This document shows positions 1 to 60,773 of a stretch of DNA of 60,773 nt, piece by piece. Under the pieces are notes generated by a model. It was not told the origin of the DNA. It did no database searches and saw nothing but the letters and a program-made list of their open reading frames with translations. The first letter of the stretch is position 1. The number at the start of each line of letters is the position of its first letter. The translations under genes were made by a program, and so were the position numbers. This DNA comes from Streptacidiphilus neutrinimicus (lineage in GTDB: Bacteria; Actinomycetota; Actinomycetes; Streptomycetales; Streptomycetaceae), in the NCBI RefSeq assembly GCF_000787815.1, contig NZ_BBPO01000001.1, forward strand, positions 51,110 to 111,882, written 5' to 3'.

Positions 1-84
1 CCCCGCGCCGAGCCTCCTACGCCCCGCGCCGAGCGTCCTACGCCCCGCGCCGAGCCTCCTACGCCCCGCGCCGAGCCTCCTACG
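1..84. repeat. Four tandem copies of a 21-bp unit at the window edge
   Basis: Four head-to-tail 21-bp units begin with CCCCGCGCCGAG; the second differs by one base. Because 21 is a multiple of three, the array is open in frame on both strands. On the plus strand it reads PRAEPPT repeats and stops at a TAG at 94-96, so it could be the tail of a protein that starts outside the window. On the minus strand it reads on from the GNAT remnant ending here. Which strand is coding cannot be decided. Confidence 0.85.
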
Positions 85-318
85 GCCGACTCCTAGAGCT
101 GACCGACCGGCCGCGTCCCGGCGACGCCGCGCACGGCTGATCCGGTAGACCACGCTCGCCCGCAGCGGACCTTCCGGTACGGTCGGGTCGTCGAGGCCTC
201 CTAGGTGCTCCCGGACCTCGGGGTCGGCGTTCATTGCCGCCCAAGGGGCGAGGTCGGCGTCGCGCCAGGGGCGCAGCAGGAGGCGTTCGGTCCGCAGCAG
301 GGTGGGTTTCTCGGCCAC
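1..318 (-). pseudogene. RimJ/RimL-type GNAT acetyltransferase, N-terminal remnant running off the window
   Basis: A GTG at 318 opens a frame whose first 40 or so residues are typical of the RimJ/RimL type of GNAT acetyltransferases: RTERLLLRPWRDADLAPW followed by AAMNADPEVREHLGG. After that glycine pair the match stops. The next 35 residues are Arg-rich and unlike the family, and the frame then runs through the 21-bp repeat to the edge without a stop. A normal member has about 170 residues with the acetyl-CoA loop near 100, so this looks broken and fused to repeat DNA. No clear ribosome-binding site is visible. It follows an intact GNAT gene by 62 bp and could be the decayed end of the same operon. 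Confidence 0.45.
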
Positions 319-380
319 GCCCGAGCCAGGGCGAGCAGCCGCTCGAAGGCAAGCGCATGGGCTCGCCGAACAGGACGGGG

Positions 381-869
381 TCAAGACGGGTCAACGGACG
401 GGCGAGTGGTGCCAGTGCCCGGTTCGCGGCGCATGAGGACGTCCACCGGGTGCTCGGACTCCAGGACGAAGCCGAGACGCTCGTAGAGGAGTCGGGCCCG
501 ACTGCCCTGGAGGACCACGAGGCGCACCCGGGTGCCGTCCCCGTCGCAGCGGGCGAGGAGCTCGCCCAGGACGGCGGTGCCGATGCCCGCGCCCTGGCAG
601 GCCGGAGCGAGAGAGAAGTGCTCCAGCCAGTGGGCGTCCTCGGCCGGGCGGAGGGCGACGCAGCCGACCAGCGAGGAGGACGCTTCGATGATCCGGTTGT
701 GTTCCGGCATGAAGGCGTCCCGGAAGCGTTGCCGGACGCGGTGGGGGTCGTAGCGGCCGAGGCGTTCCAGGTCGGGACGCATGACGACGGCACGCAGCTC
801 GGCCAGGGGCTCGGCGTCGCCCGGCGTCGCGGGACGCAGGCGCCAGTCGGTCACGCGCGGGTCGATCAT
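381..869 (-). CDS. GNAT family N-acetyltransferase
   Basis: 162 residues, the usual size for a stand-alone GNAT acetyltransferase that moves an acetyl group from acetyl-CoA to an amine. The fold can be followed: the N-terminal strand WRLRPATPGDAEPLAEL, the central strand before the cofactor loop (HFSLAPACQGAGIGTAVL, with the Q-x-x-G-x-G pyrophosphate-binding motif near residues 92-97), and the C-terminal YERLGF segment. The substrate cannot be inferred. The ATG at 869 lies 22 bp after the stop of the sucrase/ferredoxin-like gene, so the two are probably co-transcribed from the iron-regulated promoter at about 1815-1852. Small-molecule, protein or siderophore-precursor acetylation are all possible. 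Confidence 0.8.
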   Translation of the reverse strand: MIDPRVTDWRLRPATPGDAEPLAELRAVVMRPDLERLGRYDPHRVRQRFRDAFMPEHNRIIEASSSLVGCVALRPAEDAHWLEHFSLAPACQGAGIGTAVLGELLARCDGDGTRVRLVVLQGSRARLLYERLGFVLESEHPVDVLMRREPGTGTTRPSVDPS

Positions 870-891
870 GGGCGCCCAGGCTGCGACACCG

Positions 892-1815
892 TCAGGTGGC
901 GGCGGTGGTCACGGGCGTGAGGGAGACGACGTCGTAGCGGTCGGGCGTGGTGGGGGCCTTCAGGCAGCTCTCGGGGCGTGCCGGGGTGGCGGCGGAGCGG
1001 TGGATCCCGGCCTGCCAGATCCGGCCGTCGCTGTGGCGCACCTGGACGGTCCAGGTGTCCGGGGCGTCGGGGTCCGGGGTCTGCACGACCGTCAGCGCGT
1101 CGGCGTCGTCGATCGCGTAGTTCTGGCGGACCGCCAGCTCCGCGGCCTGGCCGGGGCGGTCCCAGAAGGAGCGGCCCCGGCAGAACTCCGGGACGACGCG
1201 GCCGTGGTGCGTCGCCTCAAGGATCTCCTTGGCGTCGGGCGGGGTGAGCCGGCCGTAGGTGAAGCCGAAGGGGAGAACCAGCATGGTCGGCGCGAAGCGG
1301 TGGCCGCCGAGGTGGGTGACCTCCCAGACCTGGGCGTGGCCCGCGGCGGCGAGTTCGCTCGCCAGCGGGCGGCCGAGCAGCGCGCAGCAGCGGTCGCGGC
1401 GGCCGTTGGTGCAGACGAGGGCGAGCGGGTCGCCGTCGTGGGCGGTGCCGAAGTCGCCGTGGTCGCCCGCGCCGATCGCGGCGAAGTCGAGGTCGCGCAG
1501 CACGTGCGGGTCGGCCAGGTGGGCGGTGCGGATCCAGCTGCGGCCGGGGGCGGTGTGAGCGAGGTAGACGGCGCGCTCACCGGTCGGCGGGCGGTCGGCG
1601 TGCTTGCCGGGGCGACGGATCAGGGCGATCTCGACGCCCGTGCCGCGCGTGAGTTCCTGCAGTTCGCGGCCGAGCTCGGGGTGGAAGTGGCTCTCGGTGA
1701 GCGCGCGGGCCCCCCACGGACCGGACTGCTCGATCAGCAGCCAGGCGGCGGCCCGCGGCGCACTGCCCGCCAGCGGTTCCGCCAGCTCCTCCGACACTCT
1801 CGCACAGATGCTCAC
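892..1815 (-). CDS. Sucrase/ferredoxin-like (thioredoxin-fold [2Fe-2S]) family protein
   Basis: 307 residues of the family known as sucrase/ferredoxin-like, a thioredoxin-fold ferredoxin. Diagnostic stretches are CTNGRRDRCCALLGRP (three Cys) and HLGGHRFAPTMLVLP with its two His, both conserved and expected to hold the cluster. A second thioredoxin-like half fills the C-terminus. In actinomycetes such proteins often sit next to siderophore genes; by inference this one is a cytoplasmic electron carrier or ferric-siderophore reductase partner. The GTG at 1815 is chosen because the -10 element lies directly upstream, implying a leaderless message; there is no Shine-Dalgarno sequence. A GTG at 1797 is an alternative. 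An iron box over the promoter predicts repression by a DtxR/IdeR-type regulator when iron is plentiful. Confidence 0.8.
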   Translation of the reverse strand: MSICARVSEELAEPLAGSAPRAAAWLLIEQSGPWGARALTESHFHPELGRELQELTRGTGVEIALIRRPGKHADRPPTGERAVYLAHTAPGRSWIRTAHLADPHVLRDLDFAAIGAGDHGDFGTAHDGDPLALVCTNGRRDRCCALLGRPLASELAAAGHAQVWEVTHLGGHRFAPTMLVLPFGFTYGRLTPPDAKEILEATHHGRVVPEFCRGRSFWDRPGQAAELAVRQNYAIDDADALTVVQTPDPDAPDTWTVQVRHSDGRIWQAGIHRSAATPARPESCLKAPTTPDRYDVVSLTPVTTAAT

Positions 1816-1852
1816 TAGGCAAGGTTAGCCTTACCAACATCACCACTGTCCA
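1815..1852 (-). promoter_or_regulatory. Iron box (DtxR/IdeR/DmdR type) over a leaderless promoter
   Basis: At 1820-1838 the sequence matches 14 of 19 positions of the DtxR/IdeR box (TTAGGTTAGCCTAACCTAA); the core AGGTTAGCCT is intact. On the minus strand a TAACCT hexamer (1827-1822) fits the -10 consensus, with TGGACA (1852-1847) a possible -35 at 19-bp spacing. That puts the transcript start at about 1815, the GTG itself. Repressor bound to the box would cover the -10. Box identity is well supported; the leaderless start is inference. Confidence 0.75.
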
Positions 1853-1916
1853 GCCGAGTGGCCCCGTCTGAGAGCCGCCTCCGAGCCTGCCCGCCGCGAT
1901 ACCGTCCGTCTCCGGA

Positions 1917-3719
1917 TCAGGCGAGCGGGTTCGGCGCCTCCGTCCACTGGTCCCCGGCCGGCAGGCCGTCCAGCCGCATCAGCGTCAGGGCCTTGACCGG
2001 CAGCGGCTCCGCGAGCAGTGCGCGGCGGTCCGCCGGATCGTGGAGCAGCTCGGTTGCCGCGCGCCGGGCCTCGGCGGCGATCACTCGCCACAGCCGGTCC
2101 TCGAGCGGGCGGTCGCCCCCGCCGAGACCGGAGACCAGGCCGCCGAAGGCGCTGCCGACCAGCGAACCCAGCAGCTTGCGCCGCAGCACCAGTGGGTCGT
2201 CGCTGATGACGTGCCCGGCGACGGGTAGGGGGTGCCCCGAGCCGCGGCCGGAGCCGGGGCCAGAGCCGGAGCCGGGGCCAGAGCCGGAGCCGGTTCGGGA
2301 GCCGCCGACCTCCGCCTGGCGGGCCAGACGCTCCGGGCTGACCCGGATGTCGTTCAGGTCCCGGTACAGGAGCCGCACCGGGCGGTCGGCGAGGTCCAGG
2401 ATGAGCAGCAGGTTCTGCCCGTGCGCTTCGAGCGCGACGCCGCGGTCCCAGAGTGTCAGCAGCGGGGGCCAGGTGAGGCGGGCGAACGCGCCGATCCAGG
2501 CGGCCGGATCCTCCGTCTTCAGCGGGTGCGCGGCCAGGGCCGCCAGGGGGACGACGCGCTCGCCGGGGCGAATGCCCGCCGCCGGGGACTCGCGGATGAT
2601 CACCGCGAGGTCGGCGCAGGGCTCGCCGTCGACCAGGGCGGCGGCCGCCGCGAGGTTGCGGGTGATCCGCAGGGAGCCGCCGAGGGGCGCGACCAGGCGT
2701 TCCAGCAGCGCGGAGATCGCGGGTGCGTTGCGCACCGAGCCGCCGGAGATGTCCCGGACGGCGGAGGTCATGCGCAGCGAGAGCGAGGTCTTCAGGTGCG
2801 GGCCGCCGTCGAGCGGGGCGAGGGTGCGCACGGACATCAGCGGCGCGGCGGGCAGCGTGCGGCCGCTGGGGACGAGGCCGGTGGGCGCGAGGTCGAGGCC
2901 CGGCAGCACCTCCCGGGCCTGCCAGGGGTGGACGGGCAACAGCGTCGCGCCGCGCTCGTCGCGCAGCCACCCGGGCCAGTCCCCGACGGTGAGCGTCCGC
3001 TCCGGCGGCAGCGCGAAGAGCTCCAGGGCGACGTCGGCGCCGTGCTCGGGGGCGAAGGCGAGCTGGTCGGCGACGGTGAAGCCGGGGCGGCTGCGGCAGC
3101 ACGGGTGGTAGGGGTGCCCGTCGACGATCGACCGCTCGGCGGCCTCCAGCGAACCCAGCGGGCCCGCTGCGCCGAGCGGGCCCACCGCGCCGGGCGCGCC
3201 GAGCGGGCCGGACCCGTCGGTGGCGATGGCCGCCCTCACGGCGTCCGGGGCGTCCCCCCGGGCCGCCGTGCCGGCGCGCGAGAGCGCGAGCGAGACCACG
3301 CTGTGCTCGATCTCCGCGAGCAGGGTGTCGGCACCCGGCAGCGACAGGGCCTCCAGCAACGCGCTCGGGTGGGTGAAGGCGGTGCCGTCGAGGTGGACCG
3401 CGTAGCCCGAGGCCGGGGCGTCGACGTCGTAGGCACGCCGCTCGGGACCGCTCAGGCGTGCGCGCAGGCCCGGGGCGAGCGGCAGCGGCTCGATCCGCAG
3501 CGCCCGCCACAGTCGTGCCATCACCGCGGCGCGGGCGCCGGGCAGGGCGGCGGCGAACGCGGCGTCGAGATCCGGCCGCACGGCGTGGAGCTCGGCGGCG
3601 AAGGCCGCTTCGGCGTGGCGGAGGGCGGTCGGGTGCAATGGGTCCGTGGCGATGTGGCCGCTGGCGCGCATGAAGGTGAGGTACCCCGAATTGGGAAAGG
3701 ATTCGTCTGGGCAGATCAT
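1917..3719 (-). CDS. IucA/IucC family NIS siderophore synthetase (first of a divergent pair)
   Basis: 600 residues, normal length for an NRPS-independent siderophore synthetase, which adenylates a carboxylate (often citrate or succinyl-type) and condenses it with an amine or hydroxylamine. Family landmarks in order: GHPYHPCCRSRPG near 200-212, LLPVHPWQ, LMSVRTLAP, LKTSLSLRMTSAVRD, LEAHGQNLLL and the C-terminal LLYRDLNDIR (FhuF-like region). Start choice is uncertain: ATG at 3719 has no good ribosome-binding site, and ATG at 3671 would give 584 residues. A Gly/Ser/Pro low-complexity insert (repeats of about 18 bp near 2225-2300) lies before HPLPVAGHV and is unusual. No decarboxylase, monooxygenase or acyltransferase of the desferrioxamine type is nearby, so the product cannot be named. 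Confidence 0.9.
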   Translation of the reverse strand: MICPDESFPNSGYLTFMRASGHIATDPLHPTALRHAEAAFAAELHAVRPDLDAAFAAALPGARAAVMARLWRALRIEPLPLAPGLRARLSGPERRAYDVDAPASGYAVHLDGTAFTHPSALLEALSLPGADTLLAEIEHSVVSLALSRAGTAARGDAPDAVRAAIATDGSGPLGAPGAVGPLGAAGPLGSLEAAERSIVDGHPYHPCCRSRPGFTVADQLAFAPEHGADVALELFALPPERTLTVGDWPGWLRDERGATLLPVHPWQAREVLPGLDLAPTGLVPSGRTLPAAPLMSVRTLAPLDGGPHLKTSLSLRMTSAVRDISGGSVRNAPAISALLERLVAPLGGSLRITRNLAAAAALVDGEPCADLAVIIRESPAAGIRPGERVVPLAALAAHPLKTEDPAAWIGAFARLTWPPLLTLWDRGVALEAHGQNLLLILDLADRPVRLLYRDLNDIRVSPERLARQAEVGGSRTGSGSGPGSGSGPGSGRGSGHPLPVAGHVISDDPLVLRRKLLGSLVGSAFGGLVSGLGGGDRPLEDRLWRVIAAEARRAATELLHDPADRRALLAEPLPVKALTLMRLDGLPAGDQWTEAPNPLA

Positions 3720-3806
3720 CGTCTGTCGGATGCGCGGTGGACGAACGGTTCGCTGCGGCGACGGATCGGCCCGCCACAGCGGGGCCGACGGGGTGCGGAG
3801 GCAGCT

Positions 3807-5561
3807 ATGAGCGGCGGGGCGGCGGGCGAGCGGGCGGCTCGTGACCAGGCGCGCGATCAGGAGCGCGGGCGCGCTGAGCGCGCAGGGCGCACTCGGACGG
3901 CGCACGGCGAGGCACCCGGTGGCGAAACACCGACCGGAGGCGGCCCAGCCCCAGCCCCAGCCCCGGGCGGGGGCGGTGGCGCGGGTGGCGCGCGTGGCGC
4001 GGGGCGCGCGTGGAGGGGCTGGGGGCCCGGGGAGGCGGAGGCGGGGACGGCGCTGCTCAACTGCCTGCTCCGGGAGCTGGCCGAGCCGCGTCCCGGTGGT
4101 GCGCCGAGGTACCGCCTCAGCGGGACGGGCCGGACGCTGACCGTCGGCGCCGGGCGCTGGCCGCAGCCGCCGCTGGCCGTCGACGGCGTCGCGGTGGCCG
4201 GGTTCGACGCGCTGGTGGCCCTGGTCGAGGAGGAGTCGCGGGCCCGAACCGGGGTCGACAACGCGACGCTCGGGGCGGAGATCCGCGACAGCCGCGACGT
4301 CGTGGCCGCGTTGCTGGCCGCGCGTGCGGCCGCGTCCGCGCGGGACGAGAAGCCCGTCGACGACCTGTATCTGCGCTCCGAGCAGGCGCTGCTCGCCGGG
4401 CACCGCTACCACCCGGCGCCCAAGACGCGCGGCGGCGGCGTGCCGGAGAGCTGGCTGCCGTACGCGGCGGAGGCAGGGGCCCGCTACCCGCTCACGCTGC
4501 TGGGCGTGCGCGAGGATCTGCTCGGCGGGGAGGGCACGACCAGCGCGGTTGACGCGCTGTGGGGCGACGCCGCACCGTCCGGCTATCGGGTGCTGCCCGC
4601 GCACCCGTGGCAGTTGGCGTTGCTGCGCTCGCACCCGACGCTCGCGCCGGACACGCTGACGGCTTTCGCCGACGGCCGGCTGCGGGTCCTCGGGCGCACC
4701 GAGGAGCTCGCGTTCGCGACGTCCTCGCTGCGCACCGTCTATCTGCCGGACGCGGACCTCTCGCTCAAGTTCAGCCTGGAGGTTCGGATCACCAACGACA
4801 TCCGACGCCTTTGGCTGCGCGATCTGCGCTGGCTGCAGCCGCTCGACGAGGTGCTCGCGGCGCTGCCGACCGCCGCGCACCTGCTGGCCGACCAGGGCTA
4901 CCGCACGCTGGCCGGGCACGGCGAGGAGGGCTGGGAGGCCTACGCGGTGCTTCAGCGCGAGGGCTTCGCGCACCGTGTGCGGCCGGGGCTCACGCCGTTG
5001 CTCGCGGCGGGCCTCAGCGAGGGCTTCGCGGGCAGTCCGCTGGACGGCCTGACGGCCGATCAGGCTCTGGCCTGGTGGTGCCGCTACGTCGAACTCGTGG
5101 CCCCACCCGCGTTGGAGGCGCTTCGGGACCACGGTGTCGTGCTGGAGTGCCATCTGCAGAACGTGCTGGTCGCCGTGGACGGCGAGGGCATGCCGGGCCA
5201 GGTCCTCTTCCGCGACCACGAGGGCGTGAAGCTGACGACCGACCGCCACGAGGCCCTGCTCGCCCGCTACGGCCCGGACGTCCCCAGCCCTGCGGTGAGC
5301 CCGGCCAAGGGCCGGGACCGGCTGTTGTACTGCCTGGTCGTCAACAACCTGTGGGAGATCGCCGGGGCGATCGGCGACCGTCACCCCTCGCTGGCCGCGG
5401 AGCTGTGGCCTGCGGCCCGCCGACTGCTGGCCGACCACGCCGACCTGCTCGCCGTCCCCCGCATCCCGGGCAAGACCAACCTCCTGCTGCGCTGGCTCGA
5501 CGCGGACGGCGGCGACTCGACCTACACCCCGCTGCCCAACCCGCTTGCGGGGGAGGGCTAG
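3807..5561 (+). CDS. IucA/IucC family NIS siderophore synthetase (second of a divergent pair)
   Basis: 584 residues; a second siderophore synthetase on the opposite strand from the first and sharing its 87-bp upstream region. Motifs: GHRYHPAPKTRGG near 198-210 (ATP-binding loop), VLPAHPWQ, TSSLRTVYLP, LKFSLEVRITNDIR, LECHLQNVLV and VLFRDHEG. The ATG at 3807 has GGAG eight bases upstream. The first 75 residues are Arg/Gly/Pro-rich and disordered, so translation may really begin nearer residue 70. Two synthetases of different subtype suggest successive or asymmetric condensations, as in aerobactin-type pathways. Exporter, receptor and precursor genes are absent here and must lie elsewhere or to the left of the window. 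Confidence 0.9.
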   Translation: MSGGAAGERAARDQARDQERGRAERAGRTRTAHGEAPGGETPTGGGPAPAPAPGGGGGAGGARGAGRAWRGWGPGEAEAGTALLNCLLRELAEPRPGGAPRYRLSGTGRTLTVGAGRWPQPPLAVDGVAVAGFDALVALVEEESRARTGVDNATLGAEIRDSRDVVAALLAARAAASARDEKPVDDLYLRSEQALLAGHRYHPAPKTRGGGVPESWLPYAAEAGARYPLTLLGVREDLLGGEGTTSAVDALWGDAAPSGYRVLPAHPWQLALLRSHPTLAPDTLTAFADGRLRVLGRTEELAFATSSLRTVYLPDADLSLKFSLEVRITNDIRRLWLRDLRWLQPLDEVLAALPTAAHLLADQGYRTLAGHGEEGWEAYAVLQREGFAHRVRPGLTPLLAAGLSEGFAGSPLDGLTADQALAWWCRYVELVAPPALEALRDHGVVLECHLQNVLVAVDGEGMPGQVLFRDHEGVKLTTDRHEALLARYGPDVPSPAVSPAKGRDRLLYCLVVNNLWEIAGAIGDRHPSLAAELWPAARRLLADHADLLAVPRIPGKTNLLLRWLDADGGDSTYTPLPNPLAGEG

Positions 5562-5579
5562 GACGGTAGCCTGCCGTCG

Positions 5580-5601
5580 GCCCGCACGGCTGCGTGCGGG
5601 C
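5580..5601 (+). terminator. Hairpin after the siderophore synthetase
   Basis: A perfect 9-bp stem GCCCGCACG with a GCTG loop starts 18 bp after the stop codon. No T-tract follows, as is usual for actinomycete terminators. Confidence 0.6.
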
Positions 5602-5926
5602 GGTCACCGCCGCGTTGGCCGCCGCGCTGTTCGAGCGGGGCGCATGTGGTGTTTGGCTCGAGTACGACGGCGAGGGGTCGCGCCGGGTGTGGAGCGCGTC
5701 GGCTTCCGGCCGCGGGGAACCCGACTCTACGTCGCGCTGCCGGAGTGAGCGGGGCACGGTGATGGACCCGCAGGTGGTGACGGATCTGCTGGTCCGGGGC
5801 AGCCGCAGCGAACCGCTCGCCCGGCTCTCCAGCGCGAGCGGCAGGTGCTGGAGCTGATGGCCGAGGGCCGCTCCAACAGCGCGATCTCGGGCCCGCTGTT
5901 CATCAGCGGGAGCTGATCACGCACGA
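5602..5926. other. Gene-poor stretch with decayed coding sequence
   Basis: Between the synthetase terminator and the parC terminator no intact gene is visible. The left part (about 5590-5748) reads in one frame as ALFERGACGVWLEYDGEG and in the next frame as GFRPRGTRLYVALPE before a stop, which looks like a small frameshifted gene of unknown family. The right part holds the LuxR-type remnant at 5762-5916. Confidence 0.5.
5762..5916 (+). pseudogene. NarL/LuxR-family response regulator, frameshifted C-terminal remnant
   Basis: ATG GAC CCG begins MDPQVVTDLLVRGSRSEPLARLS, the linker that in NarL-type regulators precedes the LuxR helix-turn-helix. At about 5842 the frame shifts. The other frame then continues as ERQVLELMAEGRSNSAI followed by LFISGS and a TGA at 5914-5916, where the family would go on through the recognition helix. 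The receiver domain and the second half of the DNA-binding domain are missing. Two independent lesions (a frame change and truncation) make decay far more likely than an error. No intact copy of this regulator is in the window. Confidence 0.65.
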
Positions 5927-5957
5927 GGGCGGCAGGGCCCGAGAAGCCCTGCCGCCC
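5927..5957 (-). terminator. Terminator hairpin downstream of parC
   Basis: A perfect 12-bp stem (GGGCGGCAGGGC with GCCCTGCCGCCC) and 7-nt loop, 44 bp beyond the parC stop. Confidence 0.75.
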
Positions 5958-5959
5958 TT

Positions 5960-6004
5960 GACGGTTCAGGTCACGACGGTTCAGGTCGCGACGGTTCAGG
6001 TCAC
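5960..6004. repeat. Three tandem 15-bp repeats at the parC stop codon
   Basis: Three copies of GACGGTTCAGGTCAC, the middle with one change, run from the terminator into the parC stop codon, which lies in the last copy. The unit is five codons long, so slippage would not alter the reading frame. Confidence 0.85.
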
Positions 6005-8469
6005 GCCAGGCCGGCGACCGCCGCGATGTCCTTGGCCAGCGGGACGCCGGAGCCGTCGCGGCGCGGGTCGCGGGCCGGGAGCTCGGCGGGGGAGCCGTTG
6101 GCCGTGGCCGCGCGGGCGGGGGTGCTGCCGGCCCAGGCGAACACCAGCTTGTCCTCGCCCTTCAGGAAGCGCTGGCAGCGGACGCCGCCCGTGGCACGGC
6201 CCTTGCGCGGGTACTGGTCGAACGGGGTGGCCTTGGCCGTCGCCTGGCCCATGCCGTCGAGCGCGTCCGAGGAGCCCGCGACGGTGACGACGAGGGCGTC
6301 CTGTGCCGGATCGACGGCCGTGAAGGAGAGCACCTTCGCGCCGTCGGCCAGCTTGACGCCCGCCATGCCGCCGGCGGGGCGGCCCTGCGGGCGAACCTGG
6401 CCCGCAGGGTAGCGCAGCAGCTGGGCGTCGGAGGTGATGAACACCAGGTCCTCCTCGCCCGTGCGCAGCTCGACCGCGCCGACGATCCGGTCGCCGTCCT
6501 TGAGGGCGATGATCTCGAACTCGTCCTTGTTGTCCGGCCAGTCCGGCACGACGCGCTTGACCACGCCCTGCTCGGTGCCGAGCGCCAGCCCGGGGGAGGA
6601 CTCGTCGAGCGTCGTCAGCGCGAGGACGGACTCGCCCGCCTCCAGCTTGAGGAACTCGGCGATCTTCGCGCCTCCGGACAGCGCCGGAGTGTGCGCGCTC
6701 GGCGGCAGCTGCGGCAGGTCGATGACCGGCAGCCGCAGCACGCGCCCGGCGTCGGTCACCACGCCGATGTGGCCGCGTGCGGTGGCCGGGACCGCCGAGA
6801 CGATCACGTCGTGCCGGGCGCGCTTGCCGTCGCCCGCGTCGGCCTCGGCGTCCGCTGTCGGGGCCTCCGCGTCGGCGGTGCGGGCCAGCAGGCCCGTCGA
6901 GGAGAGCAGCACGCGGCACGGGTCGTCGGCGACCTCCAGCGGGACCGCGACGGCGGCGACCGAGCCGGCCTCCAGCAGCACGGTGCGCCGCTCGGTGCCG
7001 AACTTCTTGGCCACGGCGCCGAGTTCGTCGGAGACGACCTTGCGCAGCACGGTGTCCGACTCGAGGATCTCGGTCAGGGCCGCGATCTCGGCGTTGAGCT
7101 TCTCCTGCTCCGCCTCCAGCTCGATCCGGTCGAAGCGGGTCAAGCGGCGCAGCGGGGTGTCGAGGATGTAGGCGGTCTGCGTCTCGGACAGGCCGAAGCG
7201 CTCGATCAGGCGCTCCTTGGCCTGCGCCGCGTTGTCGCTCGATCGGATGAGGGAGATGACCTCGTCGATGTCGAGCAGCGCGACGAGCAGGCCCTCGACC
7301 AGGTGCAGCCGGTCCTGGCGCTTGCGCCGGCGGAAGTCGCTGCGCCGGCGGACCACCTCGAAGCGGTGGTCGACGTAGACCTCGAGCAGCTCCTTCAGGC
7401 CCAGCGTCAGCGGCTGGCCGTCGACCAGGGCGACGTTGTTGATGCCGAAGGTCTCCTCCATCGGCGTCAGCTTGTAGAGCTGCTCAAGCAGCGCCTCGGG
7501 CACGAAGCCGTTCTTGACCTCGATGACCAGGCGCAGGCCGTGGGCACGGTCCGTCAGGTCCTTGACGTCGGCGATGCCCTGGATCTTCTTGGCGCCGACC
7601 AGGTCCTTGATCTTGGCGATGACCTTCTCCGGGCCGACCGTGAACGGCAGCTCGGTGACCACCAGGCCCTTGCGGCGCGGGGTGACGTCCTCGACGGAGA
7701 CCTTGGCGCGGATCTTGAAGGTGCCGCGGCCGTTCTCGTAGGCGTCGCGGATGCCGTCCAGGCCGACGACCAGACCGCCGGTGGGCAGGTCGGGGCCCGG
7801 GATGTAGCGCATCAGGGTGTCGAGGTCGGCGCCCGGGTGCTTGATCAGGTGCCGGGCGGCGGCGACGACCTCGGTCAGGTTGTGCGGCGGCATGTTGGTG
7901 GCCATGCCGACGGCGATCCCCGAGACGCCGTTGACCAGCAGGTTCGGGAAGGCGGAGGGGAGAACCTCCGGCTCCTGCTCGCTGCCGTCGTAGTTGGGCC
8001 GGAAGTCGACGGTCTCCTCGTCGATCGTCTCGACCATGGCCATCGCGGCCTCGGTGAGCCGGGCCTCGGTGTACCGCATGGCGGCCGGCGGGTCGTCGTT
8101 GCCGAGCGAGCCGAAGTTGCCGTGGCCGTCGATCAGCGGCAGCCGCATCGAGAACGGCTGGGCCATGCGCACGAGCGTGTCGTAGATGGCGGTGTCGCCG
8201 TGCGGGTGCAGGCGGCCCATCACCTCGCCGACGACGCGGGCGCTCTTGACGTGGCCGCGGTCGGGCCGCAGGCCCATCTCGTTGGCCTGGTAGAGGACAC
8301 GCCGGTGCACGGGCTTGAGGCCGTCCCTGGCGTCGGGGAGCGCCCGGGAGTAGATCACCGAGTAGGCGTACTCCAGGTAGGAGCTCTGCATCTCGTCCAC
8401 CACGTCGATGTCGAGGATGCGCTCCTCGAAATCCTCGGGCGGAGGGGTCTGCGAACTGCGGCGGGCCAT
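6001..8469 (-). CDS. parC: DNA topoisomerase IV subunit A
   Basis: 822 residues. Breakage-reunion subunit of the type IIA enzyme that unlinks daughter chromosomes, working with ParE, which is not in this window. Catalytic Tyr133 lies in MRYTEAR. The quinolone region [10 protein letters not shown] (88-97) has Thr93 at the position of E. coli GyrA Ser83 and Asp97 at Asp87. The C-terminal pinwheel (from about 500) lacks a clean GyrA box, having only RPQGRPAGG-like blades, which favours topo IV over gyrase. Residues near 590-605 are a short Ala/Asp/Glu-rich insert. The ATG at 8469 starts [14 protein letters not shown]; an upstream in-frame ATG at 8604 would add 45 non-conserved residues and was rejected. 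Confidence 0.93.
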
Positions 8470-8679
8470 CGCGGCGGCGCTCCCTAGGACGGTATGCACG
8501 CCTCCGGTCGGACCGGTCGGTGGGCATGGGTGGGCATGGTCGGGGACCATTCTGGACCAGCGCGCTGACAAACCCGGCCACCGCGTCCCCTGCGGGTGCA
8601 GCACAATGGGGTTTTCCGGGGTTCACGTCCCGGCGGATACGAATCTCGATCGTGCGGCAGACCGGAAGGATCGACGCGG

Positions 8680-10002
8680 ATGGCCCAAGGATTCACCATC
8701 AGTGAGCACACTCTGGCCAACGGGCTGCGGGTGGTGCTCTCCGAGGACCACCTCACTCCCGTCGCCGCCGTCTGTCTCTGGTACGACGTAGGCTCCCGGC
8801 ACGAGGTGGCCGGGCGCACCGGCCTCGCCCACCTCTTCGAGCACCTGATGTTCCAGGGCTCGGGGCAGGTCAAGGGGAACGGCCACTTCGAGCTGGTGCA
8901 GGGCGCCGGCGGCTCGCTGAACGGCACCACCAGCTTCGAGCGCACCAACTACTTCGAGACCATGCCCGCGCACCAGTTGGAGCTGGCCCTGTGGCTGGAG
9001 GCCGACCGGATGGGCAGCCTGCTCGAGGCGCTCGACCAGGAGAGCCTGGACAACCAGCGGGCGGTCGTGAAGAACGAGCGCCGCCAGCGCTACGACAACG
9101 TGCCCTACGGCACCGCGTTCGAGCGGCTGACCGCGATGGCCTTCCCGGACGGCCACCCGTACCACCACACGCCCATCGGTTCGATGGAGGACCTGGACGC
9201 CGCCACCCTCGGCGACGCGCAGGACTTCTTCCGCACCTACTACGCGCCTAACAACGCGGTGCTGGCGGTCGTGGGCGACATCGACCCGGAACAGACCCTG
9301 GCCTGGGTGCAGAAGTACTTCGGCTCCATCCCCGGGCACGACGGCAAGCGCCCGCCGCGCGACGGCTCCACCGTGGTCCGCTCCTCGGACGCGCCGCTGC
9401 GCGAGCACGTCGTCGCCGAGGTGCCCTCGCGCGCGGTGATGCAGGCCTACCTGCTGCCGCTGGACGGCACCCGCGAGTCGGACGCGGCCGACCTGGCGCT
9501 GACCATCCTCGGCTCGGGGGAGTCCTCGCGCCTGTACAACCGGCTGGTCCGGCACGACCGTCTGGCCGTCACGGCCGGCTTCGGCCTGCTGCGCCTCTCC
9601 GGCGCGCCGTCGCTCGGCTGGCTCGACGCCAAGACCTCCGGCGAGGCGACGGTCGAGGCCGTCGAGGCGGCGATCGACCAGGAGCTGACCCGTTTCGCGG
9701 CCGAGGGCCCGACGGCGGAGGAGCTGGAGCGGGCGCAGGCGCAGATCGAGCGCGAGTGGCTGGACCGGCTCGACACCGTCAGCGGCCGCGCCGACGAACT
9801 GTGCCGCTACGCCGTCCTGTTCGGCGACCCGAAGCTCGCCGACACGGCGCTGTCGCGGGTGCTGGAGGTGACGGCCGAGGAGATCCAGGCCGTCGCGCAG
9901 AAGTACCTGACGCCGGACAACCGCGCCGTGCTGACGTACGAGCCCACCGCCGGTGCCGCCGACGACCAGACCGCCGACGAGGACGAGGAGGTGCAGGCAT
10001 GA
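8680..10002 (+). CDS. M16 family zinc metallopeptidase, catalytic subunit
   Basis: 440 residues. The inverted zinc motif HLFEH (51-55) with Glu54 as the base and a third ligand at Glu133 (KNERRQRYD) is intact, marking the active half of an M16B insulinase/processing-peptidase-like pair. The C-terminal half carries the usual second domain with LGSGESSRLYNRLV. There is no signal peptide, so it should act in the cytosol. The ATG at 8680 follows AAGGA at 11 bases. Its stop overlaps the next start (ATGA at 9999-10002), so the two subunits are made by coupled translation in equal amounts. Its physiological peptides are unknown. Confidence 0.92.
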   Translation: MAQGFTISEHTLANGLRVVLSEDHLTPVAAVCLWYDVGSRHEVAGRTGLAHLFEHLMFQGSGQVKGNGHFELVQGAGGSLNGTTSFERTNYFETMPAHQLELALWLEADRMGSLLEALDQESLDNQRAVVKNERRQRYDNVPYGTAFERLTAMAFPDGHPYHHTPIGSMEDLDAATLGDAQDFFRTYYAPNNAVLAVVGDIDPEQTLAWVQKYFGSIPGHDGKRPPRDGSTVVRSSDAPLREHVVAEVPSRAVMQAYLLPLDGTRESDAADLALTILGSGESSRLYNRLVRHDRLAVTAGFGLLRLSGAPSLGWLDAKTSGEATVEAVEAAIDQELTRFAAEGPTAEELERAQAQIEREWLDRLDTVSGRADELCRYAVLFGDPKLADTALSRVLEVTAEEIQAVAQKYLTPDNRAVLTYEPTAGAADDQTADEDEEVQA

Positions 10003-11384
10003 CCATCGCCTCCACCATGACCTTCCACCCGCGCCCCGAGCCGGGGCAGCCCACCCCGTGGAACTTCCCGGCGCCGACGCGGAGCGCGCTGGCGAACGGC
10101 CTGACCGTGCTGCGCTGCGACCGTCCCGGCCAGGCGCTGGTCGCGGCCGAGCTGGTGCTGGACGTGCCGCTGGCGGCGGAGCCGCGCGAGCAGGAGGGCG
10201 TCTCCACGATCCTGGCGCGCGCCTTCTCCGAGGGCACCGAGTCGCTGACGGCCGAGGAGTTCGCCGGCGAGCTGGAGCGGGCGGGCGCGACCCTGGACGC
10301 GCACGCCGACCACACGGTGCTGCGGCTGTCGCTGGAGGTCCCGGCCTCCCGCCTGGAGCGCGGGCTCGCGCTGATGGCGGACGCGGTGCGCGCCCCCGCC
10401 TTCCCCGAGCACGAGATCGAGCGGCTGGTCGCCAACCGTCTCGACGAGATCGTCCACGAGCAGGCCAACCCGGCCCGCCGGGCCGCGCTGGCCTTCTACT
10501 CCGAGCTGTTCGACCAGTCCGACCGCCTGTCGCGCCCGCGCTCGGGCAGCGCGGAGACGGTCGAGGCGATCGACCGGGCCGCGGTGACGGCGTTCTACGC
10601 GGCGCACGTGCGCCCGGCGACGGCCACCCTGGTCGTCGTGGGCGACTTCTCCGAGGTCGACTTCGACGCGGTGTTGGCCGCCACAGTCGGCCGGTGGACC
10701 GGCACGCCGGGCACGCACGTGCCGGCCGCGCCTGTGCGCGGGAACGACACCGGGCGGGTCGTCATCGTCGACCGTCCGGGCTCGGTCCAGACGCAGCTGC
10801 TGATCGGCCGGGTCGGCCCGGACCGGCACGACCCCGCCTGGGCGGCGCAGATCCTCGGCACCTACTGCCTGGGCGGCACGCTCACCTCGCGCCTGGACAA
10901 GGTCCTGCGCGAGGAGAAGGGCTACACCTACGGCGTCCGCGCGTTCGCCCAGCCGCTGCGCTCCGGCGCGGACGGCCAGGGCCGGGCGCTGCTGGCCATC
11001 TCGGGCTCGGTGGACACGGAGTCGACGGCCCCGGCGCTCGCCGACACCTGGACGATCCTGCGGACGCTCGCGGCCGAGGGCCTGACCGACGAGGAGCGCG
11101 ACATCGCCGTGCAGAACCTCGTCGGTGTGGCCCCGCTGCGCTACGAGACCGCGTCTGCGGTCTGCGCCACGCTGGCCGACCAGGTGGAGCAGGAGCTCCC
11201 GGACAACTACCAGGCCGACGTGTACCGGCAGTTGGCCGAGACCTCCACGGCGGCGGCGACGGACGCGGTCGTGGCCGCGTTCCCGCCGGACCGGCTGGTG
11301 GCGGTGCTGGTCGGTGACGCCTCGGTGATCGAGGCGCCGCTGAAGGATCTCGGGATCGGCGAGGTCACGGTCGTCTCGGCCTGA
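9999..11384 (+). CDS. M16 family metallopeptidase-like protein, non-catalytic subunit
   Basis: 461 residues of M16 fold. Where the partner has HLFEH this protein reads GVSTILARAFSEGT, so zinc ligands are missing and it should not cleave on its own. It keeps the C-terminal substrate-binding signature KGYTYGVRAF, matching the R/Y pair in the regulatory subunits of heterodimeric M16B enzymes. By family knowledge such pairs form a closed chamber in which the inactive half holds the peptide. The start is fixed by the ATGA overlap with the catalytic gene, and a strong hairpin at 11398-11427 ends the operon. Confidence 0.9.
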   Translation: MTIASTMTFHPRPEPGQPTPWNFPAPTRSALANGLTVLRCDRPGQALVAAELVLDVPLAAEPREQEGVSTILARAFSEGTESLTAEEFAGELERAGATLDAHADHTVLRLSLEVPASRLERGLALMADAVRAPAFPEHEIERLVANRLDEIVHEQANPARRAALAFYSELFDQSDRLSRPRSGSAETVEAIDRAAVTAFYAAHVRPATATLVVVGDFSEVDFDAVLAATVGRWTGTPGTHVPAAPVRGNDTGRVVIVDRPGSVQTQLLIGRVGPDRHDPAWAAQILGTYCLGGTLTSRLDKVLREEKGYTYGVRAFAQPLRSGADGQGRALLAISGSVDTESTAPALADTWTILRTLAAEGLTDEERDIAVQNLVGVAPLRYETASAVCATLADQVEQELPDNYQADVYRQLAETSTAAATDAVVAAFPPDRLVAVLVGDASVIEAPLKDLGIGEVTVVSA

Positions 11385-11397
11385 TCCTTTTTCTCGC

Positions 11398-11427
11398 TCA
11401 GGGGCGTGGGATTTCCCGCGCCCCTGA
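11398..11427 (+). terminator. Strong terminator hairpin after the M16 operon
   Basis: A stem of about 14 bp (TCAGGGGCGTGGGA against TCCCGCGCCCCTGA, one G-U) with a 2-nt loop, 14 bp after the stop. The CAGGGGCG/CGCCCCTG core resembles a repeat common in Streptomyces intergenic regions. Confidence 0.8.
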
Positions 11428-11453
11428 GTCATGTCCACGCCCTTGCGCAGAAA

Positions 11454-11469
11454 TGTGACGTAGGTCACA
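11454..11469. promoter_or_regulatory. Crp-like binding site upstream of the TetR gene
   Basis: TGTGACGTAGGTCACA is a perfect 6-4-6 inverted repeat that satisfies both the enterobacterial CRP consensus (TGTGA-N6-TCACA) and the Streptomyces Crp pattern GTG-N6-GNCAC. It lies 125 bp before the TetR start. Binding is inferred from the match. Confidence 0.6.
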
Positions 11470-11593
11470 CCCAAGGGCGGGATTTCCGGGGAGAGATTCC
11501 CCGTTTAGGTGTTTGAATGGAAAGCGGGGACAGGCTCCCCACTTCAATCCAGCCAGACCAGTCACACCAGCCACACCGGAGGAAGGAGTCACC

Positions 11594-12277
11594 GTGGTTC
11601 AGGTAACCGAGACCGAGAAGCCCGCGGGGCTCCGCCGGCGTGCCGACGCGGCCCGTAACCGGGCCCGCATCCTCGAAGCCGCGCAGGAGGCCTTCATCGA
11701 GTACGGCGCGGACGTGCCGCTCGACGAGATCGCCAAGCGCGCCGGGATCGGCAACGCCACCGTCTACCGGCACTTCCCGGACCGTCGCGCGCTGGTGCGC
11801 GGCGTCGTCCTGGAGGTCATGGAACGAGCCATCAGCGTGGCCCAGCAGGCCTACGCGGAGGAGAGCGATCCGTTCGAGGCGCTCAGCCGCCTGGTGCACG
11901 ACTCCGTCAACTGGAAGATCGGCGCCCTGTGCCCGATGCTCTCCGAGTGGACGGACCTGGACGAGCCCGAGGTCTTCGAGACCAAGGAGCGCCTCGACGG
12001 CGTCGCCCGGACCATCATCGGCGCCGCCCAGGCGGCCGGCAGCATGCGGGAGGACGTCGGCAGTGACGACGTCTTCATGGCGGTCGCCCAGCTGGTGCGG
12101 CCGTTCCCCGGCGCCCCCTACGACAGCCTGAAGCCTTTCGTCCACCGTCACCTGCAGCTGCTGCTCGACGGTCTCCGGGCGCCCGCCCGGACGCCGCTGC
12201 CCGGCAGCCCGCAGTCGCTGGAGGACGTCCGTCGCGAGTGCATCCTCGCGGCCGGCCGGCGCGAGTGCCGGTCGTGA
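11594..12277 (+). CDS. TetR/AcrR family transcriptional regulator
   Basis: 227 residues. The N-terminal helix-turn-helix spans about 43-62 (PLDEIAKRAGIGNATVYRHF), with the usual ARNRARILEAA first helix. The C-terminal ligand domain (70-200) is of the SbtR-like type with FEALSRLVHDSVNW. The GTG at 11594 is chosen because AAGGAG lies six to eleven bases upstream; an ATG at 11513 would add 27 residues without a ribosome-binding site. It precedes a DHA2 drug exporter on the same strand, the standard layout of a repressor beside its pump. A hairpin (12347-12377) and a quasi-palindrome (12378-12393) lie between them. The ligand is unknown. Confidence 0.9.
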   Translation: MVQVTETEKPAGLRRRADAARNRARILEAAQEAFIEYGADVPLDEIAKRAGIGNATVYRHFPDRRALVRGVVLEVMERAISVAQQAYAEESDPFEALSRLVHDSVNWKIGALCPMLSEWTDLDEPEVFETKERLDGVARTIIGAAQAAGSMREDVGSDDVFMAVAQLVRPFPGAPYDSLKPFVHRHLQLLLDGLRAPARTPLPGSPQSLEDVRRECILAAGRRECRS

Positions 12278-12346
12278 CGCCCGCGGTCTCGTGACGTCCC
12301 AGGGCCGCTGACTCGGTCCACCGTCCGCCCCGAAACCCCGACTTCA

Positions 12347-12377
12347 CCGGGACGACGCCAACTGGCGTGTCCCCCGG
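12347..12377 (+). terminator. Imperfect hairpin between tetR and the exporter
   Basis: CCGGGACGACGCC and GGCGTGTCCCCCGG can pair around an AACT loop with one bulge. It would partly separate the TetR and exporter transcripts. Confidence 0.4.
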
Positions 12378-12393
12378 TTACGTTCGTACGTCA
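12378..12393. promoter_or_regulatory. Candidate TetR operator before the exporter
   Basis: TTACGTTCGTACGTCA has arms TTACGT and ACGTCA (one mismatch) around four bases, 78 bp before the exporter start, where a local repressor would be expected to bind. Confidence 0.35.
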
Positions 12394-12470
12394 TCGTTTC
12401 ACGTTCCACACACACAAGTTCGCTCACTGATGACGGCAGCTCTCTGCCGCGCATATACGGGGATATCCTC

Positions 12471-13982
12471 ATGTCTGCTTCCGCACCCGCCGCGTCACTC
12501 GACAAGGCCCAGCCCGATCCAAGGCGCTGGAAGGCGCTTATCTTCATCGCCATCGCCCAGCTGATGGTCGTCCTCGACGCCACCGTCGTGAACATCGCAC
12601 TTCCGCACGCCCAGGCGGACCTGCACATCTCCGACGCCAACCGCCAGTGGGTGATCACCGCCTACAGCCTGGCCTTCGGTGGGCTGCTGCTCTTCGGCGG
12701 CCGCGTGGCCGACCTGTGGGGGCGCAAGCGGGCCTTCATCGTGGGCCTGGTCGGCTTCGCGCTGGCCTCCGCCGTCGGCGGCGCGGCCGTCAACTCGACC
12801 ATGCTGCTCGGCGCGCGTGCGCTGCAGGGCGTCTTCGGCGCGCTGCTCGCCCCGGCGGCCCTGTCGCTGCTTGCCGTCACCTTCACCGAGGCCAAGGAGC
12901 GCGCGACCGCGTTCGGCATCTTCGGCGCCATCGCCGGCGCGGGCGGCGCCGTCGGTCTGCTGCTGGGCGGCGCGCTGACCCAGTACACCAGCTGGCGCTG
13001 GGCGCTGTACGTCAACATCATCTTCGCGATCGTGGCCGTGGTCGGCTCGCTGGTCTTCGTCCACGAGCGTGAGGGCGAGCGCAACCGCAACCGCCTCGAC
13101 ATCCCCGGCGTGCTGCTGGCCACCTCCGGCCTGGTCGCCCTGGTCTACGGCTTCACCAAGGCCGAGGAGTCCGGCTGGGGCGCCGGCATCACCATCGGGC
13201 TCTTCGTGGCCTCCGCGGTGCTGCTCGCGCTGTTCGTCCTGGTCGAGTCCCGCACCAAGGCCCCGCTGCTGCCGCTGCGCGTCGTGCTCAACCGCAACCG
13301 CGGCGGCGCCTACCTCGGCCTCGGCCTCGCCATCATCGGCATGTTCGGCCTGTTCCTGTTCATGACCTACTACCTGCAGGGCATCAAGCAGTACAGCCCG
13401 GTCATGACCGGCGTCGCGTTCCTGCCCATGGTCGCCGGCATGATCACCGGCTCCACGCAGATCGGCGCCCGGCTGATGAACCGCGTCCCGGCGCGCTGGC
13501 TGATGGGCCCCGGCCTGCTGGTCGCCTCGATGGGCATGCTGATGCTCACCCAGATGCACGTGGACAGCAACTACTGGACGCTGATCCTGCCCGCCGAGGT
13601 CCTGCTCGGCCTGGGCATGGGCACCTCGTTCATGCCGGCCATGAGCCTGTCGACCATCGGCGTCCAGCCGCAGGACGCGGGCGTGGCCTCCGCGATGATC
13701 AACACCTCGCAGCAGGTCGGCGGCTCCATCGGCACCGCCCTGCTCAACACCATCGCGGCGAGCGCGACGACCAGCTGGCTGGTCTCGCACCACTCCAGCG
13801 ACCCGCGCAACCCGCTGGCGGCGGTGCACGGCTACGACGTCGCCATCTGGTGGGCCGTGGGCATCATGCTCGTCGCCTCGGCGCTGGTCTTCGTCCTGGT
13901 CAACGCCGGCCGCCCGGAGCACCACACCGTGGCCGGCTCGAACGCCGAGTCGGACGCGGGCGTCCCGGTCGTCATGCACTGA
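12471..13982 (+). CDS. DHA2-type MFS drug exporter (EmrB/QacA family)
   Basis: 503 residues with about 14 membrane segments, typical of DHA2 proton-driven drug efflux proteins. Motif D1-like LMVVLDATVVNIALPHAQADL lies in the first helix, motif A (GRVADLWGRKR) follows helix 2, and motif C-type glycines (GAIAGAGGAVGLLLGG) lie in helix 5. The last helices end near 485, leaving a short cytoplasmic tail. The ATG at 12471 is the first start and matches the family N-terminus, though the upstream ribosome-binding site is weak. The adjacent TetR gene is its likely repressor. The substrate is not predictable. Confidence 0.92.
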   Translation: MSASAPAASLDKAQPDPRRWKALIFIAIAQLMVVLDATVVNIALPHAQADLHISDANRQWVITAYSLAFGGLLLFGGRVADLWGRKRAFIVGLVGFALASAVGGAAVNSTMLLGARALQGVFGALLAPAALSLLAVTFTEAKERATAFGIFGAIAGAGGAVGLLLGGALTQYTSWRWALYVNIIFAIVAVVGSLVFVHEREGERNRNRLDIPGVLLATSGLVALVYGFTKAEESGWGAGITIGLFVASAVLLALFVLVESRTKAPLLPLRVVLNRNRGGAYLGLGLAIIGMFGLFLFMTYYLQGIKQYSPVMTGVAFLPMVAGMITGSTQIGARLMNRVPARWLMGPGLLVASMGMLMLTQMHVDSNYWTLILPAEVLLGLGMGTSFMPAMSLSTIGVQPQDAGVASAMINTSQQVGGSIGTALLNTIAASATTSWLVSHHSSDPRNPLAAVHGYDVAIWWAVGIMLVASALVFVLVNAGRPEHHTVAGSNAESDAGVPVVMH

Positions 13983-14004
13983 CGCCGAACTGACGCACGG
14001 TCGC

Positions 14005-14045
14005 CGTCGAAGCCCCCGGCCCGGGAAGGGTCGGGGGCTTCGACG
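14005..14045 (+). terminator. Terminator after the DHA2 exporter
   Basis: An 18-bp stem with a single mismatch (CGTCGAAGCCCCCGGCCC and its partner) around a short GGGAA loop, 23 bp beyond the stop. Confidence 0.85.
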
Positions 14046-14064
14046 TGCCCTGATCGAAAACCCG

Positions 14065-14095
14065 TTGCGACGGCTCCGCGGCGCATGGGTAGATA
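14065..14095 (+). promoter_or_regulatory. Candidate promoter for the rtcB leader
   Basis: TTGCGA (14065-14070) and TAGATA (14090-14095), 19 bp apart, resemble a principal-sigma promoter just after the preceding terminator. Transcription would begin near 14101, giving a leader of about 235 nt before rtcB. Confidence 0.4.
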
Positions 14096-14119
14096 GGCGC
14101 AGAGACCGGACGTGACAGG

Positions 14120-14240
14120 CCGGTCCCCTTCCCAGAAATGGGACCGGACGGTGGAGAGGAGGCAGTCCCATGCGGGTCGAGCAGCGACCAGGGCGCTACA
14201 TCGGCGCCCTCGCCTCCCCGAGGCGACGCCCCTCCACCGT
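14120..14240 (+). promoter_or_regulatory. rtcB: Structured leader upstream of rtcB
   Basis: Two nested elements are visible. An 8-bp hairpin pairs CCGGTCCC (14120-14127) with GGGACCGG (14140-14147). Directly after it ACGGTGGAG (14148-14156) is perfectly complementary to CTCCACCGT (14232-14240). The second stem would enclose the Shine-Dalgarno sequence and start of a 29-codon ORF, so ribosome access to that ORF and folding of the leader should compete. This matches no riboswitch class I recognise. Confidence 0.45.
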
Positions 14241-14259
14241 CTGCGGCTTCCGCCGCTGA
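14170..14259 (+). CDS. Candidate 29-residue leader peptide upstream of rtcB
   Basis: ATG at 14170 with a strong GGAGAGGAGG Shine-Dalgarno sequence seven bases upstream opens a 29-codon frame, MRVEQRPGRYIGALASP followed by RRRPSTVCGFRR, ending at TGA 14257-14259, 77 bp before rtcB. It is Arg-rich (8 of 29) with no hydrophobic segment. Nothing identifies it as a known family. Its position inside the pairing region suggests translation of the peptide could control leader folding. It may be chance. Confidence 0.4.
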   Translation: MRVEQRPGRYIGALASPRRRPSTVCGFRR

Positions 14260-14336
14260 ACCCCGCGCGACCGTGGCGCCTGTGCGCGCCGGTGCGCCCA
14301 CACACTTGTAGCCTTGTTCCCAGGAGAACAATCCCC

Positions 14337-15530
14337 ATGTCGTACACCGAGATCCCGGGCATCAACGTGCCCATCCGCATGTGGACCGACCCCGCGACGG
14401 TCGAGGGCCAGGCCCTGCAGCAGCTGCGCAACATCTCCTCGCTCCCCTGGATCCACGGCCTGGCCGTCATGCCCGACGTGCACCTGGGCAAGGGCGCGAC
14501 GGTCGGCTCCGTGATCGCCATGAAGGGCGCGGTCTGCCCGGCCGCCGTCGGCGTGGACATCGGCTGCGGGATGAGTGCGGTCAAGACCTCGCTCACCGCC
14601 CGTGATCTGCCCGACGACCTGAGCCGGCTGCGCTCGAGGATCGAGCAGGCCATCCCGGTCGGCCGCGGCCTGCACGGCGACCCGGTCGACCCGGGCCGCA
14701 TCCACGGCTTCGCCGTGGGCGGTTGGGACGACTTCTGGTCCCGCTTCGACGGTCTCACCCCGGCGGTGAAGGCGCGGCGCGAGCGCGCGTTGCAGCAGAT
14801 GGGCTCGCTGGGCTCGGGCAACCACTTCATCGAGGTCTGCCTCGACAAGTCCGGCGCGGTCTGGCTGATGCTGCACTCGGGCTCGCGCAACATCGGCAAG
14901 GAGCTCGCCGAGCACCACATCGGCGTCGCCCGCTCGCTCCCGCACAACCAGAACCTGGTCGACCGGGACCTCGCGGTCTTCATCGCGGCGACCCCGCAGA
15001 TGCGGGCCTACCGCTCGGACCTGTTCTGGGCGCAGGAGTACGCGAAGCGCAACCGCGCGGTGATGATGGCGCTGTTCCAGGACGCCGTCCGCGCCGAGTT
15101 CCGCAAGGCCAAGGTCACCTTCGACCAGATCATCTCCTGCCACCACAACTACGTGGCGGAGGAGACCTACGAGGGGGAGGACCTGCTGGTCACCCGCAAG
15201 GGCGCGATCCGCGCCGGTGCGGGGGACTACGGGATCATCCCCGGCTCCATGGGCACCGGCTCCTACATCGTCCGTGGCCTGGGCAACACGGCGGCGTTCA
15301 ACTCGGCCTCGCACGGCGCGGGGCGGAAGATGTCGCGGTCGGCGGCGAAGCGCACGTTCGGCGTTCGCGACCTGGTGGAGCAGACGCGGGGCGTGGAGTG
15401 CCGCAAGGACTCCGGCGTCGTGGACGAGATCCCGGGCGCCTACAAGCCGATCGAGAAGGTCATGGCCCAGCAGACCGACCTCGTCGAGGTCGTGGCCGAG
15501 CTCAAGCAGGTTGTCTGCGTTAAGGGTTGA
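14337..15530 (+). CDS. rtcB: RtcB family RNA-splicing/repair ligase
   Basis: 397 residues. RtcB joins RNA 2',3'-cyclic phosphate or 3'-phosphate ends to 5'-OH ends, using GTP and manganese. Key residues are all present: Asp74 and Cys77 in VGVDIGCGM, His163 in GSLGSGNHFIE, His180 in HSGSRNIG, and His326 in SHGAGRKMSR, the His guanylated during catalysis. The length fits the compact bacterial subtype. ATG at 14337 follows AGGAG by ten bases. No archease or RtcR activator is adjacent; instead a folded leader with a short ORF precedes it. Likely role: repair of cleaved tRNA or mRNA after stress. Confidence 0.95.
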   Translation: MSYTEIPGINVPIRMWTDPATVEGQALQQLRNISSLPWIHGLAVMPDVHLGKGATVGSVIAMKGAVCPAAVGVDIGCGMSAVKTSLTARDLPDDLSRLRSRIEQAIPVGRGLHGDPVDPGRIHGFAVGGWDDFWSRFDGLTPAVKARRERALQQMGSLGSGNHFIEVCLDKSGAVWLMLHSGSRNIGKELAEHHIGVARSLPHNQNLVDRDLAVFIAATPQMRAYRSDLFWAQEYAKRNRAVMMALFQDAVRAEFRKAKVTFDQIISCHHNYVAEETYEGEDLLVTRKGAIRAGAGDYGIIPGSMGTGSYIVRGLGNTAAFNSASHGAGRKMSRSAAKRTFGVRDLVEQTRGVECRKDSGVVDEIPGAYKPIEKVMAQQTDLVEVVAELKQVVCVKG

Positions 15531-15548
15531 TGACATTCACGTGAAGTC

Positions 15549-15579
15549 GGGCGAGGTCCGCCGTGGGCGGGCCTCGCCC
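15549..15579 (+). terminator. Terminator after rtcB
   Basis: An 8-bp outer stem GGGCGAGG/CCTCGCCC with further GC pairing inside, 18 bp after the stop. The rest of the 15531-15842 gap holds no gene, only the conservon promoter at its right end. Confidence 0.7.
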
Positions 15580-15743
15580 GCGTGCGTGCGCACTGCAGCA
15601 GCGGCGCCCGTCGGTGAGGCTGCGTGGGCGTCGCACGGTCCTGCGGCTGGCCGGGCGACGCGCGTCAACTCCGTGAAAAGCAAGTGGAAGAGACGCATCC
15701 TCATATAGCCGTGATAGCACGGGCGGACGGTCGGCCACCCGAG

Positions 15744-15797
15744 CGGCCGATGATACGATCACCTCGCTTTGCGGAGCGGGCGGGTCCACCCTGCACT
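15744..15797 (+). promoter_or_regulatory. Conservon promoter with shared promoter/leader element (copy A)
   Basis: TGATACGATC at 15751-15760 contains a TACGAT -10 hexamer. Seventeen bases after its first base comes TTTGCGGAGC, and then GGGCGGGTCCACC. The same two blocks in the same order and almost the same spacing recur before the P450 gene at 21577-21616. The downstream block would lie in the 5' leader, 46 bp from cvnA. No good -35 is seen, so an alternative sigma factor or an activator is possible. Confidence 0.6.
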
Positions 15798-15842
15798 GGC
15801 GGGGGATCGGAGGCCGGCTGTCAGACGCCTGAAGAGAGTCTT

Positions 15843-17018
15843 ATGACGGAATACATCGAGAACCCAGCGCTGTGGGCTCTTGTCGTGCTCCTGCTCATCG
15901 TGATCGCCGTCGTCGTCCGCCAGCGCAAGGCGGCCATGGCGTTGAGGCAGGAGATAGCGGGGCTCAGGGAGTACTACTCCGACCTGGAGCACCACTACGT
16001 GCAGTCCGTCGCTGCGGCCCAGGAGCAGGCCGAGGAAGCGACGAAGACCGTGCTGAAGTCGGCCATGCGCACCCTGCAGGGTCTGGCCGCCGAGCAGCAG
16101 CTGATCCTCTCCCGGCTGCAGACCAAGCACGGTGAGTCGGTCATCCTCCAGGACCTGCTGGAGATCGACCACACCAATTCCCAGTTCGGCCGCCGCGCCC
16201 AGTCCATCGCGGTGCTCTGCGACGGCTGGCTCGGCCGCCACCGCGACAACGCCTCGGTCTACGACGTGGTCCGCAGCGCGCAGGGGCGCGTCCGGCACTT
16301 CCGGCGTGTGGAGATCCTCTCCCAGGTGGACTTCGGCATCTCCAGCCGCGCCGTTGAGCCGGTTGCGCTGGCGCTGGCCGAACTCCTCGACAACGCCACC
16401 AGCTACTCCAGCCCGGACACGGTCGTCGAGATCAACATCCGCGCCGTCCCCAAGGGTGTGGCGATCGTCGTGGACGACGCCGGTGTCGGCATGAACGACG
16501 AGGAGCGGGCCCGCGCGGAGCGGCTGCTGAGCAGCGATCGCGTCAAGAGCGTTGCGGGGCTGGGCAATCCGCCGCAGTTCGGCCTCGCCGTCATCGGCGT
16601 GCTGAGTGAGCGATTCGGCTTCGAGGTGTCGGTGGACTCCAGTTCACCCTATGGCGGCGTGCGGGCGGTGGTCCTGCTGCCGCACGAGTTGCTGACGTCC
16701 ATGCCCGAGAAGAAGGCACCGGCTCCTCCCATGACGCGCTCCTCCGTGCCACCGCCCCAGCCGAACGGGCCCGAGCCCGTGCCGGCCTCCCCGACGACCA
16801 CCGACGGACTGCCGCTGAGAAGGCGCAAGCGTCCGATGGCGATCGTGCCGGGCTCCGCGCCGACCCCGATCGCCTCGGCCCGGTCCGGCGCCGAGACCGC
16901 GGCGATCATGGGAGCGTTCCAGCGGGGCACCCGGTCCGGCCGGGCCGCCCGCGGCGACGACGGGGACCAGACGATCAGCACACGTGGGTCAAGCAGTGAA
17001 GGGCATGAGTTCTCGTGA
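15843..17018 (+). CDS. cvnA: Conservon sensor-kinase-like protein CvnA
   Basis: 391 residues. One N-terminal membrane helix (about 8-26), a coiled-coil segment (28-75), then a dimerisation-like helix pair and a histidine-kinase-type ATPase domain with N-box ALAELLDNATSYS and G1-like VDDAGVGM. The C-terminal 110 residues are Pro/Ser-rich and disordered. In conservons, which pair such a kinase-like protein with a roadblock protein and a small GTPase in a membrane complex, this is the first gene. The canonical phospho-acceptor His box is not obvious; LEIDHTNSQFGRR holds the only candidate. Start ATG at 15843; the stop overlaps the next start as GTGA. Confidence 0.9.
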   Translation: MTEYIENPALWALVVLLLIVIAVVVRQRKAAMALRQEIAGLREYYSDLEHHYVQSVAAAQEQAEEATKTVLKSAMRTLQGLAAEQQLILSRLQTKHGESVILQDLLEIDHTNSQFGRRAQSIAVLCDGWLGRHRDNASVYDVVRSAQGRVRHFRRVEILSQVDFGISSRAVEPVALALAELLDNATSYSSPDTVVEINIRAVPKGVAIVVDDAGVGMNDEERARAERLLSSDRVKSVAGLGNPPQFGLAVIGVLSERFGFEVSVDSSSPYGGVRAVVLLPHELLTSMPEKKAPAPPMTRSSVPPPQPNGPEPVPASPTTTDGLPLRRRKRPMAIVPGSAPTPIASARSGAETAAIMGAFQRGTRSGRAARGDDGDQTISTRGSSSEGHEFS

Positions 17019-17416
17019 ACGACGATCTGTCATGGATGCTCGACAGCGCCCTGGAGATTCCCGGGGCCCTGCACGCGGTCCTGATCTCGGCCGACGGGCT
17101 CCTCATGGCCCGTACCAAGGACTTCGACAAGGACGACGCCGACCGCGTCGCCGCCGCGATGAGCGGCGTGCAGTCGTTGAGCCGGTCGCTCGGCTTCTTC
17201 TGCGAGGACAGCAGCGGCCTGTGGCGCCAGACGCTGGTCGAGTTCGACGGCGGCTGGGTCTTCCTGATCTCCGCCGGTGAGGGCGCCTACCTCGGCGTCT
17301 CCGCCGCGCCGGACGTGGACATGCAGAACATCACTTTCCGGATGCAGCAGTTGGTCGGCCAGTTGGGCAAGGTACTGGTCGCGCCACCGCGCGAGAACCT
17401 CGGAGTGCGCTCATGA
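17015..17416 (+). CDS. cvnB: Conservon roadblock/LC7 protein CvnB
   Basis: 133 residues of roadblock/LC7 fold, starting MNDDLSWMLDSALEIPGAL. Such proteins act as GTPase-activating or scaffolding partners of MglA-like small GTPases. Typical features are ALHAVLISADGLLMARTKDF and the central DRVAAAMSGVQSLSRSLG helix. The GTG at 17015 overlaps the cvnA stop by four bases and its own stop overlaps cvnC likewise, so the subunits are translationally coupled. In conservons CvnB is thought to regulate the nucleotide state of CvnD. Confidence 0.93.
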   Translation: MNDDLSWMLDSALEIPGALHAVLISADGLLMARTKDFDKDDADRVAAAMSGVQSLSRSLGFFCEDSSGLWRQTLVEFDGGWVFLISAGEGAYLGVSAAPDVDMQNITFRMQQLVGQLGKVLVAPPRENLGVRS

Positions 17417-17790
17417 ACGGGCCCGACGACTTCGAGCTCGACGCCACGGAGTTAGTGCGTCCTTACGTCATCACCAAGGGACGCCGGCTGCCGGACGACG
17501 ACCAGCTCTCGCTGATCACCCTCGTGACGGCCGCACCCGAGCAGGTGCAGCGCCCCCTGCGGCTCTCGCCGGAGGAGCAACGGCTGCTGGACCTCTGCTC
17601 CGCGGGCTACCTCTCGGTGGCCGAGATCGCGGGGCACACCCGGCTGCCGCTGGGCGTGGTGCGGATCATGCTGGCCGGTCTCACCGAGGCCGGCTACCTG
17701 ATCACCCGTCCGCCGGTGGCCCGCGCCCGTCTTGCCGACAAGGAGCTCCTTGAGGAGGTGCTCAGTGGTCTCCGGGCCAAGTTTGGGTGA
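17413..17790 (+). CDS. cvnC: Conservon DUF742 protein CvnC
   Basis: 125 residues of the DUF742 family. Signature LVRPYVITKGRR near 15-26, then a winged-helix-like C-terminal part (SVAEIAGHTRLPLGVVRIMLAGL) ending in a basic helix. The biochemical role is unknown; in the characterised conservon complexes it bridges the kinase-like protein and the GTPase. ATG at 17413 overlaps the cvnB stop by four bases; its 3' end overlaps the GTPase start by 26 bases, where GAGGAGG inside this gene supplies the next ribosome-binding site. Confidence 0.92.
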   Translation: MNGPDDFELDATELVRPYVITKGRRLPDDDQLSLITLVTAAPEQVQRPLRLSPEEQRLLDLCSAGYLSVAEIAGHTRLPLGVVRIMLAGLTEAGYLITRPPVARARLADKELLEEVLSGLRAKFG

Positions 17791-18376
17791 ACGACCGAGC
17801 CTGCGGTCGCGGGACTACGTCGCCGGCGGCGCCACGCAGACCGCCGTCAAGATCCTGGTCGTGGGTCACTTCGCCGTGGGCAAGACCACGTTGATCGGCT
17901 CGATCTCCGAGATCGAGCCGTTGTCGACCGAGGAGACGATGACGCGGGCGGCACAGGACGTGGACGACCTGAAGGGGGTCAGGGGCAAGACCACCACCAC
18001 CGTCGCCATGGACTTCGGCCGGCTCACCATCAGCGACCGCGTCGTGCTCTACCTGTTCGGCACGCCCGGACAGGTGCGCTTCGTGCAGATGTGGGAGGAC
18101 ATGGCCAGAGGCGCCCTCGGCGCGCTGGTCCTCGTCGACCCGGAGCGGCTCGCCGACTCCTTCGCCGTGATCGACCTGATCGAGCAGTACGGGCTCGACT
18201 ACGCGATCGCGGTCAACAACTTCGACGGCAACCCCGTGCGTGCCGAGGCCTCGCTGCGGGAGGCCCTCGACCTGCTCGAAGACACTCCGGTCGTCACCTG
18301 CGACGCGCGCGACGAGAAGTCGTCGGCGGCGGCGCTGACCACGCTCGTCAGCTACCTGCTGGCCCGCGTCGGCTAG
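17765..18376 (+). CDS. cvnD: Conservon small GTPase CvnD
   Basis: 203 residues, Ras/MglA-like GTPase. The P-loop GHFAVGKTT (34-42), the switch II region FGTPGQVRFVQMW and a base-recognition motif VNNFD in place of NKxD are as in other conservon GTPases. The start is set at GTG 17765, six bases after a strong GAGGAGG, rather than the upstream ATG at 17732, which has none. It ends the operon: a perfect-stem hairpin follows 22 bp later. By conservon precedent it cycles between GTP and GDP under CvnB and controls development or antibiotic production. The P450 usually encoded next is absent here and appears 3.3 kb away. Confidence 0.92.
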   Translation: MVSGPSLGERPSLRSRDYVAGGATQTAVKILVVGHFAVGKTTLIGSISEIEPLSTEETMTRAAQDVDDLKGVRGKTTTTVAMDFGRLTISDRVVLYLFGTPGQVRFVQMWEDMARGALGALVLVDPERLADSFAVIDLIEQYGLDYAIAVNNFDGNPVRAEASLREALDLLEDTPVVTCDARDEKSSAAALTTLVSYLLARVG

Positions 18377-18397
18377 ACGCCCACCGAAGTCCCGCTG

Positions 18398-18436
18398 CCG
18401 GAAGGGGTCGTCCCGCGGAGGGACGGCCCCTTCCGG
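18398..18436. terminator. Bidirectional terminator between conservon and cassette
   Basis: A 17-bp stem with one G-U (CCGGAAGGGGTCGTCCC and partner) around GCGGA. It follows cvnD on the plus strand and the nucleotidyltransferase on the minus strand. Confidence 0.8.
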
Positions 18437-18449
18437 GCTTTGGGCGGGT

Positions 18450-19328
18450 CTAGGCGCGGTGGTCGCGCGGGGCGGCCGGCACGGGCTGCCTCACCGGCAC
18501 GGGCTCGTTCAGCAGGCGTGCCCGCCACTGGGTGAGGCCCTGAGCCAGGTCGCTGTCCGCAGGGGCCAGCCGGGGGAGGCAGCGGTCGATGTAGAAGAGG
18601 TAGAGCGGGACGAGGTCGGCCCGGAGGAGCTCGGTGAGCTGCTCCGCCGGGGCCGGCCGTCCGTGGCGCGCACGCGTCGCCGCACGGACGAGCTCCGCCG
18701 CCACCGGCGAGAAGCCCGCGAGGTGGAGGTCGATGGCGTCGTCGGTCGAGCCCGGCTCCCCGTTGGCGCCGGTGTAGAGGAACCGCAGTGGGAGCAGGAC
18801 CGCCTTGGTGAACCGCCGGGTGTCCCTCGCCAGACTCGCGGGGCTGTGGAACTCGGCCACGACGGCATCCGTCGCGAGCACCTCCAGCGCGAAGCGGACG
18901 CTGTCGGTCAGCAGCGTGTCGGCGGCCGGTCGTTCCACGTCCCGCCGCACGTCCTCGCCCAGGAGCAGGACGCCGCTGATCTTGAGGTCGAGCCGGTCGA
19001 CGGCCGGGAACCTGCCGTCCTCCCGGTTTCCCCGCAGGGCCGGCAAGGAGCTCCAGAACACCGACAGGCGCTCGTAGGCGGCGTCCGTGTGCTGGAGCTC
19101 GCGGGTGACCGCCGCGATGGTCCCCTCGTCGCCCTCGCGCCGGTCCTCAAGGACGAGCCCGAGGTCGATGTCGCTGACAGCGGGCGCGAACCCGCCGTGG
19201 GCGAGGCTCCCCAGGGCGTAGGCCGCGACCAGGCGGTCGCCGAGGGTCTGTCGGAACACGCGTGCGCAGTGCTCGGCGATTCCTCTGGCGGAGTCGGAGT
19301 CGAGGGCCACGGCGGGGGCTGCGCTCAT
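18450..19328 (-). CDS. Nucleotidyltransferase-fold protein (third gene of the prenyltransferase cassette)
   Basis: 292 residues. The N-terminal third carries the polymerase-beta-type nucleotidyltransferase core: YALGSLAHGGFAPAVSDIDLGLVLE, where the GS motif and the D-x-D pair (SDIDLG) bind the nucleotide and metal. A helical C-terminal domain (about 190-290) resembles the substrate half of aminoglycoside nucleotidyltransferases. It should transfer a nucleotide, probably AMP, to a small molecule or protein. Its ATG at 19328 overlaps the stop of the diiron gene (ATGA), so it is made with the cassette. Roles could be resistance by modification, tailoring of the product, or toxin-antitoxin-like AMPylation; none can be chosen. 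Confidence 0.75.
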   Translation of the reverse strand: MSAAPAVALDSDSARGIAEHCARVFRQTLGDRLVAAYALGSLAHGGFAPAVSDIDLGLVLEDRREGDEGTIAAVTRELQHTDAAYERLSVFWSSLPALRGNREDGRFPAVDRLDLKISGVLLLGEDVRRDVERPAADTLLTDSVRFALEVLATDAVVAEFHSPASLARDTRRFTKAVLLPLRFLYTGANGEPGSTDDAIDLHLAGFSPVAAELVRAATRARHGRPAPAEQLTELLRADLVPLYLFYIDRCLPRLAPADSDLAQGLTQWRARLLNEPVPVRQPVPAAPRDHRA

Positions 19329-19969
19329 GCCGGCACGGCGGTGTCGCGGAGCGCCAGCTCGGCGATCCGGTCGGAGACCATGGTGATGATCTGCCAGGCA
19401 CGGTCGAGCAGGTCGGTGACCTCGCCGAGGTCCCACTCCCCGCGCTCGGCGAGCAGGCGGTAGCCCATCTCGATGTGCTCCTCGTCCGCTTCGTCGTGCA
19501 GGGCGAAGTAGGCGTTGCCGGGGAAGGCCAGGGACCCGGCATTGCTGAAGGTGAGGCTTCCGGCCTCGAGCACGAGGTGGGCGAGGACGACCTTGTGCAG
19601 TCCGGGCAGGACGCGGAACTGGTCGACGAACCAGGCGGCTCCGGCCTCCACGACCGGGTCCCAGTCGGCGGTACGGCCGGTGTCGTGGCTCTCCACCAGA
19701 ATCCCGTTGTGGCCGAGCTCCTCCTGCTGGTGCTCGACGGCGAGCTCCCTGAGTTGGGGGTCGGTCTCGAACGCGGCCCGGACGCTGATCATCCGCTGGA
19801 ACGCGTCCGACCACGGTTTCACGTGGGCCAGCACCGCGTCCTTGGTGGCTGCCGGTGTCGTCGGGTCCTCCAGCAGGACGATCAGGCGGCTGGCGCGGTA
19901 TGCGTGGACGTGCTGCTCGTTCCTGTCGGCGACGGCCTGCAGGGGCATGGGCAGGGTGGTGGTGGTCAT
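19325..19969 (-). CDS. Haem-oxygenase-like diiron oxidase (HDO) family protein
   Basis: 214 residues, all-helical. Two metal-binding segments fit the haem-oxygenase-like diiron (HDO) fold: EHQQEELGHNGILVESH and ALHDEADEEHIEMGY, with Glu/His and Asp/Glu/Glu/His spaced as ligands. Family members (UndA, BesC and SznF types) perform oxidative C-C cleavage, desaturation or N-oxygenation, assembling iron only when substrate is bound. ATG at 19969 overlaps the prenyltransferase stop, and its own stop overlaps the nucleotidyltransferase start. The natural inference is an oxidative step on a prenylated or amino-acid-derived substrate. TenA-like proteins share the fold, but the extra acidic residues favour HDO. 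Confidence 0.7.
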   Translation of the reverse strand: MTTTTLPMPLQAVADRNEQHVHAYRASRLIVLLEDPTTPAATKDAVLAHVKPWSDAFQRMISVRAAFETDPQLRELAVEHQQEELGHNGILVESHDTGRTADWDPVVEAGAAWFVDQFRVLPGLHKVVLAHLVLEAGSLTFSNAGSLAFPGNAYFALHDEADEEHIEMGYRLLAERGEWDLGEVTDLLDRAWQIITMVSDRIAELALRDTAVPA

Positions 19970-21126
19970 GCGGATTCGACCTCCTGGAGGATTCTTCTGG
20001 ACTGCCGGGTCGGCCGGCCGGACGGGGCGGTCAACGGGGGGTAGAGCGGGAACCTGAAGTAGACGGACACGTCGCCCTCGTGGCCGCGGGAGCGGTAGCT
20101 GACCAGTTCCTGGAGACCCCTGATCCGGCTCGGCGGCTTCGGCGCCACGGCCTGGACGAGGGCGTGGTGACGTTGCGGGTCGAGGCCCTCGTGCGCCATC
20201 AGCGCCCCGATCCTGCCTGCGGCCTCCGCGTCGGACCCGGTGAAACTCGACACCCGGAAGTACGTGGTCGACTCGTCGGCGCGGGTGGCGTCGGACCGGA
20301 AGGCCAGGCAGGTCAGTGGGGCGTCTCCGGCGGCTTCGGGATCCGTGCCGAGCAGGGTCCGGAAGGCCGAGAGGGCCCTTGCCGGGTCGTGCGTCCGGGC
20401 GAGCGAGGCCATCTGCTGAACGACGGCGACGCTGCTGGTGTGGTTGCGGTAGTAGACCTTGGCCCTCGCCTTAGGGCCGGAGTCCAGGTCGAGGGCGAAG
20501 AACTCGAGCTCCCGCTCGGCTCCGTCCGCCAGGGTCCCCCGGGCCACCCCTTCGGCGGCGTCGGCCCAGGCGGCGCCCATCCCGAGGCGTTCCATCGCCT
20601 CGGTCACCACGGTGAATCGTTTCTGCAGGGCCATGGTGTACAGCCCGAAATAGATCTTGAAGGCCGGCGGATGTCCTGGCCGCCAGGCCAGCGAGTGCCA
20701 CACGGGCGCGGGCGCCGCCGGTCCGGCGTCGGGCGCGAACACGTCGGCCACCCTCGCGTAGCGGCCCAGGTCCACCAGCGGTTCCGAGGCCAGTCGGCCC
20801 GTCAGTTCCGCTGCGGCGGCCCGGTTGGCGGCCGCGGTGATGGGCGTGGAGGCGCCCAGCGCCTCGAACAGGATGCGCAGCTCCGGTCTCCCCCGGGACC
20901 ACTTCACCGACATCTCGGCGGGGAAACCGTCGCCGGCGACGTACGAGGGGAACGGGCACGACCGCCCGACGGGTATGTCGGCCCACGGTCGGAGCAGATC
21001 CCGGACCTGGTCCGTCACCGGGCCGGTCATGGACGTCGGCAGCCCGAGCCCATCGCCCATGTCGACCCAGCGGTCGCGAAGGAACTCCCCGATGGAACGC
21101 CCTTCACCCGAGAAGATGCTGTCCAC
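19966..21126 (-). CDS. DMATS-type (ABBA fold) aromatic prenyltransferase
   Basis: 386 residues, the size of bacterial DMATS-family enzymes that attach dimethylallyl groups to indoles or other aromatics. Landmarks: an N-terminal FLRDRWVDMGDGLGL helix, then FPSYVAGDGFPAEMSVKWS and RPELRILFEALG, the pyrophosphate-clamping beta strands FKIYFGLYTMA and KARAKVYYRNHTSS, then TTYFRVSSFTG and DVSVYFRFPLYPP. Lys and Tyr residues in these strands line the allyl-diphosphate pocket in the family. It heads a three-gene overlapping operon. Start ATG at 21126; no strong ribosome-binding site is seen. No NRPS, cyclodipeptide synthase or tryptophanase-like partner is nearby, so the acceptor is unknown. Confidence 0.75.
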   Translation of the reverse strand: MDSIFSGEGRSIGEFLRDRWVDMGDGLGLPTSMTGPVTDQVRDLLRPWADIPVGRSCPFPSYVAGDGFPAEMSVKWSRGRPELRILFEALGASTPITAAANRAAAAELTGRLASEPLVDLGRYARVADVFAPDAGPAAPAPVWHSLAWRPGHPPAFKIYFGLYTMALQKRFTVVTEAMERLGMGAAWADAAEGVARGTLADGAERELEFFALDLDSGPKARAKVYYRNHTSSVAVVQQMASLARTHDPARALSAFRTLLGTDPEAAGDAPLTCLAFRSDATRADESTTYFRVSSFTGSDAEAAGRIGALMAHEGLDPQRHHALVQAVAPKPPSRIRGLQELVSYRSRGHEGDVSVYFRFPLYPPLTAPSGRPTRQSRRILQEVESA

Positions 21127-21512
21127 TCACCCATCCGTTCTCCAAGCGCGCCGTCCCTTCCCCGAGCGGCGATTGATCGACCGTCATACGTCGACGAAGG
21201 CCGTCGGCGCTGGGGACGGGCACGTCTTCACGGGAGCATCGACGCGACCATTTTTGGCAAACCCCGCTGATATTCCCAAGCGGAACATGCGCAAACCGAT
21301 CACGATCGGCGCCCGACACGCATCATGACGCACACAAGTGAACTGTCCTGCGGCGCGCCGGAACCACTCCCTCCCCATCGGCCCCATCACTGCCCCGCGC
21401 CCCTGGAGCGCAAACCCGGGCGCCGCCCCGGGCGACGTGTGCACAACATCGGCGCCGCAAAACTACTATGGGATGATCTTGGTGGGCTAGTGTCGGCTGC
21501 GCGAGCGCCCGG

Positions 21513-21536
21513 GTTGGGGGCGACAGCACCCCCAAC
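21513..21536 (+). terminator. Isolated hairpin upstream of the P450 promoter
   Basis: A perfect 8-bp stem GTTGGGGG/CCCCCAAC with an 8-nt loop, 40-60 bp before the P450 promoter and with no gene in front of it. It could end a short untranslated transcript starting near 21495 or insulate the P450 promoter. Confidence 0.4.
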
Positions 21537-21570
21537 GCCCCGTCCTGGAACGGGAAACGGACGACCCGTC

Positions 21571-21616
21571 AACCGGTGATACGATCGCACCGATTTTGCG
21601 GAGCAGGTGGGTCCAC
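21571..21616 (+). promoter_or_regulatory. P450 promoter with shared promoter/leader element (copy B)
   Basis: TGATACGATC at 21577-21586 (with TACGAT as -10) is followed, 18 bases from its first base, by TTTGCGGAGC and then AGGTGGGTCCAC. Copy A before cvnA differs by a handful of bases and one base of spacing. The predicted leader to the P450 start is about 115 nt. Confidence 0.6.
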
Positions 21617-21707
21617 ACCCCGCGGTTGCGGGGATTGAAGCAACTGGCCCCTCTGACCAGTCTCGTCAGCTTTTGCTGGCCCGCCGGCTTAGGAGCCCCA
21701 GGCAGAC

Positions 21708-23048
21708 ATGGACGTTCGCTCTTCCGCCCCGGTGCCCCCGCCCGGCTGCCCCGCCCACTCCTTCGGCAGTCGAGTGCCCATCTACGGACCGGAGTTCGCG
21801 GCCGACCCGGAGGCCTACTACTCCTACCTCCGCCACTACGGGCCCACCGCCCCGGTCGAGCTCGCCCCCGGGGTCGACGCCACCCTGGTCACCGACTACC
21901 AGACCGCGCTGCGGCTCCTCCAGGACCCGGCCAACTTCCGCAAGGACTCCCGCCGCTGGCGCGACCTCGCCGAGGGCAGGCTGCCCGCCGACAGTCCCGT
22001 CGTCCCGACGCTGACCTACCGGCCGAACGCCCTGTTCAGCGACGGAGCCGAACACCTGAGGCTGCGTCAGGCCATCACGGACGCCATGGCCCGCATCGAC
22101 ATGCACCGGCTCGCCCGGAGCACCGAGCAGGTCTCCAACTTCCTCATCTCCCAGTTCGGCCCGCGCGGCTCGGCGGACCTGCTCGGCGACTACGCCAAGC
22201 AGGTCTCCCTCATGGTCTTCAACGAGCTGTTCGGGTGCCCCGCCGAGATCGGCGACCGGGTGATGTTCGGCACCTCGGGCATGTTCGAGGGTGTCAACGC
22301 CGAGCAGGCGGTCGGCGTGCTGTTCGGCGCCTGCGGCGAACTGGTGGCGCTCAAGCGCAGCCGGCCGGGCGACGATGTCACCTCCTGGCTGCTGCAGCAC
22401 CACGCCAAGCTCACCGACGAGGAGATGGTGTACCAGCTCGCGCTGCTGCTGGCCTCCGGTTCCGAGCCGCTGCGCAACCTCATCGGGAACACCCTGCACC
22501 GGGTGCTCACCGACGACGGGTACGCCAACAAGGGCGGCCTGATCGACGAGGCGATCGACGACACGCTGTGGGAGAACCCGCCCATGGCGAACTTCATGGC
22601 GCACTACTCGGCGAGCGACCTGGAATTCGCCGGGCAGCACTTCCCGGCCGGCGACCTCTTCCTGGTCAGCATCGGCGCCGCCAACACCAACCCGGCCCTC
22701 ACCGCGGCGCGGCAGTCGGGCAGCCGGGCGCATCTGTCGTGGAGTGCCGGGCCGCACGCCTGCCCGTCCAAGGAGCCGGCCCGCCAGATCGCGGTCACCG
22801 CGATCGAGAACCTGCTGAACCAGCTCCCCGACGTCGTCCTCGCCGTCCCCGAGCAGAGCTTGGCGTGGCGTCCGGGGCCGTTCAGCCGGGGCCTGGCCTC
22901 CCTGCCGGCTCGCTTCACGCCCGTCGAGATCGCGCACCGGGCCGCGCCGACGCAGGCTCCGCAGCCGACGGGGCCGATCGCTCCCCAGCCGGACAAGGCG
23001 GACCGCGGCGGTCGCTGGAGCCAGTTCCTCAACTGGCTCAAGGGGTAG
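21708..23048 (+). CDS. Cytochrome P450-like protein, CYP157 type (displaced conservon P450)
   Basis: 446 residues. The haem-binding loop HLSWSAGPHACPSKEPAR supplies the thiolate at Cys352. The K-helix, which in nearly all P450s has E-x-x-R, reads D-T-L-W (285-288), and the I-helix oxygen-activating A-G-x-[DE]-T reads ASGSEPL (249-255) without the Thr. Absence of E-x-x-R is a known trait of the CYP157 family of streptomycetes, which sits in conservons. The 60-residue C-terminal tail is Pro/Gln-rich. ATG at 21708 follows AGGAG by 12 bases. Its promoter matches that of the conservon upstream, so it is best read as the fifth conservon gene. Normal monooxygenase chemistry is doubtful. Confidence 0.85.
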   Translation: MDVRSSAPVPPPGCPAHSFGSRVPIYGPEFAADPEAYYSYLRHYGPTAPVELAPGVDATLVTDYQTALRLLQDPANFRKDSRRWRDLAEGRLPADSPVVPTLTYRPNALFSDGAEHLRLRQAITDAMARIDMHRLARSTEQVSNFLISQFGPRGSADLLGDYAKQVSLMVFNELFGCPAEIGDRVMFGTSGMFEGVNAEQAVGVLFGACGELVALKRSRPGDDVTSWLLQHHAKLTDEEMVYQLALLLASGSEPLRNLIGNTLHRVLTDDGYANKGGLIDEAIDDTLWENPPMANFMAHYSASDLEFAGQHFPAGDLFLVSIGAANTNPALTAARQSGSRAHLSWSAGPHACPSKEPARQIAVTAIENLLNQLPDVVLAVPEQSLAWRPGPFSRGLASLPARFTPVEIAHRAAPTQAPQPTGPIAPQPDKADRGGRWSQFLNWLKG

Positions 23049-23151
23049 TCCGCGGAGCCGGGGGCGCCCCGGGCGCACCCCGTTCCCCCGGGAGCGGCAG
23101 CGTGAGCGACGCCCCATGGCTCAGTGTGACCGTGTACTGACTTTTAGTAGC

Positions 23152-23886
23152 ATGTCGCGCGTGGAGAGCGACGGGGACCGGAACGGGACCTCGGGCGTGC
23201 GGGTGGTCGTCGTCGACGACCACCCGCTGTTCCGGGAGGGGCTGCGCGCCGCCTTGGAGAGCACCGACGACGTGCGGGTGGTCGCCGAGGCCGAGACGGC
23301 GGCGGCCGCGCTGGAGGCGGTGGGGGCCCAGCGGCCCGATGTGGTCGTGATGGACCTGTCGCTGCCGGACGCCTCCGGGATCGAGGCCACCAGACGCCTG
23401 GGCCAACTGCACCCCACCGTCCCGGTGCTGATGCTGACCACCTCGGACGACGACGGCAGCCTGCTCGGCGCACTCCAGGCGGGCGCGCGCGGCTACCTGG
23501 TCAAGGGCGCGGGCCGGGACGAGGTGCTGCACGCGGTGCGGACGGTGGCGCACGGCGGCGCGGTGTTCAGTGCGGACGTCGCCACGCGGATCTCCGCCCT
23601 GCTCACCGGCGGCGTCCGCCGGGAGGCCGAGCAGCTCTTCCCGGGGCTGACCTCGCGTGAGATCGAGGTGCTCGACCTGGTCGCCCGGGGGCTGGACAAT
23701 CGCCGCATCGCCCGTGAGCTCTACCTGGCCGAGAAGACGGTGCGCAATCACATCTCGCACATCTTCGACAAGTTGCACGTCGCCACCCGGACCGAGGCCG
23801 CCGCGCGGGCCCGCGACGCCGGTCTCGGCGAGCCGCCGCGCCCGGCGGGACAGCAGGCGCCCGGCCCGTCGGGCGCCGCGAGGTGA
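23152..23886 (+). CDS. NarL/FixJ-family response regulator
   Basis: 244 residues. Receiver domain (16-135) with acidic pair VDDHPLFREGL, phospho-acceptor Asp68 in VVVMDLSLPD, switch Thr in LMLTTSDD and Lys in GYLVKGA. LuxR-type helix-turn-helix near 165-230 (LTSREIEVLDLVARGLDNRRI, then AEKTVRNHISHIF). ATG at 23152 is preferred; a GTG follows nine bases later. It lies about 100 bp before a sensor kinase of the matching HisKA_3 type on the same strand, so the two should form a pair. Targets are unknown; the small Cys/His protein and the copper oxidase operon downstream are the nearest candidates. Confidence 0.92.
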   Translation: MSRVESDGDRNGTSGVRVVVVDDHPLFREGLRAALESTDDVRVVAEAETAAAALEAVGAQRPDVVVMDLSLPDASGIEATRRLGQLHPTVPVLMLTTSDDDGSLLGALQAGARGYLVKGAGRDEVLHAVRTVAHGGAVFSADVATRISALLTGGVRREAEQLFPGLTSREIEVLDLVARGLDNRRIARELYLAEKTVRNHISHIFDKLHVATRTEAAARARDAGLGEPPRPAGQQAPGPSGAAR

Positions 23887-23989
23887 CCGGTGCGGGACCG
23901 CTGCCCCATGCGCCCGGGACGCCGGGCGCGCCACGATGGACGCTCGCCACGGCGGACGGGGGAGGTCGTAAGAGGGGCCAGGGACAGTG

Positions 23990-26173
23990 ATGGCGGAGCT
24001 GAGCGGGACGCCGCGCACGGCGTGGGCCGGGAGCCGACAGATGGGCGCCGCCTACGCGGCCTGCGGCGTGGCGCTCGGCGCGTGCTTCGTCTGGCTGGCG
24101 CTGGCCTACACCGGCCTGGGCGGATCGCGCCTGGCCTCGGTGGACTTCGGCATCTTCGGCTCGCACATCCTCTTCATGCTGGCCTGCGCCCTCGCGGGGA
24201 CGTTCAGCCTCGCCCACCCCTCGGGAGGAACGGTCGGCCGGCTGCTCCTGCTGACCAGCACCGGGGAGCTGGTCGGTCAGGCCATCGGCATCGCGGCGGC
24301 GGCCGTGGGGTGCGGCATCGTGGTGCGCACCGGCGTCGTGCTGGTGGGCTACGCCGGTGACTGCCTGTCCATCTTCCTCCTCTACAGCCTGCCGTTCTGG
24401 CTCCCTGACGGGAGGCTGCCCGGACGGCGCTGGGGGCGGGCGCTGGTTGTCGGGATCGCCGTCTGGACGCTCTGCGAGGTCTATCTCGACACCGGGACCC
24501 AGAGCGACTGGTACGGGATGGCCAACCCGCTTGCCACCGGCCGACCCTGGGTCACCGTCAAGAGCGCCCTGTCGTCCGTCGTCGGCGCGGCCCTGGTCTA
24601 CGTGCCGGTCAGCCTCTCCGCGTTGGGCTTCCTGGTGCTCGCCGTGAGGGCGTGGCGGTGGCGGGGGCGTCGTCGTCGGGGGCCGGTGCGCAGTTCGGGC
24701 CGGTCGCCCCTGCTGCCCGGCGCGCTGCTGCTGGTGGTGGTCCCGTTCCTGCTGCTGACCGTGGGGAGTTACGTGGACTACTTCTTCCCGCTGCCGAGCG
24801 CCGCGACCCTGGTGCTCTTCTACAGTCCGCTGGTGCTGCTGCCGTTGGGCCTCGTCTTCTTCTTCGCACGGGACCGCTCCGCGCACCTCGACCGGGCCAC
24901 CCGCCGGGTGCTGGCCGTGCTCGTCACGCTGGCCGTGCTGGTGGTGGGGTACTTCGCGCTCGCGATCGGGCTGTCCGACGTGCTGCCGGGCACCCGCACC
25001 CCCGGCGCGCTGGTGCTGGCCGTGGGGTCGCTGGCGATCGGCCTGCTGCTGCGGGCGACCGGCGGCTGGGCGGTGCGGGTGGTGGACCGCTCCTACTACG
25101 GCGACCGGGCCCGGCCCTACCACGTGGTGCGCGAGCTGGCGGGGCGGTTGAGCCGGACGGTGACACCGGGGGAGGCGCCGCGGCTGCTGTGCGAGAGCGT
25201 CGTCACCACGCTGCGGTTCCCGGCGGCGCGGGTCCTGGTGCACACCAGCGGCGGCAGCCGGGAGACCGCGACGCTGGGGGAGACCGCCGCCGCCCGCTTC
25301 TGGCACCGCTTCGAGCTGGTCTTCGAGGGCGAGGAGGTCGGAGCCCTGGAGGTCGCCGCCCGTGTGGGCGAGCCGGAGCTGGACCAGCAGGACCACGACG
25401 TGCTGCGGCTGCTCGCCGACCAGGCCGCGCCCGCGATCGCCTCGCTGGGCCTGTACCAGGAGCTCCAGGCCAGTCGGGAGCGGATCGTGCTCGCCCGCGA
25501 GGAGGCGCGGCGGCGGCTCCGCCGAGACCTGCACGACGGCCTGGCGCCGGCGCTGTCCGGCCTGCGGCTCCAGGTCGACACGGCCCGCGCGGGCCTTGCC
25601 GGGGACGACCCGGCCGGCGGGCGGCTCGGCGGCGTCTCCGAGGGGATCGCGGACGCCATCACCGAGCTGCGGCGGATCACCGCCGGGCTGACCCCGGCGG
25701 TGCTCGACCGGGACGGGCTGGGTCCGAGCCTGCGCGGCCTCGCGACCGGCCTCGGTGGCCGGAACCTGCTGATCGACGTCGAGCTGCGCCCGGACCCGCT
25801 GCCCGAGCTCCCGGCGGCCGTAGAGGTGGCGCTGTACCGGATCGCCTCCGAGGCCCTGCACAACGTGGTCCGGCACTCGGGCGCCCGCCGAGCGCGCCTC
25901 TGCCTGGGCGTCGCCGACGACGCGGTGCTGCTGGAGGTCAGCGACGACGGCCGCGGCCTGGACGGTCCGGCGCGCCAGGCCGCGGCCGGCGGTGTCCACG
26001 CGGGCGCTGTCCACGCAGGCGGTGTCCGGCCGGGCGGTGTCGGGCTGCGGTCGATGTCCGAGCGGGCGCAGGAGCTCGGGGGCACGCTGTGCGTGCAGGG
26101 CGGTCCGGACGGCGTCGAGGGGTGCGCGGGCGTGGTCGTACGCGCCGAGATCCCGGTCCGCCCGGGTGGGTAG
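23990..26173 (+). CDS. Membrane sensor histidine kinase (HisKA_3 type)
   Basis: About 728 residues. The N-terminal 370 are hydrophobic with eight or so membrane helices, then a GAF-like segment, a HisKA_3 box RRRLRRDLHDGLAPALSGL with phospho-acceptor His near 515, and a C-terminal ATPase domain (VALYRIASEALHNVVRHSG, then DDGRGLDG). Near the end short repeats encode GGVHAGAVHAGGVRPGGVGL, an expanded Gly loop before the last strand. GTG at 23987 or ATG at 23990 may be used. Its partner is the response regulator just upstream. The many helices suggest sensing within the membrane or of a lipophilic ligand. Confidence 0.9.
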   Translation: MAELSGTPRTAWAGSRQMGAAYAACGVALGACFVWLALAYTGLGGSRLASVDFGIFGSHILFMLACALAGTFSLAHPSGGTVGRLLLLTSTGELVGQAIGIAAAAVGCGIVVRTGVVLVGYAGDCLSIFLLYSLPFWLPDGRLPGRRWGRALVVGIAVWTLCEVYLDTGTQSDWYGMANPLATGRPWVTVKSALSSVVGAALVYVPVSLSALGFLVLAVRAWRWRGRRRRGPVRSSGRSPLLPGALLLVVVPFLLLTVGSYVDYFFPLPSAATLVLFYSPLVLLPLGLVFFFARDRSAHLDRATRRVLAVLVTLAVLVVGYFALAIGLSDVLPGTRTPGALVLAVGSLAIGLLLRATGGWAVRVVDRSYYGDRARPYHVVRELAGRLSRTVTPGEAPRLLCESVVTTLRFPAARVLVHTSGGSRETATLGETAAARFWHRFELVFEGEEVGALEVAARVGEPELDQQDHDVLRLLADQAAPAIASLGLYQELQASRERIVLAREEARRRLRRDLHDGLAPALSGLRLQVDTARAGLAGDDPAGGRLGGVSEGIADAITELRRITAGLTPAVLDRDGLGPSLRGLATGLGGRNLLIDVELRPDPLPELPAAVEVALYRIASEALHNVVRHSGARRARLCLGVADDAVLLEVSDDGRGLDGPARQAAAGGVHAGAVHAGGVRPGGVGLRSMSERAQELGGTLCVQGGPDGVEGCAGVVVRAEIPVRPGG

Positions 26174-26315
26174 CGGTCGCGCACCGGTCGCCTCCGCTGG
26201 TCATTGAAGTTGAAGGTGTGACGGATTCACGCCCGGGTGCCCGACCGGGACCTGCCCGGGACTCTGGACTCATGTGCCCGGGACGCCCGGCGACGCACAT
26301 TCGATAGCGAAAGCC

Positions 26316-26338
26316 GCCCCTGCCTCCCGGGCAGGGGC
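26316..26338 (+). terminator. Stem-loop between the kinase and the small Cys/His protein
   Basis: A 9-bp stem GCCCCTGCC/GGCAGGGGC ends 20 bases before the next start. It may stop kinase transcripts or sit in the leader of the small gene. Confidence 0.45.
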
Positions 26339-26358
26339 ACGAGTGACAGGAGCACCCG

Positions 26359-26619
26359 ATGACCGCGAATCCCTCACCCACCCCTCGCGGCGGCCTCGCG
26401 ACCGAGTGCAAGCACCCGGGCTGGTGCCAGCCGGAGGCCGAGCAGCCGCCGTCGGCGGCGGCGGCGCTGACCGCACGGGCGATGTCGACCGCACGGGGGG
26501 AGCAGTCCGCGCCGCAGGAGACCCCGGTGCCGGAGGACCCCCCGGACACGTGCCTGCACCCCGGGCAGTGCCCGCCCCTGCCGCACCCGCCGCAGGAGGC
26601 GCACCAGCCGGACGACTGA
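26359..26619 (+). CDS. Small protein with two CxHPGxC motifs
   Basis: 86 residues. ATG at 26359 follows AGGAG by eight bases. The only cysteines lie in two copies of one motif, CKHPGWC (17-23) and CLHPGQC (65-71), separated by an Ala/Pro/Glu-rich spacer. The rest is Pro/Gln-rich with no membrane helix or signal peptide. Cys-x-His-Pro-Gly-x-Cys duplicated in a small soluble protein looks like a metal site, Cu(I) or Zn(II), possibly shared by both motifs in one molecule or across a dimer. It faces, tail to tail, an operon ending in a multicopper oxidase. I do not recognise a named family. Confidence 0.7.
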   Translation: MTANPSPTPRGGLATECKHPGWCQPEAEQPPSAAAALTARAMSTARGEQSAPQETPVPEDPPDTCLHPGQCPPLPHPPQEAHQPDD

Positions 26620-26643
26620 ACCAGCGCGGACGCCTCGCGAAAG

Positions 26644-26685
26644 GGCCTCGCCGGTGGATCCGCCCAGGGATCCACCGGCGAGGCC
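26644..26685. terminator. Bidirectional terminator, 18-bp perfect stem
   Basis: GGCCTCGCCGGTGGATCC and its exact complement flank a 6-nt loop between the small Cys/His gene (plus) and the multicopper oxidase (minus). Confidence 0.9.
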
Positions 26686-26730
26686 GTTCGCGTGCACGGG
26701 AGCGGGCGCGGGCGCCCGGCCGGGCCTGCG

Positions 26731-28572
26731 TCACATGCCGCCCATGCCGCCCATCCCGCCACCGCCCATGCCGCCACCGCCCATGCCGCCCATCCCGCCG
26801 ACGTCCATGACGGCCCCGGGCATCACCGCGAACTCCCGCATCATCCCGGCGTCCTCGTGCTCCAGGATGTGGCAGTGGTACATGTACCGTCCGGACGCGC
26901 CGCGGAACTGGCCGGCCACGGTGACCATCGTGCCCGGCGGCACCCGCATCACGTCCTTCCAGCCCGTCAGGGACGGGTCGATCGGCAGCGAGTCCAGATG
27001 GGCGACCGGGGCGCCGGGCGCGGTGCCGCCCTGGGCCTGGACGAACCTGGCGGTGTCGTAGCCGTCGAGGGACAGCGGCTGGAAGCGGGTCAGGTGGATG
27101 TGGATCGGGTGCAGGATCCCGCTCAGGTTGAGGATCCGCCACACCTCCCACCCGTCCTGGCGGGCCCGCCAGTTGAGCTGGTCGTCGAAGTGGCGGGCGA
27201 GGCGCTGGTAGGTGGTGGTCACCCCGTCCTGGTCGGTGACCTGGATGATGCCGTCCCTGACGCCGCCGGTCGCCGCCGCCGGGGCCGGGACCTCGCCCAG
27301 CTCCCACAGCCCCAGCGTGCCGTCGGCGTCGGCGGCGAGCGCCAGCATCCGGTGCATGTGGTCGGGCGGGAGCCGGTCGTGGGTGAGCCGGCAGTAGGTG
27401 GGGGAGAGAGTCGGCGGCAGCCGGAACGTGTCCGTCAGCGGGATGTCCGCGACGCGGAACTGCATCACGTCCGGCTCCGGCAGGCGGGCGGCGGGCAGCG
27501 GGTCGCCGGGCTTGACCCCCGGCGGCAGCGGGTCGCCGCGGAAGGGCGCCTGCGCGGAGTTGACCAGCCGCAGCGACTGCCCTCGGAAGGCGCCGAAGTC
27601 GACCAGCACGTCCGCTCGTTCGGCCGGGGCCAGGGTCAGCCCGTCGGCGGGGACGGGCAGCGGCGCGCCGAGCAGCCCGCTGTCCGTGCCGATGAGCCAC
27701 GCGCAGCCGGTGACCACCGCGCCGCTCTCGTCCAGCAGGTGCAGCCGGTAGGTGCGCGAGTTGGACGCGTTCAGCACCCGGAACCGGTACCAGCCGGGCC
27801 GGACCTCCAGGTGGGGCCAGATCGTGCCGTTGACCAGCGTGTAGGGCCCGACGAACGGCAGCGTGCCGGTGGTCTTGTGCAGCAGCCGCCCGGTGAAGCG
27901 CCCCGACGCGTCGGTCTCCAGGTTGCGGTCGCAGACGATCAGCGGGATTTCGCGGTCGCCGCCCGGCAGCCCGAGGGCCTCCTCCTCGTCGTCCCGCAGC
28001 AGGTACATCCCGACCAGCCCGGCGTATACGTTGAGCCGGGTGATGTTCATGGCGTGGTCGTGGTACCAGAGCGTCATCGCGGGCTGGTCGTTCGGGTACT
28101 CGGAGAGCTGCGCGTCGCCGCGCAGCACGGCGTTCTCCATCCACCCGTCGTTGTTGCCCCCGGTCACCGCGCCGTGCAGGTGCGTCACCTGCCAGGCGGG
28201 CAGCGCGGCCACGCCCCTGACGGGCTGGGCCAGGCCGATGCCCGGATCGTTCATCGCGAGGGAGGGGTTGCCAGGCGCGTCCGCGAGGAACGCGGCCACG
28301 GCCGGGTAGGGCGTGGCCGTGCCGTTCTCCCAGGTCACCCGGGTGCGCTGGCCGCGGTGCACGTCGAGGACCGGGCCGGGGAAGTGCCCGCCGTAGGTCC
28401 ACAGCGGGGTCGGCGGCAGTTGCGCGTGCAGCCGCAGGCTCACGCCCTCGGTCCGGAGGGTGAACCGCGCCGGCGAGTCGGCGCGGTCCGCGCGCAGCCG
28501 TGGCGGGATCCGCAGCGGGTCGGTGAACTTGGTGAGGGCGGTCGTGGTCGTGGGTGTCTCGGTCGCTGTCAT
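26731..28572 (-). CDS. Multicopper oxidase (CotA / phenoxazinone-synthase type) with Met-rich tail
   Basis: 613 residues. All four copper motifs are present: THLHGA (His131, His133), WYHDHAM (His171, His173), LHPIHIH near 485, and YHCHILEHEDAGMM (565-578) with the type-1 Cys567 and axial Met. Three cupredoxin domains; no signal peptide or Tat motif, so it should be cytoplasmic like CotA or phenoxazinone synthase. The last 25 residues are only Gly and Met plus a leading DV (GGMGGMGGGGMGG repeats), probably a copper-loading tail. It is the last gene of a five-gene operon; its ATG at 28572 overlaps the MFS stop. By family it couples oxidation of phenols, aminophenols or metal ions to reduction of oxygen to water. 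Confidence 0.92.
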   Translation of the reverse strand: MTATETPTTTTALTKFTDPLRIPPRLRADRADSPARFTLRTEGVSLRLHAQLPPTPLWTYGGHFPGPVLDVHRGQRTRVTWENGTATPYPAVAAFLADAPGNPSLAMNDPGIGLAQPVRGVAALPAWQVTHLHGAVTGGNNDGWMENAVLRGDAQLSEYPNDQPAMTLWYHDHAMNITRLNVYAGLVGMYLLRDDEEEALGLPGGDREIPLIVCDRNLETDASGRFTGRLLHKTTGTLPFVGPYTLVNGTIWPHLEVRPGWYRFRVLNASNSRTYRLHLLDESGAVVTGCAWLIGTDSGLLGAPLPVPADGLTLAPAERADVLVDFGAFRGQSLRLVNSAQAPFRGDPLPPGVKPGDPLPAARLPEPDVMQFRVADIPLTDTFRLPPTLSPTYCRLTHDRLPPDHMHRMLALAADADGTLGLWELGEVPAPAAATGGVRDGIIQVTDQDGVTTTYQRLARHFDDQLNWRARQDGWEVWRILNLSGILHPIHIHLTRFQPLSLDGYDTARFVQAQGGTAPGAPVAHLDSLPIDPSLTGWKDVMRVPPGTMVTVAGQFRGASGRYMYHCHILEHEDAGMMREFAVMPGAVMDVGGMGGMGGGGMGGGGMGGMGGM

Positions 28573-30125
28573 GACGCCTCCTCGGAACCGGCGACGGTGG
28601 TCGTCCGCGGCCGCAGTGCGGCGGCGGCTGCCTGGGGGAGCAGGGGCAGCGCGGCGAACGCCGCGCCGAGCAGGCACACGCCGGACCACCCGGCGCGGGC
28701 CCAGACGACGGCGGAGAGCGCGGAGCCCGTCGCGCCGCCGGCGAAGTAGCAGGTCATGTAGACGGTGGTCACCCGGCTGTGGGTGCCTGCGGGCAGCAGG
28801 GCGTAGATCTCCTGCTGGTTGGCGGTCTGCACCCCGCGCAGCCCCAGATCCAGCAGCACGGCTCCGACACCCAGCAGCACCAGGCTCCCCCGGCCCAGGG
28901 TGAGCGGCAGGAACGCCACGACCATCAGCCCGTTGAAACCGAAGCGCGCGGGGCGCACATGCCCGTGGTCGCACCACCGCCCGGCGGGCTGCGCGAGCAG
29001 CACGCCGGCGATCCCGGTCAGCCCGAACAGCCCGATGGCGGCTTCGCCGAACCGGAAGGGCGACCGCGCGAGCAGGAACGCCGTGGGCGTCCAGAACACG
29101 GAGAACGCCGCGAACACGGCGAAGCCGCTCATGCAGTAGCCGCTCAGCCGCACCCTCCAGGGGCACCGAGCGTTCCGCCCGGCGGCGGAGCCGCCAGTCT
29201 GTCGAGCCGTCTGTTTCGCGCCCGGAGTTGGTTGTACCCGCCAGGGGCGCGGGGCTCTACCGATGTGCGGCTCCGCCGCCGGGCGCGAGAACCGCCCGGG
29301 GAGGACGGCCCTGCTCGTTCGGCGCTCCAGGTACCAGGGATGGGCGTCCCCCCGCCTGAAGGCCGGATGGGTGTACCCGCGTCTGAAGGCCGGGTGGGTG
29401 TACCCGCGTCTGAAGGCCGGGTGGGTGTACCCGCGTCTGAAGGCCGGGTGGGTGTACCCGCGTCTGAAGGCCGGGTGGGGGTCCCCCCGGCCGGAGGCTG
29501 GGGGAATGTCGCGCCCCGCGGCGGAGTCGTGCGTCGGAGCGCCCTCGCGCTCCTGGGGAGGTGCAAGCTCCCCGTCGTTCAGAAGCGCCCGTACCAGGGC
29601 GGCGGCAGCCGCCAGCAGCACTGCCGCCGCCGCGTACACCGCGCGCCAGCCGCAGAGCGCGGCAAGTTGGCCGGAGACCACCCGGGCGAGCAGGATGCCG
29701 GCCGTCAGGCCGCCCATCACGGTGCCGACCGCGCGGCCGCGTCGTTCGGGGCCGGCCGTCGAGGCCGTGCGGGCGACCAGGACCTGGGCCGCGCTGCCGG
29801 TGAGGCCCAGCAGCACGACCGCGACCGCCAGGACCGGCAGGGCCGGCGCCGTCGCGGCCAGGACCGCCGCCGGCACGGCGAACCCCAGCAGCGCCGTGGC
29901 CAGCCGGCCCCGCGACAGCCGGTCGCCCAGCGGGACGATGAGCAGCAGCCCCGCCGCGTAACCGAGCTGACCCGCCGACACCACCGCCGCCGCGCTCGCA
30001 CGGTGAGCGTGGAAGCTCGCGGCGAGCGCGGGCAGCAGCGGCTGGGCGTAGTAGATCCCGGCCACGGCGACGCCGCAGGCGAACGCCGTCACCGCAGGCT
30101 CTCCGCGCCGCAGGGCCGGGGTCAT
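28569..30125 (-). CDS. MFS exporter with a repeat-derived insertion between its two halves
   Basis: 518 residues against about 400 for the family. Residues 1-190 form the first six helices (AGIYYAQPLLPALAASF; motif A-like PLGDRLSRGRL) and about 326-518 the last six. Between them are some 130 residues of foreign character: five 9-residue repeats (YTHPAFRRG) from a 27-bp minisatellite, and an Arg/Pro-rich segment encoded by a dispersed Streptomyces-type repeat. The frame stays open throughout, so the protein may still fold with a long cytoplasmic loop. The start overlaps the amidohydrolase stop and the stop overlaps the oxidase start. Likely exports the operon's product. Confidence 0.85.
   Translation of the reverse strand: MTPALRRGEPAVTAFACGVAVAGIYYAQPLLPALAASFHAHRASAAAVVSAGQLGYAAGLLLIVPLGDRLSRGRLATALLGFAVPAAVLAATAPALPVLAVAVVLLGLTGSAAQVLVARTASTAGPERRGRAVGTVMGGLTAGILLARVVSGQLAALCGWRAVYAAAAVLLAAAAALVRALLNDGELAPPQEREGAPTHDSAAGRDIPPASGRGDPHPAFRRGYTHPAFRRGYTHPAFRRGYTHPAFRRGYTHPAFRRGDAHPWYLERRTSRAVLPGRFSRPAAEPHIGRAPRPWRVQPTPGAKQTARQTGGSAAGRNARCPWRVRLSGYCMSGFAVFAAFSVFWTPTAFLLARSPFRFGEAAIGLFGLTGIAGVLLAQPAGRWCDHGHVRPARFGFNGLMVVAFLPLTLGRGSLVLLGVGAVLLDLGLRGVQTANQQEIYALLPAGTHSRVTTVYMTCYFAGGATGSALSAVVWARAGWSGVCLLGAAFAALPLLPQAAAAALRPRTTTVAGSEEAS
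29242..29279. repeat. Dispersed repeat copy inside the MFS gene
   Basis: This 38-bp stretch, reversed, matches 36 of 38 bases at 48508-48545. It contains the GCGGCGGAGCCGC arm. A second GGCGGCGGAGCC arm in inverted orientation lies at about 29180-29192, so the whole 29150-29290 stretch looks like one inserted palindromic element. Confidence 0.8.
29356..29490. repeat. Five tandem 27-bp repeats in the MFS gene
   Basis: Copies start at 29356, 29383, 29410, 29437 and 29464 with CTGAAGGCCGG. The middle three are identical and the last ends GGGGGTCCCCCCGG. The unit is nine codons, so copy number can change without breaking the reading frame. Confidence 0.95.
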
Positions 30126-31558
30126 CGGGGTTCCACGTCCGAGGGGCGGCGTGCGTCCAGCCACCGGCCGTCCGCCGCGCCGAACGCGGCGTCGGCGCGG
30201 TCGTCGGACAGCCGGTAGACCGTCTCGCCGCGCCGGGCCGTGTGCAGCACCCGGCCGGTCATCGTCCAGCCCTCGTAGGCGGACCAGCCGCACTTGGAGC
30301 GGATCGTGCCCGGTTCGAGCATCCACCGCTCGTCCGCGTCGAAGAGCACGAAGTCCGCGTCGAGCCCGGCACACAGCCGGCCCTTGCGCTCGTCGAGACC
30401 GAACAGTTCGGCCGGGCGCTCGGCGAGCATCCGCACCAAGCACGAGAGTTGGGCGTCCGGCGAGTCCTGGGGGCCGCGTCGGCGCAGGCCGGTGTGCACG
30501 GCAGGGAGCATTTCCTGCACGCCGGGCAGCCCGGGCGGAGCCTCCGCCGGGACGCGGAGCTTCTCCGCCCGCGTGTGCGGAGCGTGGTCGCTGCCCAGCG
30601 TCGCGGCGTGGCCGCCCAGGACCGCCTGCCAGAGCCGGTCCTGGTCCGGTGCGTCCCGCAGCGCGGGACTGAGGCGCGCCCGCGCGCCGACCCGGCACGT
30701 CTCCGCTGCGGTGAAGGAGAGATGATGCGGCGTCACCTCGAAGGTCACCGGAAGGCCCGCGTAGGCGGCGGCCGTCAGCAGGTCGGCCTCCTCGGCCGTG
30801 GAGGCGTGCAGCACGTGCACGGACGTGCCGTGGCGGCGGACCAGCTCCACCACCCGGGCCACCGCGACGATCGCGCCGCTGCGCGGACGGTGCCGCTCGT
30901 ACTCGGCGTAGCCGGACGGCTCGCCGCGCCACCCGTCCAGCAGCCCGAACACGCCGTCGTCCTCGGCGTGCAGCAGCAGTCGCAGGCCGGACTCGGCGGC
31001 GGTGCGGAAGATCTTCTCCAGCTGCACCGGGTCGCGCACGACGTGCGGGGCCGTGTGGTGCCCGGCGAGGAAGACCTTGACGCTGGTCGCCTCGCGCGGG
31101 CCCACCTCGCGCAACGGGGAGGGGTCCTCGCCCGCCACGCCGAGGTGGAAGCGGTAGTCCACCAGGGAGGCGCCCTCGATCAGCTCGGCCTTGCGGTGCG
31201 CCTCCTCGCCGGTGCGCAGCGGCGGGACCGTGTTGGGCATGTCGATCACCGTGGTGATCCCGCCCGCGACGGCGGCCCGGCTCGCGTGCGCCCAGTCCTC
31301 CTTGTGCGTCAGCCCCGGGGCGCGGAAGTGCACATGGGAGTCGATCAGGCCGGGGAGCAGATGGCGTCCGCCGCCGTCGAGCGTCCGCCGCGCGGGCGGG
31401 CGCTCGTCCGGCCCCAGCAGGCAGGCGATCCGGCCGCCCGACACGGCCAGCCCTCCGGTCGCCACCCCGTCCCCGCTCACCAGCCGCACGCCGGTGACGA
31501 CCAGGTCGTAGGGCTGTTCACGCCGCGGTGCGCTCGTTGTCTCACTCATCGCCGACAC
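30122..31558 (-). CDS. Dihydroorotase/allantoinase-like cyclic amidohydrolase
   Basis: 478 residues, amidohydrolase superfamily. Metal ligands in order: DSHVHFRAPG (HxH), a carboxylated-Lys candidate in TSVKVFLAG, LLHAED, EVTPHHLSF and GSDHAPHTRAEK (Asp). This is the dihydroorotase, allantoinase and hydantoinase arrangement, in which a cyclic amide or ureide is opened or closed. Pyrimidine synthesis is unlikely: there is no pyr operon here, and it sits in a secondary operon between a PrpF-like isomerase and an exporter. The start is either the codon at 31558 or ATG 31549, both overlapping the upstream gene. Probable role: ring formation or opening of the pathway intermediate. Confidence 0.85.
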   Translation of the reverse strand: MSAMSETTSAPRREQPYDLVVTGVRLVSGDGVATGGLAVSGGRIACLLGPDERPPARRTLDGGGRHLLPGLIDSHVHFRAPGLTHKEDWAHASRAAVAGGITTVIDMPNTVPPLRTGEEAHRKAELIEGASLVDYRFHLGVAGEDPSPLREVGPREATSVKVFLAGHHTAPHVVRDPVQLEKIFRTAAESGLRLLLHAEDDGVFGLLDGWRGEPSGYAEYERHRPRSGAIVAVARVVELVRRHGTSVHVLHASTAEEADLLTAAAYAGLPVTFEVTPHHLSFTAAETCRVGARARLSPALRDAPDQDRLWQAVLGGHAATLGSDHAPHTRAEKLRVPAEAPPGLPGVQEMLPAVHTGLRRRGPQDSPDAQLSCLVRMLAERPAELFGLDERKGRLCAGLDADFVLFDADERWMLEPGTIRSKCGWSAYEGWTMTGRVLHTARRGETVYRLSDDRADAAFGAADGRWLDARRPSDVEPR

Positions 31559-32576
31559 CCACCGCGACCGCGCCCAGCGCCTGCGTCTCCTTGCCGCCGA
31601 CGCTCACCCACAGCAGCTCGTCGTCCTGGGTGTCGCCGGACGCGGCGTAGGAGGCCACGACCTGCCGTGCGGGCGTGTCGATGACGAGCCGTCCGGGGAC
31701 GGCCGACGCCCCGGCCAGCAGCCGGTGAGGGATCGTGCCGCGCAGGGCCGAGGCCGCCGCGAGGCAGACCGCGCCCGTCAGGGCAAGCTCGGGATGCCAG
31801 CCGCCGACGGTCAGCGCGCGCACGGCCAGGTGCCCGGGGGCGACCGGGACCACGGCCGCGACCTTCGGGAACGCTCCGTTCGGCGGCCAGCCGAGCCGGG
31901 CGGCCTGCCGTCGGCGCATCCGTTCCAGCGTCGCGTACAACTCGGGCTGCTCACCCCGGAAGAGTGCCTCCCGGTCGCGCACGCCCAGCCGTGCGCCGTC
32001 GACGAACAGGTAGGGGTTGGCCATCCGCACCACCCGGCCGCCGTCGCGCAGCAGCGTGCCGAGCCGGGTGCCGGGCGGGGCGACGAAGTGCGCGGTGAAG
32101 ACCGTGTGCCGGGGCGAGGCGTGGTCGACCTGGCAGACCACCTGGTCGCCGTTGTTGAGCACCCGCGCGCGGACCCGGTCCCCGGCGCGCAGCGCCGGCA
32201 GTCGGCCCGCCTGCGCGGCGGCCGTGACGGCGGCGAGCAGCGAGTGGCCGCAGGTGCCGTTCAGGTCGAAGTGGTCCGGCGCGTCCGGCATCGCCTGGAC
32301 GAAGCGGTAGTCCACGTCGAACAGCGGGTGCGCGGAGGGCGCGATCAGCGCCCACTTGAGCACCTCGCCCCCGCCGCCGGCGTCCGGCAGGTCCGGCAGC
32401 CGGCGGCGGATCCGGGTCAGCGCGGCGACCAGGGCCTCGCTGTCGCGGGGGAGGGCGTCGGCGTCCAGGACCAGGGTGGGTCCGGGGGCTCCGATCGCGC
32501 GGGCGAGGGCGGCGAAGCCGACGTCGGCGGTGGGAGCGGTGAGGACGGTGGACGCGGTCAGGTCCGTGGCGCTCAT
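31542..32576 (-). CDS. PrpF-family isomerase (diaminopimelate-epimerase fold)
   Basis: 344 residues. Two similar halves of epimerase fold; family signatures are FDLNGTCGHSLLAAV, with a probable catalytic Cys, and GGWHPELALTGAVCLAAAS in the second half. PrpF relatives shift double bonds of unsaturated di- and tricarboxylates (aconitate, methylitaconate, 4-oxalomesaconate). There is no methylcitrate or gallate pathway nearby, so a substrate made in this operon is more likely. ATG at 32576 overlaps the asparagine synthase stop by four bases, and its end overlaps the amidohydrolase start by 17. Confidence 0.8.
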   Translation of the reverse strand: MSATDLTASTVLTAPTADVGFAALARAIGAPGPTLVLDADALPRDSEALVAALTRIRRRLPDLPDAGGGGEVLKWALIAPSAHPLFDVDYRFVQAMPDAPDHFDLNGTCGHSLLAAVTAAAQAGRLPALRAGDRVRARVLNNGDQVVCQVDHASPRHTVFTAHFVAPPGTRLGTLLRDGGRVVRMANPYLFVDGARLGVRDREALFRGEQPELYATLERMRRRQAARLGWPPNGAFPKVAAVVPVAPGHLAVRALTVGGWHPELALTGAVCLAAASALRGTIPHRLLAGASAVPGRLVIDTPARQVVASYAASGDTQDDELLWVSVGGKETQALGAVAVGVGDE

Positions 32577-34403
32577 GACGCCACCTCCAGCAGTTCTCGT
32601 GCCTCGGCCGGGCGGGAGGCGGCGCGGCGCACCGCGAACTCCTCACGCCACAGCTCGAACATCAGCAGCGACCAGGTCGCCAGGGCCAGGCAGTCGGCCG
32701 GCCGGGTCCGCTGCGCCCGCAGCAGCCGCTCGACGGCCGTCGGGTCCAGCTGTCCGCCGGTGCGCAGCCGGGCGGGGGAGAGCACCTCGCGCGTGTACGC
32801 CCACAGCGGCGTCCCGGGCGCGAGCATCGCAGTGATCGGCAGGGTGAAGGGTTGCTTGGGCCGCTCCAGCACGCTGCGCGGCAGCAGTCCGCGCGCGGCC
32901 GCGTACAGCGCCACCTTGCCGCGTCCGCCCTCCGGCGACAGCCGGTGGCGCTGCGGCAGGGCGCGGGCGAGCTCGCGCACCGACCGCTGGCAGAAGGGCA
33001 GCCGGACTTCGACGGCGTGCGCCATGCTCAGGTGGTCGACCCGCCGCAGGTGGTAAGCGGGCAGCCGGACCTGGGTCTCGAAGTCGGTGAGGACGTCGAG
33101 CCGTGACCGGTGCGCGGCCTCCTGGCGCAGCCCTTCCGTGATCGCGTCCGAGGCGCTGCCCCGGTCGGAGACGAACGCCCGGTAGTCGGCGCTGTAGAGT
33201 CGCGGCCGGGCCTCGGCCGGGATCGCCGCGAGCGCGTCCACGTACGCGGGCAGCCAGGTCCCGCGTGTGGTGACGGCGGCGTGGATCCGGCCGTACCCTG
33301 CGAACACCTCGTCGGCCGCGTCGCCGGTCAGCGCCACCTTGAACCCGGCCTGGTGCACGGCCTCGAAGAGGCCGTAGGTGCTCAGGGCGATCGGGTCCGC
33401 GTTGGGCTGGCCCAGGTGCCAGGCCACGGCGGGGAGCAGCTCGGGGAAGCGGGCCACGTCCAGCTCGACCTGGTGGTGCACCGTTCCGGCCCGCTCCGCC
33501 ACCTCACGGGCGAAGTGCCTTTCGTCGTGCGGCCATTCACCGCGGTAGGCGATGTTGAAGGAGTGCACGCCGTGCGCCTGGCGCGTCGTCGGCCATCAGC
33601 GCGGTGACCAGGCTGGAGTCCAGCCCGCCGCTGGTGATCGCGCACACCTTGGCGTCCGCGACCGTCAGCCGCCGTACCTCCTCCGCCAGGGCCTCCCGCA
33701 CCTGTTCACCCGGCTCCCCTCCGGTGACGGCCGGGCGCTCGGGGGCGGGCCTGCGGTGCAGCCGCAGCCCGCGCGAGCGCGAGCAGACGGCGGTGGTCCC
33801 GGGCGGCAGCACCTGCACGCCCTCGACGAGGGTGTGCTCGCCGAACGGCGTCTTGGTCGCCAGGTAGCTGTCCAGCCCCGGCTCCCACAGCGTCGGCCGC
33901 TCCCGTCCCAGGGCCAGCAGCGCGGGCAGCTCGGAGGCGAAGTGCAGCCTGCTGCCGTCCCAGCGGTAGTAGATCGGCTTCATTCCCGCCTCGTCGGTGG
34001 CCAGGACGAGCGTCGGCTCGGCGCGCAGGTCGATCAGCGCCACGGCGAACATCCCGTCGAGCCGTTCGGCGAACGCCCTGCCGTGCTCCTGGTAGAGGGC
34101 GGGCAGCACCGCGCCGTCGCAGCGGTCCGCGAACCGGTGGCCGCGCGCCTCGAGCTGAGCACGCAGCCCGGTGTGGTTGTAGATCTCGCCGTTGAAGACG
34201 GCCTTGACCCGTCCGCCGTCGCCCTCGTAGGGCTGCCGCCCGCCGACCGGGTCAGTGATCGCGAGCCGGTTGCTGCCCAGCGCCCATCCGGCGCCGTGGG
34301 CGAGCCGGGCCTCGTCGGGCCCGCCGTGCCGCTGCAGCGCGCCGGCCGCGCGCATGTCGTGGGGTGAGAGATCGGCGTCGAAGTGCCCGTGGATTCTGCA
34401 CAT
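32573..34403 (-). pseudogene. asnB: Asparagine synthase (glutamine-hydrolysing), split by one frameshift
   Basis: First gene of the operon. The N-terminal half starts ATG 34403 with MCRIHGHFD, the nucleophile Cys2 of a class II glutaminase, followed by VFNGEIYNHTGLR and the AMP-forming loop ITSGGLDSSLVTALMADD. At about 33570-33590 the frame changes: the first frame ends at 33537, while the other continues as HGVHSFNIAYRGEWPHDERHF, LTGDAADEVFAGYGR and on to a normal C-terminus at 32573. Both halves are well conserved, so the lesion is recent, a sequencing error, or a recoding site; no slippery heptamer is evident. Joined, the protein would be about 609 residues, normal for AsnB. It would amidate a carboxylate using glutamine. 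Confidence 0.8.
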
Positions 34404-34452
34404 GATCGCTGGTGCCTTCTGCTCGGGGTGGATCGATGCCTCCACGTTCGGC

Positions 34453-34489
34453 AGCCCGTTGTCCCGCCCGCCTGAGCCCGTTGTCCCGC
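34453..34489. promoter_or_regulatory. Two 15-bp direct repeats before the five-gene operon
   Basis: AGCCCGTTGTCCCGC occurs at 34453-34467 and again at 34475-34489, a 22-bp period (two helical turns), 50-86 bp upstream of the asparagine synthase start. Exact repeats on one helix face are what a dimeric or tandem-binding activator would use. The regulator is unknown. Confidence 0.5.
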
Positions 34490-34589
34490 ACCGGCCCCGC
34501 ACCCGTCCCGGGCTCCGAACCGCTGTGCGGACCGGGCCACGGACCGGAGTGCGGGCGGGTGGTGCGCCGGGGGTCGGGGCTGTGTCACC

Positions 34590-34652
34590 ATGTGCCGCGT
34601 GGTCGAGGTTGACAATTTGTTGAAGCCCGGTCGTCCGCGGGGCGCGCGATGA
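34590..34652 (+). CDS. Possible 20-codon ORF coupled to the aquaporin gene
   Basis: ATG at 34590 reads MCRVVEVDNLLKPGRPRGAR and stops in TGA 34650-34652, overlapping the channel ATG. It has no strong ribosome-binding site. A TTGACA hexamer and the quasi-palindrome TTGACAATTTGTTGAA (34609-34624) lie inside it, so this may instead be promoter or MarR-operator sequence. Confidence 0.25.
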   Translation: MCRVVEVDNLLKPGRPRGAR

Positions 34653-35440
34653 CCGGGCCGACGCCGGAGCCGATGCTCCACCCCTTGGCGCGGCGTCTGG
34701 GCGGCGAGTTCGTCGGGACGCTCGCGCTGGTGGCCGTCGTGGTGGGCTCCGGCATCCAGGCGCAGCGGCTCACCCCGGACACCGGTGAGCAGTTGCTGGC
34801 CAACGCGCTGGTCAGCGCACTGGGGCTGGGGGTCCTGATCGCGCTGCTCGGGCCGGTGTCCGGCGCGCATCTGAACCCCGTGGTCACGCTGGCGGCGTGG
34901 TGGACGGGACGCCGCGACGGGCGCGGGCCACGTCCCGCCGAGGTGGCCGCGTACACGGCCGCGCAGGTCGCCGGGGCGATCGGTGGCGCGCTGCTCGCGG
35001 ACGGGATGTTCGGCGGACCGGTGGCGCGGTTCTCCCGGCAGGGCCACGACGGCGTCCACCTCTGGCTCGGCGAGGTCGTGGCCACCGCCGGGCTGGTGCT
35101 GCTGGTCGTCGGGCTGGGCCGGACCGGGCGGGAGGCGGCCGCGCCGGTGCTGGTCGCCGCCTATATCGGTGCGGCGATCTGGTTCACCTCGTCGGGCAGC
35201 TTCGCCAATCCCGCCGCGACGGTCGGACGTGCCTTCACCGACAGCTTCACCGGTATCGCGCCCCGCTCCGTGCTTCCCTTCGTTTTCGCCCAACTCGTCG
35301 GCGCCGCCGTGGGGCTGGCGCTCGCGCCGATGCTGTTCGGCCGCACCGCCGTGGCCCGGTGGAGGCGAAGCGGGGTCGGCGTCGACGCCGACGCGTGCCC
35401 TCCGGGGCCGCGACCGGCTCCGGACGGTCGGGCGGTGTGA
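34649..35440 (+). CDS. MIP family aquaporin/glycerol-facilitator-like channel
   Basis: 263 residues with six membrane helices and two half-helix loops. The first loop reads HLNPVVTL (Asn76-Pro-Val in place of Asn-Pro-Ala) and the second FANPAATVGR (Asn187-Pro-Ala), with the selectivity-filter Arg following. The altered first motif occurs in some bacterial channels and may shift selectivity from water to small solutes such as glycerol or metalloid acids. The 28-residue C-terminal tail is hydrophilic. ATG at 34649 has no obvious ribosome-binding site. It diverges from the five-gene operon and converges on a MarR gene, a possible regulator. Confidence 0.9.
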   Translation: MTGPTPEPMLHPLARRLGGEFVGTLALVAVVVGSGIQAQRLTPDTGEQLLANALVSALGLGVLIALLGPVSGAHLNPVVTLAAWWTGRRDGRGPRPAEVAAYTAAQVAGAIGGALLADGMFGGPVARFSRQGHDGVHLWLGEVVATAGLVLLVVGLGRTGREAAAPVLVAAYIGAAIWFTSSGSFANPAATVGRAFTDSFTGIAPRSVLPFVFAQLVGAAVGLALAPMLFGRTAVARWRRSGVGVDADACPPGPRPAPDGRAV

Positions 35441-35494
35441 GCCCCCGCCCTCCCGTGGGTGCGGTGGGTCGGGGCGCGGCGGTGCTCCGGTGCG

Positions 35495-35962
35495 TTACGG
35501 CAGGCCGACCCGGTCGGCGAGCAGCTGCAGAGCCTCCCCCAGGGCGGCGCGCTGAGCGTCGGTCAGCTCCGCGGTGAGGTCGGCGTCCAGGTCCCGGCTC
35601 GCGGTCTCGCAGCGGTCGAGGAGGCGACGGCCCTCGTCCGTCAGCGTCAGCACCTGCCGTCGGCGGTCCTGCGGGTCCCGGACCCGTCGCACGGCCTGGA
35701 GCTCCTCCAGGTGGTCGGCGAGCGAGACCACCAGGCTCGGTGCGACGCCCATCCGCGCGGCCAGCTCCTGCTGGGACGTCGCCGCGCCCGCGCCGAGCGC
35801 GACCAGCAGGCCGATGTGCTTGGGCTTGAGCCCGAGGTCGAACGTCTCCAGCGCGCGGGTGAAACGGTCCGTGGCCACGGTCCCGAGGGTGCCGAGCTTG
35901 AAGACCAAGGTCGCGCTGAGGCCCGGGAGCCGGGGGGACGCCGTGCCGGTGACATCGCTCAT
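35495..35962 (-). CDS. MarR family transcriptional regulator
   Basis: 155 residues. The winged helix-turn-helix spans about 55-120 (SQQELAARMGVAPSLVVSLADHL, wing DPQDRRRQVLTLT), with dimerisation helices at both ends. The wing motif D-x-x-D-R-R is canonical. ATG at 35962. Its own upstream region holds ATCGTTCAGTGATCGAAT, a loose inverted repeat that could be an autoregulatory site. It shares the intergenic region with the DUF2568 gene, but the perfect palindromes there look like TetR rather than MarR operators. The ligand is unknown. Confidence 0.9.
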   Translation of the reverse strand: MSDVTGTASPRLPGLSATLVFKLGTLGTVATDRFTRALETFDLGLKPKHIGLLVALGAGAATSQQELAARMGVAPSLVVSLADHLEELQAVRRVRDPQDRRRQVLTLTDEGRRLLDRCETASRDLDADLTAELTDAQRAALGEALQLLADRVGLP

Positions 35963-36020
35963 GCGGGGAACGATACCGCCCGGATATCGTTCAGTGATCG
36001 AATGAAGCGGCGCTCATAAA

Positions 36021-36037
36021 CAAGAGCAGTGCTCTTG
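36021..36037. promoter_or_regulatory. Palindromic operator 1 upstream of the DUF2568 gene
   Basis: CAAGAGCAGTGCTCTTG is a perfect 17-bp odd palindrome overlapping a TTGACT -35-like hexamer (36035-36040). Its centre is 53 bp (five turns) from that of operator 2. Confidence 0.7.
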
Positions 36038-36073
36038 ACTGCGATCGACGCTCTCGCGCACACTGTTCTCAAG

Positions 36074-36090
36074 CGAGAGCGGTGCTCTCG
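36074..36090. promoter_or_regulatory. Palindromic operator 2 upstream of the DUF2568 gene
   Basis: CGAGAGCGGTGCTCTCG has the same AGAGC-N3-GCTCT core as operator 1, with one arm mismatch. A further half-site GCTCTCGC lies at 36050-36057. TetR-type regulators commonly use such sites, but none is encoded within 20 kb. Confidence 0.65.
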
Positions 36091-36123
36091 GAACGGTTGG
36101 TTCCCCGCCACGAGGAGCGCGTC

Positions 36124-36489
36124 ATGATCCCCAAGCCGCTGCACCACGCCAACGAGCTGCTCGCGTTCCTCCTCGAACTCGTCGCCCTCGGCGGCCTGGT
36201 CTGGTGGGGCTTCCGCACCGGTCACAACCCGGCCGTCCACCTGGTCCTCGGCATCGGCGCACCGCTGGCCGTGGCCGTCCTCTGGGGTCTCTTCGCGGCG
36301 CCCCGGGCCCGCCACCCGCTGCCGGTCCCGGCGCTGGTCGTCTTCAAGCTGATGGTCTTCGGGCTGGCCGCCGCCGCGCTGTACGCGGCCGGCGCCCACA
36401 CCTTCGGCCTCGTCTTCGCCGTCGTGGCGGTGGTCAACACCGTGCTGGCCACCGCCGACCGCGAGTCGCTCGCCCGCCTGACCCACTGA
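36124..36489 (+). CDS. DUF2568 (YrdB-like) four-helix membrane protein
   Basis: 121 residues with four membrane helices; it starts MIPKPLHHANELLAFLLELVAL and carries the GLVWWGF segment of the family. Function unknown. ATG at 36124 follows GAGGAG by five bases; an upstream in-frame start at 36082 lacks one. Two matched palindromes before it indicate tight repression. It ends 22 bp before the convergent acyl-CoA synthetase. Confidence 0.85.
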   Translation: MIPKPLHHANELLAFLLELVALGGLVWWGFRTGHNPAVHLVLGIGAPLAVAVLWGLFAAPRARHPLPVPALVVFKLMVFGLAAAALYAAGAHTFGLVFAVVAVVNTVLATADRESLARLTH

Positions 36490-36511
36490 GGGCCGCGGCC
36501 GACTCGCCGAC

Positions 36512-38275
36512 TCAGCCGCGCGAAAAGTCCTCCTCCCAGAACTCCAGCTTCCCGCGCACGGGGGTCTCCGCGCCGCCGGTCAGCCCGCTGCCGCCGTGCA
36601 ACTCCTGCTCCCGGCCCCGCAGTTCCACGCGCCGGATCTTGCCGGAGACGGTCTTCGGCAGCTCCGCGAACTCCAGTCGCCGCACCCGCTTGTACGGCGC
36701 CAGCCGACCCCGCGCGAACTCCAGGATCGACCGCGCCGTCTCCGCGTCCGTGACGGCCCCGGGGACCAGCACCACGTACGCCTTCGGCACCGACAGCCGG
36801 ACCGGGTCCGGCGACGGCACCACGGCCGCCTCCGCCACCTGCGGGTGCTCGATCAGGACGCTCTCCAGCTCGAACGGCGAGATCCGGTAGTCCGAGGACT
36901 TGAAGACGTCATCGGTCCGCCCGACGTAGGTCAGGTAGCCGTCCGCGTCACGGAACGCCACGTCGCCGGTGTGGTAGAAACCGCCGGCGGTCGCCTCCGC
37001 CTGGCGCTCCGGGTCCTGCTGGTAGCCCGTCATCAGGCCCAGCGGGGCGGTGTCCAGCGGCAGGCAGAGCTCCCCCTCCGCGCCGGGCTCGGTGACCACC
37101 TCGCCGCTCACGGCGTCGACCAGCGCCACCTCGTAGCCGGGAAGAGGCACGCCCATCGAGCCCGGCTTGACCACCAGGCCGGGCGGGTTGCCGACCTGCG
37201 CGGTGGTCTCGGTCTGCCCGAAGCCGTCGCGCAGCGTCACACCCCAGGCGGTCTGCACCCGCTGGATGATCTCCGGGTTCAACGGCTCACCCGCGCCGAC
37301 GAGTTCGCGCAGCGGCGGACGCCACTGGGTCAGGTCTTCGAGGACCAGCATCCGCCACACGGTCGGCGGCGCGCAGAACGAGGTGACCTGGTGGCGGACC
37401 ATGGCGTCCAGCAGCGGACGAGCGGCGAACCGCGGCTGATTGACGATCAGGATCTCCGCTCCGGCGTTCCACGGTGCGAAGAAGTTGCTCCACGCGTGCT
37501 TGGCCCACCCGGGCGAGGAGACGTTCAGGTGCACGTCGCCCGGCCGCAGGCCGATCCAGTACATCGTCGACAGGTGGCCGACGGGGTAGGAGCGGTGGGT
37601 GTGCTCCACGAGCTTGGGGCGGCTGGTGGTGCCGGAGGTGAAGTAGAGCAGCATCGGGTCGTCGGCGCGGGTCGGCCCGTCGGGGGCGAAGCCCTCGGGA
37701 GCCGCGGCGGATTCCGCGTAGGAGAGCCATCCGGGCACCGGCTCGCCCACGGCGATCCTGGTCCAGTCGCCGCCGATCCCGGCGAAGCCGCCGGTCAGCC
37801 CGGATTCGGCGATCACGTGGCCCACCTCGCCGCGCGTCACCCGGTCGGCGAGGTCCTCGGGGGAGAGCAGGGTGCTGGCGGGGATGACGACCGCACCGAG
37901 CTTGATCGCGGCCAGCATCACCTCCCACAGCGGGACCTGGTTGCCGAGCAGCAGGAGCACCCGGTCGCCGCGGGCCACGCCGAGGCCGCGCAGCCAGTTC
38001 GCGACCTGGCCGGAGCGGGCGCTCAGCGCGGCGAAGCTCAGCGCGGTCTCGGCGCGGACCTGGCCCTCCGGTGTGAGGTCCACGACGCGAAGGGCGATGT
38101 CGTCGTTGCCGTGCGCCTCGGGGTCGAACCAGTCGAGGGCCCAGTTGAAGTGGTCGCCCTGCGGACGCGGGAGCCGCCGGGCCGCCTCGATGTCGCCGCG
38201 GTGACGCAGCAGATGGTCGCGCGCGGCGCGGAATTCGGCTGTCGCCTCCTTCGGGGGCGTGCTGTCCGGTGCCAT
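36512..38275 (-). CDS. AMP-forming acyl-CoA synthetase (acetyl/medium-chain type)
   Basis: 587 residues, ANL superfamily. P-loop YFTSGTTSRPK, the A5 motif GFGQTETT, A7/A8 TGDVAFRDADGYLTYVGRTDD and the catalytic Lys in LPKTVSGKIRRVELR are all present. The N-terminal region (FNWALDWFDPEA) is that of the acetyl-CoA/medium-chain synthetase group. It activates a carboxylic acid to its CoA thioester through the adenylate. The next gene but one on the other strand encodes a lysine acetyltransferase fusion of the type known to control such synthetases by acetylating the A10 Lys, so a regulatory link is plausible. Start ATG at 38275. Confidence 0.92.
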   Translation of the reverse strand: MAPDSTPPKEATAEFRAARDHLLRHRGDIEAARRLPRPQGDHFNWALDWFDPEAHGNDDIALRVVDLTPEGQVRAETALSFAALSARSGQVANWLRGLGVARGDRVLLLLGNQVPLWEVMLAAIKLGAVVIPASTLLSPEDLADRVTRGEVGHVIAESGLTGGFAGIGGDWTRIAVGEPVPGWLSYAESAAAPEGFAPDGPTRADDPMLLYFTSGTTSRPKLVEHTHRSYPVGHLSTMYWIGLRPGDVHLNVSSPGWAKHAWSNFFAPWNAGAEILIVNQPRFAARPLLDAMVRHQVTSFCAPPTVWRMLVLEDLTQWRPPLRELVGAGEPLNPEIIQRVQTAWGVTLRDGFGQTETTAQVGNPPGLVVKPGSMGVPLPGYEVALVDAVSGEVVTEPGAEGELCLPLDTAPLGLMTGYQQDPERQAEATAGGFYHTGDVAFRDADGYLTYVGRTDDVFKSSDYRISPFELESVLIEHPQVAEAAVVPSPDPVRLSVPKAYVVLVPGAVTDAETARSILEFARGRLAPYKRVRRLEFAELPKTVSGKIRRVELRGREQELHGGSGLTGGAETPVRGKLEFWEEDFSRG

Positions 38276-38449
38276 CGCGATCTCCTCCCGCGGGGGCGCA
38301 CAGCGGCGTGCGCCGAACGGATCACACCGTTTCAGCCGCCCAGGGGCGGGTCAAGGAGGCCAAGCCGTCGGCCGTTTCGGAGGAGCGGCAGGGGCGGGGC
38401 ACGGTGCCGCGCCGCCTCGGCGGCGCGGCGGGCCCCAGCGCCCGGAGGC

Positions 38450-38728
38450 TCAGGCGGCGGGCAGCTCGTTCAGGCCCTCGCCCACCAGTTTCGCCAGGCG
38501 GTCGAGCGCGGCGTCGGCGCCGTCGGCGTCGGAGGCGAGAACGACCTCCTCGCCGCCCTGGGCGCCGAGGCCCAGCAGCGCGAGCATGGACGCGGCGTTG
38601 ACGGGGTCGCCGCCGTTCTTGGAGATGGTCACCGGTACGCCCACCGCGCCGGCGGCGCGGACGAAGATGGAGGCGGGACGGGCGTGCAGGCCCTCGGGCC
38701 AGCCGATGGTGACGCGGCGCTCTGCCAT
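38450..38728 (-). CDS. ptsH: Phosphocarrier protein HPr
   Basis: 92 residues. HPr of the sugar phosphotransferase system: receives phosphate from enzyme I at His15 (GLHARPAS) and passes it to EIIA proteins. The regulatory Ser lies at 47 (NAASML). ATG at 38728. In streptomycetes ptsH is under DasR, the GlcNAc-responsive GntR regulator, and a near-perfect dre site lies 121 bp upstream here. Cytoplasmic. Confidence 0.96.
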   Translation of the reverse strand: MAERRVTIGWPEGLHARPASIFVRAAGAVGVPVTISKNGGDPVNAASMLALLGLGAQGGEEVVLASDADGADAALDRLAKLVGEGLNELPAA

Positions 38729-38846
38729 GGTGCGTGCCTTTCGCGTGGTGCGTGGTGCGTGTTGATCCGCGATGCGGTGACTCGAGGATTCGGACCACTC
38801 AGGTTATTCGTAGCATTCGGCTCCGGTCCGGACCCGTCGGCTCTCC

Positions 38847-38862
38847 TGTTGTCTAGACCATT
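38847..38862. promoter_or_regulatory. DasR-type (dre) operator upstream of ptsH
   Basis: TTGTCTAGACCA (38849-38860) differs by one base from the palindromic dre core TGGTCTAGACCA. It lies between ptsH and the divergent acetyltransferase fusion and could act on either. The fit to the known DasR regulon supports ptsH. Confidence 0.7.
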
Positions 38863-38955
38863 CTGACACGCCTTCGCGGGGACCGGGCGCGGCCCCTCCA
38901 CGACCCCTTCTGCGTCGCACGCTACCCATGCCGGTTCCGCGGTTAACCTGAGCGA

Positions 38956-41829
38956 GTGAGCGAGAGCTACCCGGCCCACTGGGAGGCCGACATCGTGCTG
39001 CGCGACGGCGGCACGGCCCGGATCCGCCCGATCGTCCCCGACGACGCGGACCGTCTCGTCGCCTTCTACCAGCGCGTCTCCGACGAGTCGAAGTACTACC
39101 GCTTCTTCGCTCCCTACCCGCGGCTGTCCGCCAAGGACGTCCGGCACTTCACCCACCACGACTTCGTCGACCGCGTGGGCCTGGCCGCACTGGTCAACGA
39201 CCAGTTCATCGCAACCGTCCGCTACGACCGCATCGACGCCACCGGACGCCCCTCCGGCTCCGGCACCGAGGCCGAGGTCGCTTTCCTCGTGCAGGACGCC
39301 CACCAGGGGCGAGGCGTGGCCTCCGCGCTGCTGGAGCACATCGCCGCGACCGCCCGCGAGCGCGGCATCCGTCGTTTCGTGGCCGAGGTGCTGCCCGAGA
39401 ACCGCAAGATGGCCAAGGTCTTCACCGAGGCCGGCTACACCCAGCAGCGCAGCTTCGCCGACGGCGTGCTGCACTTCGAGTTCGACCTCGCGCCGACCGA
39501 GGAGTCCCTCGCGGTCATGCGCGCCCGTGAGCACCGGGCCGAGGCGCGTTCGATGCAGCGGCTGCTCGCGCCCCGGTCCGTCGCGGTGATCGGCGCGGGC
39601 CGCAACCCCGTCGGTGTCGGTCGCACGGTGCTGCGCAACCTGCTCTCGGGCGGGTTCACCGGCCCCCTCTATGCGATCAACCCGGCCGCCGCCGATCCCG
39701 GGACCGGCCTCGCCGAGCTGGACGGCGTACCGGTGCACGCCTCCATCGCCGACGTGGCGGACCCGGTGGACCTCGCGGTGATCGCCGTCCCCGCCGAGCA
39801 GGTCCCCGAGGTGGTGGCCGACTGCGGCGCGGCGGGCGTGCACGGGCTCGTGGTGATCACCGCCGGCTACGCCGAGACCGGCCTCGACGGTCGCGCCCGT
39901 CAGCGCGAACTGGTCCGGCAGGCGCGCGCGGCGGGCATGCGCGTGCTCGGGCCGAACGCGTTCGGCCTGATCAACACCGATCCGGCGGTGCGGCTCGACG
40001 CCTCCCTCTCTCCCCAGCTGCCCCGGCGCGGACCGCTCGGGATCTTCACGCAGTCGGGCGCGATCGGCGCGGCACTGCTGGAGGCCGCGCACCGGCGCGG
40101 CCTCGGCATCTCGGCGTTCGCCTCCGTGGGCAACCGCGCCGACGTCTCCGGAAACGATCTGCTGCAGTTCTTCGACGAGGACGAGGCCACCGGCGTCGCG
40201 CTGCTCTATCTGGAGTCCTTCGGCAACCCGCGCAAGTTCAGCCGGCTGGCGCGGCGGGTAGCGGCGCGCAAGCCGCTGGTGGTGGTGAAGGGCGGGCGCG
40301 ACACCCGCAGCATCCCCGCCGGGCACGCCGCGGCGCTGACGCGCATCGCCGACTCGACGGTCGACACCCTCTTCGAGCAGGCCGGGGTGATCCGCGTCGA
40401 CACCATCACCGAGCTGTACGACGCCGCCGACCTGCTCGCCCACCAGCCGCTCCCGGCGGGCCCGCGGATCGCGATCGTCGGCAACTCCGACTCCCTCGGC
40501 CTGCTCACCCACGACGTCGCCCTGGGCATGGGCCTGCGGCCGCTGCTGCCGCACGACCTCACGACGAGCGCCACCCCGGACGACTTCCGCAACGGCCTGC
40601 GGGCCGCGATCGACCGCCCGGACAGCGACGCCGTCGTCGCCGTGGTCATCCCGCCGATCGGCGCGGGGGGCTTCCCGAGCTTCCCGGGCTCCGGCCTGAT
40701 CAGCCGCACCAGCCCGCCGACGGCGGCCACCGCCCCGGCCCTCGACCTCGCCCCCCTCGCCGCTGCCCTCCGCGACAGCGCCGCCCGCGCCCGCCGGGCG
40801 GCCAAGCCGCTGATCATCGTCCACCTCGCCATGCCCGAACTCGTCGACCAGGTCAGCGCCCCCGCCGCCGAGGCCGACGCGGAAGCGGACGGCCCGAACG
40901 CGTTCGAGGACACAGCCGCGCCAGCCGCGCCGACCTCCGTCCTTGCCGGCCGCGCGGGCACGCCGCAGGCCCTGGCCACGCCGACTGCCGCCCCTGCCAC
41001 CTCGCCCGGCTCCGATCGGCTGAGCGCCCCCGGCGGAGGCGGCTCGGCCGGGGGCGGCAAGGACGGCGCGGCGAGTGCTGAAGCGGGGTCGGCGACCGGG
41101 TCCGGAACCGGCGCGGGTTTCGGCAGCCACACGGGTGACGGCCAGGACGGCAGTCCGGCGGTTGCCGGGGGGCGGGTGCCGGGGTATCCGCGGCCGGAGC
41201 GGGCGGTGCGGGCGCTGGCGCACGCGACGCGGTACGCGCAGTGGCGGGCGCGGAGCGCGGAGCCGCGGACGATCCCCGAGTTCGACGACGTCGCCGAGCA
41301 ACAGGCGCGAGCCCTGGTCGCCGAGGCGCTCGGCCGGGGCCAGGAGGCCGTGCTCGACGCGGCCGCCGCCGCCCGGCTGCTGGCCTGCTACGGCGTGCGG
41401 GTCGAGCCCGAGGCCGGACAGGCGCTCGTGACCGACGGCGTCTTCGTGGACACCACCGTCTCCGCCTCCGTCGATCCGGCCGTCGGCGCGATCCTCTCCT
41501 TCGGGCTCACGGGCGTCGCCTCCGAGCTGTTGGGGGATGTCGCGCACCGGCTGATTCCGGCCACGGCGCCCGAGGCCGCCGCGCTGATCCGGGAGATCAA
41601 GGCGGCCCCGCTGCTCTTCGGCTGGCGCGGCTCCGAACCGGTCGACACCGCCGCCCTGGAGCTGCTGCTGCTGCGCGTCTCGCAGCTCGTGGACGACCTG
41701 CCGGAGGTGGCCTCGCTCACGCTGGAGCCGGTCCGGGTGGGGCGTAAGGGCCTCGTGGTGCTGGGTGCGGACGTCCGTTTGGCCCGACTGCCCGCACGGA
41801 CCGACCTCGGACCGCGCGCGCTGGCGTGA
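38956..41829 (+). CDS. GNAT acetyltransferase fused to NDP-forming acyl-CoA-synthetase-like domains (Pat-like)
   Basis: 957 residues. An N-terminal GNAT domain (about 18-190; VQDAHQGRGVASALLEH) is followed by a CoA-binding domain (195-320), a flavodoxin-like succinyl-CoA-ligase half with IFTQSGAIGAALLEAAHRRG, and a C-terminal ATP-grasp-like region after 760. About 110 residues near 635-750 are low complexity (Ala/Gly/Ser/Thr). This GNAT-first layout is that of streptomycete protein-lysine acetyltransferases that acetylate AMP-forming acyl-CoA synthetases, one of which is the nearby minus-strand gene. GTG at 38956, with AGCGAG weakly in front. Confidence 0.88.
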   Translation: MSESYPAHWEADIVLRDGGTARIRPIVPDDADRLVAFYQRVSDESKYYRFFAPYPRLSAKDVRHFTHHDFVDRVGLAALVNDQFIATVRYDRIDATGRPSGSGTEAEVAFLVQDAHQGRGVASALLEHIAATARERGIRRFVAEVLPENRKMAKVFTEAGYTQQRSFADGVLHFEFDLAPTEESLAVMRAREHRAEARSMQRLLAPRSVAVIGAGRNPVGVGRTVLRNLLSGGFTGPLYAINPAAADPGTGLAELDGVPVHASIADVADPVDLAVIAVPAEQVPEVVADCGAAGVHGLVVITAGYAETGLDGRARQRELVRQARAAGMRVLGPNAFGLINTDPAVRLDASLSPQLPRRGPLGIFTQSGAIGAALLEAAHRRGLGISAFASVGNRADVSGNDLLQFFDEDEATGVALLYLESFGNPRKFSRLARRVAARKPLVVVKGGRDTRSIPAGHAAALTRIADSTVDTLFEQAGVIRVDTITELYDAADLLAHQPLPAGPRIAIVGNSDSLGLLTHDVALGMGLRPLLPHDLTTSATPDDFRNGLRAAIDRPDSDAVVAVVIPPIGAGGFPSFPGSGLISRTSPPTAATAPALDLAPLAAALRDSAARARRAAKPLIIVHLAMPELVDQVSAPAAEADAEADGPNAFEDTAAPAAPTSVLAGRAGTPQALATPTAAPATSPGSDRLSAPGGGGSAGGGKDGAASAEAGSATGSGTGAGFGSHTGDGQDGSPAVAGGRVPGYPRPERAVRALAHATRYAQWRARSAEPRTIPEFDDVAEQQARALVAEALGRGQEAVLDAAAAARLLACYGVRVEPEAGQALVTDGVFVDTTVSASVDPAVGAILSFGLTGVASELLGDVAHRLIPATAPEAAALIREIKAAPLLFGWRGSEPVDTAALELLLLRVSQLVDDLPEVASLTLEPVRVGRKGLVVLGADVRLARLPARTDLGPRALA

Positions 41830-41860
41830 GCCGGGCCCGGGTCATGCCAGGATGGTAGGT

Positions 41861-42457
41861 ATGGCGAAGACCGGTACGACGACCACCACCCAGGGGCTGC
41901 GCTCCGCGATCGAGCGCAGCGGCTACTACCCGACCCTCGTGTCCGAGGCCGTCGAGCAGGCCGTGGGGAGCGAGAGCGTCGAGGCCTTCCTGGTGCACCA
42001 GGAGACCACCTTCGACGCCAACGAGGTCCGCCGCCACGTGACCGTGCTGGTGCTGACCGACGCCCGCTTCATCGTCAGCCACACCGACGAGCAGGGCGCC
42101 GACGACTCCTCGCCGGTGCCGTACGCGACGACCTCCACCGAGAGCGTCAAGGTCGGCCGGATCTCGTCGGTCGTGGTCAGTCGGGTCGTCGCCAACCCGG
42201 AGACGTACGTGCGCGGCTCCCTGCCGCGCGAGGTGGTGCTCACCATCGGCTGGGGCGCCGTCTCCCGGATCGACCTGGAGCCGGCCGCCTGCGGCGACCC
42301 GAACTGCGACGCCGACCACGGCTACACCGGCTCGACCACCGCCGACGACCTCTCGCTGCGGGTCAGCGAGGCGGGCGACGGCCCGGAGACGGTCGCGCAG
42401 GCGCTCGCCTTCGCCCGGGCCCTGTCCGAGGCCACGGCGCGCACCACGGACCAGTAG
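41861..42457 (+). CDS. DUF5998 family protein
   Basis: 198 residues. Conserved streptomycete protein of unknown function, beginning MAKTGTTTTTQGLRSAIERSG. It contains VLTDARFIVSHTDEQGAD and GDPNCDADHGY, the latter holding its two cysteines. Predicted soluble, mixed alpha/beta, resembling a PH-like fold by its alternating strands (inference). ATG at 41861 is 32 bp after the acetyltransferase fusion; co-transcription is likely. Confidence 0.85.
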   Translation: MAKTGTTTTTQGLRSAIERSGYYPTLVSEAVEQAVGSESVEAFLVHQETTFDANEVRRHVTVLVLTDARFIVSHTDEQGADDSSPVPYATTSTESVKVGRISSVVVSRVVANPETYVRGSLPREVVLTIGWGAVSRIDLEPAACGDPNCDADHGYTGSTTADDLSLRVSEAGDGPETVAQALAFARALSEATARTTDQ

Positions 42458-42631
42458 GCCCGGCCGTGCCGAGAGGCGCCACCGCCCCCGCCTGCGGACG
42501 GGAGTACCTCCGTCACGGGCCCGTCCCGGGCGCCGCCTCTTCCCCCGGCCCCATACCACCGGATCCCCACGGCCGGATCCGCCGAGCCCTTCGCCCCTCG
42601 CCGCCTGCCCGCGTCCTGTAGAAACGACTCG

Positions 42632-43816
42632 ATGACTCTCCCTCACACTGCCGCGCCGGTCCCCGCCTACGGCTCGGCCGCCCTCGCGGACGTGCTGCCC
42701 GCGGTCGCGGTCGGCCTCGGTCTGACTGAGGCCGACGGCGTGCCCGCGACTGGCCTGCGGCTGCCGGCCGCGGACCGCGTCTGTGTCTTCTTGATCGACG
42801 GACTCGGCTGGGAGCTGCTGCGCGGTCACCCGGACGAGGCGCCGTTCCTCACCTCGCTGCTGTCGAGCTCGCTCGCGGGCAGCGGGCGTCCGCTCACCGC
42901 CGGCTTCCCGGCGACGACCGCGACCAGCCTCGCCTCCTTCGGCACGGGACGTCCGCCGGGCGAGCACGGCCTGGCCGGCTACCTGGTCCGCATCCCCGGC
43001 GAGCGGCGGCTGATGAACCAGCTGCGCTGGCAGCCGCACGTCACCCCGCGCAGCTGGCAGCCGTATCCGACGGTCTTCCAGCGCACTCACGCGCACGGCG
43101 TGGCGACCTGCCAGGTCTCCTCGCCGACCTTCGAGTTCACCCCGCTGACGGAGGTGGCCCTGTCCGGCGGCGAGTTCGTCGGGCGGCTCACCGGCGAGGA
43201 GCGGATGGACCTGGCCGCCGAGCGCCTGGCCGCCGCGGACCGCGCCCTCGTCTACACCTACTACAGCGAGCTCGACGGCATGGGCCACCGCCATGGCGCG
43301 GCCTCCGACGCCTGGCGCGGCCAGCTCATGGCCGTGGACCGGCTCGCCCAGCGCCTCGCCGAGCAGTTGCCGCCGCGCTCCGCGCTCTACATCACCGCCG
43401 ACCACGGCATGGTCGACGTGCCGACGGACCCGGCCGCCGGAGCCCGTGTCGACATGGACGCGCCGGAGCAGGAGGACCTGCGCGCCGGCATGCTCCTGCT
43501 CGGCGGCGAGGGCCGCGCCCGTCACCTCTACGCCCAGCCCGGTGCGGAGGCCGATCTGCTCGCCGCCTGGCGCGAGCGCCTCGGCGACCGCTTCTGGATC
43601 GCCTCCCGCGACGAGGCGATCGAGGCCGGCTGGTTCGGCCCCGTCGTCGAGGACCGTGTCCGCGGCCGCATCGGCGACGTCGTCGCCGTCGCGGCCTCCG
43701 ACGCGGCCGTGACCGCGACCCGCCGCGAGCCGGGGGAGTCGTCCATGGTCGGCATGCACGGCTCGCTGCTCGACTCCGAACTGCTGGTGCCGCTGCTGGA
43801 GGTGCGCCGTGGCTGA
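42632..43816 (+). CDS. Alkaline-phosphatase-superfamily phosphodiesterase/nucleotide pyrophosphatase
   Basis: 394 residues. Metal and nucleophile residues of the nucleotide pyrophosphatase group: VFLIDGLGWE (Asp), GFPATTATSLAS (Thr nucleophile), YYSELDGMGHRHG (Asp and His), ITADHGMVD and MHGSLLDSE (His). No signal peptide, so a cytoplasmic phosphodiester or pyrophosphate hydrolase. Its stop overlaps the thymidine kinase start by eight bases, suggesting joint work in nucleotide metabolism. A 174-bp gap before it holds no recognisable feature. Confidence 0.9.
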   Translation: MTLPHTAAPVPAYGSAALADVLPAVAVGLGLTEADGVPATGLRLPAADRVCVFLIDGLGWELLRGHPDEAPFLTSLLSSSLAGSGRPLTAGFPATTATSLASFGTGRPPGEHGLAGYLVRIPGERRLMNQLRWQPHVTPRSWQPYPTVFQRTHAHGVATCQVSSPTFEFTPLTEVALSGGEFVGRLTGEERMDLAAERLAAADRALVYTYYSELDGMGHRHGAASDAWRGQLMAVDRLAQRLAEQLPPRSALYITADHGMVDVPTDPAAGARVDMDAPEQEDLRAGMLLLGGEGRARHLYAQPGAEADLLAAWRERLGDRFWIASRDEAIEAGWFGPVVEDRVRGRIGDVVAVAASDAAVTATRREPGESSMVGMHGSLLDSELLVPLLEVRRG

Positions 43817-44480
43817 GCTGGTCTTCTTCTCCGGGACGATGGACTGCGGCAAGTCCACGCTGGCGCTGCAGATGGACCACAACCACCGGGCCCGCGGCCG
43901 CCGCGGCACCATCTTCACCCGCAACGACCGCGCGGGCGCGGCGACGCTCTCCAGCAGGCTGGGCCTCAGCACCCAGGCCGTCGAGGTCCGCGAGGGCCTC
44001 GACTTCCACCACTACGTGGTGAAGGCCCTTTCCGCGGGGGAGCGGATCGACTACCTCATCTGCGACGAGGCCCAGTTCTTCGAGGCCGGCCAGGTCGACC
44101 AACTCGCCCGCGTCGTCGACGACCTGGCGATCGACGTCTACACCTTCGGCATCACCACCGACTTCCGCACCCGGCTCTTCCCCGGCTCCGCGCGCCTGAT
44201 CGAACTCGCGGACCGCGTCGAGGTGCTGCAGGTCGAGGCCCTGTGCTGGTGCGGCGCGCGGGCGACGCACAACGCCCGCACGGTCGGCGGCGTCATGGTG
44301 GTCGAGGGCGCCCAGGTCGTCGTCGGCGACGTGGTCGTCAACGACGACCAGATCGGCTACGAGGTCCTGTGCCGCCGACACCACCGCAAGCGCATGACCT
44401 CCGCCACCTCCCGCGCCGGCGCCCTCTCCCCCGACGTCCTCCCCTTCGACGCCGTCTCCCCCGTGCCGGGCCAGCAGTAG
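43809..44480 (+). CDS. tdk: Thymidine kinase (TK1-like, type II)
   Basis: 223 residues. P-loop SGTMDCGKST (8-17), the Walker B/DxxQ segment LICDEAQFFE, the lasso-region substrate motif GGVMVVEGAQVVVGD, and zinc cysteines in ALCWCGARAT and CRRHHRKR. Phosphorylates thymidine for salvage. GTG at 43809 lies inside the preceding phosphodiesterase gene, giving translational coupling. The tail after 200 is non-conserved. It is followed at once by the mini-IS element. Confidence 0.93.
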   Translation: MAELVFFSGTMDCGKSTLALQMDHNHRARGRRGTIFTRNDRAGAATLSSRLGLSTQAVEVREGLDFHHYVVKALSAGERIDYLICDEAQFFEAGQVDQLARVVDDLAIDVYTFGITTDFRTRLFPGSARLIELADRVEVLQVEALCWCGARATHNARTVGGVMVVEGAQVVVGDVVVNDDQIGYEVLCRRHHRKRMTSATSRAGALSPDVLPFDAVSPVPGQQ

Positions 44481-44482
44481 TA

Positions 44483-44692
44483 GGACTTGTCCGGTCGATC
44501 ACGTACGAAGCCAGATCACGACGGTAATCCCGTCGATCACCTGTCGATGGTCCCGCCACCGGCCACAACGCCTGTTGCTGACGGGCAGGAACGGCCTCAG
44601 CCGCTCCCACTCGGCATCTGTCAGATCACCCCGCCGCATGCCAGAACCGACGAGCAAGTCAGCTGACAGTCACATGATCGACCGACAAGTCC
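44483..44692. mobile_element. 210-bp IS5-derived mini-element (MITE) with terminal inverted repeats
   Basis: The ends are inverted repeats of about 20 bp: GGACTTGTCCGGTCGATCAC at the left and, read inward, GGACTTGTCGGTCGATCATG at the right, differing by a one-base gap and one substitution. A TA dinucleotide flanks each end (44481-44482 and 44693-44694), consistent with a TA target duplication. Inside is only the start of a transposase reading frame. It looks like an internally deleted IS that a full-length relative could mobilise. Confidence 0.85.
44499..44639 (-). pseudogene. IS5-family transposase N-terminal fragment within the mini-element
   Basis: ATG at 44639 reads MRRGDLTDAEWERLRPFLP, then VSNRRCGRWRDHRQVIDGI, the typical N-terminus of IS5-family transposases, but stops after 46 residues in the left inverted repeat. 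The DDE catalytic domain is missing. Confidence 0.85.
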
Positions 44693-44732
44693 TAACCTCG
44701 CCGCCGCCGGTGGGCGCGTCGGAGCAGGGGTC

Positions 44733-45395
44733 TCAGCGGCAGAGCAGGACGCCGACCTCGTTCCCCTCGGAGTCGAGGCAGGGCAGCAGTTGGTGACCGT
44801 CCGGGTCGACGAAGCACCCGAGCGCCGCCACCTCCGACCGGCCGTCAGCGGAGAGCAGCCAGCCTTCTGCGTAGTCACCCGGCTCGGCGCCGTCGGAGGC
44901 GAGCGTGTCGGCATCGATGCCCGCTTCCGCGAGGCCCTGCTCCAGGTCCTCGGCGCGGTCCCAGCCACCGTCCTCGACCGGCGGCCGCCGCTTCAGCGCG
45001 GCCAGCGCGCGGGCGACCGCCGGAAGCACACCCTGCACGCCGGAGTCCAACTCTCCGCCGCGCACCACGAGGAACCCGGAGTTGGTCATCAGCCCGTCGC
45101 CCAAGTCACCCGCCTCCACGGGCAGGGCGTCGCCGGAGCGGACGAGCACGGCGGACACCTCGGGCACAGACTCGCCGTCGCCATCACCGTCGAGCAGCAG
45201 ATACACCGCGTGCGGGCCCGCCCCCACCGGGACACCGAACGCGTCATCGCTGAACGGATCCTCGAACCAGGCGGTGTCACCGCCGAAGTCCACTTCGACC
45301 CGGCGGTACCTGGCCGACTGCTCACCGGCATCCAGCGCGGGCAGTGCCGCGAAGAAGTCGGCCAGGTGGTCCTCGTCTTCGAACGTCCAGTCCAT
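44733..45395 (-). CDS. Acidic hypothetical protein
   Basis: 220 residues, strongly acidic (many Asp/Glu, few Lys), no membrane helix. Starts MDWTFEDEDHLADFFAALP; ATG at 45395 with GGAGAG ten bases upstream. Contains FEDPFSDDAFGVPVGAG and ends VDPDGHQLLPCLDSEGNEV, resembling small conserved streptomycete proteins without known function. It is bracketed by two IS5-type remnants, so its position may be the result of insertions. No function is proposed. Confidence 0.75.
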   Translation of the reverse strand: MDWTFEDEDHLADFFAALPALDAGEQSARYRRVEVDFGGDTAWFEDPFSDDAFGVPVGAGPHAVYLLLDGDGDGESVPEVSAVLVRSGDALPVEAGDLGDGLMTNSGFLVVRGGELDSGVQGVLPAVARALAALKRRPPVEDGGWDRAEDLEQGLAEAGIDADTLASDGAEPGDYAEGWLLSADGRSEVAALGCFVDPDGHQLLPCLDSEGNEVGVLLCR

Positions 45396-45530
45396 GCCCT
45401 GCTCTCCATTCCCGTCCGGTGATTTTCGGCCACGAGTTCGACGTGCCGTCAGCGAGGCTGAGCGTAGCCCGCCGGTCGGACAGGGCGGTTGGGCAGTGTC
45501 CCGGAGATCAGTTGAGTCGTTGACAGGACC

Positions 45531-45578
45531 GTGGGACATAGGGGTGATCTGACGGATGCCCAGTGGGAGCGATTGGAG
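45531..45578 (+). pseudogene. Second IS5-type transposase start fragment
   Basis: GTG GGA CAT reads VGHRGDLTDAQWERLE before homology stops. The fragment matches the transposase start in the mini-element over GGTGATCTGAC and AGTGGGAGCG but differs elsewhere, so it comes from a different IS. Only about 16 codons remain, up against the 3' end of the phosphodiesterase gene. Confidence 0.65.
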
Positions 45579-45607
45579 TCGCCCACGTCCGCAGGGAGTT
45601 GCCGGAT

Positions 45608-46513
45608 TCAGGCGGGCTGGAGGTCTGCCGAGGCGCGGGCCGCGGAGGCGGCGAAGGGGAGGCCGTCGAGGGTCCAGTGGCGGTCAGGCCGGAGCCCGAG
45701 GGAGGCGAAGACCTGGGGGGCCACGTCGACGTGGCGCAGCGGGGCGGTGATCGAGCCCGGGGCGAACTCCGGTCCGCTGCAGGCGATCCAGGCGGTGCGC
45801 TCGAGCACGCTGTCGCCGCCGTGGCCGCCCTCGTCCACGTGCCCGTGGTCGGTGACGACGATGACCGTCCAGTCCTCATCCGCGTAGGTGGGCCGGGCGC
45901 GGAGCGCGTCGAGGAGACGCCCGAGGCGTTCGTCCGCCCGCAGGACCGCCTCGCGGTAGTCCGCGCCGCAGCCGCGCAGGTGCGCGGTCTCGTCGACGGC
46001 GCCCAGGTAGACGAAGGACGCCTCGGGGTCCTCCTCGCGCAGGACGGTGACCGCGTCGCGGACCATCCGCTCGTCGACCGCCTCCCAGTCCTCGCACGTC
46101 TCCGCCGCCGGGGCGACGAAGCTGAGGCGCCCGGGCCCGTTGAACAGCGGACCGCCGCTGCGCGCCAGCACCAGCGGCTCCCACGCCGCCGCGACGTAGG
46201 TGCGGCGGCCGAAGCCGTGGGTGAGGCGGGTGAGGAAGTCGGGGAAGACCGCCAGGCGGTGGCCGGTGAAGTCGTTGTTCCACACCGCGTGCTTGGTGAC
46301 GTGGACGCCGGTGGCGATCGTGGCCCAGCAGGGGCCGGACATGGTCGGAGTGCCCGCGTCGATCACGACGGGCGCGAGGAAGCCGGCGTCGGCGACCTCG
46401 TCCAGGCGGGGCGTCTCCAGTTCGGCCAGGACGTCGAGGCGGACGCCGTCGATGCCGACGACGAGGACACGGCGGGCGCGCTCGCCCCGGTCGGACTGGT
46501 GCGGGAGTGCCAT
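45608..46513 (-). CDS. Alkaline-phosphatase-superfamily phosphodiesterase (second in the window)
   Basis: 301 residues. Motifs: VLVVGIDGVRLD (metal Asp), GTPTMSGPCWATIATG (Thr/Ser nucleophile region), VYLGAVDETAHLRG (Asp, His), VVTDHGHVDEGGHGG (Asp-His and His). Similar superfamily but different subtype from the gene at 42632. No signal peptide. Start ATG at 46513. It stands alone between remnant IS DNA and the VOC gene. Substrate unknown. Confidence 0.88.
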   Translation of the reverse strand: MALPHQSDRGERARRVLVVGIDGVRLDVLAELETPRLDEVADAGFLAPVVIDAGTPTMSGPCWATIATGVHVTKHAVWNNDFTGHRLAVFPDFLTRLTHGFGRRTYVAAAWEPLVLARSGGPLFNGPGRLSFVAPAAETCEDWEAVDERMVRDAVTVLREEDPEASFVYLGAVDETAHLRGCGADYREAVLRADERLGRLLDALRARPTYADEDWTVIVVTDHGHVDEGGHGGDSVLERTAWIACSGPEFAPGSITAPLRHVDVAPQVFASLGLRPDRHWTLDGLPFAASAARASADLQPA

Positions 46514-46608
46514 GCGGTGCCCCTGAGCTGGGTCGTGCGAACGGTTCCCGTCACCCTAACGGGGGACGCCGCGCCGCGTGAGCGCGTACCACACCTCAGG
46601 GCCGATGA

Positions 46609-46624
46609 ACTTGTCGGGACAAGT
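46609..46624. repeat. Perfect palindrome resembling joined mini-element ends
   Basis: ACTTGTC and GACAAGT face each other around GG. The mini-element at 44483 ends in GGACTTGTC and GACAAGTCC, so this could be a junction of two IS ends left after deletion, or chance. The gap 46514-46653 also contains a GTGAACG/CGTTCAC stem that may terminate the VOC gene. Confidence 0.35.
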
Positions 46625-46653
46625 CGGTGAACGCCCGGGGCTGCCGCGCCCGT

Positions 46654-47430
46654 TCACGCCTCCGCGAGCCGCACGAGCGCGAACGGACCGCCCTGCGGGT
46701 CCCGCAGGAACGCGCCCTCGCCGTAGCGCGCGGGCGGCAGCGACCGCTCCAGGCTGCCGCCGAGTTCGATCGCCGTCTTGACCGCCATGTCGAGGTCGGC
46801 GACCGCGAAGTAGACGCGCCAGCGCGGACGCGGGTCCCCGGGATCGGCCGCACGGATGCCCGCGACGCGGTGGCCGCCGTAGCGGAGCAGTATGGCGTCC
46901 TCGTCGCGACCGATCTCGGCGCGGCCGTCCTCGACGGCCGCGAGGCCGAAGACCTTGGCGTAGAAGTCGGCGGAGTCCAGCACCGAGGGGGTGCGCAGCT
47001 CGCTCCAGACCACCGCGCCCGGCTCGCGCCGCACCTGCCAGCCCTGGTGCCCGCGGGGCTCCCACGCGCCGAACACGGCGCCCGCCGGGTCCGCCGCGAG
47101 CACGAGCCGTCCGGCGTCGGCCGAGTCCAGCGGGCCGAGCGCGACGGTGCCGCCGCAGTCGCGGATCCGGTTCGCCACCTCGTCCGCGCTGTCCACGGAG
47201 AAGTAGGTGACCCAGTCCACCGGGAAGCCGGCCGTCTCCTCGAACTGTCCGATTCCGGCGACGAGGAGCCCGTCCAGCGTCGCGCGCAGGTACGGACCGA
47301 GGCGGTCCGGGCCGCCCTGGTACTCCCAGCCGAGCAGGCCCGAGTAGTACGCGCAGGCCGCGTGGAGGTCATGTGCCATCAGGCTCACCCAGCAGGGAGT
47401 CCCCTGTGGCTGCCGCAAGCTCTCACTCAC
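46654..47430 (-). CDS. Two-domain VOC (glyoxalase/bleomycin-resistance fold) protein
   Basis: 258 residues with two VOC units (about 14-130 and 140-256). Each opens with the usual strand-helix (TPCWVSLMAHDLHAACAYYSGLLGWEY; VVWSELRTPSVLDSADFYAKVFGL) and ends with DPAGAVFGAWEP or DPQGGPFALVRLAEA, where Glu/His metal ligands may sit. Streptomycete relatives are annotated as glyoxalases or hydroxylase-like proteins; activity unknown. GTG at 47430 (VSESLRQPQG) is preferred over upstream codons because homology begins there. Divergent from the rhodanese gene. Confidence 0.85.
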   Translation of the reverse strand: MSESLRQPQGTPCWVSLMAHDLHAACAYYSGLLGWEYQGGPDRLGPYLRATLDGLLVAGIGQFEETAGFPVDWVTYFSVDSADEVANRIRDCGGTVALGPLDSADAGRLVLAADPAGAVFGAWEPRGHQGWQVRREPGAVVWSELRTPSVLDSADFYAKVFGLAAVEDGRAEIGRDEDAILLRYGGHRVAGIRAADPGDPRPRWRVYFAVADLDMAVKTAIELGGSLERSLPPARYGEGAFLRDPQGGPFALVRLAEA

Positions 47431-47488
47431 GCCCCCGATGCTCCCACCCCGGGCCCCCGAGCGCTGCCGTTGGCACGACAATGTCCCT

Positions 47489-48349
47489 ATGAATGAGCCT
47501 GCCACCACCCTGATCGGCCCGGCCGGTCTCGCGGACCTGCTCGCCGGGGAGCAGCCGCCGACGCTGCTCGACGTCCGCTGGAGCCTCGGCGGCCCGCCGG
47601 GGGACGAGGAGTTCGCCAAGGGCCACCTGCCCGGCGCGCACTACGTCGACCTGGACCGCGAACTCGCCGGCGCGCCGGGCGTGGCGGGCCGTCACCCACT
47701 GCCCTCGCCCGCGGTGTTCCAGGCCGCGCTGCGGCGCGCCGGGGTGCGCGCGGACCGCGACGTCGTCGTGTACGACGCGGCCACCTCCATGTCCGCGGCC
47801 CGCGCCTGGTGGCTGCTGCGCTGGGCCGGGCACACACGCGTGCGCGTGCTGGACGGCGGCCTGCGGGCGTGGACCGAGGCGGGCCTCCCGCTGTCGGCGG
47901 AGGAGCCGGCGGAGGAGTCGGGCGACTTCACGGTGGTGCCAGGCGGCCTCCCGACGATCGACGCGGACGGCGCGGCGGCGTGGCCTGCGGCGGAGGGCCC
48001 CGCGCGGGTCCTGCTCGACGTGCGCGCGGGGGAGCGCTACCGCGGCGAGACCGAGCCCGTCGACCCCCGCGCCGGCCACATCCCCGGCGCGCTCTCCGCG
48101 CCGACCTCGGACAACGTGGACGCCTCCGGCCGCTTCCTGCCTCCGGCGGAGCTCGCCACCCGCTTCCGCGCCCTGGGCGCGACGGCGGACACGGACATCG
48201 CGGTCTACTGCGGATCCGGGGTGACGGCGGCCCACACCGTCCTCGCCCTCGAGCTCGCGGGCCTCCCGGCCACGCTCTACCCGGGCAGCTGGAGCGAGTG
48301 GTCCACCGACCCCTCCCGACCCGCCACCACCGGCCCCAACCCCCGCTGA
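47489..48349 (+). CDS. sseA: Two-domain rhodanese-type sulfurtransferase (SseA-like)
   Basis: 286 residues with two rhodanese domains. The first (10-130) has LLDVRWSLGG and GHLPGAHYVDLD; the second (160-280) carries the active-site loop YCGSGVTAAH with the persulfide-forming Cys. The CGSGVTA loop is that of 3-mercaptopyruvate sulfurtransferases and actinobacterial thiosulfate sulfurtransferases. It moves sulfane sulfur to cyanide or thiol acceptors. ATG at 47489. Confidence 0.92.
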   Translation: MNEPATTLIGPAGLADLLAGEQPPTLLDVRWSLGGPPGDEEFAKGHLPGAHYVDLDRELAGAPGVAGRHPLPSPAVFQAALRRAGVRADRDVVVYDAATSMSAARAWWLLRWAGHTRVRVLDGGLRAWTEAGLPLSAEEPAEESGDFTVVPGGLPTIDADGAAAWPAAEGPARVLLDVRAGERYRGETEPVDPRAGHIPGALSAPTSDNVDASGRFLPPAELATRFRALGATADTDIAVYCGSGVTAAHTVLALELAGLPATLYPGSWSEWSTDPSRPATTGPNPR

Positions 48350-48396
48350 CGCGCCCTCAGGGCGCGACGCCGACCGGAGCGATCACGCACGCTCCC

Positions 48397-48545
48397 GCGG
48401 CTTGTCGCACTCTCCCAGGGCGCGGGGAACTGCGCGACAAGCCGCCCGCGTGCGGATAGTCCTCTTCGTGCAGGGCCATTCGCACGCCGGTGGTTGCCCG
48501 CGCCCATGCGGCGGAGCCGCACATCGGCAGAGCCTCGCGCCCCTG
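48397..48545. repeat. Dispersed intergenic repeat with palindromic arms
   Basis: Two parts. GCGGCTTGTCGC (48397-48408) and its exact inverted copy (48434-48445) flank the CAGGGCGCGGGGAACTGCGC phrase, a sequence I recognise as recurrent between streptomycete genes. Then 48508-48545 matches the reversed 29242-29279 in 36 of 38 bases. It lies between the convergent sseA and sepH genes and could form a strong hairpin that ends both transcripts. Confidence 0.8.
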
Positions 48546-48589
48546 AGGCACTGCGTGGGTGTCCGCGTGGCCGCCAGGCTGAGGAGGCG

Positions 48590-49702
48590 TCAGTCCTGCT
48601 TCTTGCGGCGGGTGCCGAAGACGATCTCGTCCCAGCTGGGCACGGCTGCCCTGCGGCCGGGGCGGACGCCGTCAGCCTCGGCCTGGCGGTCGGTGGAGCC
48701 GATGAGGCGGTCGCGGTGCGGCGTGGCCATGCGGGGCATGAGGACGTCGGCGTAGGCCGCGCCCGCGCCCGCGGCTGCCGCCGCCGGGGGGACCTCCGTC
48801 TCCTCGGCCAGCGAGGACTCGTCCGGCAGCGCGGACGGCAGCGGCGTCTGGACCGCGTCGAGGTCGAGGAAGTCCACGGAGTCCAGCTGGTCCGCGACAC
48901 TCGACGCGGCAGCGGACGCCGCGGCTGCGGTCGCAGCGGGCGCCGTCGGCTCGGGAGCCCGCTCCACCCGCTCGACGCGTTCCACCCGCTCCACGCGGTC
49001 GAGCGACGGGCGCTCCAGCGAGAGCCGCTCCAGCGGCGGCCGCTCGGGGGCGAGCGGGCGCATGCCCATGCCGCGGTCGGCTCCGGGGAGCCGGGCGATG
49101 CGGGGGACGAACGGATGCGTCGGCTCGGCCGCCAGCGCGGGCGACTCGCCGATCAGCGCGCGGGCCTCGTCGTCGCAGGGCTGGACCAGGCGACGCGGCG
49201 GGTCGTAGGTCCACCGGGCCTGCCGCGCCGCGGAGTCCGCGCGGAAGCCGAGGATGATCTCCCAGGTGCCGTCGTCGCGACGGTAGGAGTCCCAAACCGT
49301 GCTGTCCTTCTCCGCGCCGCGCAGCAGCAGGCGCTCGGCGACGGCGTCGCCGAGCTGCGGGCCGGTGGACTCGCCGGCGCGGCGCACCGGGGTCTTCCGG
49401 GCGCGCTCGGCCATGAACGCGCGCTCGGCGAGGACGGGGCCCTCGAAGCGGCGGACCCGCTCGACGGAGATGCCGGCCTGCTGGGCGACCTCCTCGGCCG
49501 TCGCGCCGGCACGGATGCGCGCCTGGATGTCACGGGGGCGGAGGTGGCTCTCGACGTCGATCTGACCGAGACGCGGCCGGTCGCCGCGGACCGCGGCACG
49601 CAGCCGCTCGTCAATCGGAAGGAAGTATTCCGTCGAATCGGCAGCCTTGAGCACCAGCCGTGAGCCGTCATTGCTGACGGCTACGACGCGCAGTTCGGGC
49701 AC
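48590..49702 (-). CDS. sepH: Cell-division regulator SepH
   Basis: 370 residues. N-terminal DUF3071 domain (about 1-170) with a helix-turn-helix-like segment EEVAQQAGISVERVRRFE, as in SepH, which binds FtsZ and promotes assembly of sporulation septa. The middle is disordered, with a VERVERVERVER run and Ala/Pro tracts. The conserved C-terminal motif WDEIVFGTRRKKQD (FtsZ-interaction end) is intact. GTG at 49702 follows GGGAGG by six bases. The same gene occupies this place in S. coelicolor (SCO5855 from memory). Confidence 0.92.
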   Translation of the reverse strand: MPELRVVAVSNDGSRLVLKAADSTEYFLPIDERLRAAVRGDRPRLGQIDVESHLRPRDIQARIRAGATAEEVAQQAGISVERVRRFEGPVLAERAFMAERARKTPVRRAGESTGPQLGDAVAERLLLRGAEKDSTVWDSYRRDDGTWEIILGFRADSAARQARWTYDPPRRLVQPCDDEARALIGESPALAAEPTHPFVPRIARLPGADRGMGMRPLAPERPPLERLSLERPSLDRVERVERVERVERAPEPTAPAATAAAASAAASSVADQLDSVDFLDLDAVQTPLPSALPDESSLAEETEVPPAAAAAGAGAAYADVLMPRMATPHRDRLIGSTDRQAEADGVRPGRRAAVPSWDEIVFGTRRKKQD

Positions 49703-50173
49703 GGTTACCTCCCGGGTGGTGCCTGCCGACGTCACCTGCGTCGCTGCTCCCGTAACGAGTGTGGCGTGCCGACGTCCCGGCGGACCACAACATTGCAGAG
49801 TTACCCGGCGGGTCAGCCTCGGTCCGCGACTCACCGTTATGGCACAGTTACTTCTTTTGACTACCTGTCACTGTTCCCATTGTTCCGACCCCCGGATCCG
49901 CGCCTTTCGCGGCGAGCACCCCGGGACGAGCGTCGCCGACCGCGCGCAGCCGGGCTTCACGCCACACTACTCCAAACGTGGCCCCCGGATGGTGCGGCTC
50001 GCGGCTCAAGTCTGCCCCGAATCGCTGGATTCTCAAGGGTCGCCACTCCGATGGCGGTCGTCCGCGCGGCTTACGGTGATCATCTTCACACATTTCGGCC
50101 ATCCGGAACTGTGGGGTCCTTCGAACGGTCGTACCTGGTGCACCATGGACAAAGGCAGCATCGAGGGGCATTG
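49703..50173. other. Divergent promoter region between sepH and a membrane protein gene
   Basis: 471 bp with no supported gene. The stretch 49836-49885 is notably AT-rich for this genome and contains TTGACT (49857-49862) on the plus strand and CATAAC-type hexamers on the minus strand; it probably holds both promoters. A run of short unconserved frames further right does not look coding. Confidence 0.5.
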
Positions 50174-51013
50174 ATGGAGGATTTGGAAAATCAGGGCGGA
50201 AAGCCCACGCGCAGGACCCTCGATCTGAGCCTCGCCCAGGTGGCGGCGAGCGCGCTCGCCGCGGTGGTCGGCGCGGTCCTCGCGTCGCAGTTGGGCGTCT
50301 ACGGGACGATCCTCGGCGCGGCCGTGGTCAGCGTCGGCGCGACCACCGGGACGGCCGTGTTCCAGCACCTGTTCCGGCGCACCGGCGAACAGCTCCGGGA
50401 GAGGGCGACGACGCCGACGCCGATCGAACAGGCGCCTCCGGCGGCGGGACCCGCCGGAGCGGCGGAGGCGCAGGTCTTCGACCCCTTCGACCGCGGCGGC
50501 GAGCACACGCGGATGATGGCGCGAATCAACCCCCCTGACCAGGCCGAGGCCGTCGCCGTGTACCGCGGGCGGCCCAGTCTCAAACCCAAGAGCTGGAAGG
50601 TCTACGCCGTCACCGCCGCCATCGTCTTCGCGCTGGCGATGGGCACGGTCGGCGTGATCGAACTGGCGTCCGGCAAGCCTGCGGCGAATCTCTTCGGAGG
50701 CGGCGACGAGGGCGGCGCGCGGCCGAAGGGCGGCACCTCCGCACCTGTCGACCCGTCACCCGGCGCGTCCACCGGCCGCGGCGCCGGCACCGGCGGTACC
50801 CGCGACACCGCGGAGAAGAGCGACAGCCGCACCTCGGCCACTCCGGGAGCCTCGGGGGCCTCGGCCGGTCCGGAGCCGAGCGGAAGCGCCGGCACGAAGC
50901 CCGACCCGGCGACCCCGAAGCCCACCCCCGACGACTCCGCCGCCACGGACGGCAGCGGCTCGGGCGCGTCCCCGTCCGTCTCAGCCGCCCCGCAGACCGC
51001 GCCCTCCCCCTGA
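50174..51013 (+). CDS. Hypothetical membrane protein with disordered Ser/Pro/Gly tail
   Basis: 279 residues. Two hydrophobic helices close together (about 13-55, AAVVGAVLASQLGVYGTILG), a linker with VFDPFDR, and a further helix near 140-160 (VYAVTAAIVFALAMGTVGVI). The last 110 residues are Ser/Thr/Pro/Gly-rich and disordered. ATG at 50174 follows GAGGGG; TTG at 50171 is an alternative. It faces the FAD oxidase across a hairpin. No family is recognised; a cell-envelope anchor is conceivable given sepH next to it. Confidence 0.75.
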   Translation: MEDLENQGGKPTRRTLDLSLAQVAASALAAVVGAVLASQLGVYGTILGAAVVSVGATTGTAVFQHLFRRTGEQLRERATTPTPIEQAPPAAGPAGAAEAQVFDPFDRGGEHTRMMARINPPDQAEAVAVYRGRPSLKPKSWKVYAVTAAIVFALAMGTVGVIELASGKPAANLFGGGDEGGARPKGGTSAPVDPSPGASTGRGAGTGGTRDTAEKSDSRTSATPGASGASAGPEPSGSAGTKPDPATPKPTPDDSAATDGSGSGASPSVSAAPQTAPSP

Positions 51014-51014
51014 G

Positions 51015-51045
51015 CCGCCGCACCCCGCGCCGTCCGCTGCGGCGG
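51015..51045. terminator. Hairpin between convergent genes
   Basis: CCGCCGCA (51015-51022) and TGCGGCGG (51038-51045) form an exact 8-bp stem filling the gap between the membrane protein and FAD oxidase stops. Confidence 0.7.
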
Positions 51046-52368
51046 TCAGTCGCCCAGGACCCGGCGGAGGTAGTCGTTGGCGAAGCGCCTCTCCGGGTCG
51101 ACCCGGTCCCGCAGGGCGGTGAAGTCGCCGAAGCGCGGGTAGACGCCCGCGAGGTACTCCGCGTCGCGGGTGTGCAGCTTGCCCCAGTGGGGGCGGCCCT
51201 GGTGGGCCGTCATGATCTGCTCCACCTCGGTGAAGTAGGCCGGCTCGGCCGTGCCCTGGTACAGGTGCACGGCGATGTACGCCGTGTCCCGGCCGCTCGC
51301 GGTCGAGAGCCAGAGGTCGTCGGCGGGGGCGACGCGGACCTCGACCGGGAAGGAGATCTTCCAGTCCGAGCGCTCGATCCTGCGCTTGAGTTCGCGCAGC
51401 GCCGTCGTCGCCGCCTCGCGCGGGACGGCGTACTCCATCTCGACGAAGCGGACCCGGCGCGGGCTGGTGAAGACCTTGTACGACGTGTCCGTGTAGGTCC
51501 GCTCGGACCAGGCCCGGCTGGAGATCTTCGCTATCGCCGGGATGGTCCGCGGGAAGGCGCGGCCGACCCGGCAGGCGCCCTCCCAGACGGTGTTGGAGAC
51601 GAAGTCGTCGTCGAGCCAGCGCCGGAACCCCGGCAGTGGCGCGGCCGGCCCCGTGCTGCGGTTGTTGCGCTTGGTGGTGCAGCCCTCGGTGTGCGGGAAC
51701 CAGTAGAACTCGAAGTGCTCGTTGTCGTTCGCCAGTTCGTCGAAGCGGCCGAGCACCTCGTCGAAGGGCATCGGCGCCTCGTGCGCCGTCAGCAGGAAGG
51801 CCGGCTCGACGCCGAAGGTGATCGCGCTGACCACGCCCAGCGCGCCCAGCCCGAGCCGCGCGCCCTCGAACAGCTCCGGGTCCTCGCTCGGGGAGCACCG
51901 GGTGACCGTGCCGTCGGCGAGGACGATCTCCAGGGCCCTGATCTGTGCGGCGATCGAGCCGGAGTCACGGCCGGTGCCGTGGGTGCCCGTGCCGGCGGCC
52001 CCGGCCACCGTCTGCACCATGATGTCGCCCATGTTGGTCAGGGCGAGTCCCACCGAGTGCAGCAGCAGGTTGAGCCGCTCCAGCGGCAGGCCGGACTCGA
52101 CGGTGACGGTGCCGCCCTCGCGGTCGATCTCGCGGACCGCGGTCAGCCCGTCCGGCCGGACCAGGACGCCGTCGGTCACGGCGATCGGGGTGAACGAGTG
52201 GCCGCTGCCGACGGCCTTGACCGGGAGCCCCTCGGCCCCGGCGGCGGTGATCGTCTCGGCCAGCTCCGCCACGGAGCCGGGCGTCACCACCCGGCTCGGC
52301 CGGGCGGTCTGGTTACCGGCCCAGTTGTTCCACAGGCTCGGCTGGGTCGTCGGACTCGACACGTGCAC
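51046..52368 (-). CDS. FAD-linked oxidase of the D-arabinono-1,4-lactone/alditol oxidase family
   Basis: 440 residues, vanillyl-alcohol-oxidase fold. FAD-binding segment VKAVGSGHSFTPIA, where the His of GSGHS carries covalent FAD in alditol oxidases; then GTGTHGTGRDSGSIAAQ and the C-terminal HWGKLHTRDAEYL active-site motif. Oxidises sugar lactones or polyols with oxygen. GTG at 52368 starts inside the preceding MFS gene (56-bp overlap), so the two form an operon. Confidence 0.9.
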   Translation of the reverse strand: MHVSSPTTQPSLWNNWAGNQTARPSRVVTPGSVAELAETITAAGAEGLPVKAVGSGHSFTPIAVTDGVLVRPDGLTAVREIDREGGTVTVESGLPLERLNLLLHSVGLALTNMGDIMVQTVAGAAGTGTHGTGRDSGSIAAQIRALEIVLADGTVTRCSPSEDPELFEGARLGLGALGVVSAITFGVEPAFLLTAHEAPMPFDEVLGRFDELANDNEHFEFYWFPHTEGCTTKRNNRSTGPAAPLPGFRRWLDDDFVSNTVWEGACRVGRAFPRTIPAIAKISSRAWSERTYTDTSYKVFTSPRRVRFVEMEYAVPREAATTALRELKRRIERSDWKISFPVEVRVAPADDLWLSTASGRDTAYIAVHLYQGTAEPAYFTEVEQIMTAHQGRPHWGKLHTRDAEYLAGVYPRFGDFTALRDRVDPERRFANDYLRRVLGD

Positions 52369-53584
52369 GCTCCCGCTGCTCCGGCGCCGACCGCAGTCGA
52401 CGAGACCCGAGGAACGCCGCGGCCACCGAGAGCCCCGCGGCGGCCACCGTCACCCAGTAGCCGCTGGAGGCGCCCGCGGCGTCCACCGTCCAGCCCGCGG
52501 CGGAGGAGCCGAAGGCCACCCCCACGGCCAGCCCGGTGGTGGTCCAGGTCATGCCCTCGGTCAGCTTGGCCGTCGGCACGATCCGTTCCACCAGCGCCAT
52601 GGTGGTGACCATGGTGGGGGAGATGGACAACCCGGCGACGAACAGCGCCACCGCCAGGGCCACGAGGTTCTTCACGAATAGGAGCGGCAGCATACTCAGC
52701 CCCAGCGTGACGATCCCCACCAGGAACCGACGCGAGAGCGGGCCCTTCAGGTGGAGCGCGCCGAAGACGATGCCGGCGACGCAGGAGCCGAGGGCGTAGA
52801 TCGCCAGCACCACGGAGGAGAGCGCCTTGTGGTGCAGGTGGTCCGCGAAGGCCACGGTCACCACCTCGACACTGCCGAAGACGGCGCCGACGCCGACGAA
52901 GGTGAGCACCAGCACCAGCAGTCCGCGGGTGCGCAGCGCGGAGCCGGCCGCCGTGGCGTGGGTGTGCGGGTGCACGGGCGGCTCGGTGCGGCCCTGGGCG
53001 CAGAACATCAGCGTGCCGACGGCCAGCAGGATCAGCGCCGACAGCGGGCCGGCCTCCGGGAACCAGGAGGTGGACAGACCCACGGCCAGGATCGGCCCGA
53101 CGATGAAGACGATCTCGTCGACGACCGACTCGAAGGAGTACGCCGTGTGCAGCAGCGGTGAGCCCTGGTAGAGGTTCGCCCAGCGGGCGCGCACCAGCGA
53201 GCCCACCGCGGGCATGCAGCCGACCACGGCGGCGCAGACGAAGAGCGTCCAGTCCGGCGCGCCGAAGGCGGCGCAGAGCAGCAGCGCTCCCATCGCGGCC
53301 ACGGTCACGCCGGTCGCGCGCAGCGCGATCCTGCTCTGCCCGTACCGGTCGACCAGTCGCGCCACCTGCGGACCGAGCAACGCGGCCGCCAGCGCGATGG
53401 TGGCCGAGACCGCGCCGCCGAGCGCGTAGTCGCCGCGCAGCGAGGAGAGCATGGTCACCATGCCGATGCCCATCATCGACATCGGCATCCGCGCGATGAA
53501 CCCGGCGGCGGAGAACGCGAGGCTGCCGGGGGCCTCGGCGAAGATCCGCCGGTAGGCGGAGAGCGCGGACAGCGCGGAGGGCAC
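52313..53584 (-). CDS. MFS transporter
   Basis: 423 residues with about 12 membrane helices. Motif A-like ARLVDRYGQSRIA follows helix 2; central loop (195-215) with QGRTEPPVHPHTHA. The C-terminal 30 residues are charged. Typical of actinomycete sugar- or drug-type efflux proteins of unknown substrate. The start codon at 53584 faces ferrochelatase across 136 bp. Coupling to the lactone oxidase suggests transport of a related polyol or sugar acid. Confidence 0.88.
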   Translation of the reverse strand: MPSALSALSAYRRIFAEAPGSLAFSAAGFIARMPMSMMGIGMVTMLSSLRGDYALGGAVSATIALAAALLGPQVARLVDRYGQSRIALRATGVTVAAMGALLLCAAFGAPDWTLFVCAAVVGCMPAVGSLVRARWANLYQGSPLLHTAYSFESVVDEIVFIVGPILAVGLSTSWFPEAGPLSALILLAVGTLMFCAQGRTEPPVHPHTHATAAGSALRTRGLLVLVLTFVGVGAVFGSVEVVTVAFADHLHHKALSSVVLAIYALGSCVAGIVFGALHLKGPLSRRFLVGIVTLGLSMLPLLFVKNLVALAVALFVAGLSISPTMVTTMALVERIVPTAKLTEGMTWTTTGLAVGVAFGSSAAGWTVDAAGASSGYWVTVAAAGLSVAAAFLGSRRLRSAPEQRERARVESDDPAEPVEQLGR

Positions 53585-53720
53585 AGGAGCTCCGTAAGGG
53601 ATATGGGTGGTTTAGACAGCTTACGCGGCTCGGGGCGGGCGGCCCAGCGGATATCTCAGGGGGTGAGCACGTCCTCGGCCGCCTCCGCGTCGAGGGCGGT
53701 GCGCATGTAAAGATCAGGGC

Positions 53721-54863
53721 ATGTCCGACGCGCATGCTCCGTACGACGCCCTGCTTCTGCTCTCCTTCGGCGGCCCGGAGGGCCCCGAGGACGTCGTGCC
53801 CTTCCTGGAGAACGTCACCCGGGGACGCGGTATCCCCAAGGAGCGCCTGGCCGAGGTCGGGCAGCACTACTTCCTCTTCGGCGGCGTCAGCCCGATCAAC
53901 GCGCAGAACCGCGAGCTGCTGGCGGCGCTGCGCGCCGACTTCGCCGACCACGGCCTGGACCTGCCGGTCTACTGGGGCAACCGGAACTGGGCCCCCTACC
54001 TGGTCGACACCCTGCGCGAGATGGCAGCCGACGGCCACCGCCGCGTCCTGGTGCTGGCCACCAGCGCCTACGCCAACTACTCGGGCTGCCGCCAGTACCG
54101 CGAGAACCTCGCCGCCGCGCTCACCGCGCTCCGCGAGGAGGGCGCGCCCGGCGCGGCCGAGCTGCGGCTGGACAAGCTGCGGCTGTTCTACAACCACCCG
54201 GGCTTCGTCGAGCCGATGATCGAGTCCACGCTCGCCGCGCTGGACACCCTCCCGGAGGGCGTGCGCGCGGGCGCTCGGCTGGCCTTCACCACCCACTCCA
54301 TCCCGGACGTGCTGGCCGACTCCTCGGGCGCGCCCGGCGATCCGGCTCGGGGCACGCACGGCGGCGCCTACGTCGCCCAGCATCTTGAGGTCGCCCGCCT
54401 GATCGCCGAGGCCGTCGCGGAGGCGACGGGAGTCGCCGACCGCCCGTGGGAGCTGGTCTACCAGAGCCGCAGCGGCGCGCCGCACATCCCGTGGCTGGAA
54501 CCCGACATCTGCGACCACCTGGAGGCCCAGCACGCGGACGGAGCCGCGGCGGTGGTCATGGTGCCGATCGGCTTCGTCTCGGACCACATGGAGGTCAAGT
54601 ACGACCTCGACACCCAGGCCCGCGAGAAGGCCGACGAGCTCGGCCTGCCCGTCGCCCGCGCCGCCACCGTCGGGGCGGACCCGCGCTTCGCCGCGGCCGT
54701 CCGCGACCTGGTCCTGGAGCGCGCCGCGCGGACCCGGGGCGAGCAGGTCACCCCGTGCGCGCTGGGCGCGTTCGGCGCGTCCCACGACGTCTGCCCGGTC
54801 GGCTGCTGCCCGGCGGCCCGCGGCGCGGCGCCCGCCGCGGCCGGCGAGGACTGGACCGACTGA
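53721..54863 (+). CDS. hemH: Coproporphyrin/protoporphyrin ferrochelatase with [2Fe-2S] cysteines
   Basis: 380 residues. Inserts Fe(II) into the porphyrin; in actinobacteria the substrate is coproporphyrin III. Motifs: [14 protein letters not shown] at the start, [17 protein letters not shown] with the internal Cys, FTTHSIPD with the metal His, [17 protein letters not shown], and [20 protein letters not shown]. The C-terminal tail has CALGAFG then [10 protein letters not shown], which with the internal Cys gives the set needed for a [2Fe-2S] cluster. ATG at 53721. Confidence 0.95.
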
Positions 54864-54909
54864 CGCGCCGTCCGCTCCACCTCACGTGTCGCTCGAAGGG
54901 GAACGCGCC

Positions 54910-55716
54910 ATGACGGAACATCAGAAGCTGTACGCCGAACTTCTCGACGTCGCCGTCGAGGCCGCGTCCCGTGCGGGTGCGCTGCTGCGCGACGGCCGCC
55001 CGGCCGACCTCGGCGTCGCGGCGACGAAGAGCAGCGCGGTCGACGTGGTGACCGAGATGGACCTCGCCGCGGAGAAGCTGATCACCGGGCTGATCGCCGA
55101 ACGCCGTCCGGAGGACGGGCTGTTGGGAGAGGAGGGCGCCTCCCGCGAGGGGACCAGCGGGGTGCGCTGGATCATCGACCCGCTGGACGGGACCGTCAAC
55201 TACCTGTACGGCCTGCCGGCCTGGGCGGTCAGCATCGCCGCCGAACTCGACGGCGAGGTGGTCGTCGGCGTCGTCGAGGTCCCGCCGCGCGGCGAGCGCG
55301 TGCACGCCGTACGCGGCGAGGGCGCGTACCTGGACGGGCGCGCCCTCACCGTCCGCACCGCGCCCCCGATGGACCGGGCGCTGATCGGCACGGGCTTCGG
55401 CTACCTGCAGCAGCGCCGCGCTCGCCAGGCGGAGGTGCTCGCCTCCCTGCTGCCCCAGGTCCGCGACATCCGTCGTGGCGGCTCCGCCGCGGTGGACCTC
55501 TGCGACGTCGCCGCAGGACGCCTGGACGGCTACTACGAGCGCGGCCTCAACCCCTGGGACTACAGCGCCGGCGCGCTGATCGCCGCCGAGGCCGGCGCCG
55601 TGGTCTCCGGCCGCCCGGGCCTGCCGCCCAGCCCCGAGCTCACCGTCGCCGCACCCCCTGGCCTCTTCGAGCCCCTCCAGGCCTCCCTGGAGCACCTGGG
55701 CGCCTGGCACGACTGA
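54910..55716 (+). CDS. Inositol monophosphatase family protein
   Basis: 268 residues. Metal-binding motifs of the family: LLGEEGAS (Glu-Glu), WIIDPLDGTVNY (Asp-x-x-Asp) and GLNPWDYSAGALIAAEAG. Dephosphorylates inositol phosphate or related substrates with magnesium. ATG at 54910 is seven bases after GAAGGGG; 46 bp after hemH, so perhaps co-transcribed. Confidence 0.93.
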   Translation: MTEHQKLYAELLDVAVEAASRAGALLRDGRPADLGVAATKSSAVDVVTEMDLAAEKLITGLIAERRPEDGLLGEEGASREGTSGVRWIIDPLDGTVNYLYGLPAWAVSIAAELDGEVVVGVVEVPPRGERVHAVRGEGAYLDGRALTVRTAPPMDRALIGTGFGYLQQRRARQAEVLASLLPQVRDIRRGGSAAVDLCDVAAGRLDGYYERGLNPWDYSAGALIAAEAGAVVSGRPGLPPSPELTVAAPPGLFEPLQASLEHLGAWHD

Positions 55717-55785
55717 GCCCCCGGCCACGCCGCCTCCACCCGGCCTCCGCGAGCGGCCAGAAGCGACTCGCCCCGCACACGAAGG

Positions 55786-55808
55786 CGCCCCGGACTGGGT
55801 CCGGGGCG
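55786..55808. terminator. Bidirectional terminator after the inositol monophosphatase gene
   Basis: A perfect 10-bp stem CGCCCCGGAC/GTCCGGGGCG with a 3-nt loop, between convergent genes. Confidence 0.85.
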
Positions 55809-55866
55809 GGCGCGGGTGCGGGGCGAGGGGTTGGGGCGGGCGAGGGCGGGGTGGGCCGGGGAAGGG

Positions 55867-56052
55867 TCAGGCCGCGGTGCGCGGGGCGGTCGGCATCAGT
55901 TCGATGCCGTGCTCCGCCGCGAGACGACGCAGGTCGTCAAGCTCGGACTGCTCGACCTCGGCCAGGAAGTCGTCCCCCGACTCCAGGGCTCGGTGCAGGT
56001 CCTGCTCGGCGTTGCGGATGCGCTGGAGGATGCCGGCGGTGAAGGCGTCCAT
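55867..56052 (-). CDS. Small helical conserved hypothetical protein
   Basis: 61 residues, MDAFTAGILQRIRNAEQDL then HRALESGDDFLAEVEQSELDD: two amphipathic helices likely to form a coiled-coil hairpin. ATG at 56052 follows AAGGGGG by nine bases. Similar small proteins precede cutRS in streptomycetes as far as I recall. Function unknown. The 56053-56399 gap beyond it should hold its promoter and that of cutR; no clear motif is seen. Confidence 0.75.
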   Translation of the reverse strand: MDAFTAGILQRIRNAEQDLHRALESGDDFLAEVEQSELDDLRRLAAEHGIELMPTAPRTAA

Positions 56053-56399
56053 AGGTTGACCCCCTTGCTGGTGTCGTGGCGGCCCCGGGTTACGGGGGAC
56101 CCGGCGCGGATGGCCGCACGGCGGGCGGGTGCGAAACACATGACACACATGTGCCTGCAGCGCACATTGCGCTGGTGCATCGCGGGTGTAATCAGCGTCC
56201 TCCCCAAGCGTCTGAGCGGGGAAACCTCGGACCGGAAGCGAATTGGGTCACATCCGGGCCGAGCGCGGCCGCGCCTGGTCACGCGCCGCTTACCAGTGCT
56301 TTACGGCGGGTCGAGGCAGGATGGAAGCCTGCCGGACACGGTGGGATGACTCCGTGCGCGCGCCCCCTTCCGGCGCGTGCCGCCCCGAAAGGACCTTTG

Positions 56400-57053
56400 G
56401 TGCGAGTACTCGTGGTCGAGGACGAGCAACTGCTCGCCGACGCTGTCGCCACCGGCCTGCGCCGCGAGGCCATGGCCGTGGACGTCGTCTACGACGGCCA
56501 GGCCGCGCTGGACCGGATCGCGCTCAACGAGTACGACGTCGTGGTGCTCGACCGGGACCTGCCCCTCGTCCACGGCGACGACGTGTGCCGCAAGCTGGTC
56601 GAGGAGGCGCTGCCGACGCGCGTGCTGATGCTGACGGCCGCAGGCGACATCAGCGACCGCGTCGAGGGCCTGGAGCTGGGCGCCGACGACTACCTGCCGA
56701 AGCCGTTCGCCTTCAGCGAACTCGTCGCCCGGGTACGGGCGCTCGGCCGGCGTGCGACGACGCCGCTGCCGCCGGTGCTGGAGCGGGCCGGGATCACGCT
56801 GGACCCTGGCCGCCGCGAGGTGCTGCGCGAGGGCAAGCCGATCTCCCTCGCGCCGAAGGAGTTCGCCGTGCTGGAGGTGCTGATGCGGGCCGGCGGGGCC
56901 GTCGTCTCCGCCGAGCAACTGCTGGAGAAGGCCTGGGACGAGCACACCGACCCGTTCACCAACGTCGTCCGGGTCACCGTGATGACGCTGCGGCGCAAGC
57001 TCGGCGAGCCGGCGGTGATCATCACGGTGCCGGGCTCGGGATACCGGATCTGA
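56400..57053 (+). CDS. cutR: OmpR-family response regulator CutR
   Basis: 217 residues. Receiver with VVEDEQ and phospho-acceptor Asp51 (VVVLDRDLP), switch Lys in DDYLPKPFAF, and a C-terminal winged helix (PKEFAVLEVLMRAGGAVVS, then NVVRVTVMTLRRKLGEP). The length equals that of CutR of S. coelicolor and S. lividans. GTG at 56400 follows AAAGGA. It controls antibiotic production and the secretion-stress response in Streptomyces. Pairs with cutS immediately downstream. Confidence 0.93.
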   Translation: MRVLVVEDEQLLADAVATGLRREAMAVDVVYDGQAALDRIALNEYDVVVLDRDLPLVHGDDVCRKLVEEALPTRVLMLTAAGDISDRVEGLELGADDYLPKPFAFSELVARVRALGRRATTPLPPVLERAGITLDPGRREVLREGKPISLAPKEFAVLEVLMRAGGAVVSAEQLLEKAWDEHTDPFTNVVRVTVMTLRRKLGEPAVIITVPGSGYRI

Positions 57054-57056
57054 GTC

Positions 57057-58367
57057 GTGACCACCACAGAGACCAGGGGCCTGCGGGGCGGGGGCGGCGG
57101 CAACCACCCCGACCACGGCAACCACATCGACATCAGGGAGTCGCTGCTCCCGTTCCGGCCGACCCTGCGCATCCGGCTGACCATGTTCTACGGCGGGATG
57201 TTCCTGCTCGCCGGGCTGATCATGGTGTTGGCGATGTACCTGTTCGTGAACCAGGCCTTCAGCAGCGCCACCAGGATCCCGTTGATCCACGTGGGCCCGA
57301 ACGTCACGATCACCACCCAGGACGGCACGCCGCTCACCGGTGACGAGTTCCGCGCCTGGCTCTACAACTACCAGCACCAGGAGGCGTCCGACGCGCTGCA
57401 CGTGCTGGTCTGGAAGTCCCTGGCCGCGCTGCTCGCGCTGCTGATCCTCGCGGTCTTCTTCGGCTACGCGATGGCCGGCCGCGTGCTCAGCCCCCTCGGC
57501 CGGATCACCCGGACCGCGCGCCAGGTGGCCTCCTCCGACCTGCACCGTCGGATCGAGCTGGACGGGCCGGACGACGAGCTCAAGGAGCTGGCCGACACCT
57601 TCGACGACATGCTGGACCGGCTGGACAGATCCTTCGAGTCGCAGCAGAAGTTCGTGGCCAACGCCTCGCACGAGCTGCGCACCCCGCTGGCGATCAACCG
57701 CACCCTGCTGGAGGTCCAGCTCTCCGACCCGGCGGCCCCGCCGGAGCTGGTGCAGCTGGGCAAGACGCTGCTGGCCACCAACGAGCGCAGCGAGCAGCTC
57801 GTCGAGGGCCTGCTGCTGCTCGCCCGCAGCGACAACGAGCTGACCGAACGCAAGCCGGTGGACCTCGGCGAGGTGGCCCGGCAGGCGCTGGAGCAGACCC
57901 GTGGCGAGGCCGAGGACCGCGGCGTCCGGCTCCGCTCGACGCTGCCGCCGGTGGCGGGCGAGGTGGTGGTCGCCGGCAACGGCGTGCTGCTGGAGCGGGT
58001 GGCGCTGAACCTGATCCAGAACGCCGTGAAGTACAACCTGCCCCAGGACGGCTGGGTGGACGTGCAGGTGCACGCCGCCCTCAACGGGGGCGGGGAGCTC
58101 GTGGTGGTCAACAGCGGGCCCGTCGTGCCCGGCTACGACGTGGAGAACATATTCGAGCCGTTCCGGCGCGGGAAGGGCCGGGAACGGACGCAGAGCGACA
58201 AGGGCGTGGGTCTCGGCCTCTCGATCGTCCGCTCGGTCGTGCGGGCCCACAACGGCTCCATCGAGGCCGTTCCGCGCGCCGAGGGCGGTCTGCTGATCCG
58301 TGTCCGGATCCCGGCCGCCAAGGCGCCGTCCCTGCCGCCGCTGCCGACCAGGGGCGCCATCGGCTGA
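57057..58367 (+). CDS. cutS: Sensor histidine kinase CutS
   Basis: 436 residues. Membrane helix 1 at about 40-62, a short extracytoplasmic loop (63-118), helix 2 at 119-141, HAMP (142-195), phospho-acceptor His205 in NASHELRTPLA, ATPase domain with NLIQNAVKYN and GLGLSIVRSVV. The extracytoplasmic part contains no cysteine, whereas (from memory) CutS of model Streptomyces has a conserved Cys pair there for redox or disulfide sensing. GTG at 57057, three bases after cutR. A perfect hairpin follows. Confidence 0.92.
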   Translation: MTTTETRGLRGGGGGNHPDHGNHIDIRESLLPFRPTLRIRLTMFYGGMFLLAGLIMVLAMYLFVNQAFSSATRIPLIHVGPNVTITTQDGTPLTGDEFRAWLYNYQHQEASDALHVLVWKSLAALLALLILAVFFGYAMAGRVLSPLGRITRTARQVASSDLHRRIELDGPDDELKELADTFDDMLDRLDRSFESQQKFVANASHELRTPLAINRTLLEVQLSDPAAPPELVQLGKTLLATNERSEQLVEGLLLLARSDNELTERKPVDLGEVARQALEQTRGEAEDRGVRLRSTLPPVAGEVVVAGNGVLLERVALNLIQNAVKYNLPQDGWVDVQVHAALNGGGELVVVNSGPVVPGYDVENIFEPFRRGKGRERTQSDKGVGLGLSIVRSVVRAHNGSIEAVPRAEGGLLIRVRIPAAKAPSLPPLPTRGAIG

Positions 58368-58383
58368 CGCCCCGCGGCCTCCG

Positions 58384-58413
58384 CCGCCCCCTCGCTCACC
58401 TGCGAGGGGGCGG
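58384..58413 (+). terminator. Terminator after cutRS
   Basis: Perfect 12-bp stem CCGCCCCCTCGC/GCGAGGGGGCGG with a 6-nt loop, 16 bp beyond the stop. Confidence 0.88.
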
Positions 58414-58489
58414 AATCTGCTGCTCCGTTCCGGCTCTTTGACGACCGGCAAGTAACTGAATGCCCAGCTTGTGACGTGGGCCCGTGGCC

Positions 58490-58543
58490 TTGCCAGCGGT
58501 CGCGTCGTCAACCTACGGTGGCGTAACCTACGGAACCGTAGGT
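58490..58543 (+). promoter_or_regulatory. Desaturase promoter with TetR-type palindromic operator
   Basis: TTGCCA (58490-58495) and TACGGT (58514-58519), 18 bp apart, make a plausible promoter. ACCTACGG (58526-58533) and CCGTAGGT (58536-58543) form a perfect palindrome with two central bases, covering the expected start site. An extra ACCTACGG lies 15 bp upstream (58511-58518) over the -10. Such sites are typical of TetR-family regulators; none is encoded nearby. Confidence 0.65.
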
Positions 58544-58615
58544 GAGAGTTCTCCACGCCGTACCCGTGCCGTCCCGCAGGGCGTACCGCGAGCCGTATTC
58601 GAGAGTTGGATTGCC

Positions 58616-59596
58616 GTGACGATCGCCCCCGACCGCCCCGCCGGCCGCACCGGCTGGACCGACGTGCAGCTCATCCACGCCCTGGACGAGGTCGTCGAGC
58701 GCGAGCTCAACCGGCACCTCGGCGTCGCCAAGGAGTGGATGCCGCACGAGTACGTGCCGTGGAGCATGGGCCGCGACTTCGACGGCCTGATGGGCGGGGA
58801 GGCCTGGTCGGTCGAGCAGTCCAAGGTCACCGACGTCGCCCGGGTCTCGCTGGTGGTCAACCTGCTCACGGAGGACAACCTCCCGAGCTATCACCACGAG
58901 ATCGCGTCCATGTTCGGCCGTGACGGCGCCTGGGGCACCTGGGTGCACCAGTGGACGGCCGAGGAGGGCCGCCACTCGATCGTCATGCGCGACTACCTGC
59001 TGACCACGCGCGCCGTCGACCCGGTCGCCCTGGAGCGGGCCAGGATGACGCACATGGCCGGCGGCTTCGAGTCCGACAACAACCACTCGATGCTGCACTC
59101 GGTGGCCTACGTCTCCTTCCAGGAGCTCGCCACGCGCATCTCGCACCGGAACACCGGCCACAACTCCGGCGACCCGATGTGCGACCGCATGCTGTCGCGC
59201 ATCGCCACCGACGAGAACCTGCACATGGTCTTCTACCGGAACCTGCTGAAGGCCGCCCTGGAGATCGCCCCCGACCAGGCCATGCGCGCCATCGCCGACG
59301 TGGTGATCAACTTCCGGATGCCCGGCCACAGCATGCCCGGCTTCGAGCGCGCGGCCGTCCAGATCGCCGTCGGCGGGATCTACAACCTGCGGATCCACCA
59401 CGACGACGTGCTTCAGCCGGTGCTGCGCAAGCTGAAGGTCATGGAGATCACCGGCCTGGGCCCCGAAGGCCTCCAGGCCCAGCAGGAGCTCGGTTTGTTC
59501 CTCGATGGGCTCGACACCCAGGCGACCCGCTTCGACGAGCGTCAGGCGGCCATTCTGGCCCGTCGACAGGCCGCCCAGGAGCGCCGCGTCGGCTAG
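58616..59596 (+). CDS. Acyl-ACP desaturase (ferritin-like diiron enzyme)
   Basis: 326 residues. Introduces a double bond into acyl-ACP with oxygen and ferredoxin. Diiron ligands in two helical pairs: LTEDNLPSYHHEI and WTAEEGRHSIVMRD, then VSFQELATRISH and ATDENLHMVFYRN. GTG at 58616 gives MTIAPDRPAGRTGWTD, the family N-terminus; an upstream in-frame ATG at 58484 would translate through the operator and was rejected. Likely sets membrane unsaturation. Single gene with its own repressible promoter. Confidence 0.92.
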   Translation: MTIAPDRPAGRTGWTDVQLIHALDEVVERELNRHLGVAKEWMPHEYVPWSMGRDFDGLMGGEAWSVEQSKVTDVARVSLVVNLLTEDNLPSYHHEIASMFGRDGAWGTWVHQWTAEEGRHSIVMRDYLLTTRAVDPVALERARMTHMAGGFESDNNHSMLHSVAYVSFQELATRISHRNTGHNSGDPMCDRMLSRIATDENLHMVFYRNLLKAALEIAPDQAMRAIADVVINFRMPGHSMPGFERAAVQIAVGGIYNLRIHHDDVLQPVLRKLKVMEITGLGPEGLQAQQELGLFLDGLDTQATRFDERQAAILARRQAAQERRVG

Positions 59597-60041
59597 CGGG
59601 ACGGGTTCGTCGTTCTTCGTCGCTCTTCGCGTCCTTCGTGGTCCTTGGTCGTCCATGGGCGGACAAGTCCCGACTTTCCAGAACCGTGACGAACGTCACA
59701 AACTGGTATGTCACTGTGGGTGTGCGCACATTTTCAGCCAAAGTGACGTCGAACAGCTTATGACGGACAGTGATCGGGCGGATGGCCGCAGAGCCTTGTG
59801 GTTTCCGGGTTTCCGCCCGTCATGATCACGGTAAGTGGTCAATGAAGGATAGCCGCCCGGCCCCCGCTGACCTCCCCGAACAGCCCCCGCGATCACCTCT
59901 TCGGGGGTCTGATCGGGTGTCGATTGAGTAACGGACCTTGAAGTAAGGCAAAATCTCGCCCTCGGGTCGGGCACAAGTCCGGCCCCCTGCGCGTTACGTG
60001 CGCTGGAGACAACCGCAACACGCCCAAAGGGGGAGAGTGAT
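59597..60041. other. Intergenic region between desaturase and DUF4193 gene
   Basis: 445 bp. After the stop comes a pyrimidine-rich stretch with repeated TTCGTCGTTCTTCGTCGCTC wording. A Crp-like palindrome lies at 59686-59699. A CCCCCG/CGGGGG stem is at 59886-59907, and TTGAGT (59924) with CAAAAT (59949) may be the DUF4193 promoter, leaving an 80-nt leader. No gene is supported. Confidence 0.5.
59686..59699. promoter_or_regulatory. Crp-like palindrome
   Basis: GTGACGAACGTCAC is a perfect 6-2-6 palindrome that fits the Streptomyces Crp pattern GTG-N6-GNCAC. It lies 343 bp before the DUF4193 start, somewhat far for direct control. Confidence 0.45.
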
Positions 60042-60341
60042 ATGGCGACTGACTACGACACCCCGCGCAAGACCGATGACGACCTCGAATCGGACAGCAT
60101 CGAGGAACTCAAGGCACGCCGGAACGAGAAGACGACCAGCTCGGTCGATGTCGACGAGTTCGAGGCTGCCGAGGGACTGGAGCTGCCCGGAGCAGACCTC
60201 AGCAACGAGGAGCTGTCCGTCCGGGTGCTTCCGCGCCAGGCCGACGAGTTCACCTGCTCGAGCTGCTTCCTGGTGCACCACCGGAGCCAGCTGGCCAACG
60301 AGAAGAACGGCCAGCCGATCTGCCGGGACTGCGCCGCCTGA
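60042..60341 (+). CDS. DUF4193 zinc-ribbon-like protein
   Basis: 99 residues. An acidic N-terminus (MATDYDTPRKTDDDLESDS) and a C-terminal zinc ribbon with FTCSSCFLVHHRSQL and ICRDCAA: four cysteines in two CxxC pairs. This is the conserved actinobacterial family found next to dUTPase and DUF3093 genes. Function unknown; a nucleic-acid or polymerase accessory role is possible. ATG at 60042 follows GGGGGAG. Confidence 0.93.
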   Translation: MATDYDTPRKTDDDLESDSIEELKARRNEKTTSSVDVDEFEAAEGLELPGADLSNEELSVRVLPRQADEFTCSSCFLVHHRSQLANEKNGQPICRDCAA

Positions 60342-60365
60342 TCGAGCGGTGTAGGAAGGGGACTC

Positions 60366-60773
60366 ATGGGACCGTTCCGCAAGCCGCAGAGATCCTCAGG
60401 CGCCGGGAAGGACCCGGCCGGACCGTCAGCGAACGAACCTAGTGTGGCGCTCGACGAGACGACGGCCGACCTTGCCCGGATCGCCGACGAGATGGAGGTC
60501 TGGGACGGGTCCGCAGGAGCGGACTCCGTCCCCGCCGAGCAGGGCCGTATGGCCTCGCTCGCGCGAAAGCTGGGGCGAGGCCTCGGCAGGGGTGCCAAGG
60601 ACGGCGCGGTCGGCCTTGCCGACCGCCTGATGACGGCGGCACCCCGCATCAAGGTGCGCGATGTGGCGACACTGCGCGCGCACCATCCCGACGCGCGCAG
60701 CGCGGAGGAGCTGGCCGACCGCATCGCGGCCGCCGGCGCCTGCGCCGCCGGCGCGGTCGGCGCGGGCGCGGGC
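60366..60773 (+). CDS. Hypothetical protein, 3' end beyond the window
   Basis: 136 codons are visible from ATG 60366 (AAGGGG five bases upstream), and the frame is open at the edge. The first 90 residues are polar (MGPFRKPQRSSGAGKDPAG); then comes RLMTAAPRIKVRDVATLRAHH and SAEELADRI, and an Ala/Gly run that may open a membrane segment. It resembles the start of EcsC-like proteins, but the visible part is too short to assign. Probably in one transcript with the DUF4193 gene. Confidence 0.75.
   Translation, partial: MGPFRKPQRSSGAGKDPAGPSANEPSVALDETTADLARIADEMEVWDGSAGADSVPAEQGRMASLARKLGRGLGRGAKDGAVGLADRLMTAAPRIKVRDVATLRAHHPDARSAEELADRIAAAGACAAGAVGAGAG

Follow-up and report, generated by a model that had tools for sequence, protein, structure and literature searches.

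The window, which is the whole stretch of 60,773 nucleotides of Streptacidiphilus neutrinimicus DNA analyzed here, holds a five-gene operon whose first three genes encode an asparagine synthase (AsnB), a PrpF-like isomerase and a dihydroorotase-like cyclic amidohydrolase (DHO). We tentatively propose that a cassette widespread among actinobacteria takes the form of these three genes in the clade of the window and that its product is a small, carboxylated cyclic imide. The synteny of the core across loci supports the view of the first-pass annotation, made from the sequence alone, that this is a conserved and probably biosynthetic small-molecule gene set.

Organization of the operon

The operon runs from 34403 to 26731 on the minus strand, in the order asnB, PrpF-like isomerase, DHO, MFS transporter and PhsA-like multicopper oxidase (MCO; Table 1). 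Family scans and an ORF check bore out the identities and coordinates given to the five genes in the first-pass annotation, all on the minus strand. That annotation had overlooked a frameshift that splits asnB (34403-32573, 1831 nt) into two ORFs. Overlaps of 4, 17, 4 and 4 bases had been claimed for the four junctions. Those of 4 bases are present at AsnB/PrpF, DHO/MFS and MFS/MCO, and the 17 bases at PrpF/DHO require that DHO starts at the GTG at 31558, since the ATG at 31549 leaves an overlap of 8 bases. Of ten PrpF/DHO junctions measured with a simple gene caller, that of the window being one of the ten, five have a distance of -8, and we infer that the 8-base overlap is the likelier of the two.

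The operon likely ends at a hairpin. The 61-nt stretch that contains it has a minimum free energy of -50.8 kcal/mol (z -7.9), and none of 200 shuffles was as good. We found no match to a sigma-70-type promoter in positions 26150-34700. Scans for protein families, confined to the proteins of the operon itself, detected no NRPS or PKS, in agreement with what had been noted before.

Table 1. Features of the operon and its surroundings (positions in the window)
Feature	Positions	Strand	Remarks
LuxR-type response regulator	23152-23886	plus	likely partner of the kinase
Histidine kinase, HisKA_3	23990-26173	plus	convergent to the operon; kept beside MCO in the genus
Likely terminator, 18-bp hairpin	26644-26685		after the MCO stop
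MCO, PhsA type (o-aminophenol oxidase/phenoxazinone synthase)	26731-28572	minus	Gly/Met-rich tail
MFS transporter	28569-30125	minus	Pfam MFS_1, 98 bits; repeat inserted between two conserved halves
Dispersed repeat and 27-bp tandem array in the MFS gene	29170-29566
DHO, dihydroorotase-like cyclic amidohydrolase	30122-31549	minus	ATG start (GTG 31558 possible); NCBIfam pyrC_multi, 283 bits
PrpF-like isomerase, aconitate/itaconate isomerase superfamily	31542-32576	minus	Pfam PrpF, 52.1 bits (cut-off 27)
asnB, 3' part	32573-33568	minus, different frame	Pfam Asn_synthase, 194.4 bits
asnB, 5' part	33537-34403	minus	GATase_7 domain and start of the synthetase domain; MCRIHG, SGGLDSS

A core cassette conserved across actinomycetes

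We compared 100 loci collected with PrpF as the seed, some of which share a genome: the window, the 80 best of 156 relatives and another 19. Of 40 further regions, 21 were left out as twins of regions in named records, and the region comparison took in part of the 48 genomes of the family that score above 100 bits. In all 98 loci where both genes were called, AsnB and PrpF share a strand, with AsnB directly upstream, and the overlap between them is 4 bases in 80 of these 98. This adjacency is more than chance. DHO was called in 92 of the 100 loci examined and an ACAD-like flavoprotein (ACAD) in 82; 92 have all three of AsnB, PrpF and DHO, although with PrpF as the seed these counts do not measure how frequent AsnB or DHO are without PrpF. 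Records that bear the core come from Streptomyces, Streptacidiphilus, Actinacidiphila, Lentzea, Actinokineospora, Amycolatopsis, Streptosporangium and others. The proposed check of synteny thus returned a conserved order, AsnB-PrpF-(ACAD)-DHO, across loci.

Eight loci have no called DHO (L080-L083, L101, L113, L116 and L125). Several loci run into a contig end, L116 ends just beyond PrpF, and the gene caller reported no PrpF in L101 and no AsnB in L125. In L080-L083 the place after PrpF is taken by other genes, so some versions of the cassette do without DHO. The 74 aligned rows of ACAD show no conserved Glu at the position usual for acyl-CoA dehydrogenases.

The genes that accompany the core vary among relatives. 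Within about 10 kb on either strand, a CysK-like gene is present in 55 of the 100 loci, in 35 of them together with a CysE-like gene. A flavin hydroxylase, whose best NCBIfam match is the urate hydroxylase HpxO at a score below its cut-off, occurs in 36 loci, and a PsuG/IndA-type C-glycosidase with a HAD phosphatase in 6 of the 100 loci and also in one compact plasmid cluster, that of Streptomyces sp. NBC_00212. A cupin protein that matches no NCBIfam family at E 1e-10 is present in 44 loci. Elsewhere, KS/ACP genes and an ATP-grasp ligase are neighbors as well. The C-glycosidase, CysK-like and HpxO-like neighbors point to a nucleobase-like or nucleophilic ring as the product. With finishing genes as diverse as C-glycosidase, cysteine synthase, ketosynthase and copper oxidase beside it, the core gives the impression of a module that can be reused to supply one small ring.

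The oxidase and its two-component system

The closest solved relative of MCO is phenoxazinone synthase (PDB 3gyr, 547 bits), and MCO retains all four of the motifs HLHG, WYHDHA, HPxHxH and HCHxxEHED, which we take to be the copper motifs of PhsA. In contrast to PhsA proper, it reaches 719.2 bits against the NCBIfam PhsA model, under the cut-off of 950, and passes none of its four cut-offs; nor did family scans detect an o-aminophenol pathway enzyme among the other proteins of the operon. Inspection by eye showed no evident signal sequence, so the enzyme is probably cytoplasmic. MCO is probably under the control of the neighboring two-component system, and the operon in its entirety perhaps too. 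A small ORF with a CxHPGxC motif beside the kinase was set aside, as only two of 11 scanned sequences, counting the window, contain it.

Among the 100 loci, a close MCO adjoins the core only in the clade of Streptacidiphilus and Actinacidiphila, where ACAD is absent, and it is present in all 10 loci of this clade, to which the window belongs. The genes may therefore form two modules, with the core (and perhaps MFS) making the compound and MCO with the two-component system acting as an independent oxidative or copper-related neighbor. We consider this rather doubtful. It would explain why one Streptacidiphilus genome (G009) has MCO (62% identity) and the kinase (48%) side by side, with no PrpF match and a best DHO of 38% identity, which makes the oxidase and kinase separable from the core. 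Matches to MCO of at least 60% identity occur in one of five core-less genomes of the genus, as well as in all nine core-bearing ones (two of them in pieces), and the Gly/Met-rich tail of the window protein recurs in several relatives. Against two modules, the overlap between MFS and MCO is 4 bases at six of the seven junctions measured, and the set stays together from Actinacidiphila to Streptacidiphilus, at 62% identity in PrpF. Moreover, Actinosynnema (L109) has a distant MCO (28.6% identity) that is located 15 nt upstream of its AsnB gene.

The five genes had been read as one indivisible pathway. This is not supported, since the widespread unit is only AsnB-PrpF-(ACAD)-DHO; the confinement of the close MCO to one clade and the genome with oxidase and kinase but no core speak against it, as do the MFS gene of S. 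jiangxiensis, of which only a remnant is left, and the frameshift in asnB of the window strain.

The asnB frameshift and the repeats in the MFS gene

The 5' ORF of asnB contains both MCRIHG, at the start of its class II glutamine amidotransferase domain, whose N-terminal Cys is presumably the nucleophile, and SGGLDSS, which we take to be the asparagine synthase motif. It matches Pfam GATase_7 with 121.9 bits and NCBIfam asn_synth_AEB with 189 bits over positions 1-277 of the profile. The length of the gene is not a multiple of three, and the frameshift breaks the two-domain frame. In all five near relatives compared, asnB is a single open frame. S. melanogenes is one relative with an intact AsnB-PrpF-DHO-MFS set.

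The MFS gene carries its tandem array (5.4 copies of 27 bp) and the dispersed repeat between the parts that match relatives. All seven homologs examined have an open frame across both halves, leaving out the locus L051 (genome G013), whose genes are in pieces. Three loci, L113, L105 and L108, carry distant homologs of the transporter, which precede AsnB in the first and stand about 8 kb off in the other two.

It is unlikely that the operon is a decaying remnant, inactive in this strain and intact in relatives, although the frameshift, the repeat insertion and the reduced MFS gene of S. jiangxiensis would all fit such a history. PrpF, DHO, MFS and MCO are open frames, and the differences between asnB and two relatives lie mainly at the third position of codons (72 of 111 in one comparison, 82 of 111 in the other), as expected under recent constraint. 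This bias indicates that the inactivation is recent or that the frameshift is an assembly error. The assembly is a draft of 184 contigs, in which such an error is possible. If the frameshift is real, the route may be off in the window strain.

The isomerase and the amidohydrolase

The PrpF-like protein belongs by profile to the same superfamily as PrpF, oxalomesaconate tautomerase and 3-methylitaconate isomerase. Its residues K74 and C109, which are invariant in all 20 aligned sequences, align to the Lys and Cys of 3-methylitaconate isomerase that we take to be catalytic in this family. It differs from the known members in that it scores 63.5 bits against NCBIfam oxalomesaconate (OMA) tautomerase and 22.7 bits against a second family, where the equivalog cut-offs are 440 and 440.55, and in that its immediate upstream neighbor is AsnB. 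A profile of the 20 sequences matches the structures of YbhH, 3-methylitaconate isomerase, oxalomesaconate isomerase and PrpF. These solved relatives are either named isomerases of acids of the itaconate, oxalomesaconate or methylaconitate type or unassigned.

Among the 25 best of 48 families, DHO passes only the cut-off of the broad pyrC_multi model (279.05) and none at equivalog level. Nine residues (H72, H74, R76, N106, K158, H194, H248, D321 and H325) are present in all 92 aligned homologs. They include the complete set H72, H74, K158, H194, H248 and D321, that is, the HxH, carbamylated Lys, two His and Asp that presumably bind the binuclear metal center. The metal-bridging Lys of DHO and of the AllB of this genome aligns with an Arg in its PyrC. 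The remaining R76, N106 and H325 correspond to the Arg/Asn/His trio of PyrC, which we take to bind the substrate carboxylate; AllB has N/N/S.

The genome encodes three other paralogs, each located elsewhere and each above its own cut-off: PyrC (755 bits, cut-off 538), AllB (559, 358) and hydantoinase (557, 393). These three, and not DHO, are therefore the genome's PyrC, allantoinase and hydantoinase. The suggested check for housekeeping homologs, run on DHO alone, thus identified it as a fourth paralog. PyrC lies on another contig beside the genes for PyrR and aspartate carbamoyltransferase, whereas DHO has no pyr operon context and is partnered with AsnB and PrpF. Ring closure between an amide nitrogen and a carboxylate would be the same chemistry as that of PyrC.

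The structural model of DHO (mean pLDDT 84.3, 19 sequences) has the cyclic amidohydrolase fold. In a PDB search with this model, allantoinases and hydantoinases scored slightly above dihydroorotases, and the classes were not separated. Because DHO passes no equivalog cut-off shown and MCO none of four, the substrate specificity of the two enzymes is, on these sequence grounds, not fixed by similarity. A catabolic role, with MFS as an importer, DHO opening a hydantoin, imide or dihydropyrimidine and PrpF isomerizing the acid, is very improbable: that the nearest solved relatives and folds of DHO include hydrolases (allantoinases and hydantoinases) and that the dihydroorotase and hydantoinase reactions are reversible would favor it, but AsnB-type enzymes consume ATP in amide formation, and the partner genes of the core elsewhere (C-glycosidase, KS/ACP, CysE/CysK-like, ATP-grasp ligase) look biosynthetic.

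Comparison with known systems and a proposed route

Two further known systems resemble the cassette in part. As in the biosynthesis of showdomycin and minimycin, C-nucleosides of the YeiN/PsuG type, a C-glycosidase and a HAD phosphatase lie beside some relatives of the core. Neither cluster member is found within eight genes of PrpF in the window, and the assembly of both rings is described as NRPS-based in the review PMC8724604; we therefore rejected showdomycin or minimycin itself as the product. The hydroxamate warhead of actinonin and matlystatin likewise involves an AsnB-like enzyme on the way to a warhead of the succinamic acid type. There, the AsnB-like ActJ/MatC act with a putative N-oxygenase, CCR, EMC epimerase and ECM, according to PMC5719088, and in the main text of that article the words dihydroorotase, amidohydrolase and isomerase do not occur. 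Searches of an open-access library found no description of an AsnB-PrpF-(ACAD)-DHO cassette, which, within the scope of those searches, is apparently undescribed.

For the imide-forming cassette that we favor, the chemistry of the enzyme families suggests the following route. An unsaturated acid of the aconitate/itaconate type, with two or three carboxylates, would have its double bond shifted or flipped by the PrpF-like isomerase, and AsnB would amidate one carboxylate with glutamine nitrogen and ATP. DHO would then act in the manner of a dihydroorotase and close a ring between the amide nitrogen and a second carboxylate, giving a uracil-like cyclic imide, while its Arg/Asn/His trio, shared with PyrC, might hold the third carboxylate. 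In other clades, ACAD could oxidize the ring or the amide. In Streptacidiphilus and Actinacidiphila, MFS probably exports the compound, this direction being putative, and MCO may oxidize the cyclic imide or a phenol or aminophenol partner. That the oxidase acts on the product of the pathway is a guess.

A bolder version, which we regard as speculative and improbable in its entirety, is suggested by the isosteric match to the closure of carbamoylaspartate and sees the cassette as a carba-analog of the pyrimidine pathway. AsnB would amidate aconitate, PrpF would set the geometry of the double bond and DHO would close the monoamide to a six-membered glutaconimide-carboxylate. This is citrazinate (2,6-dihydroxyisonicotinate), an analog of orotate with one ring nitrogen replaced by CH. 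ACAD would serve as a dihydroorotate dehydrogenase or ring oxidase, and the deaza-nucleobase could be joined to ribose by the PsuG-type C-glycosidase or to alanine by a CysK-type enzyme. In the Streptacidiphilus clade, the PhsA-like enzyme might oxidize the ring to a pigment- or quinone-like product.

If a uracil-like imide is made, a family of C-nucleoside and amino-acid clusters so far unassigned would find an explanation, and the search for new antimetabolites would gain a handle. The clade of the window offers a small version for reconstitution, in which the three core enzymes are joined by a single transporter and a single oxidase.

A core gene cassette conserved across actinomycetes

Matches to the PrpF-like isomerase (PrpF) occur in 9 of 14 genomes of the genus and in 93 of 394 genomes of the family at an E-value of 0.001, with 48 of the 394 above 100 bits (counted from rows). 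For comparison we gathered 40 family regions and the best 80 of 156 loci from relatives and dropped 21 twins, which left 100 loci including the window, some of them sharing a genome. PrpF was called in 99 of these loci, asparagine synthase (AsnB) in 98, the dihydroorotase-like cyclic amidohydrolase (DHO) in 92 and an acyl-CoA-dehydrogenase-like protein (ACAD) in 82. AsnB, PrpF and DHO are jointly present in 92 loci and are joined by ACAD in 81, the commonest order being AsnB-PrpF-ACAD-DHO. Of the five-gene synteny across actinomycetes that the first-pass annotation proposed to search for, that of this core is conserved. PrpF lies directly downstream of AsnB in all 98 loci where both were called, with a 4-base overlap in 80. 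Loci L080-L083 are a different pathway type: AsnB-PrpF, with neither DHO nor ACAD called, precedes a gene of the short-chain-dehydrogenase cluster and one for a methionyl-tRNA-synthetase-like protein, whose L080 copy matches tRNA-synt_1g. No description of the AsnB-PrpF-(ACAD)-DHO cassette was found in searches of an open-access library that mostly lacks subscription journals.

The operon in the window

The five gene identities and their order are as first annotated, in a source genome of 8.4 Mb and 184 contigs. Three 4-base overlaps were confirmed, and the one given as 17 bases would shrink to 8 with ATG 31549 as the initiation codon. The asparagine synthase gene is present, but frameshifted in this assembly into two ORFs (1831 nt in total); it is a single open frame in all five near relatives compared. 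An 18-bp hairpin 3' of the oxidase gene likely marks the operon end.

Features and their coordinates
Feature	Position	Strand
asnB, PrpF-like gene, DHO, MFS transporter, multicopper oxidase (MCO)	34403 to 26731	minus
Dispersed repeat and 5.4-copy 27-bp tandem array, both in frame (MFS gene)	29170-29566	
Small ORF (86 aa, CxHPGxC motif twice) separating the kinase and MCO genes	26359-26619	+
Sensor-like gene, then three small genes, one GTPase-like	15843-18376	+
MCO and two-component system, core absent (L164)	G009:C4:2376500-2396400	

The dispersed repeat of the MFS gene has at least 51 further matches in its own genome (40 of 1527 candidates scored). This gene's conserved halves are separated by a segment of variable length, through which the frame stays open in all seven relatives examined. 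Elsewhere in the window, no NCBIfam match at an E-value of 1e-30 was found for the last gene of the sensor-like set, which resembles an actinomycete conservon.

The oxidase is separable from the core

A tree built from AsnB and PrpF and rooted at its midpoint, in which the window's AsnB is represented by its 3' part only, places the window in a clade of ten loci (local support 1.00) with eight other genus records and one Actinacidiphila. All ten have a close MCO and none a called ACAD. Despite the presence of MCO in 9 of 9 PrpF-bearing genus genomes, MCO and the adjacent two-component kinase are separable from the core, because G009, a genome of the genus without the core, keeps both side by side (62% and 48%, respectively). 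With this, and with the MFS gene reduced to a remnant in S. jiangxiensis, the five genes are not supported as one indivisible pathway. In L164, the G009 locus, the genes ahead of the regulator look, by eye, like a cupin, a GMC oxidoreductase and an alcohol dehydrogenase.

In the Actinosynnema cluster L109, which also holds an HpaB-like monooxygenase and a chorismate-binding/GATase enzyme, a distant MCO (28.6%) sits directly upstream of the core, 15 nt from AsnB; a second (29.6%) lies kilobases from the core in L064. The CxHPGxC ORF, found in 2 of 11 sequences scanned (the window and L044), possibly encodes a metal-binding peptide.

MCO itself has the copper motifs, and its nearest solved relative is phenoxazinone synthase 3gyr (547 bits); against the PhsA profile it stays below the equivalog cut-off. 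It may catalyze a last oxidation step or be an independent unit.

Putative chemistry of the core

Lys74 and Cys109 of PrpF are invariant in 20 of 20 aligned sequences, and related structures are named itaconate-, oxalomesaconate- or methylaconitate-type isomerases, others having no assignment. PrpF-type chemistry uses unsaturated di- or tricarboxylates as substrates. DHO keeps its metal ligands and Arg76, Asn106 and His325 in 92 of 92 sequences. At these three places, in one alignment, the genome's own dihydroorotase (PyrC) has R/N/H and its allantoinase (AllB) N/N/S; in dihydroorotase, the matching residues hold a neighbouring carboxylate. Two results count against a neat dihydroorotase story: PyrC has Arg at the bridging-Lys position of DHO and AllB (one alignment), and structural search with DHO places allantoinases and hydantoinases slightly above dihydroorotases. 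PyrC, AllB and the genome's own hydantoinase are encoded outside the operon.

PrpF would act on an unsaturated di- or tricarboxylate, AsnB would form an amide, and DHO, able to do so by family, would close the amide onto a carboxylate. These chemistries combined make a carboxylated cyclic imide the simplest common answer for the product; aconitate-derived citrazinate would be its boldest, still hypothetical form. A uracil-like ring would fit E. coli YeiN, a pseudouridine-phosphate glycosidase that releases uracil and ribose 5-phosphate from its substrate (PMC8724604).

Neighbours of the core

Neighbours were counted on both strands out to some 10 kb from the core. Their identities come from profiling a single member per cluster, except for ACP, which was judged by eye only.

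Gene families neighbouring the core
Family	Loci
CysK-like	55/100
CysE-like	36/100 (35 with CysK-like)
Cupin protein, ~265 aa	44/100
Flavin hydroxylase nearest to HpxO	36/100
ATP-grasp ligase-like	36/100
TauD-like	26/100
HpaI-like aldolase	25/100
PsuG/IndA-type C-glycosidase and HAD phosphatase	6/100
KS and ACP	5/100

On a Streptomyces sp. NBC_00212 plasmid (L166, NZ_CP108116.1), genes for C-glycosidase, HAD, MFS, cupins, acyltransferase, AsnB, PrpF, ACAD, DHO and flavin reductase form a compact cluster. Its C-glycosidase is annotated as pseudouridine-5'-phosphate glycosidase and its HAD gene as HAD hydrolase, and the cluster is a candidate C-nucleoside pathway. Plasmid pSMg1-3 of Streptomyces sp. 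Mg1 combines TauD, aldolase and CysK-like genes with AsnB, PrpF, ACAD and DHO.
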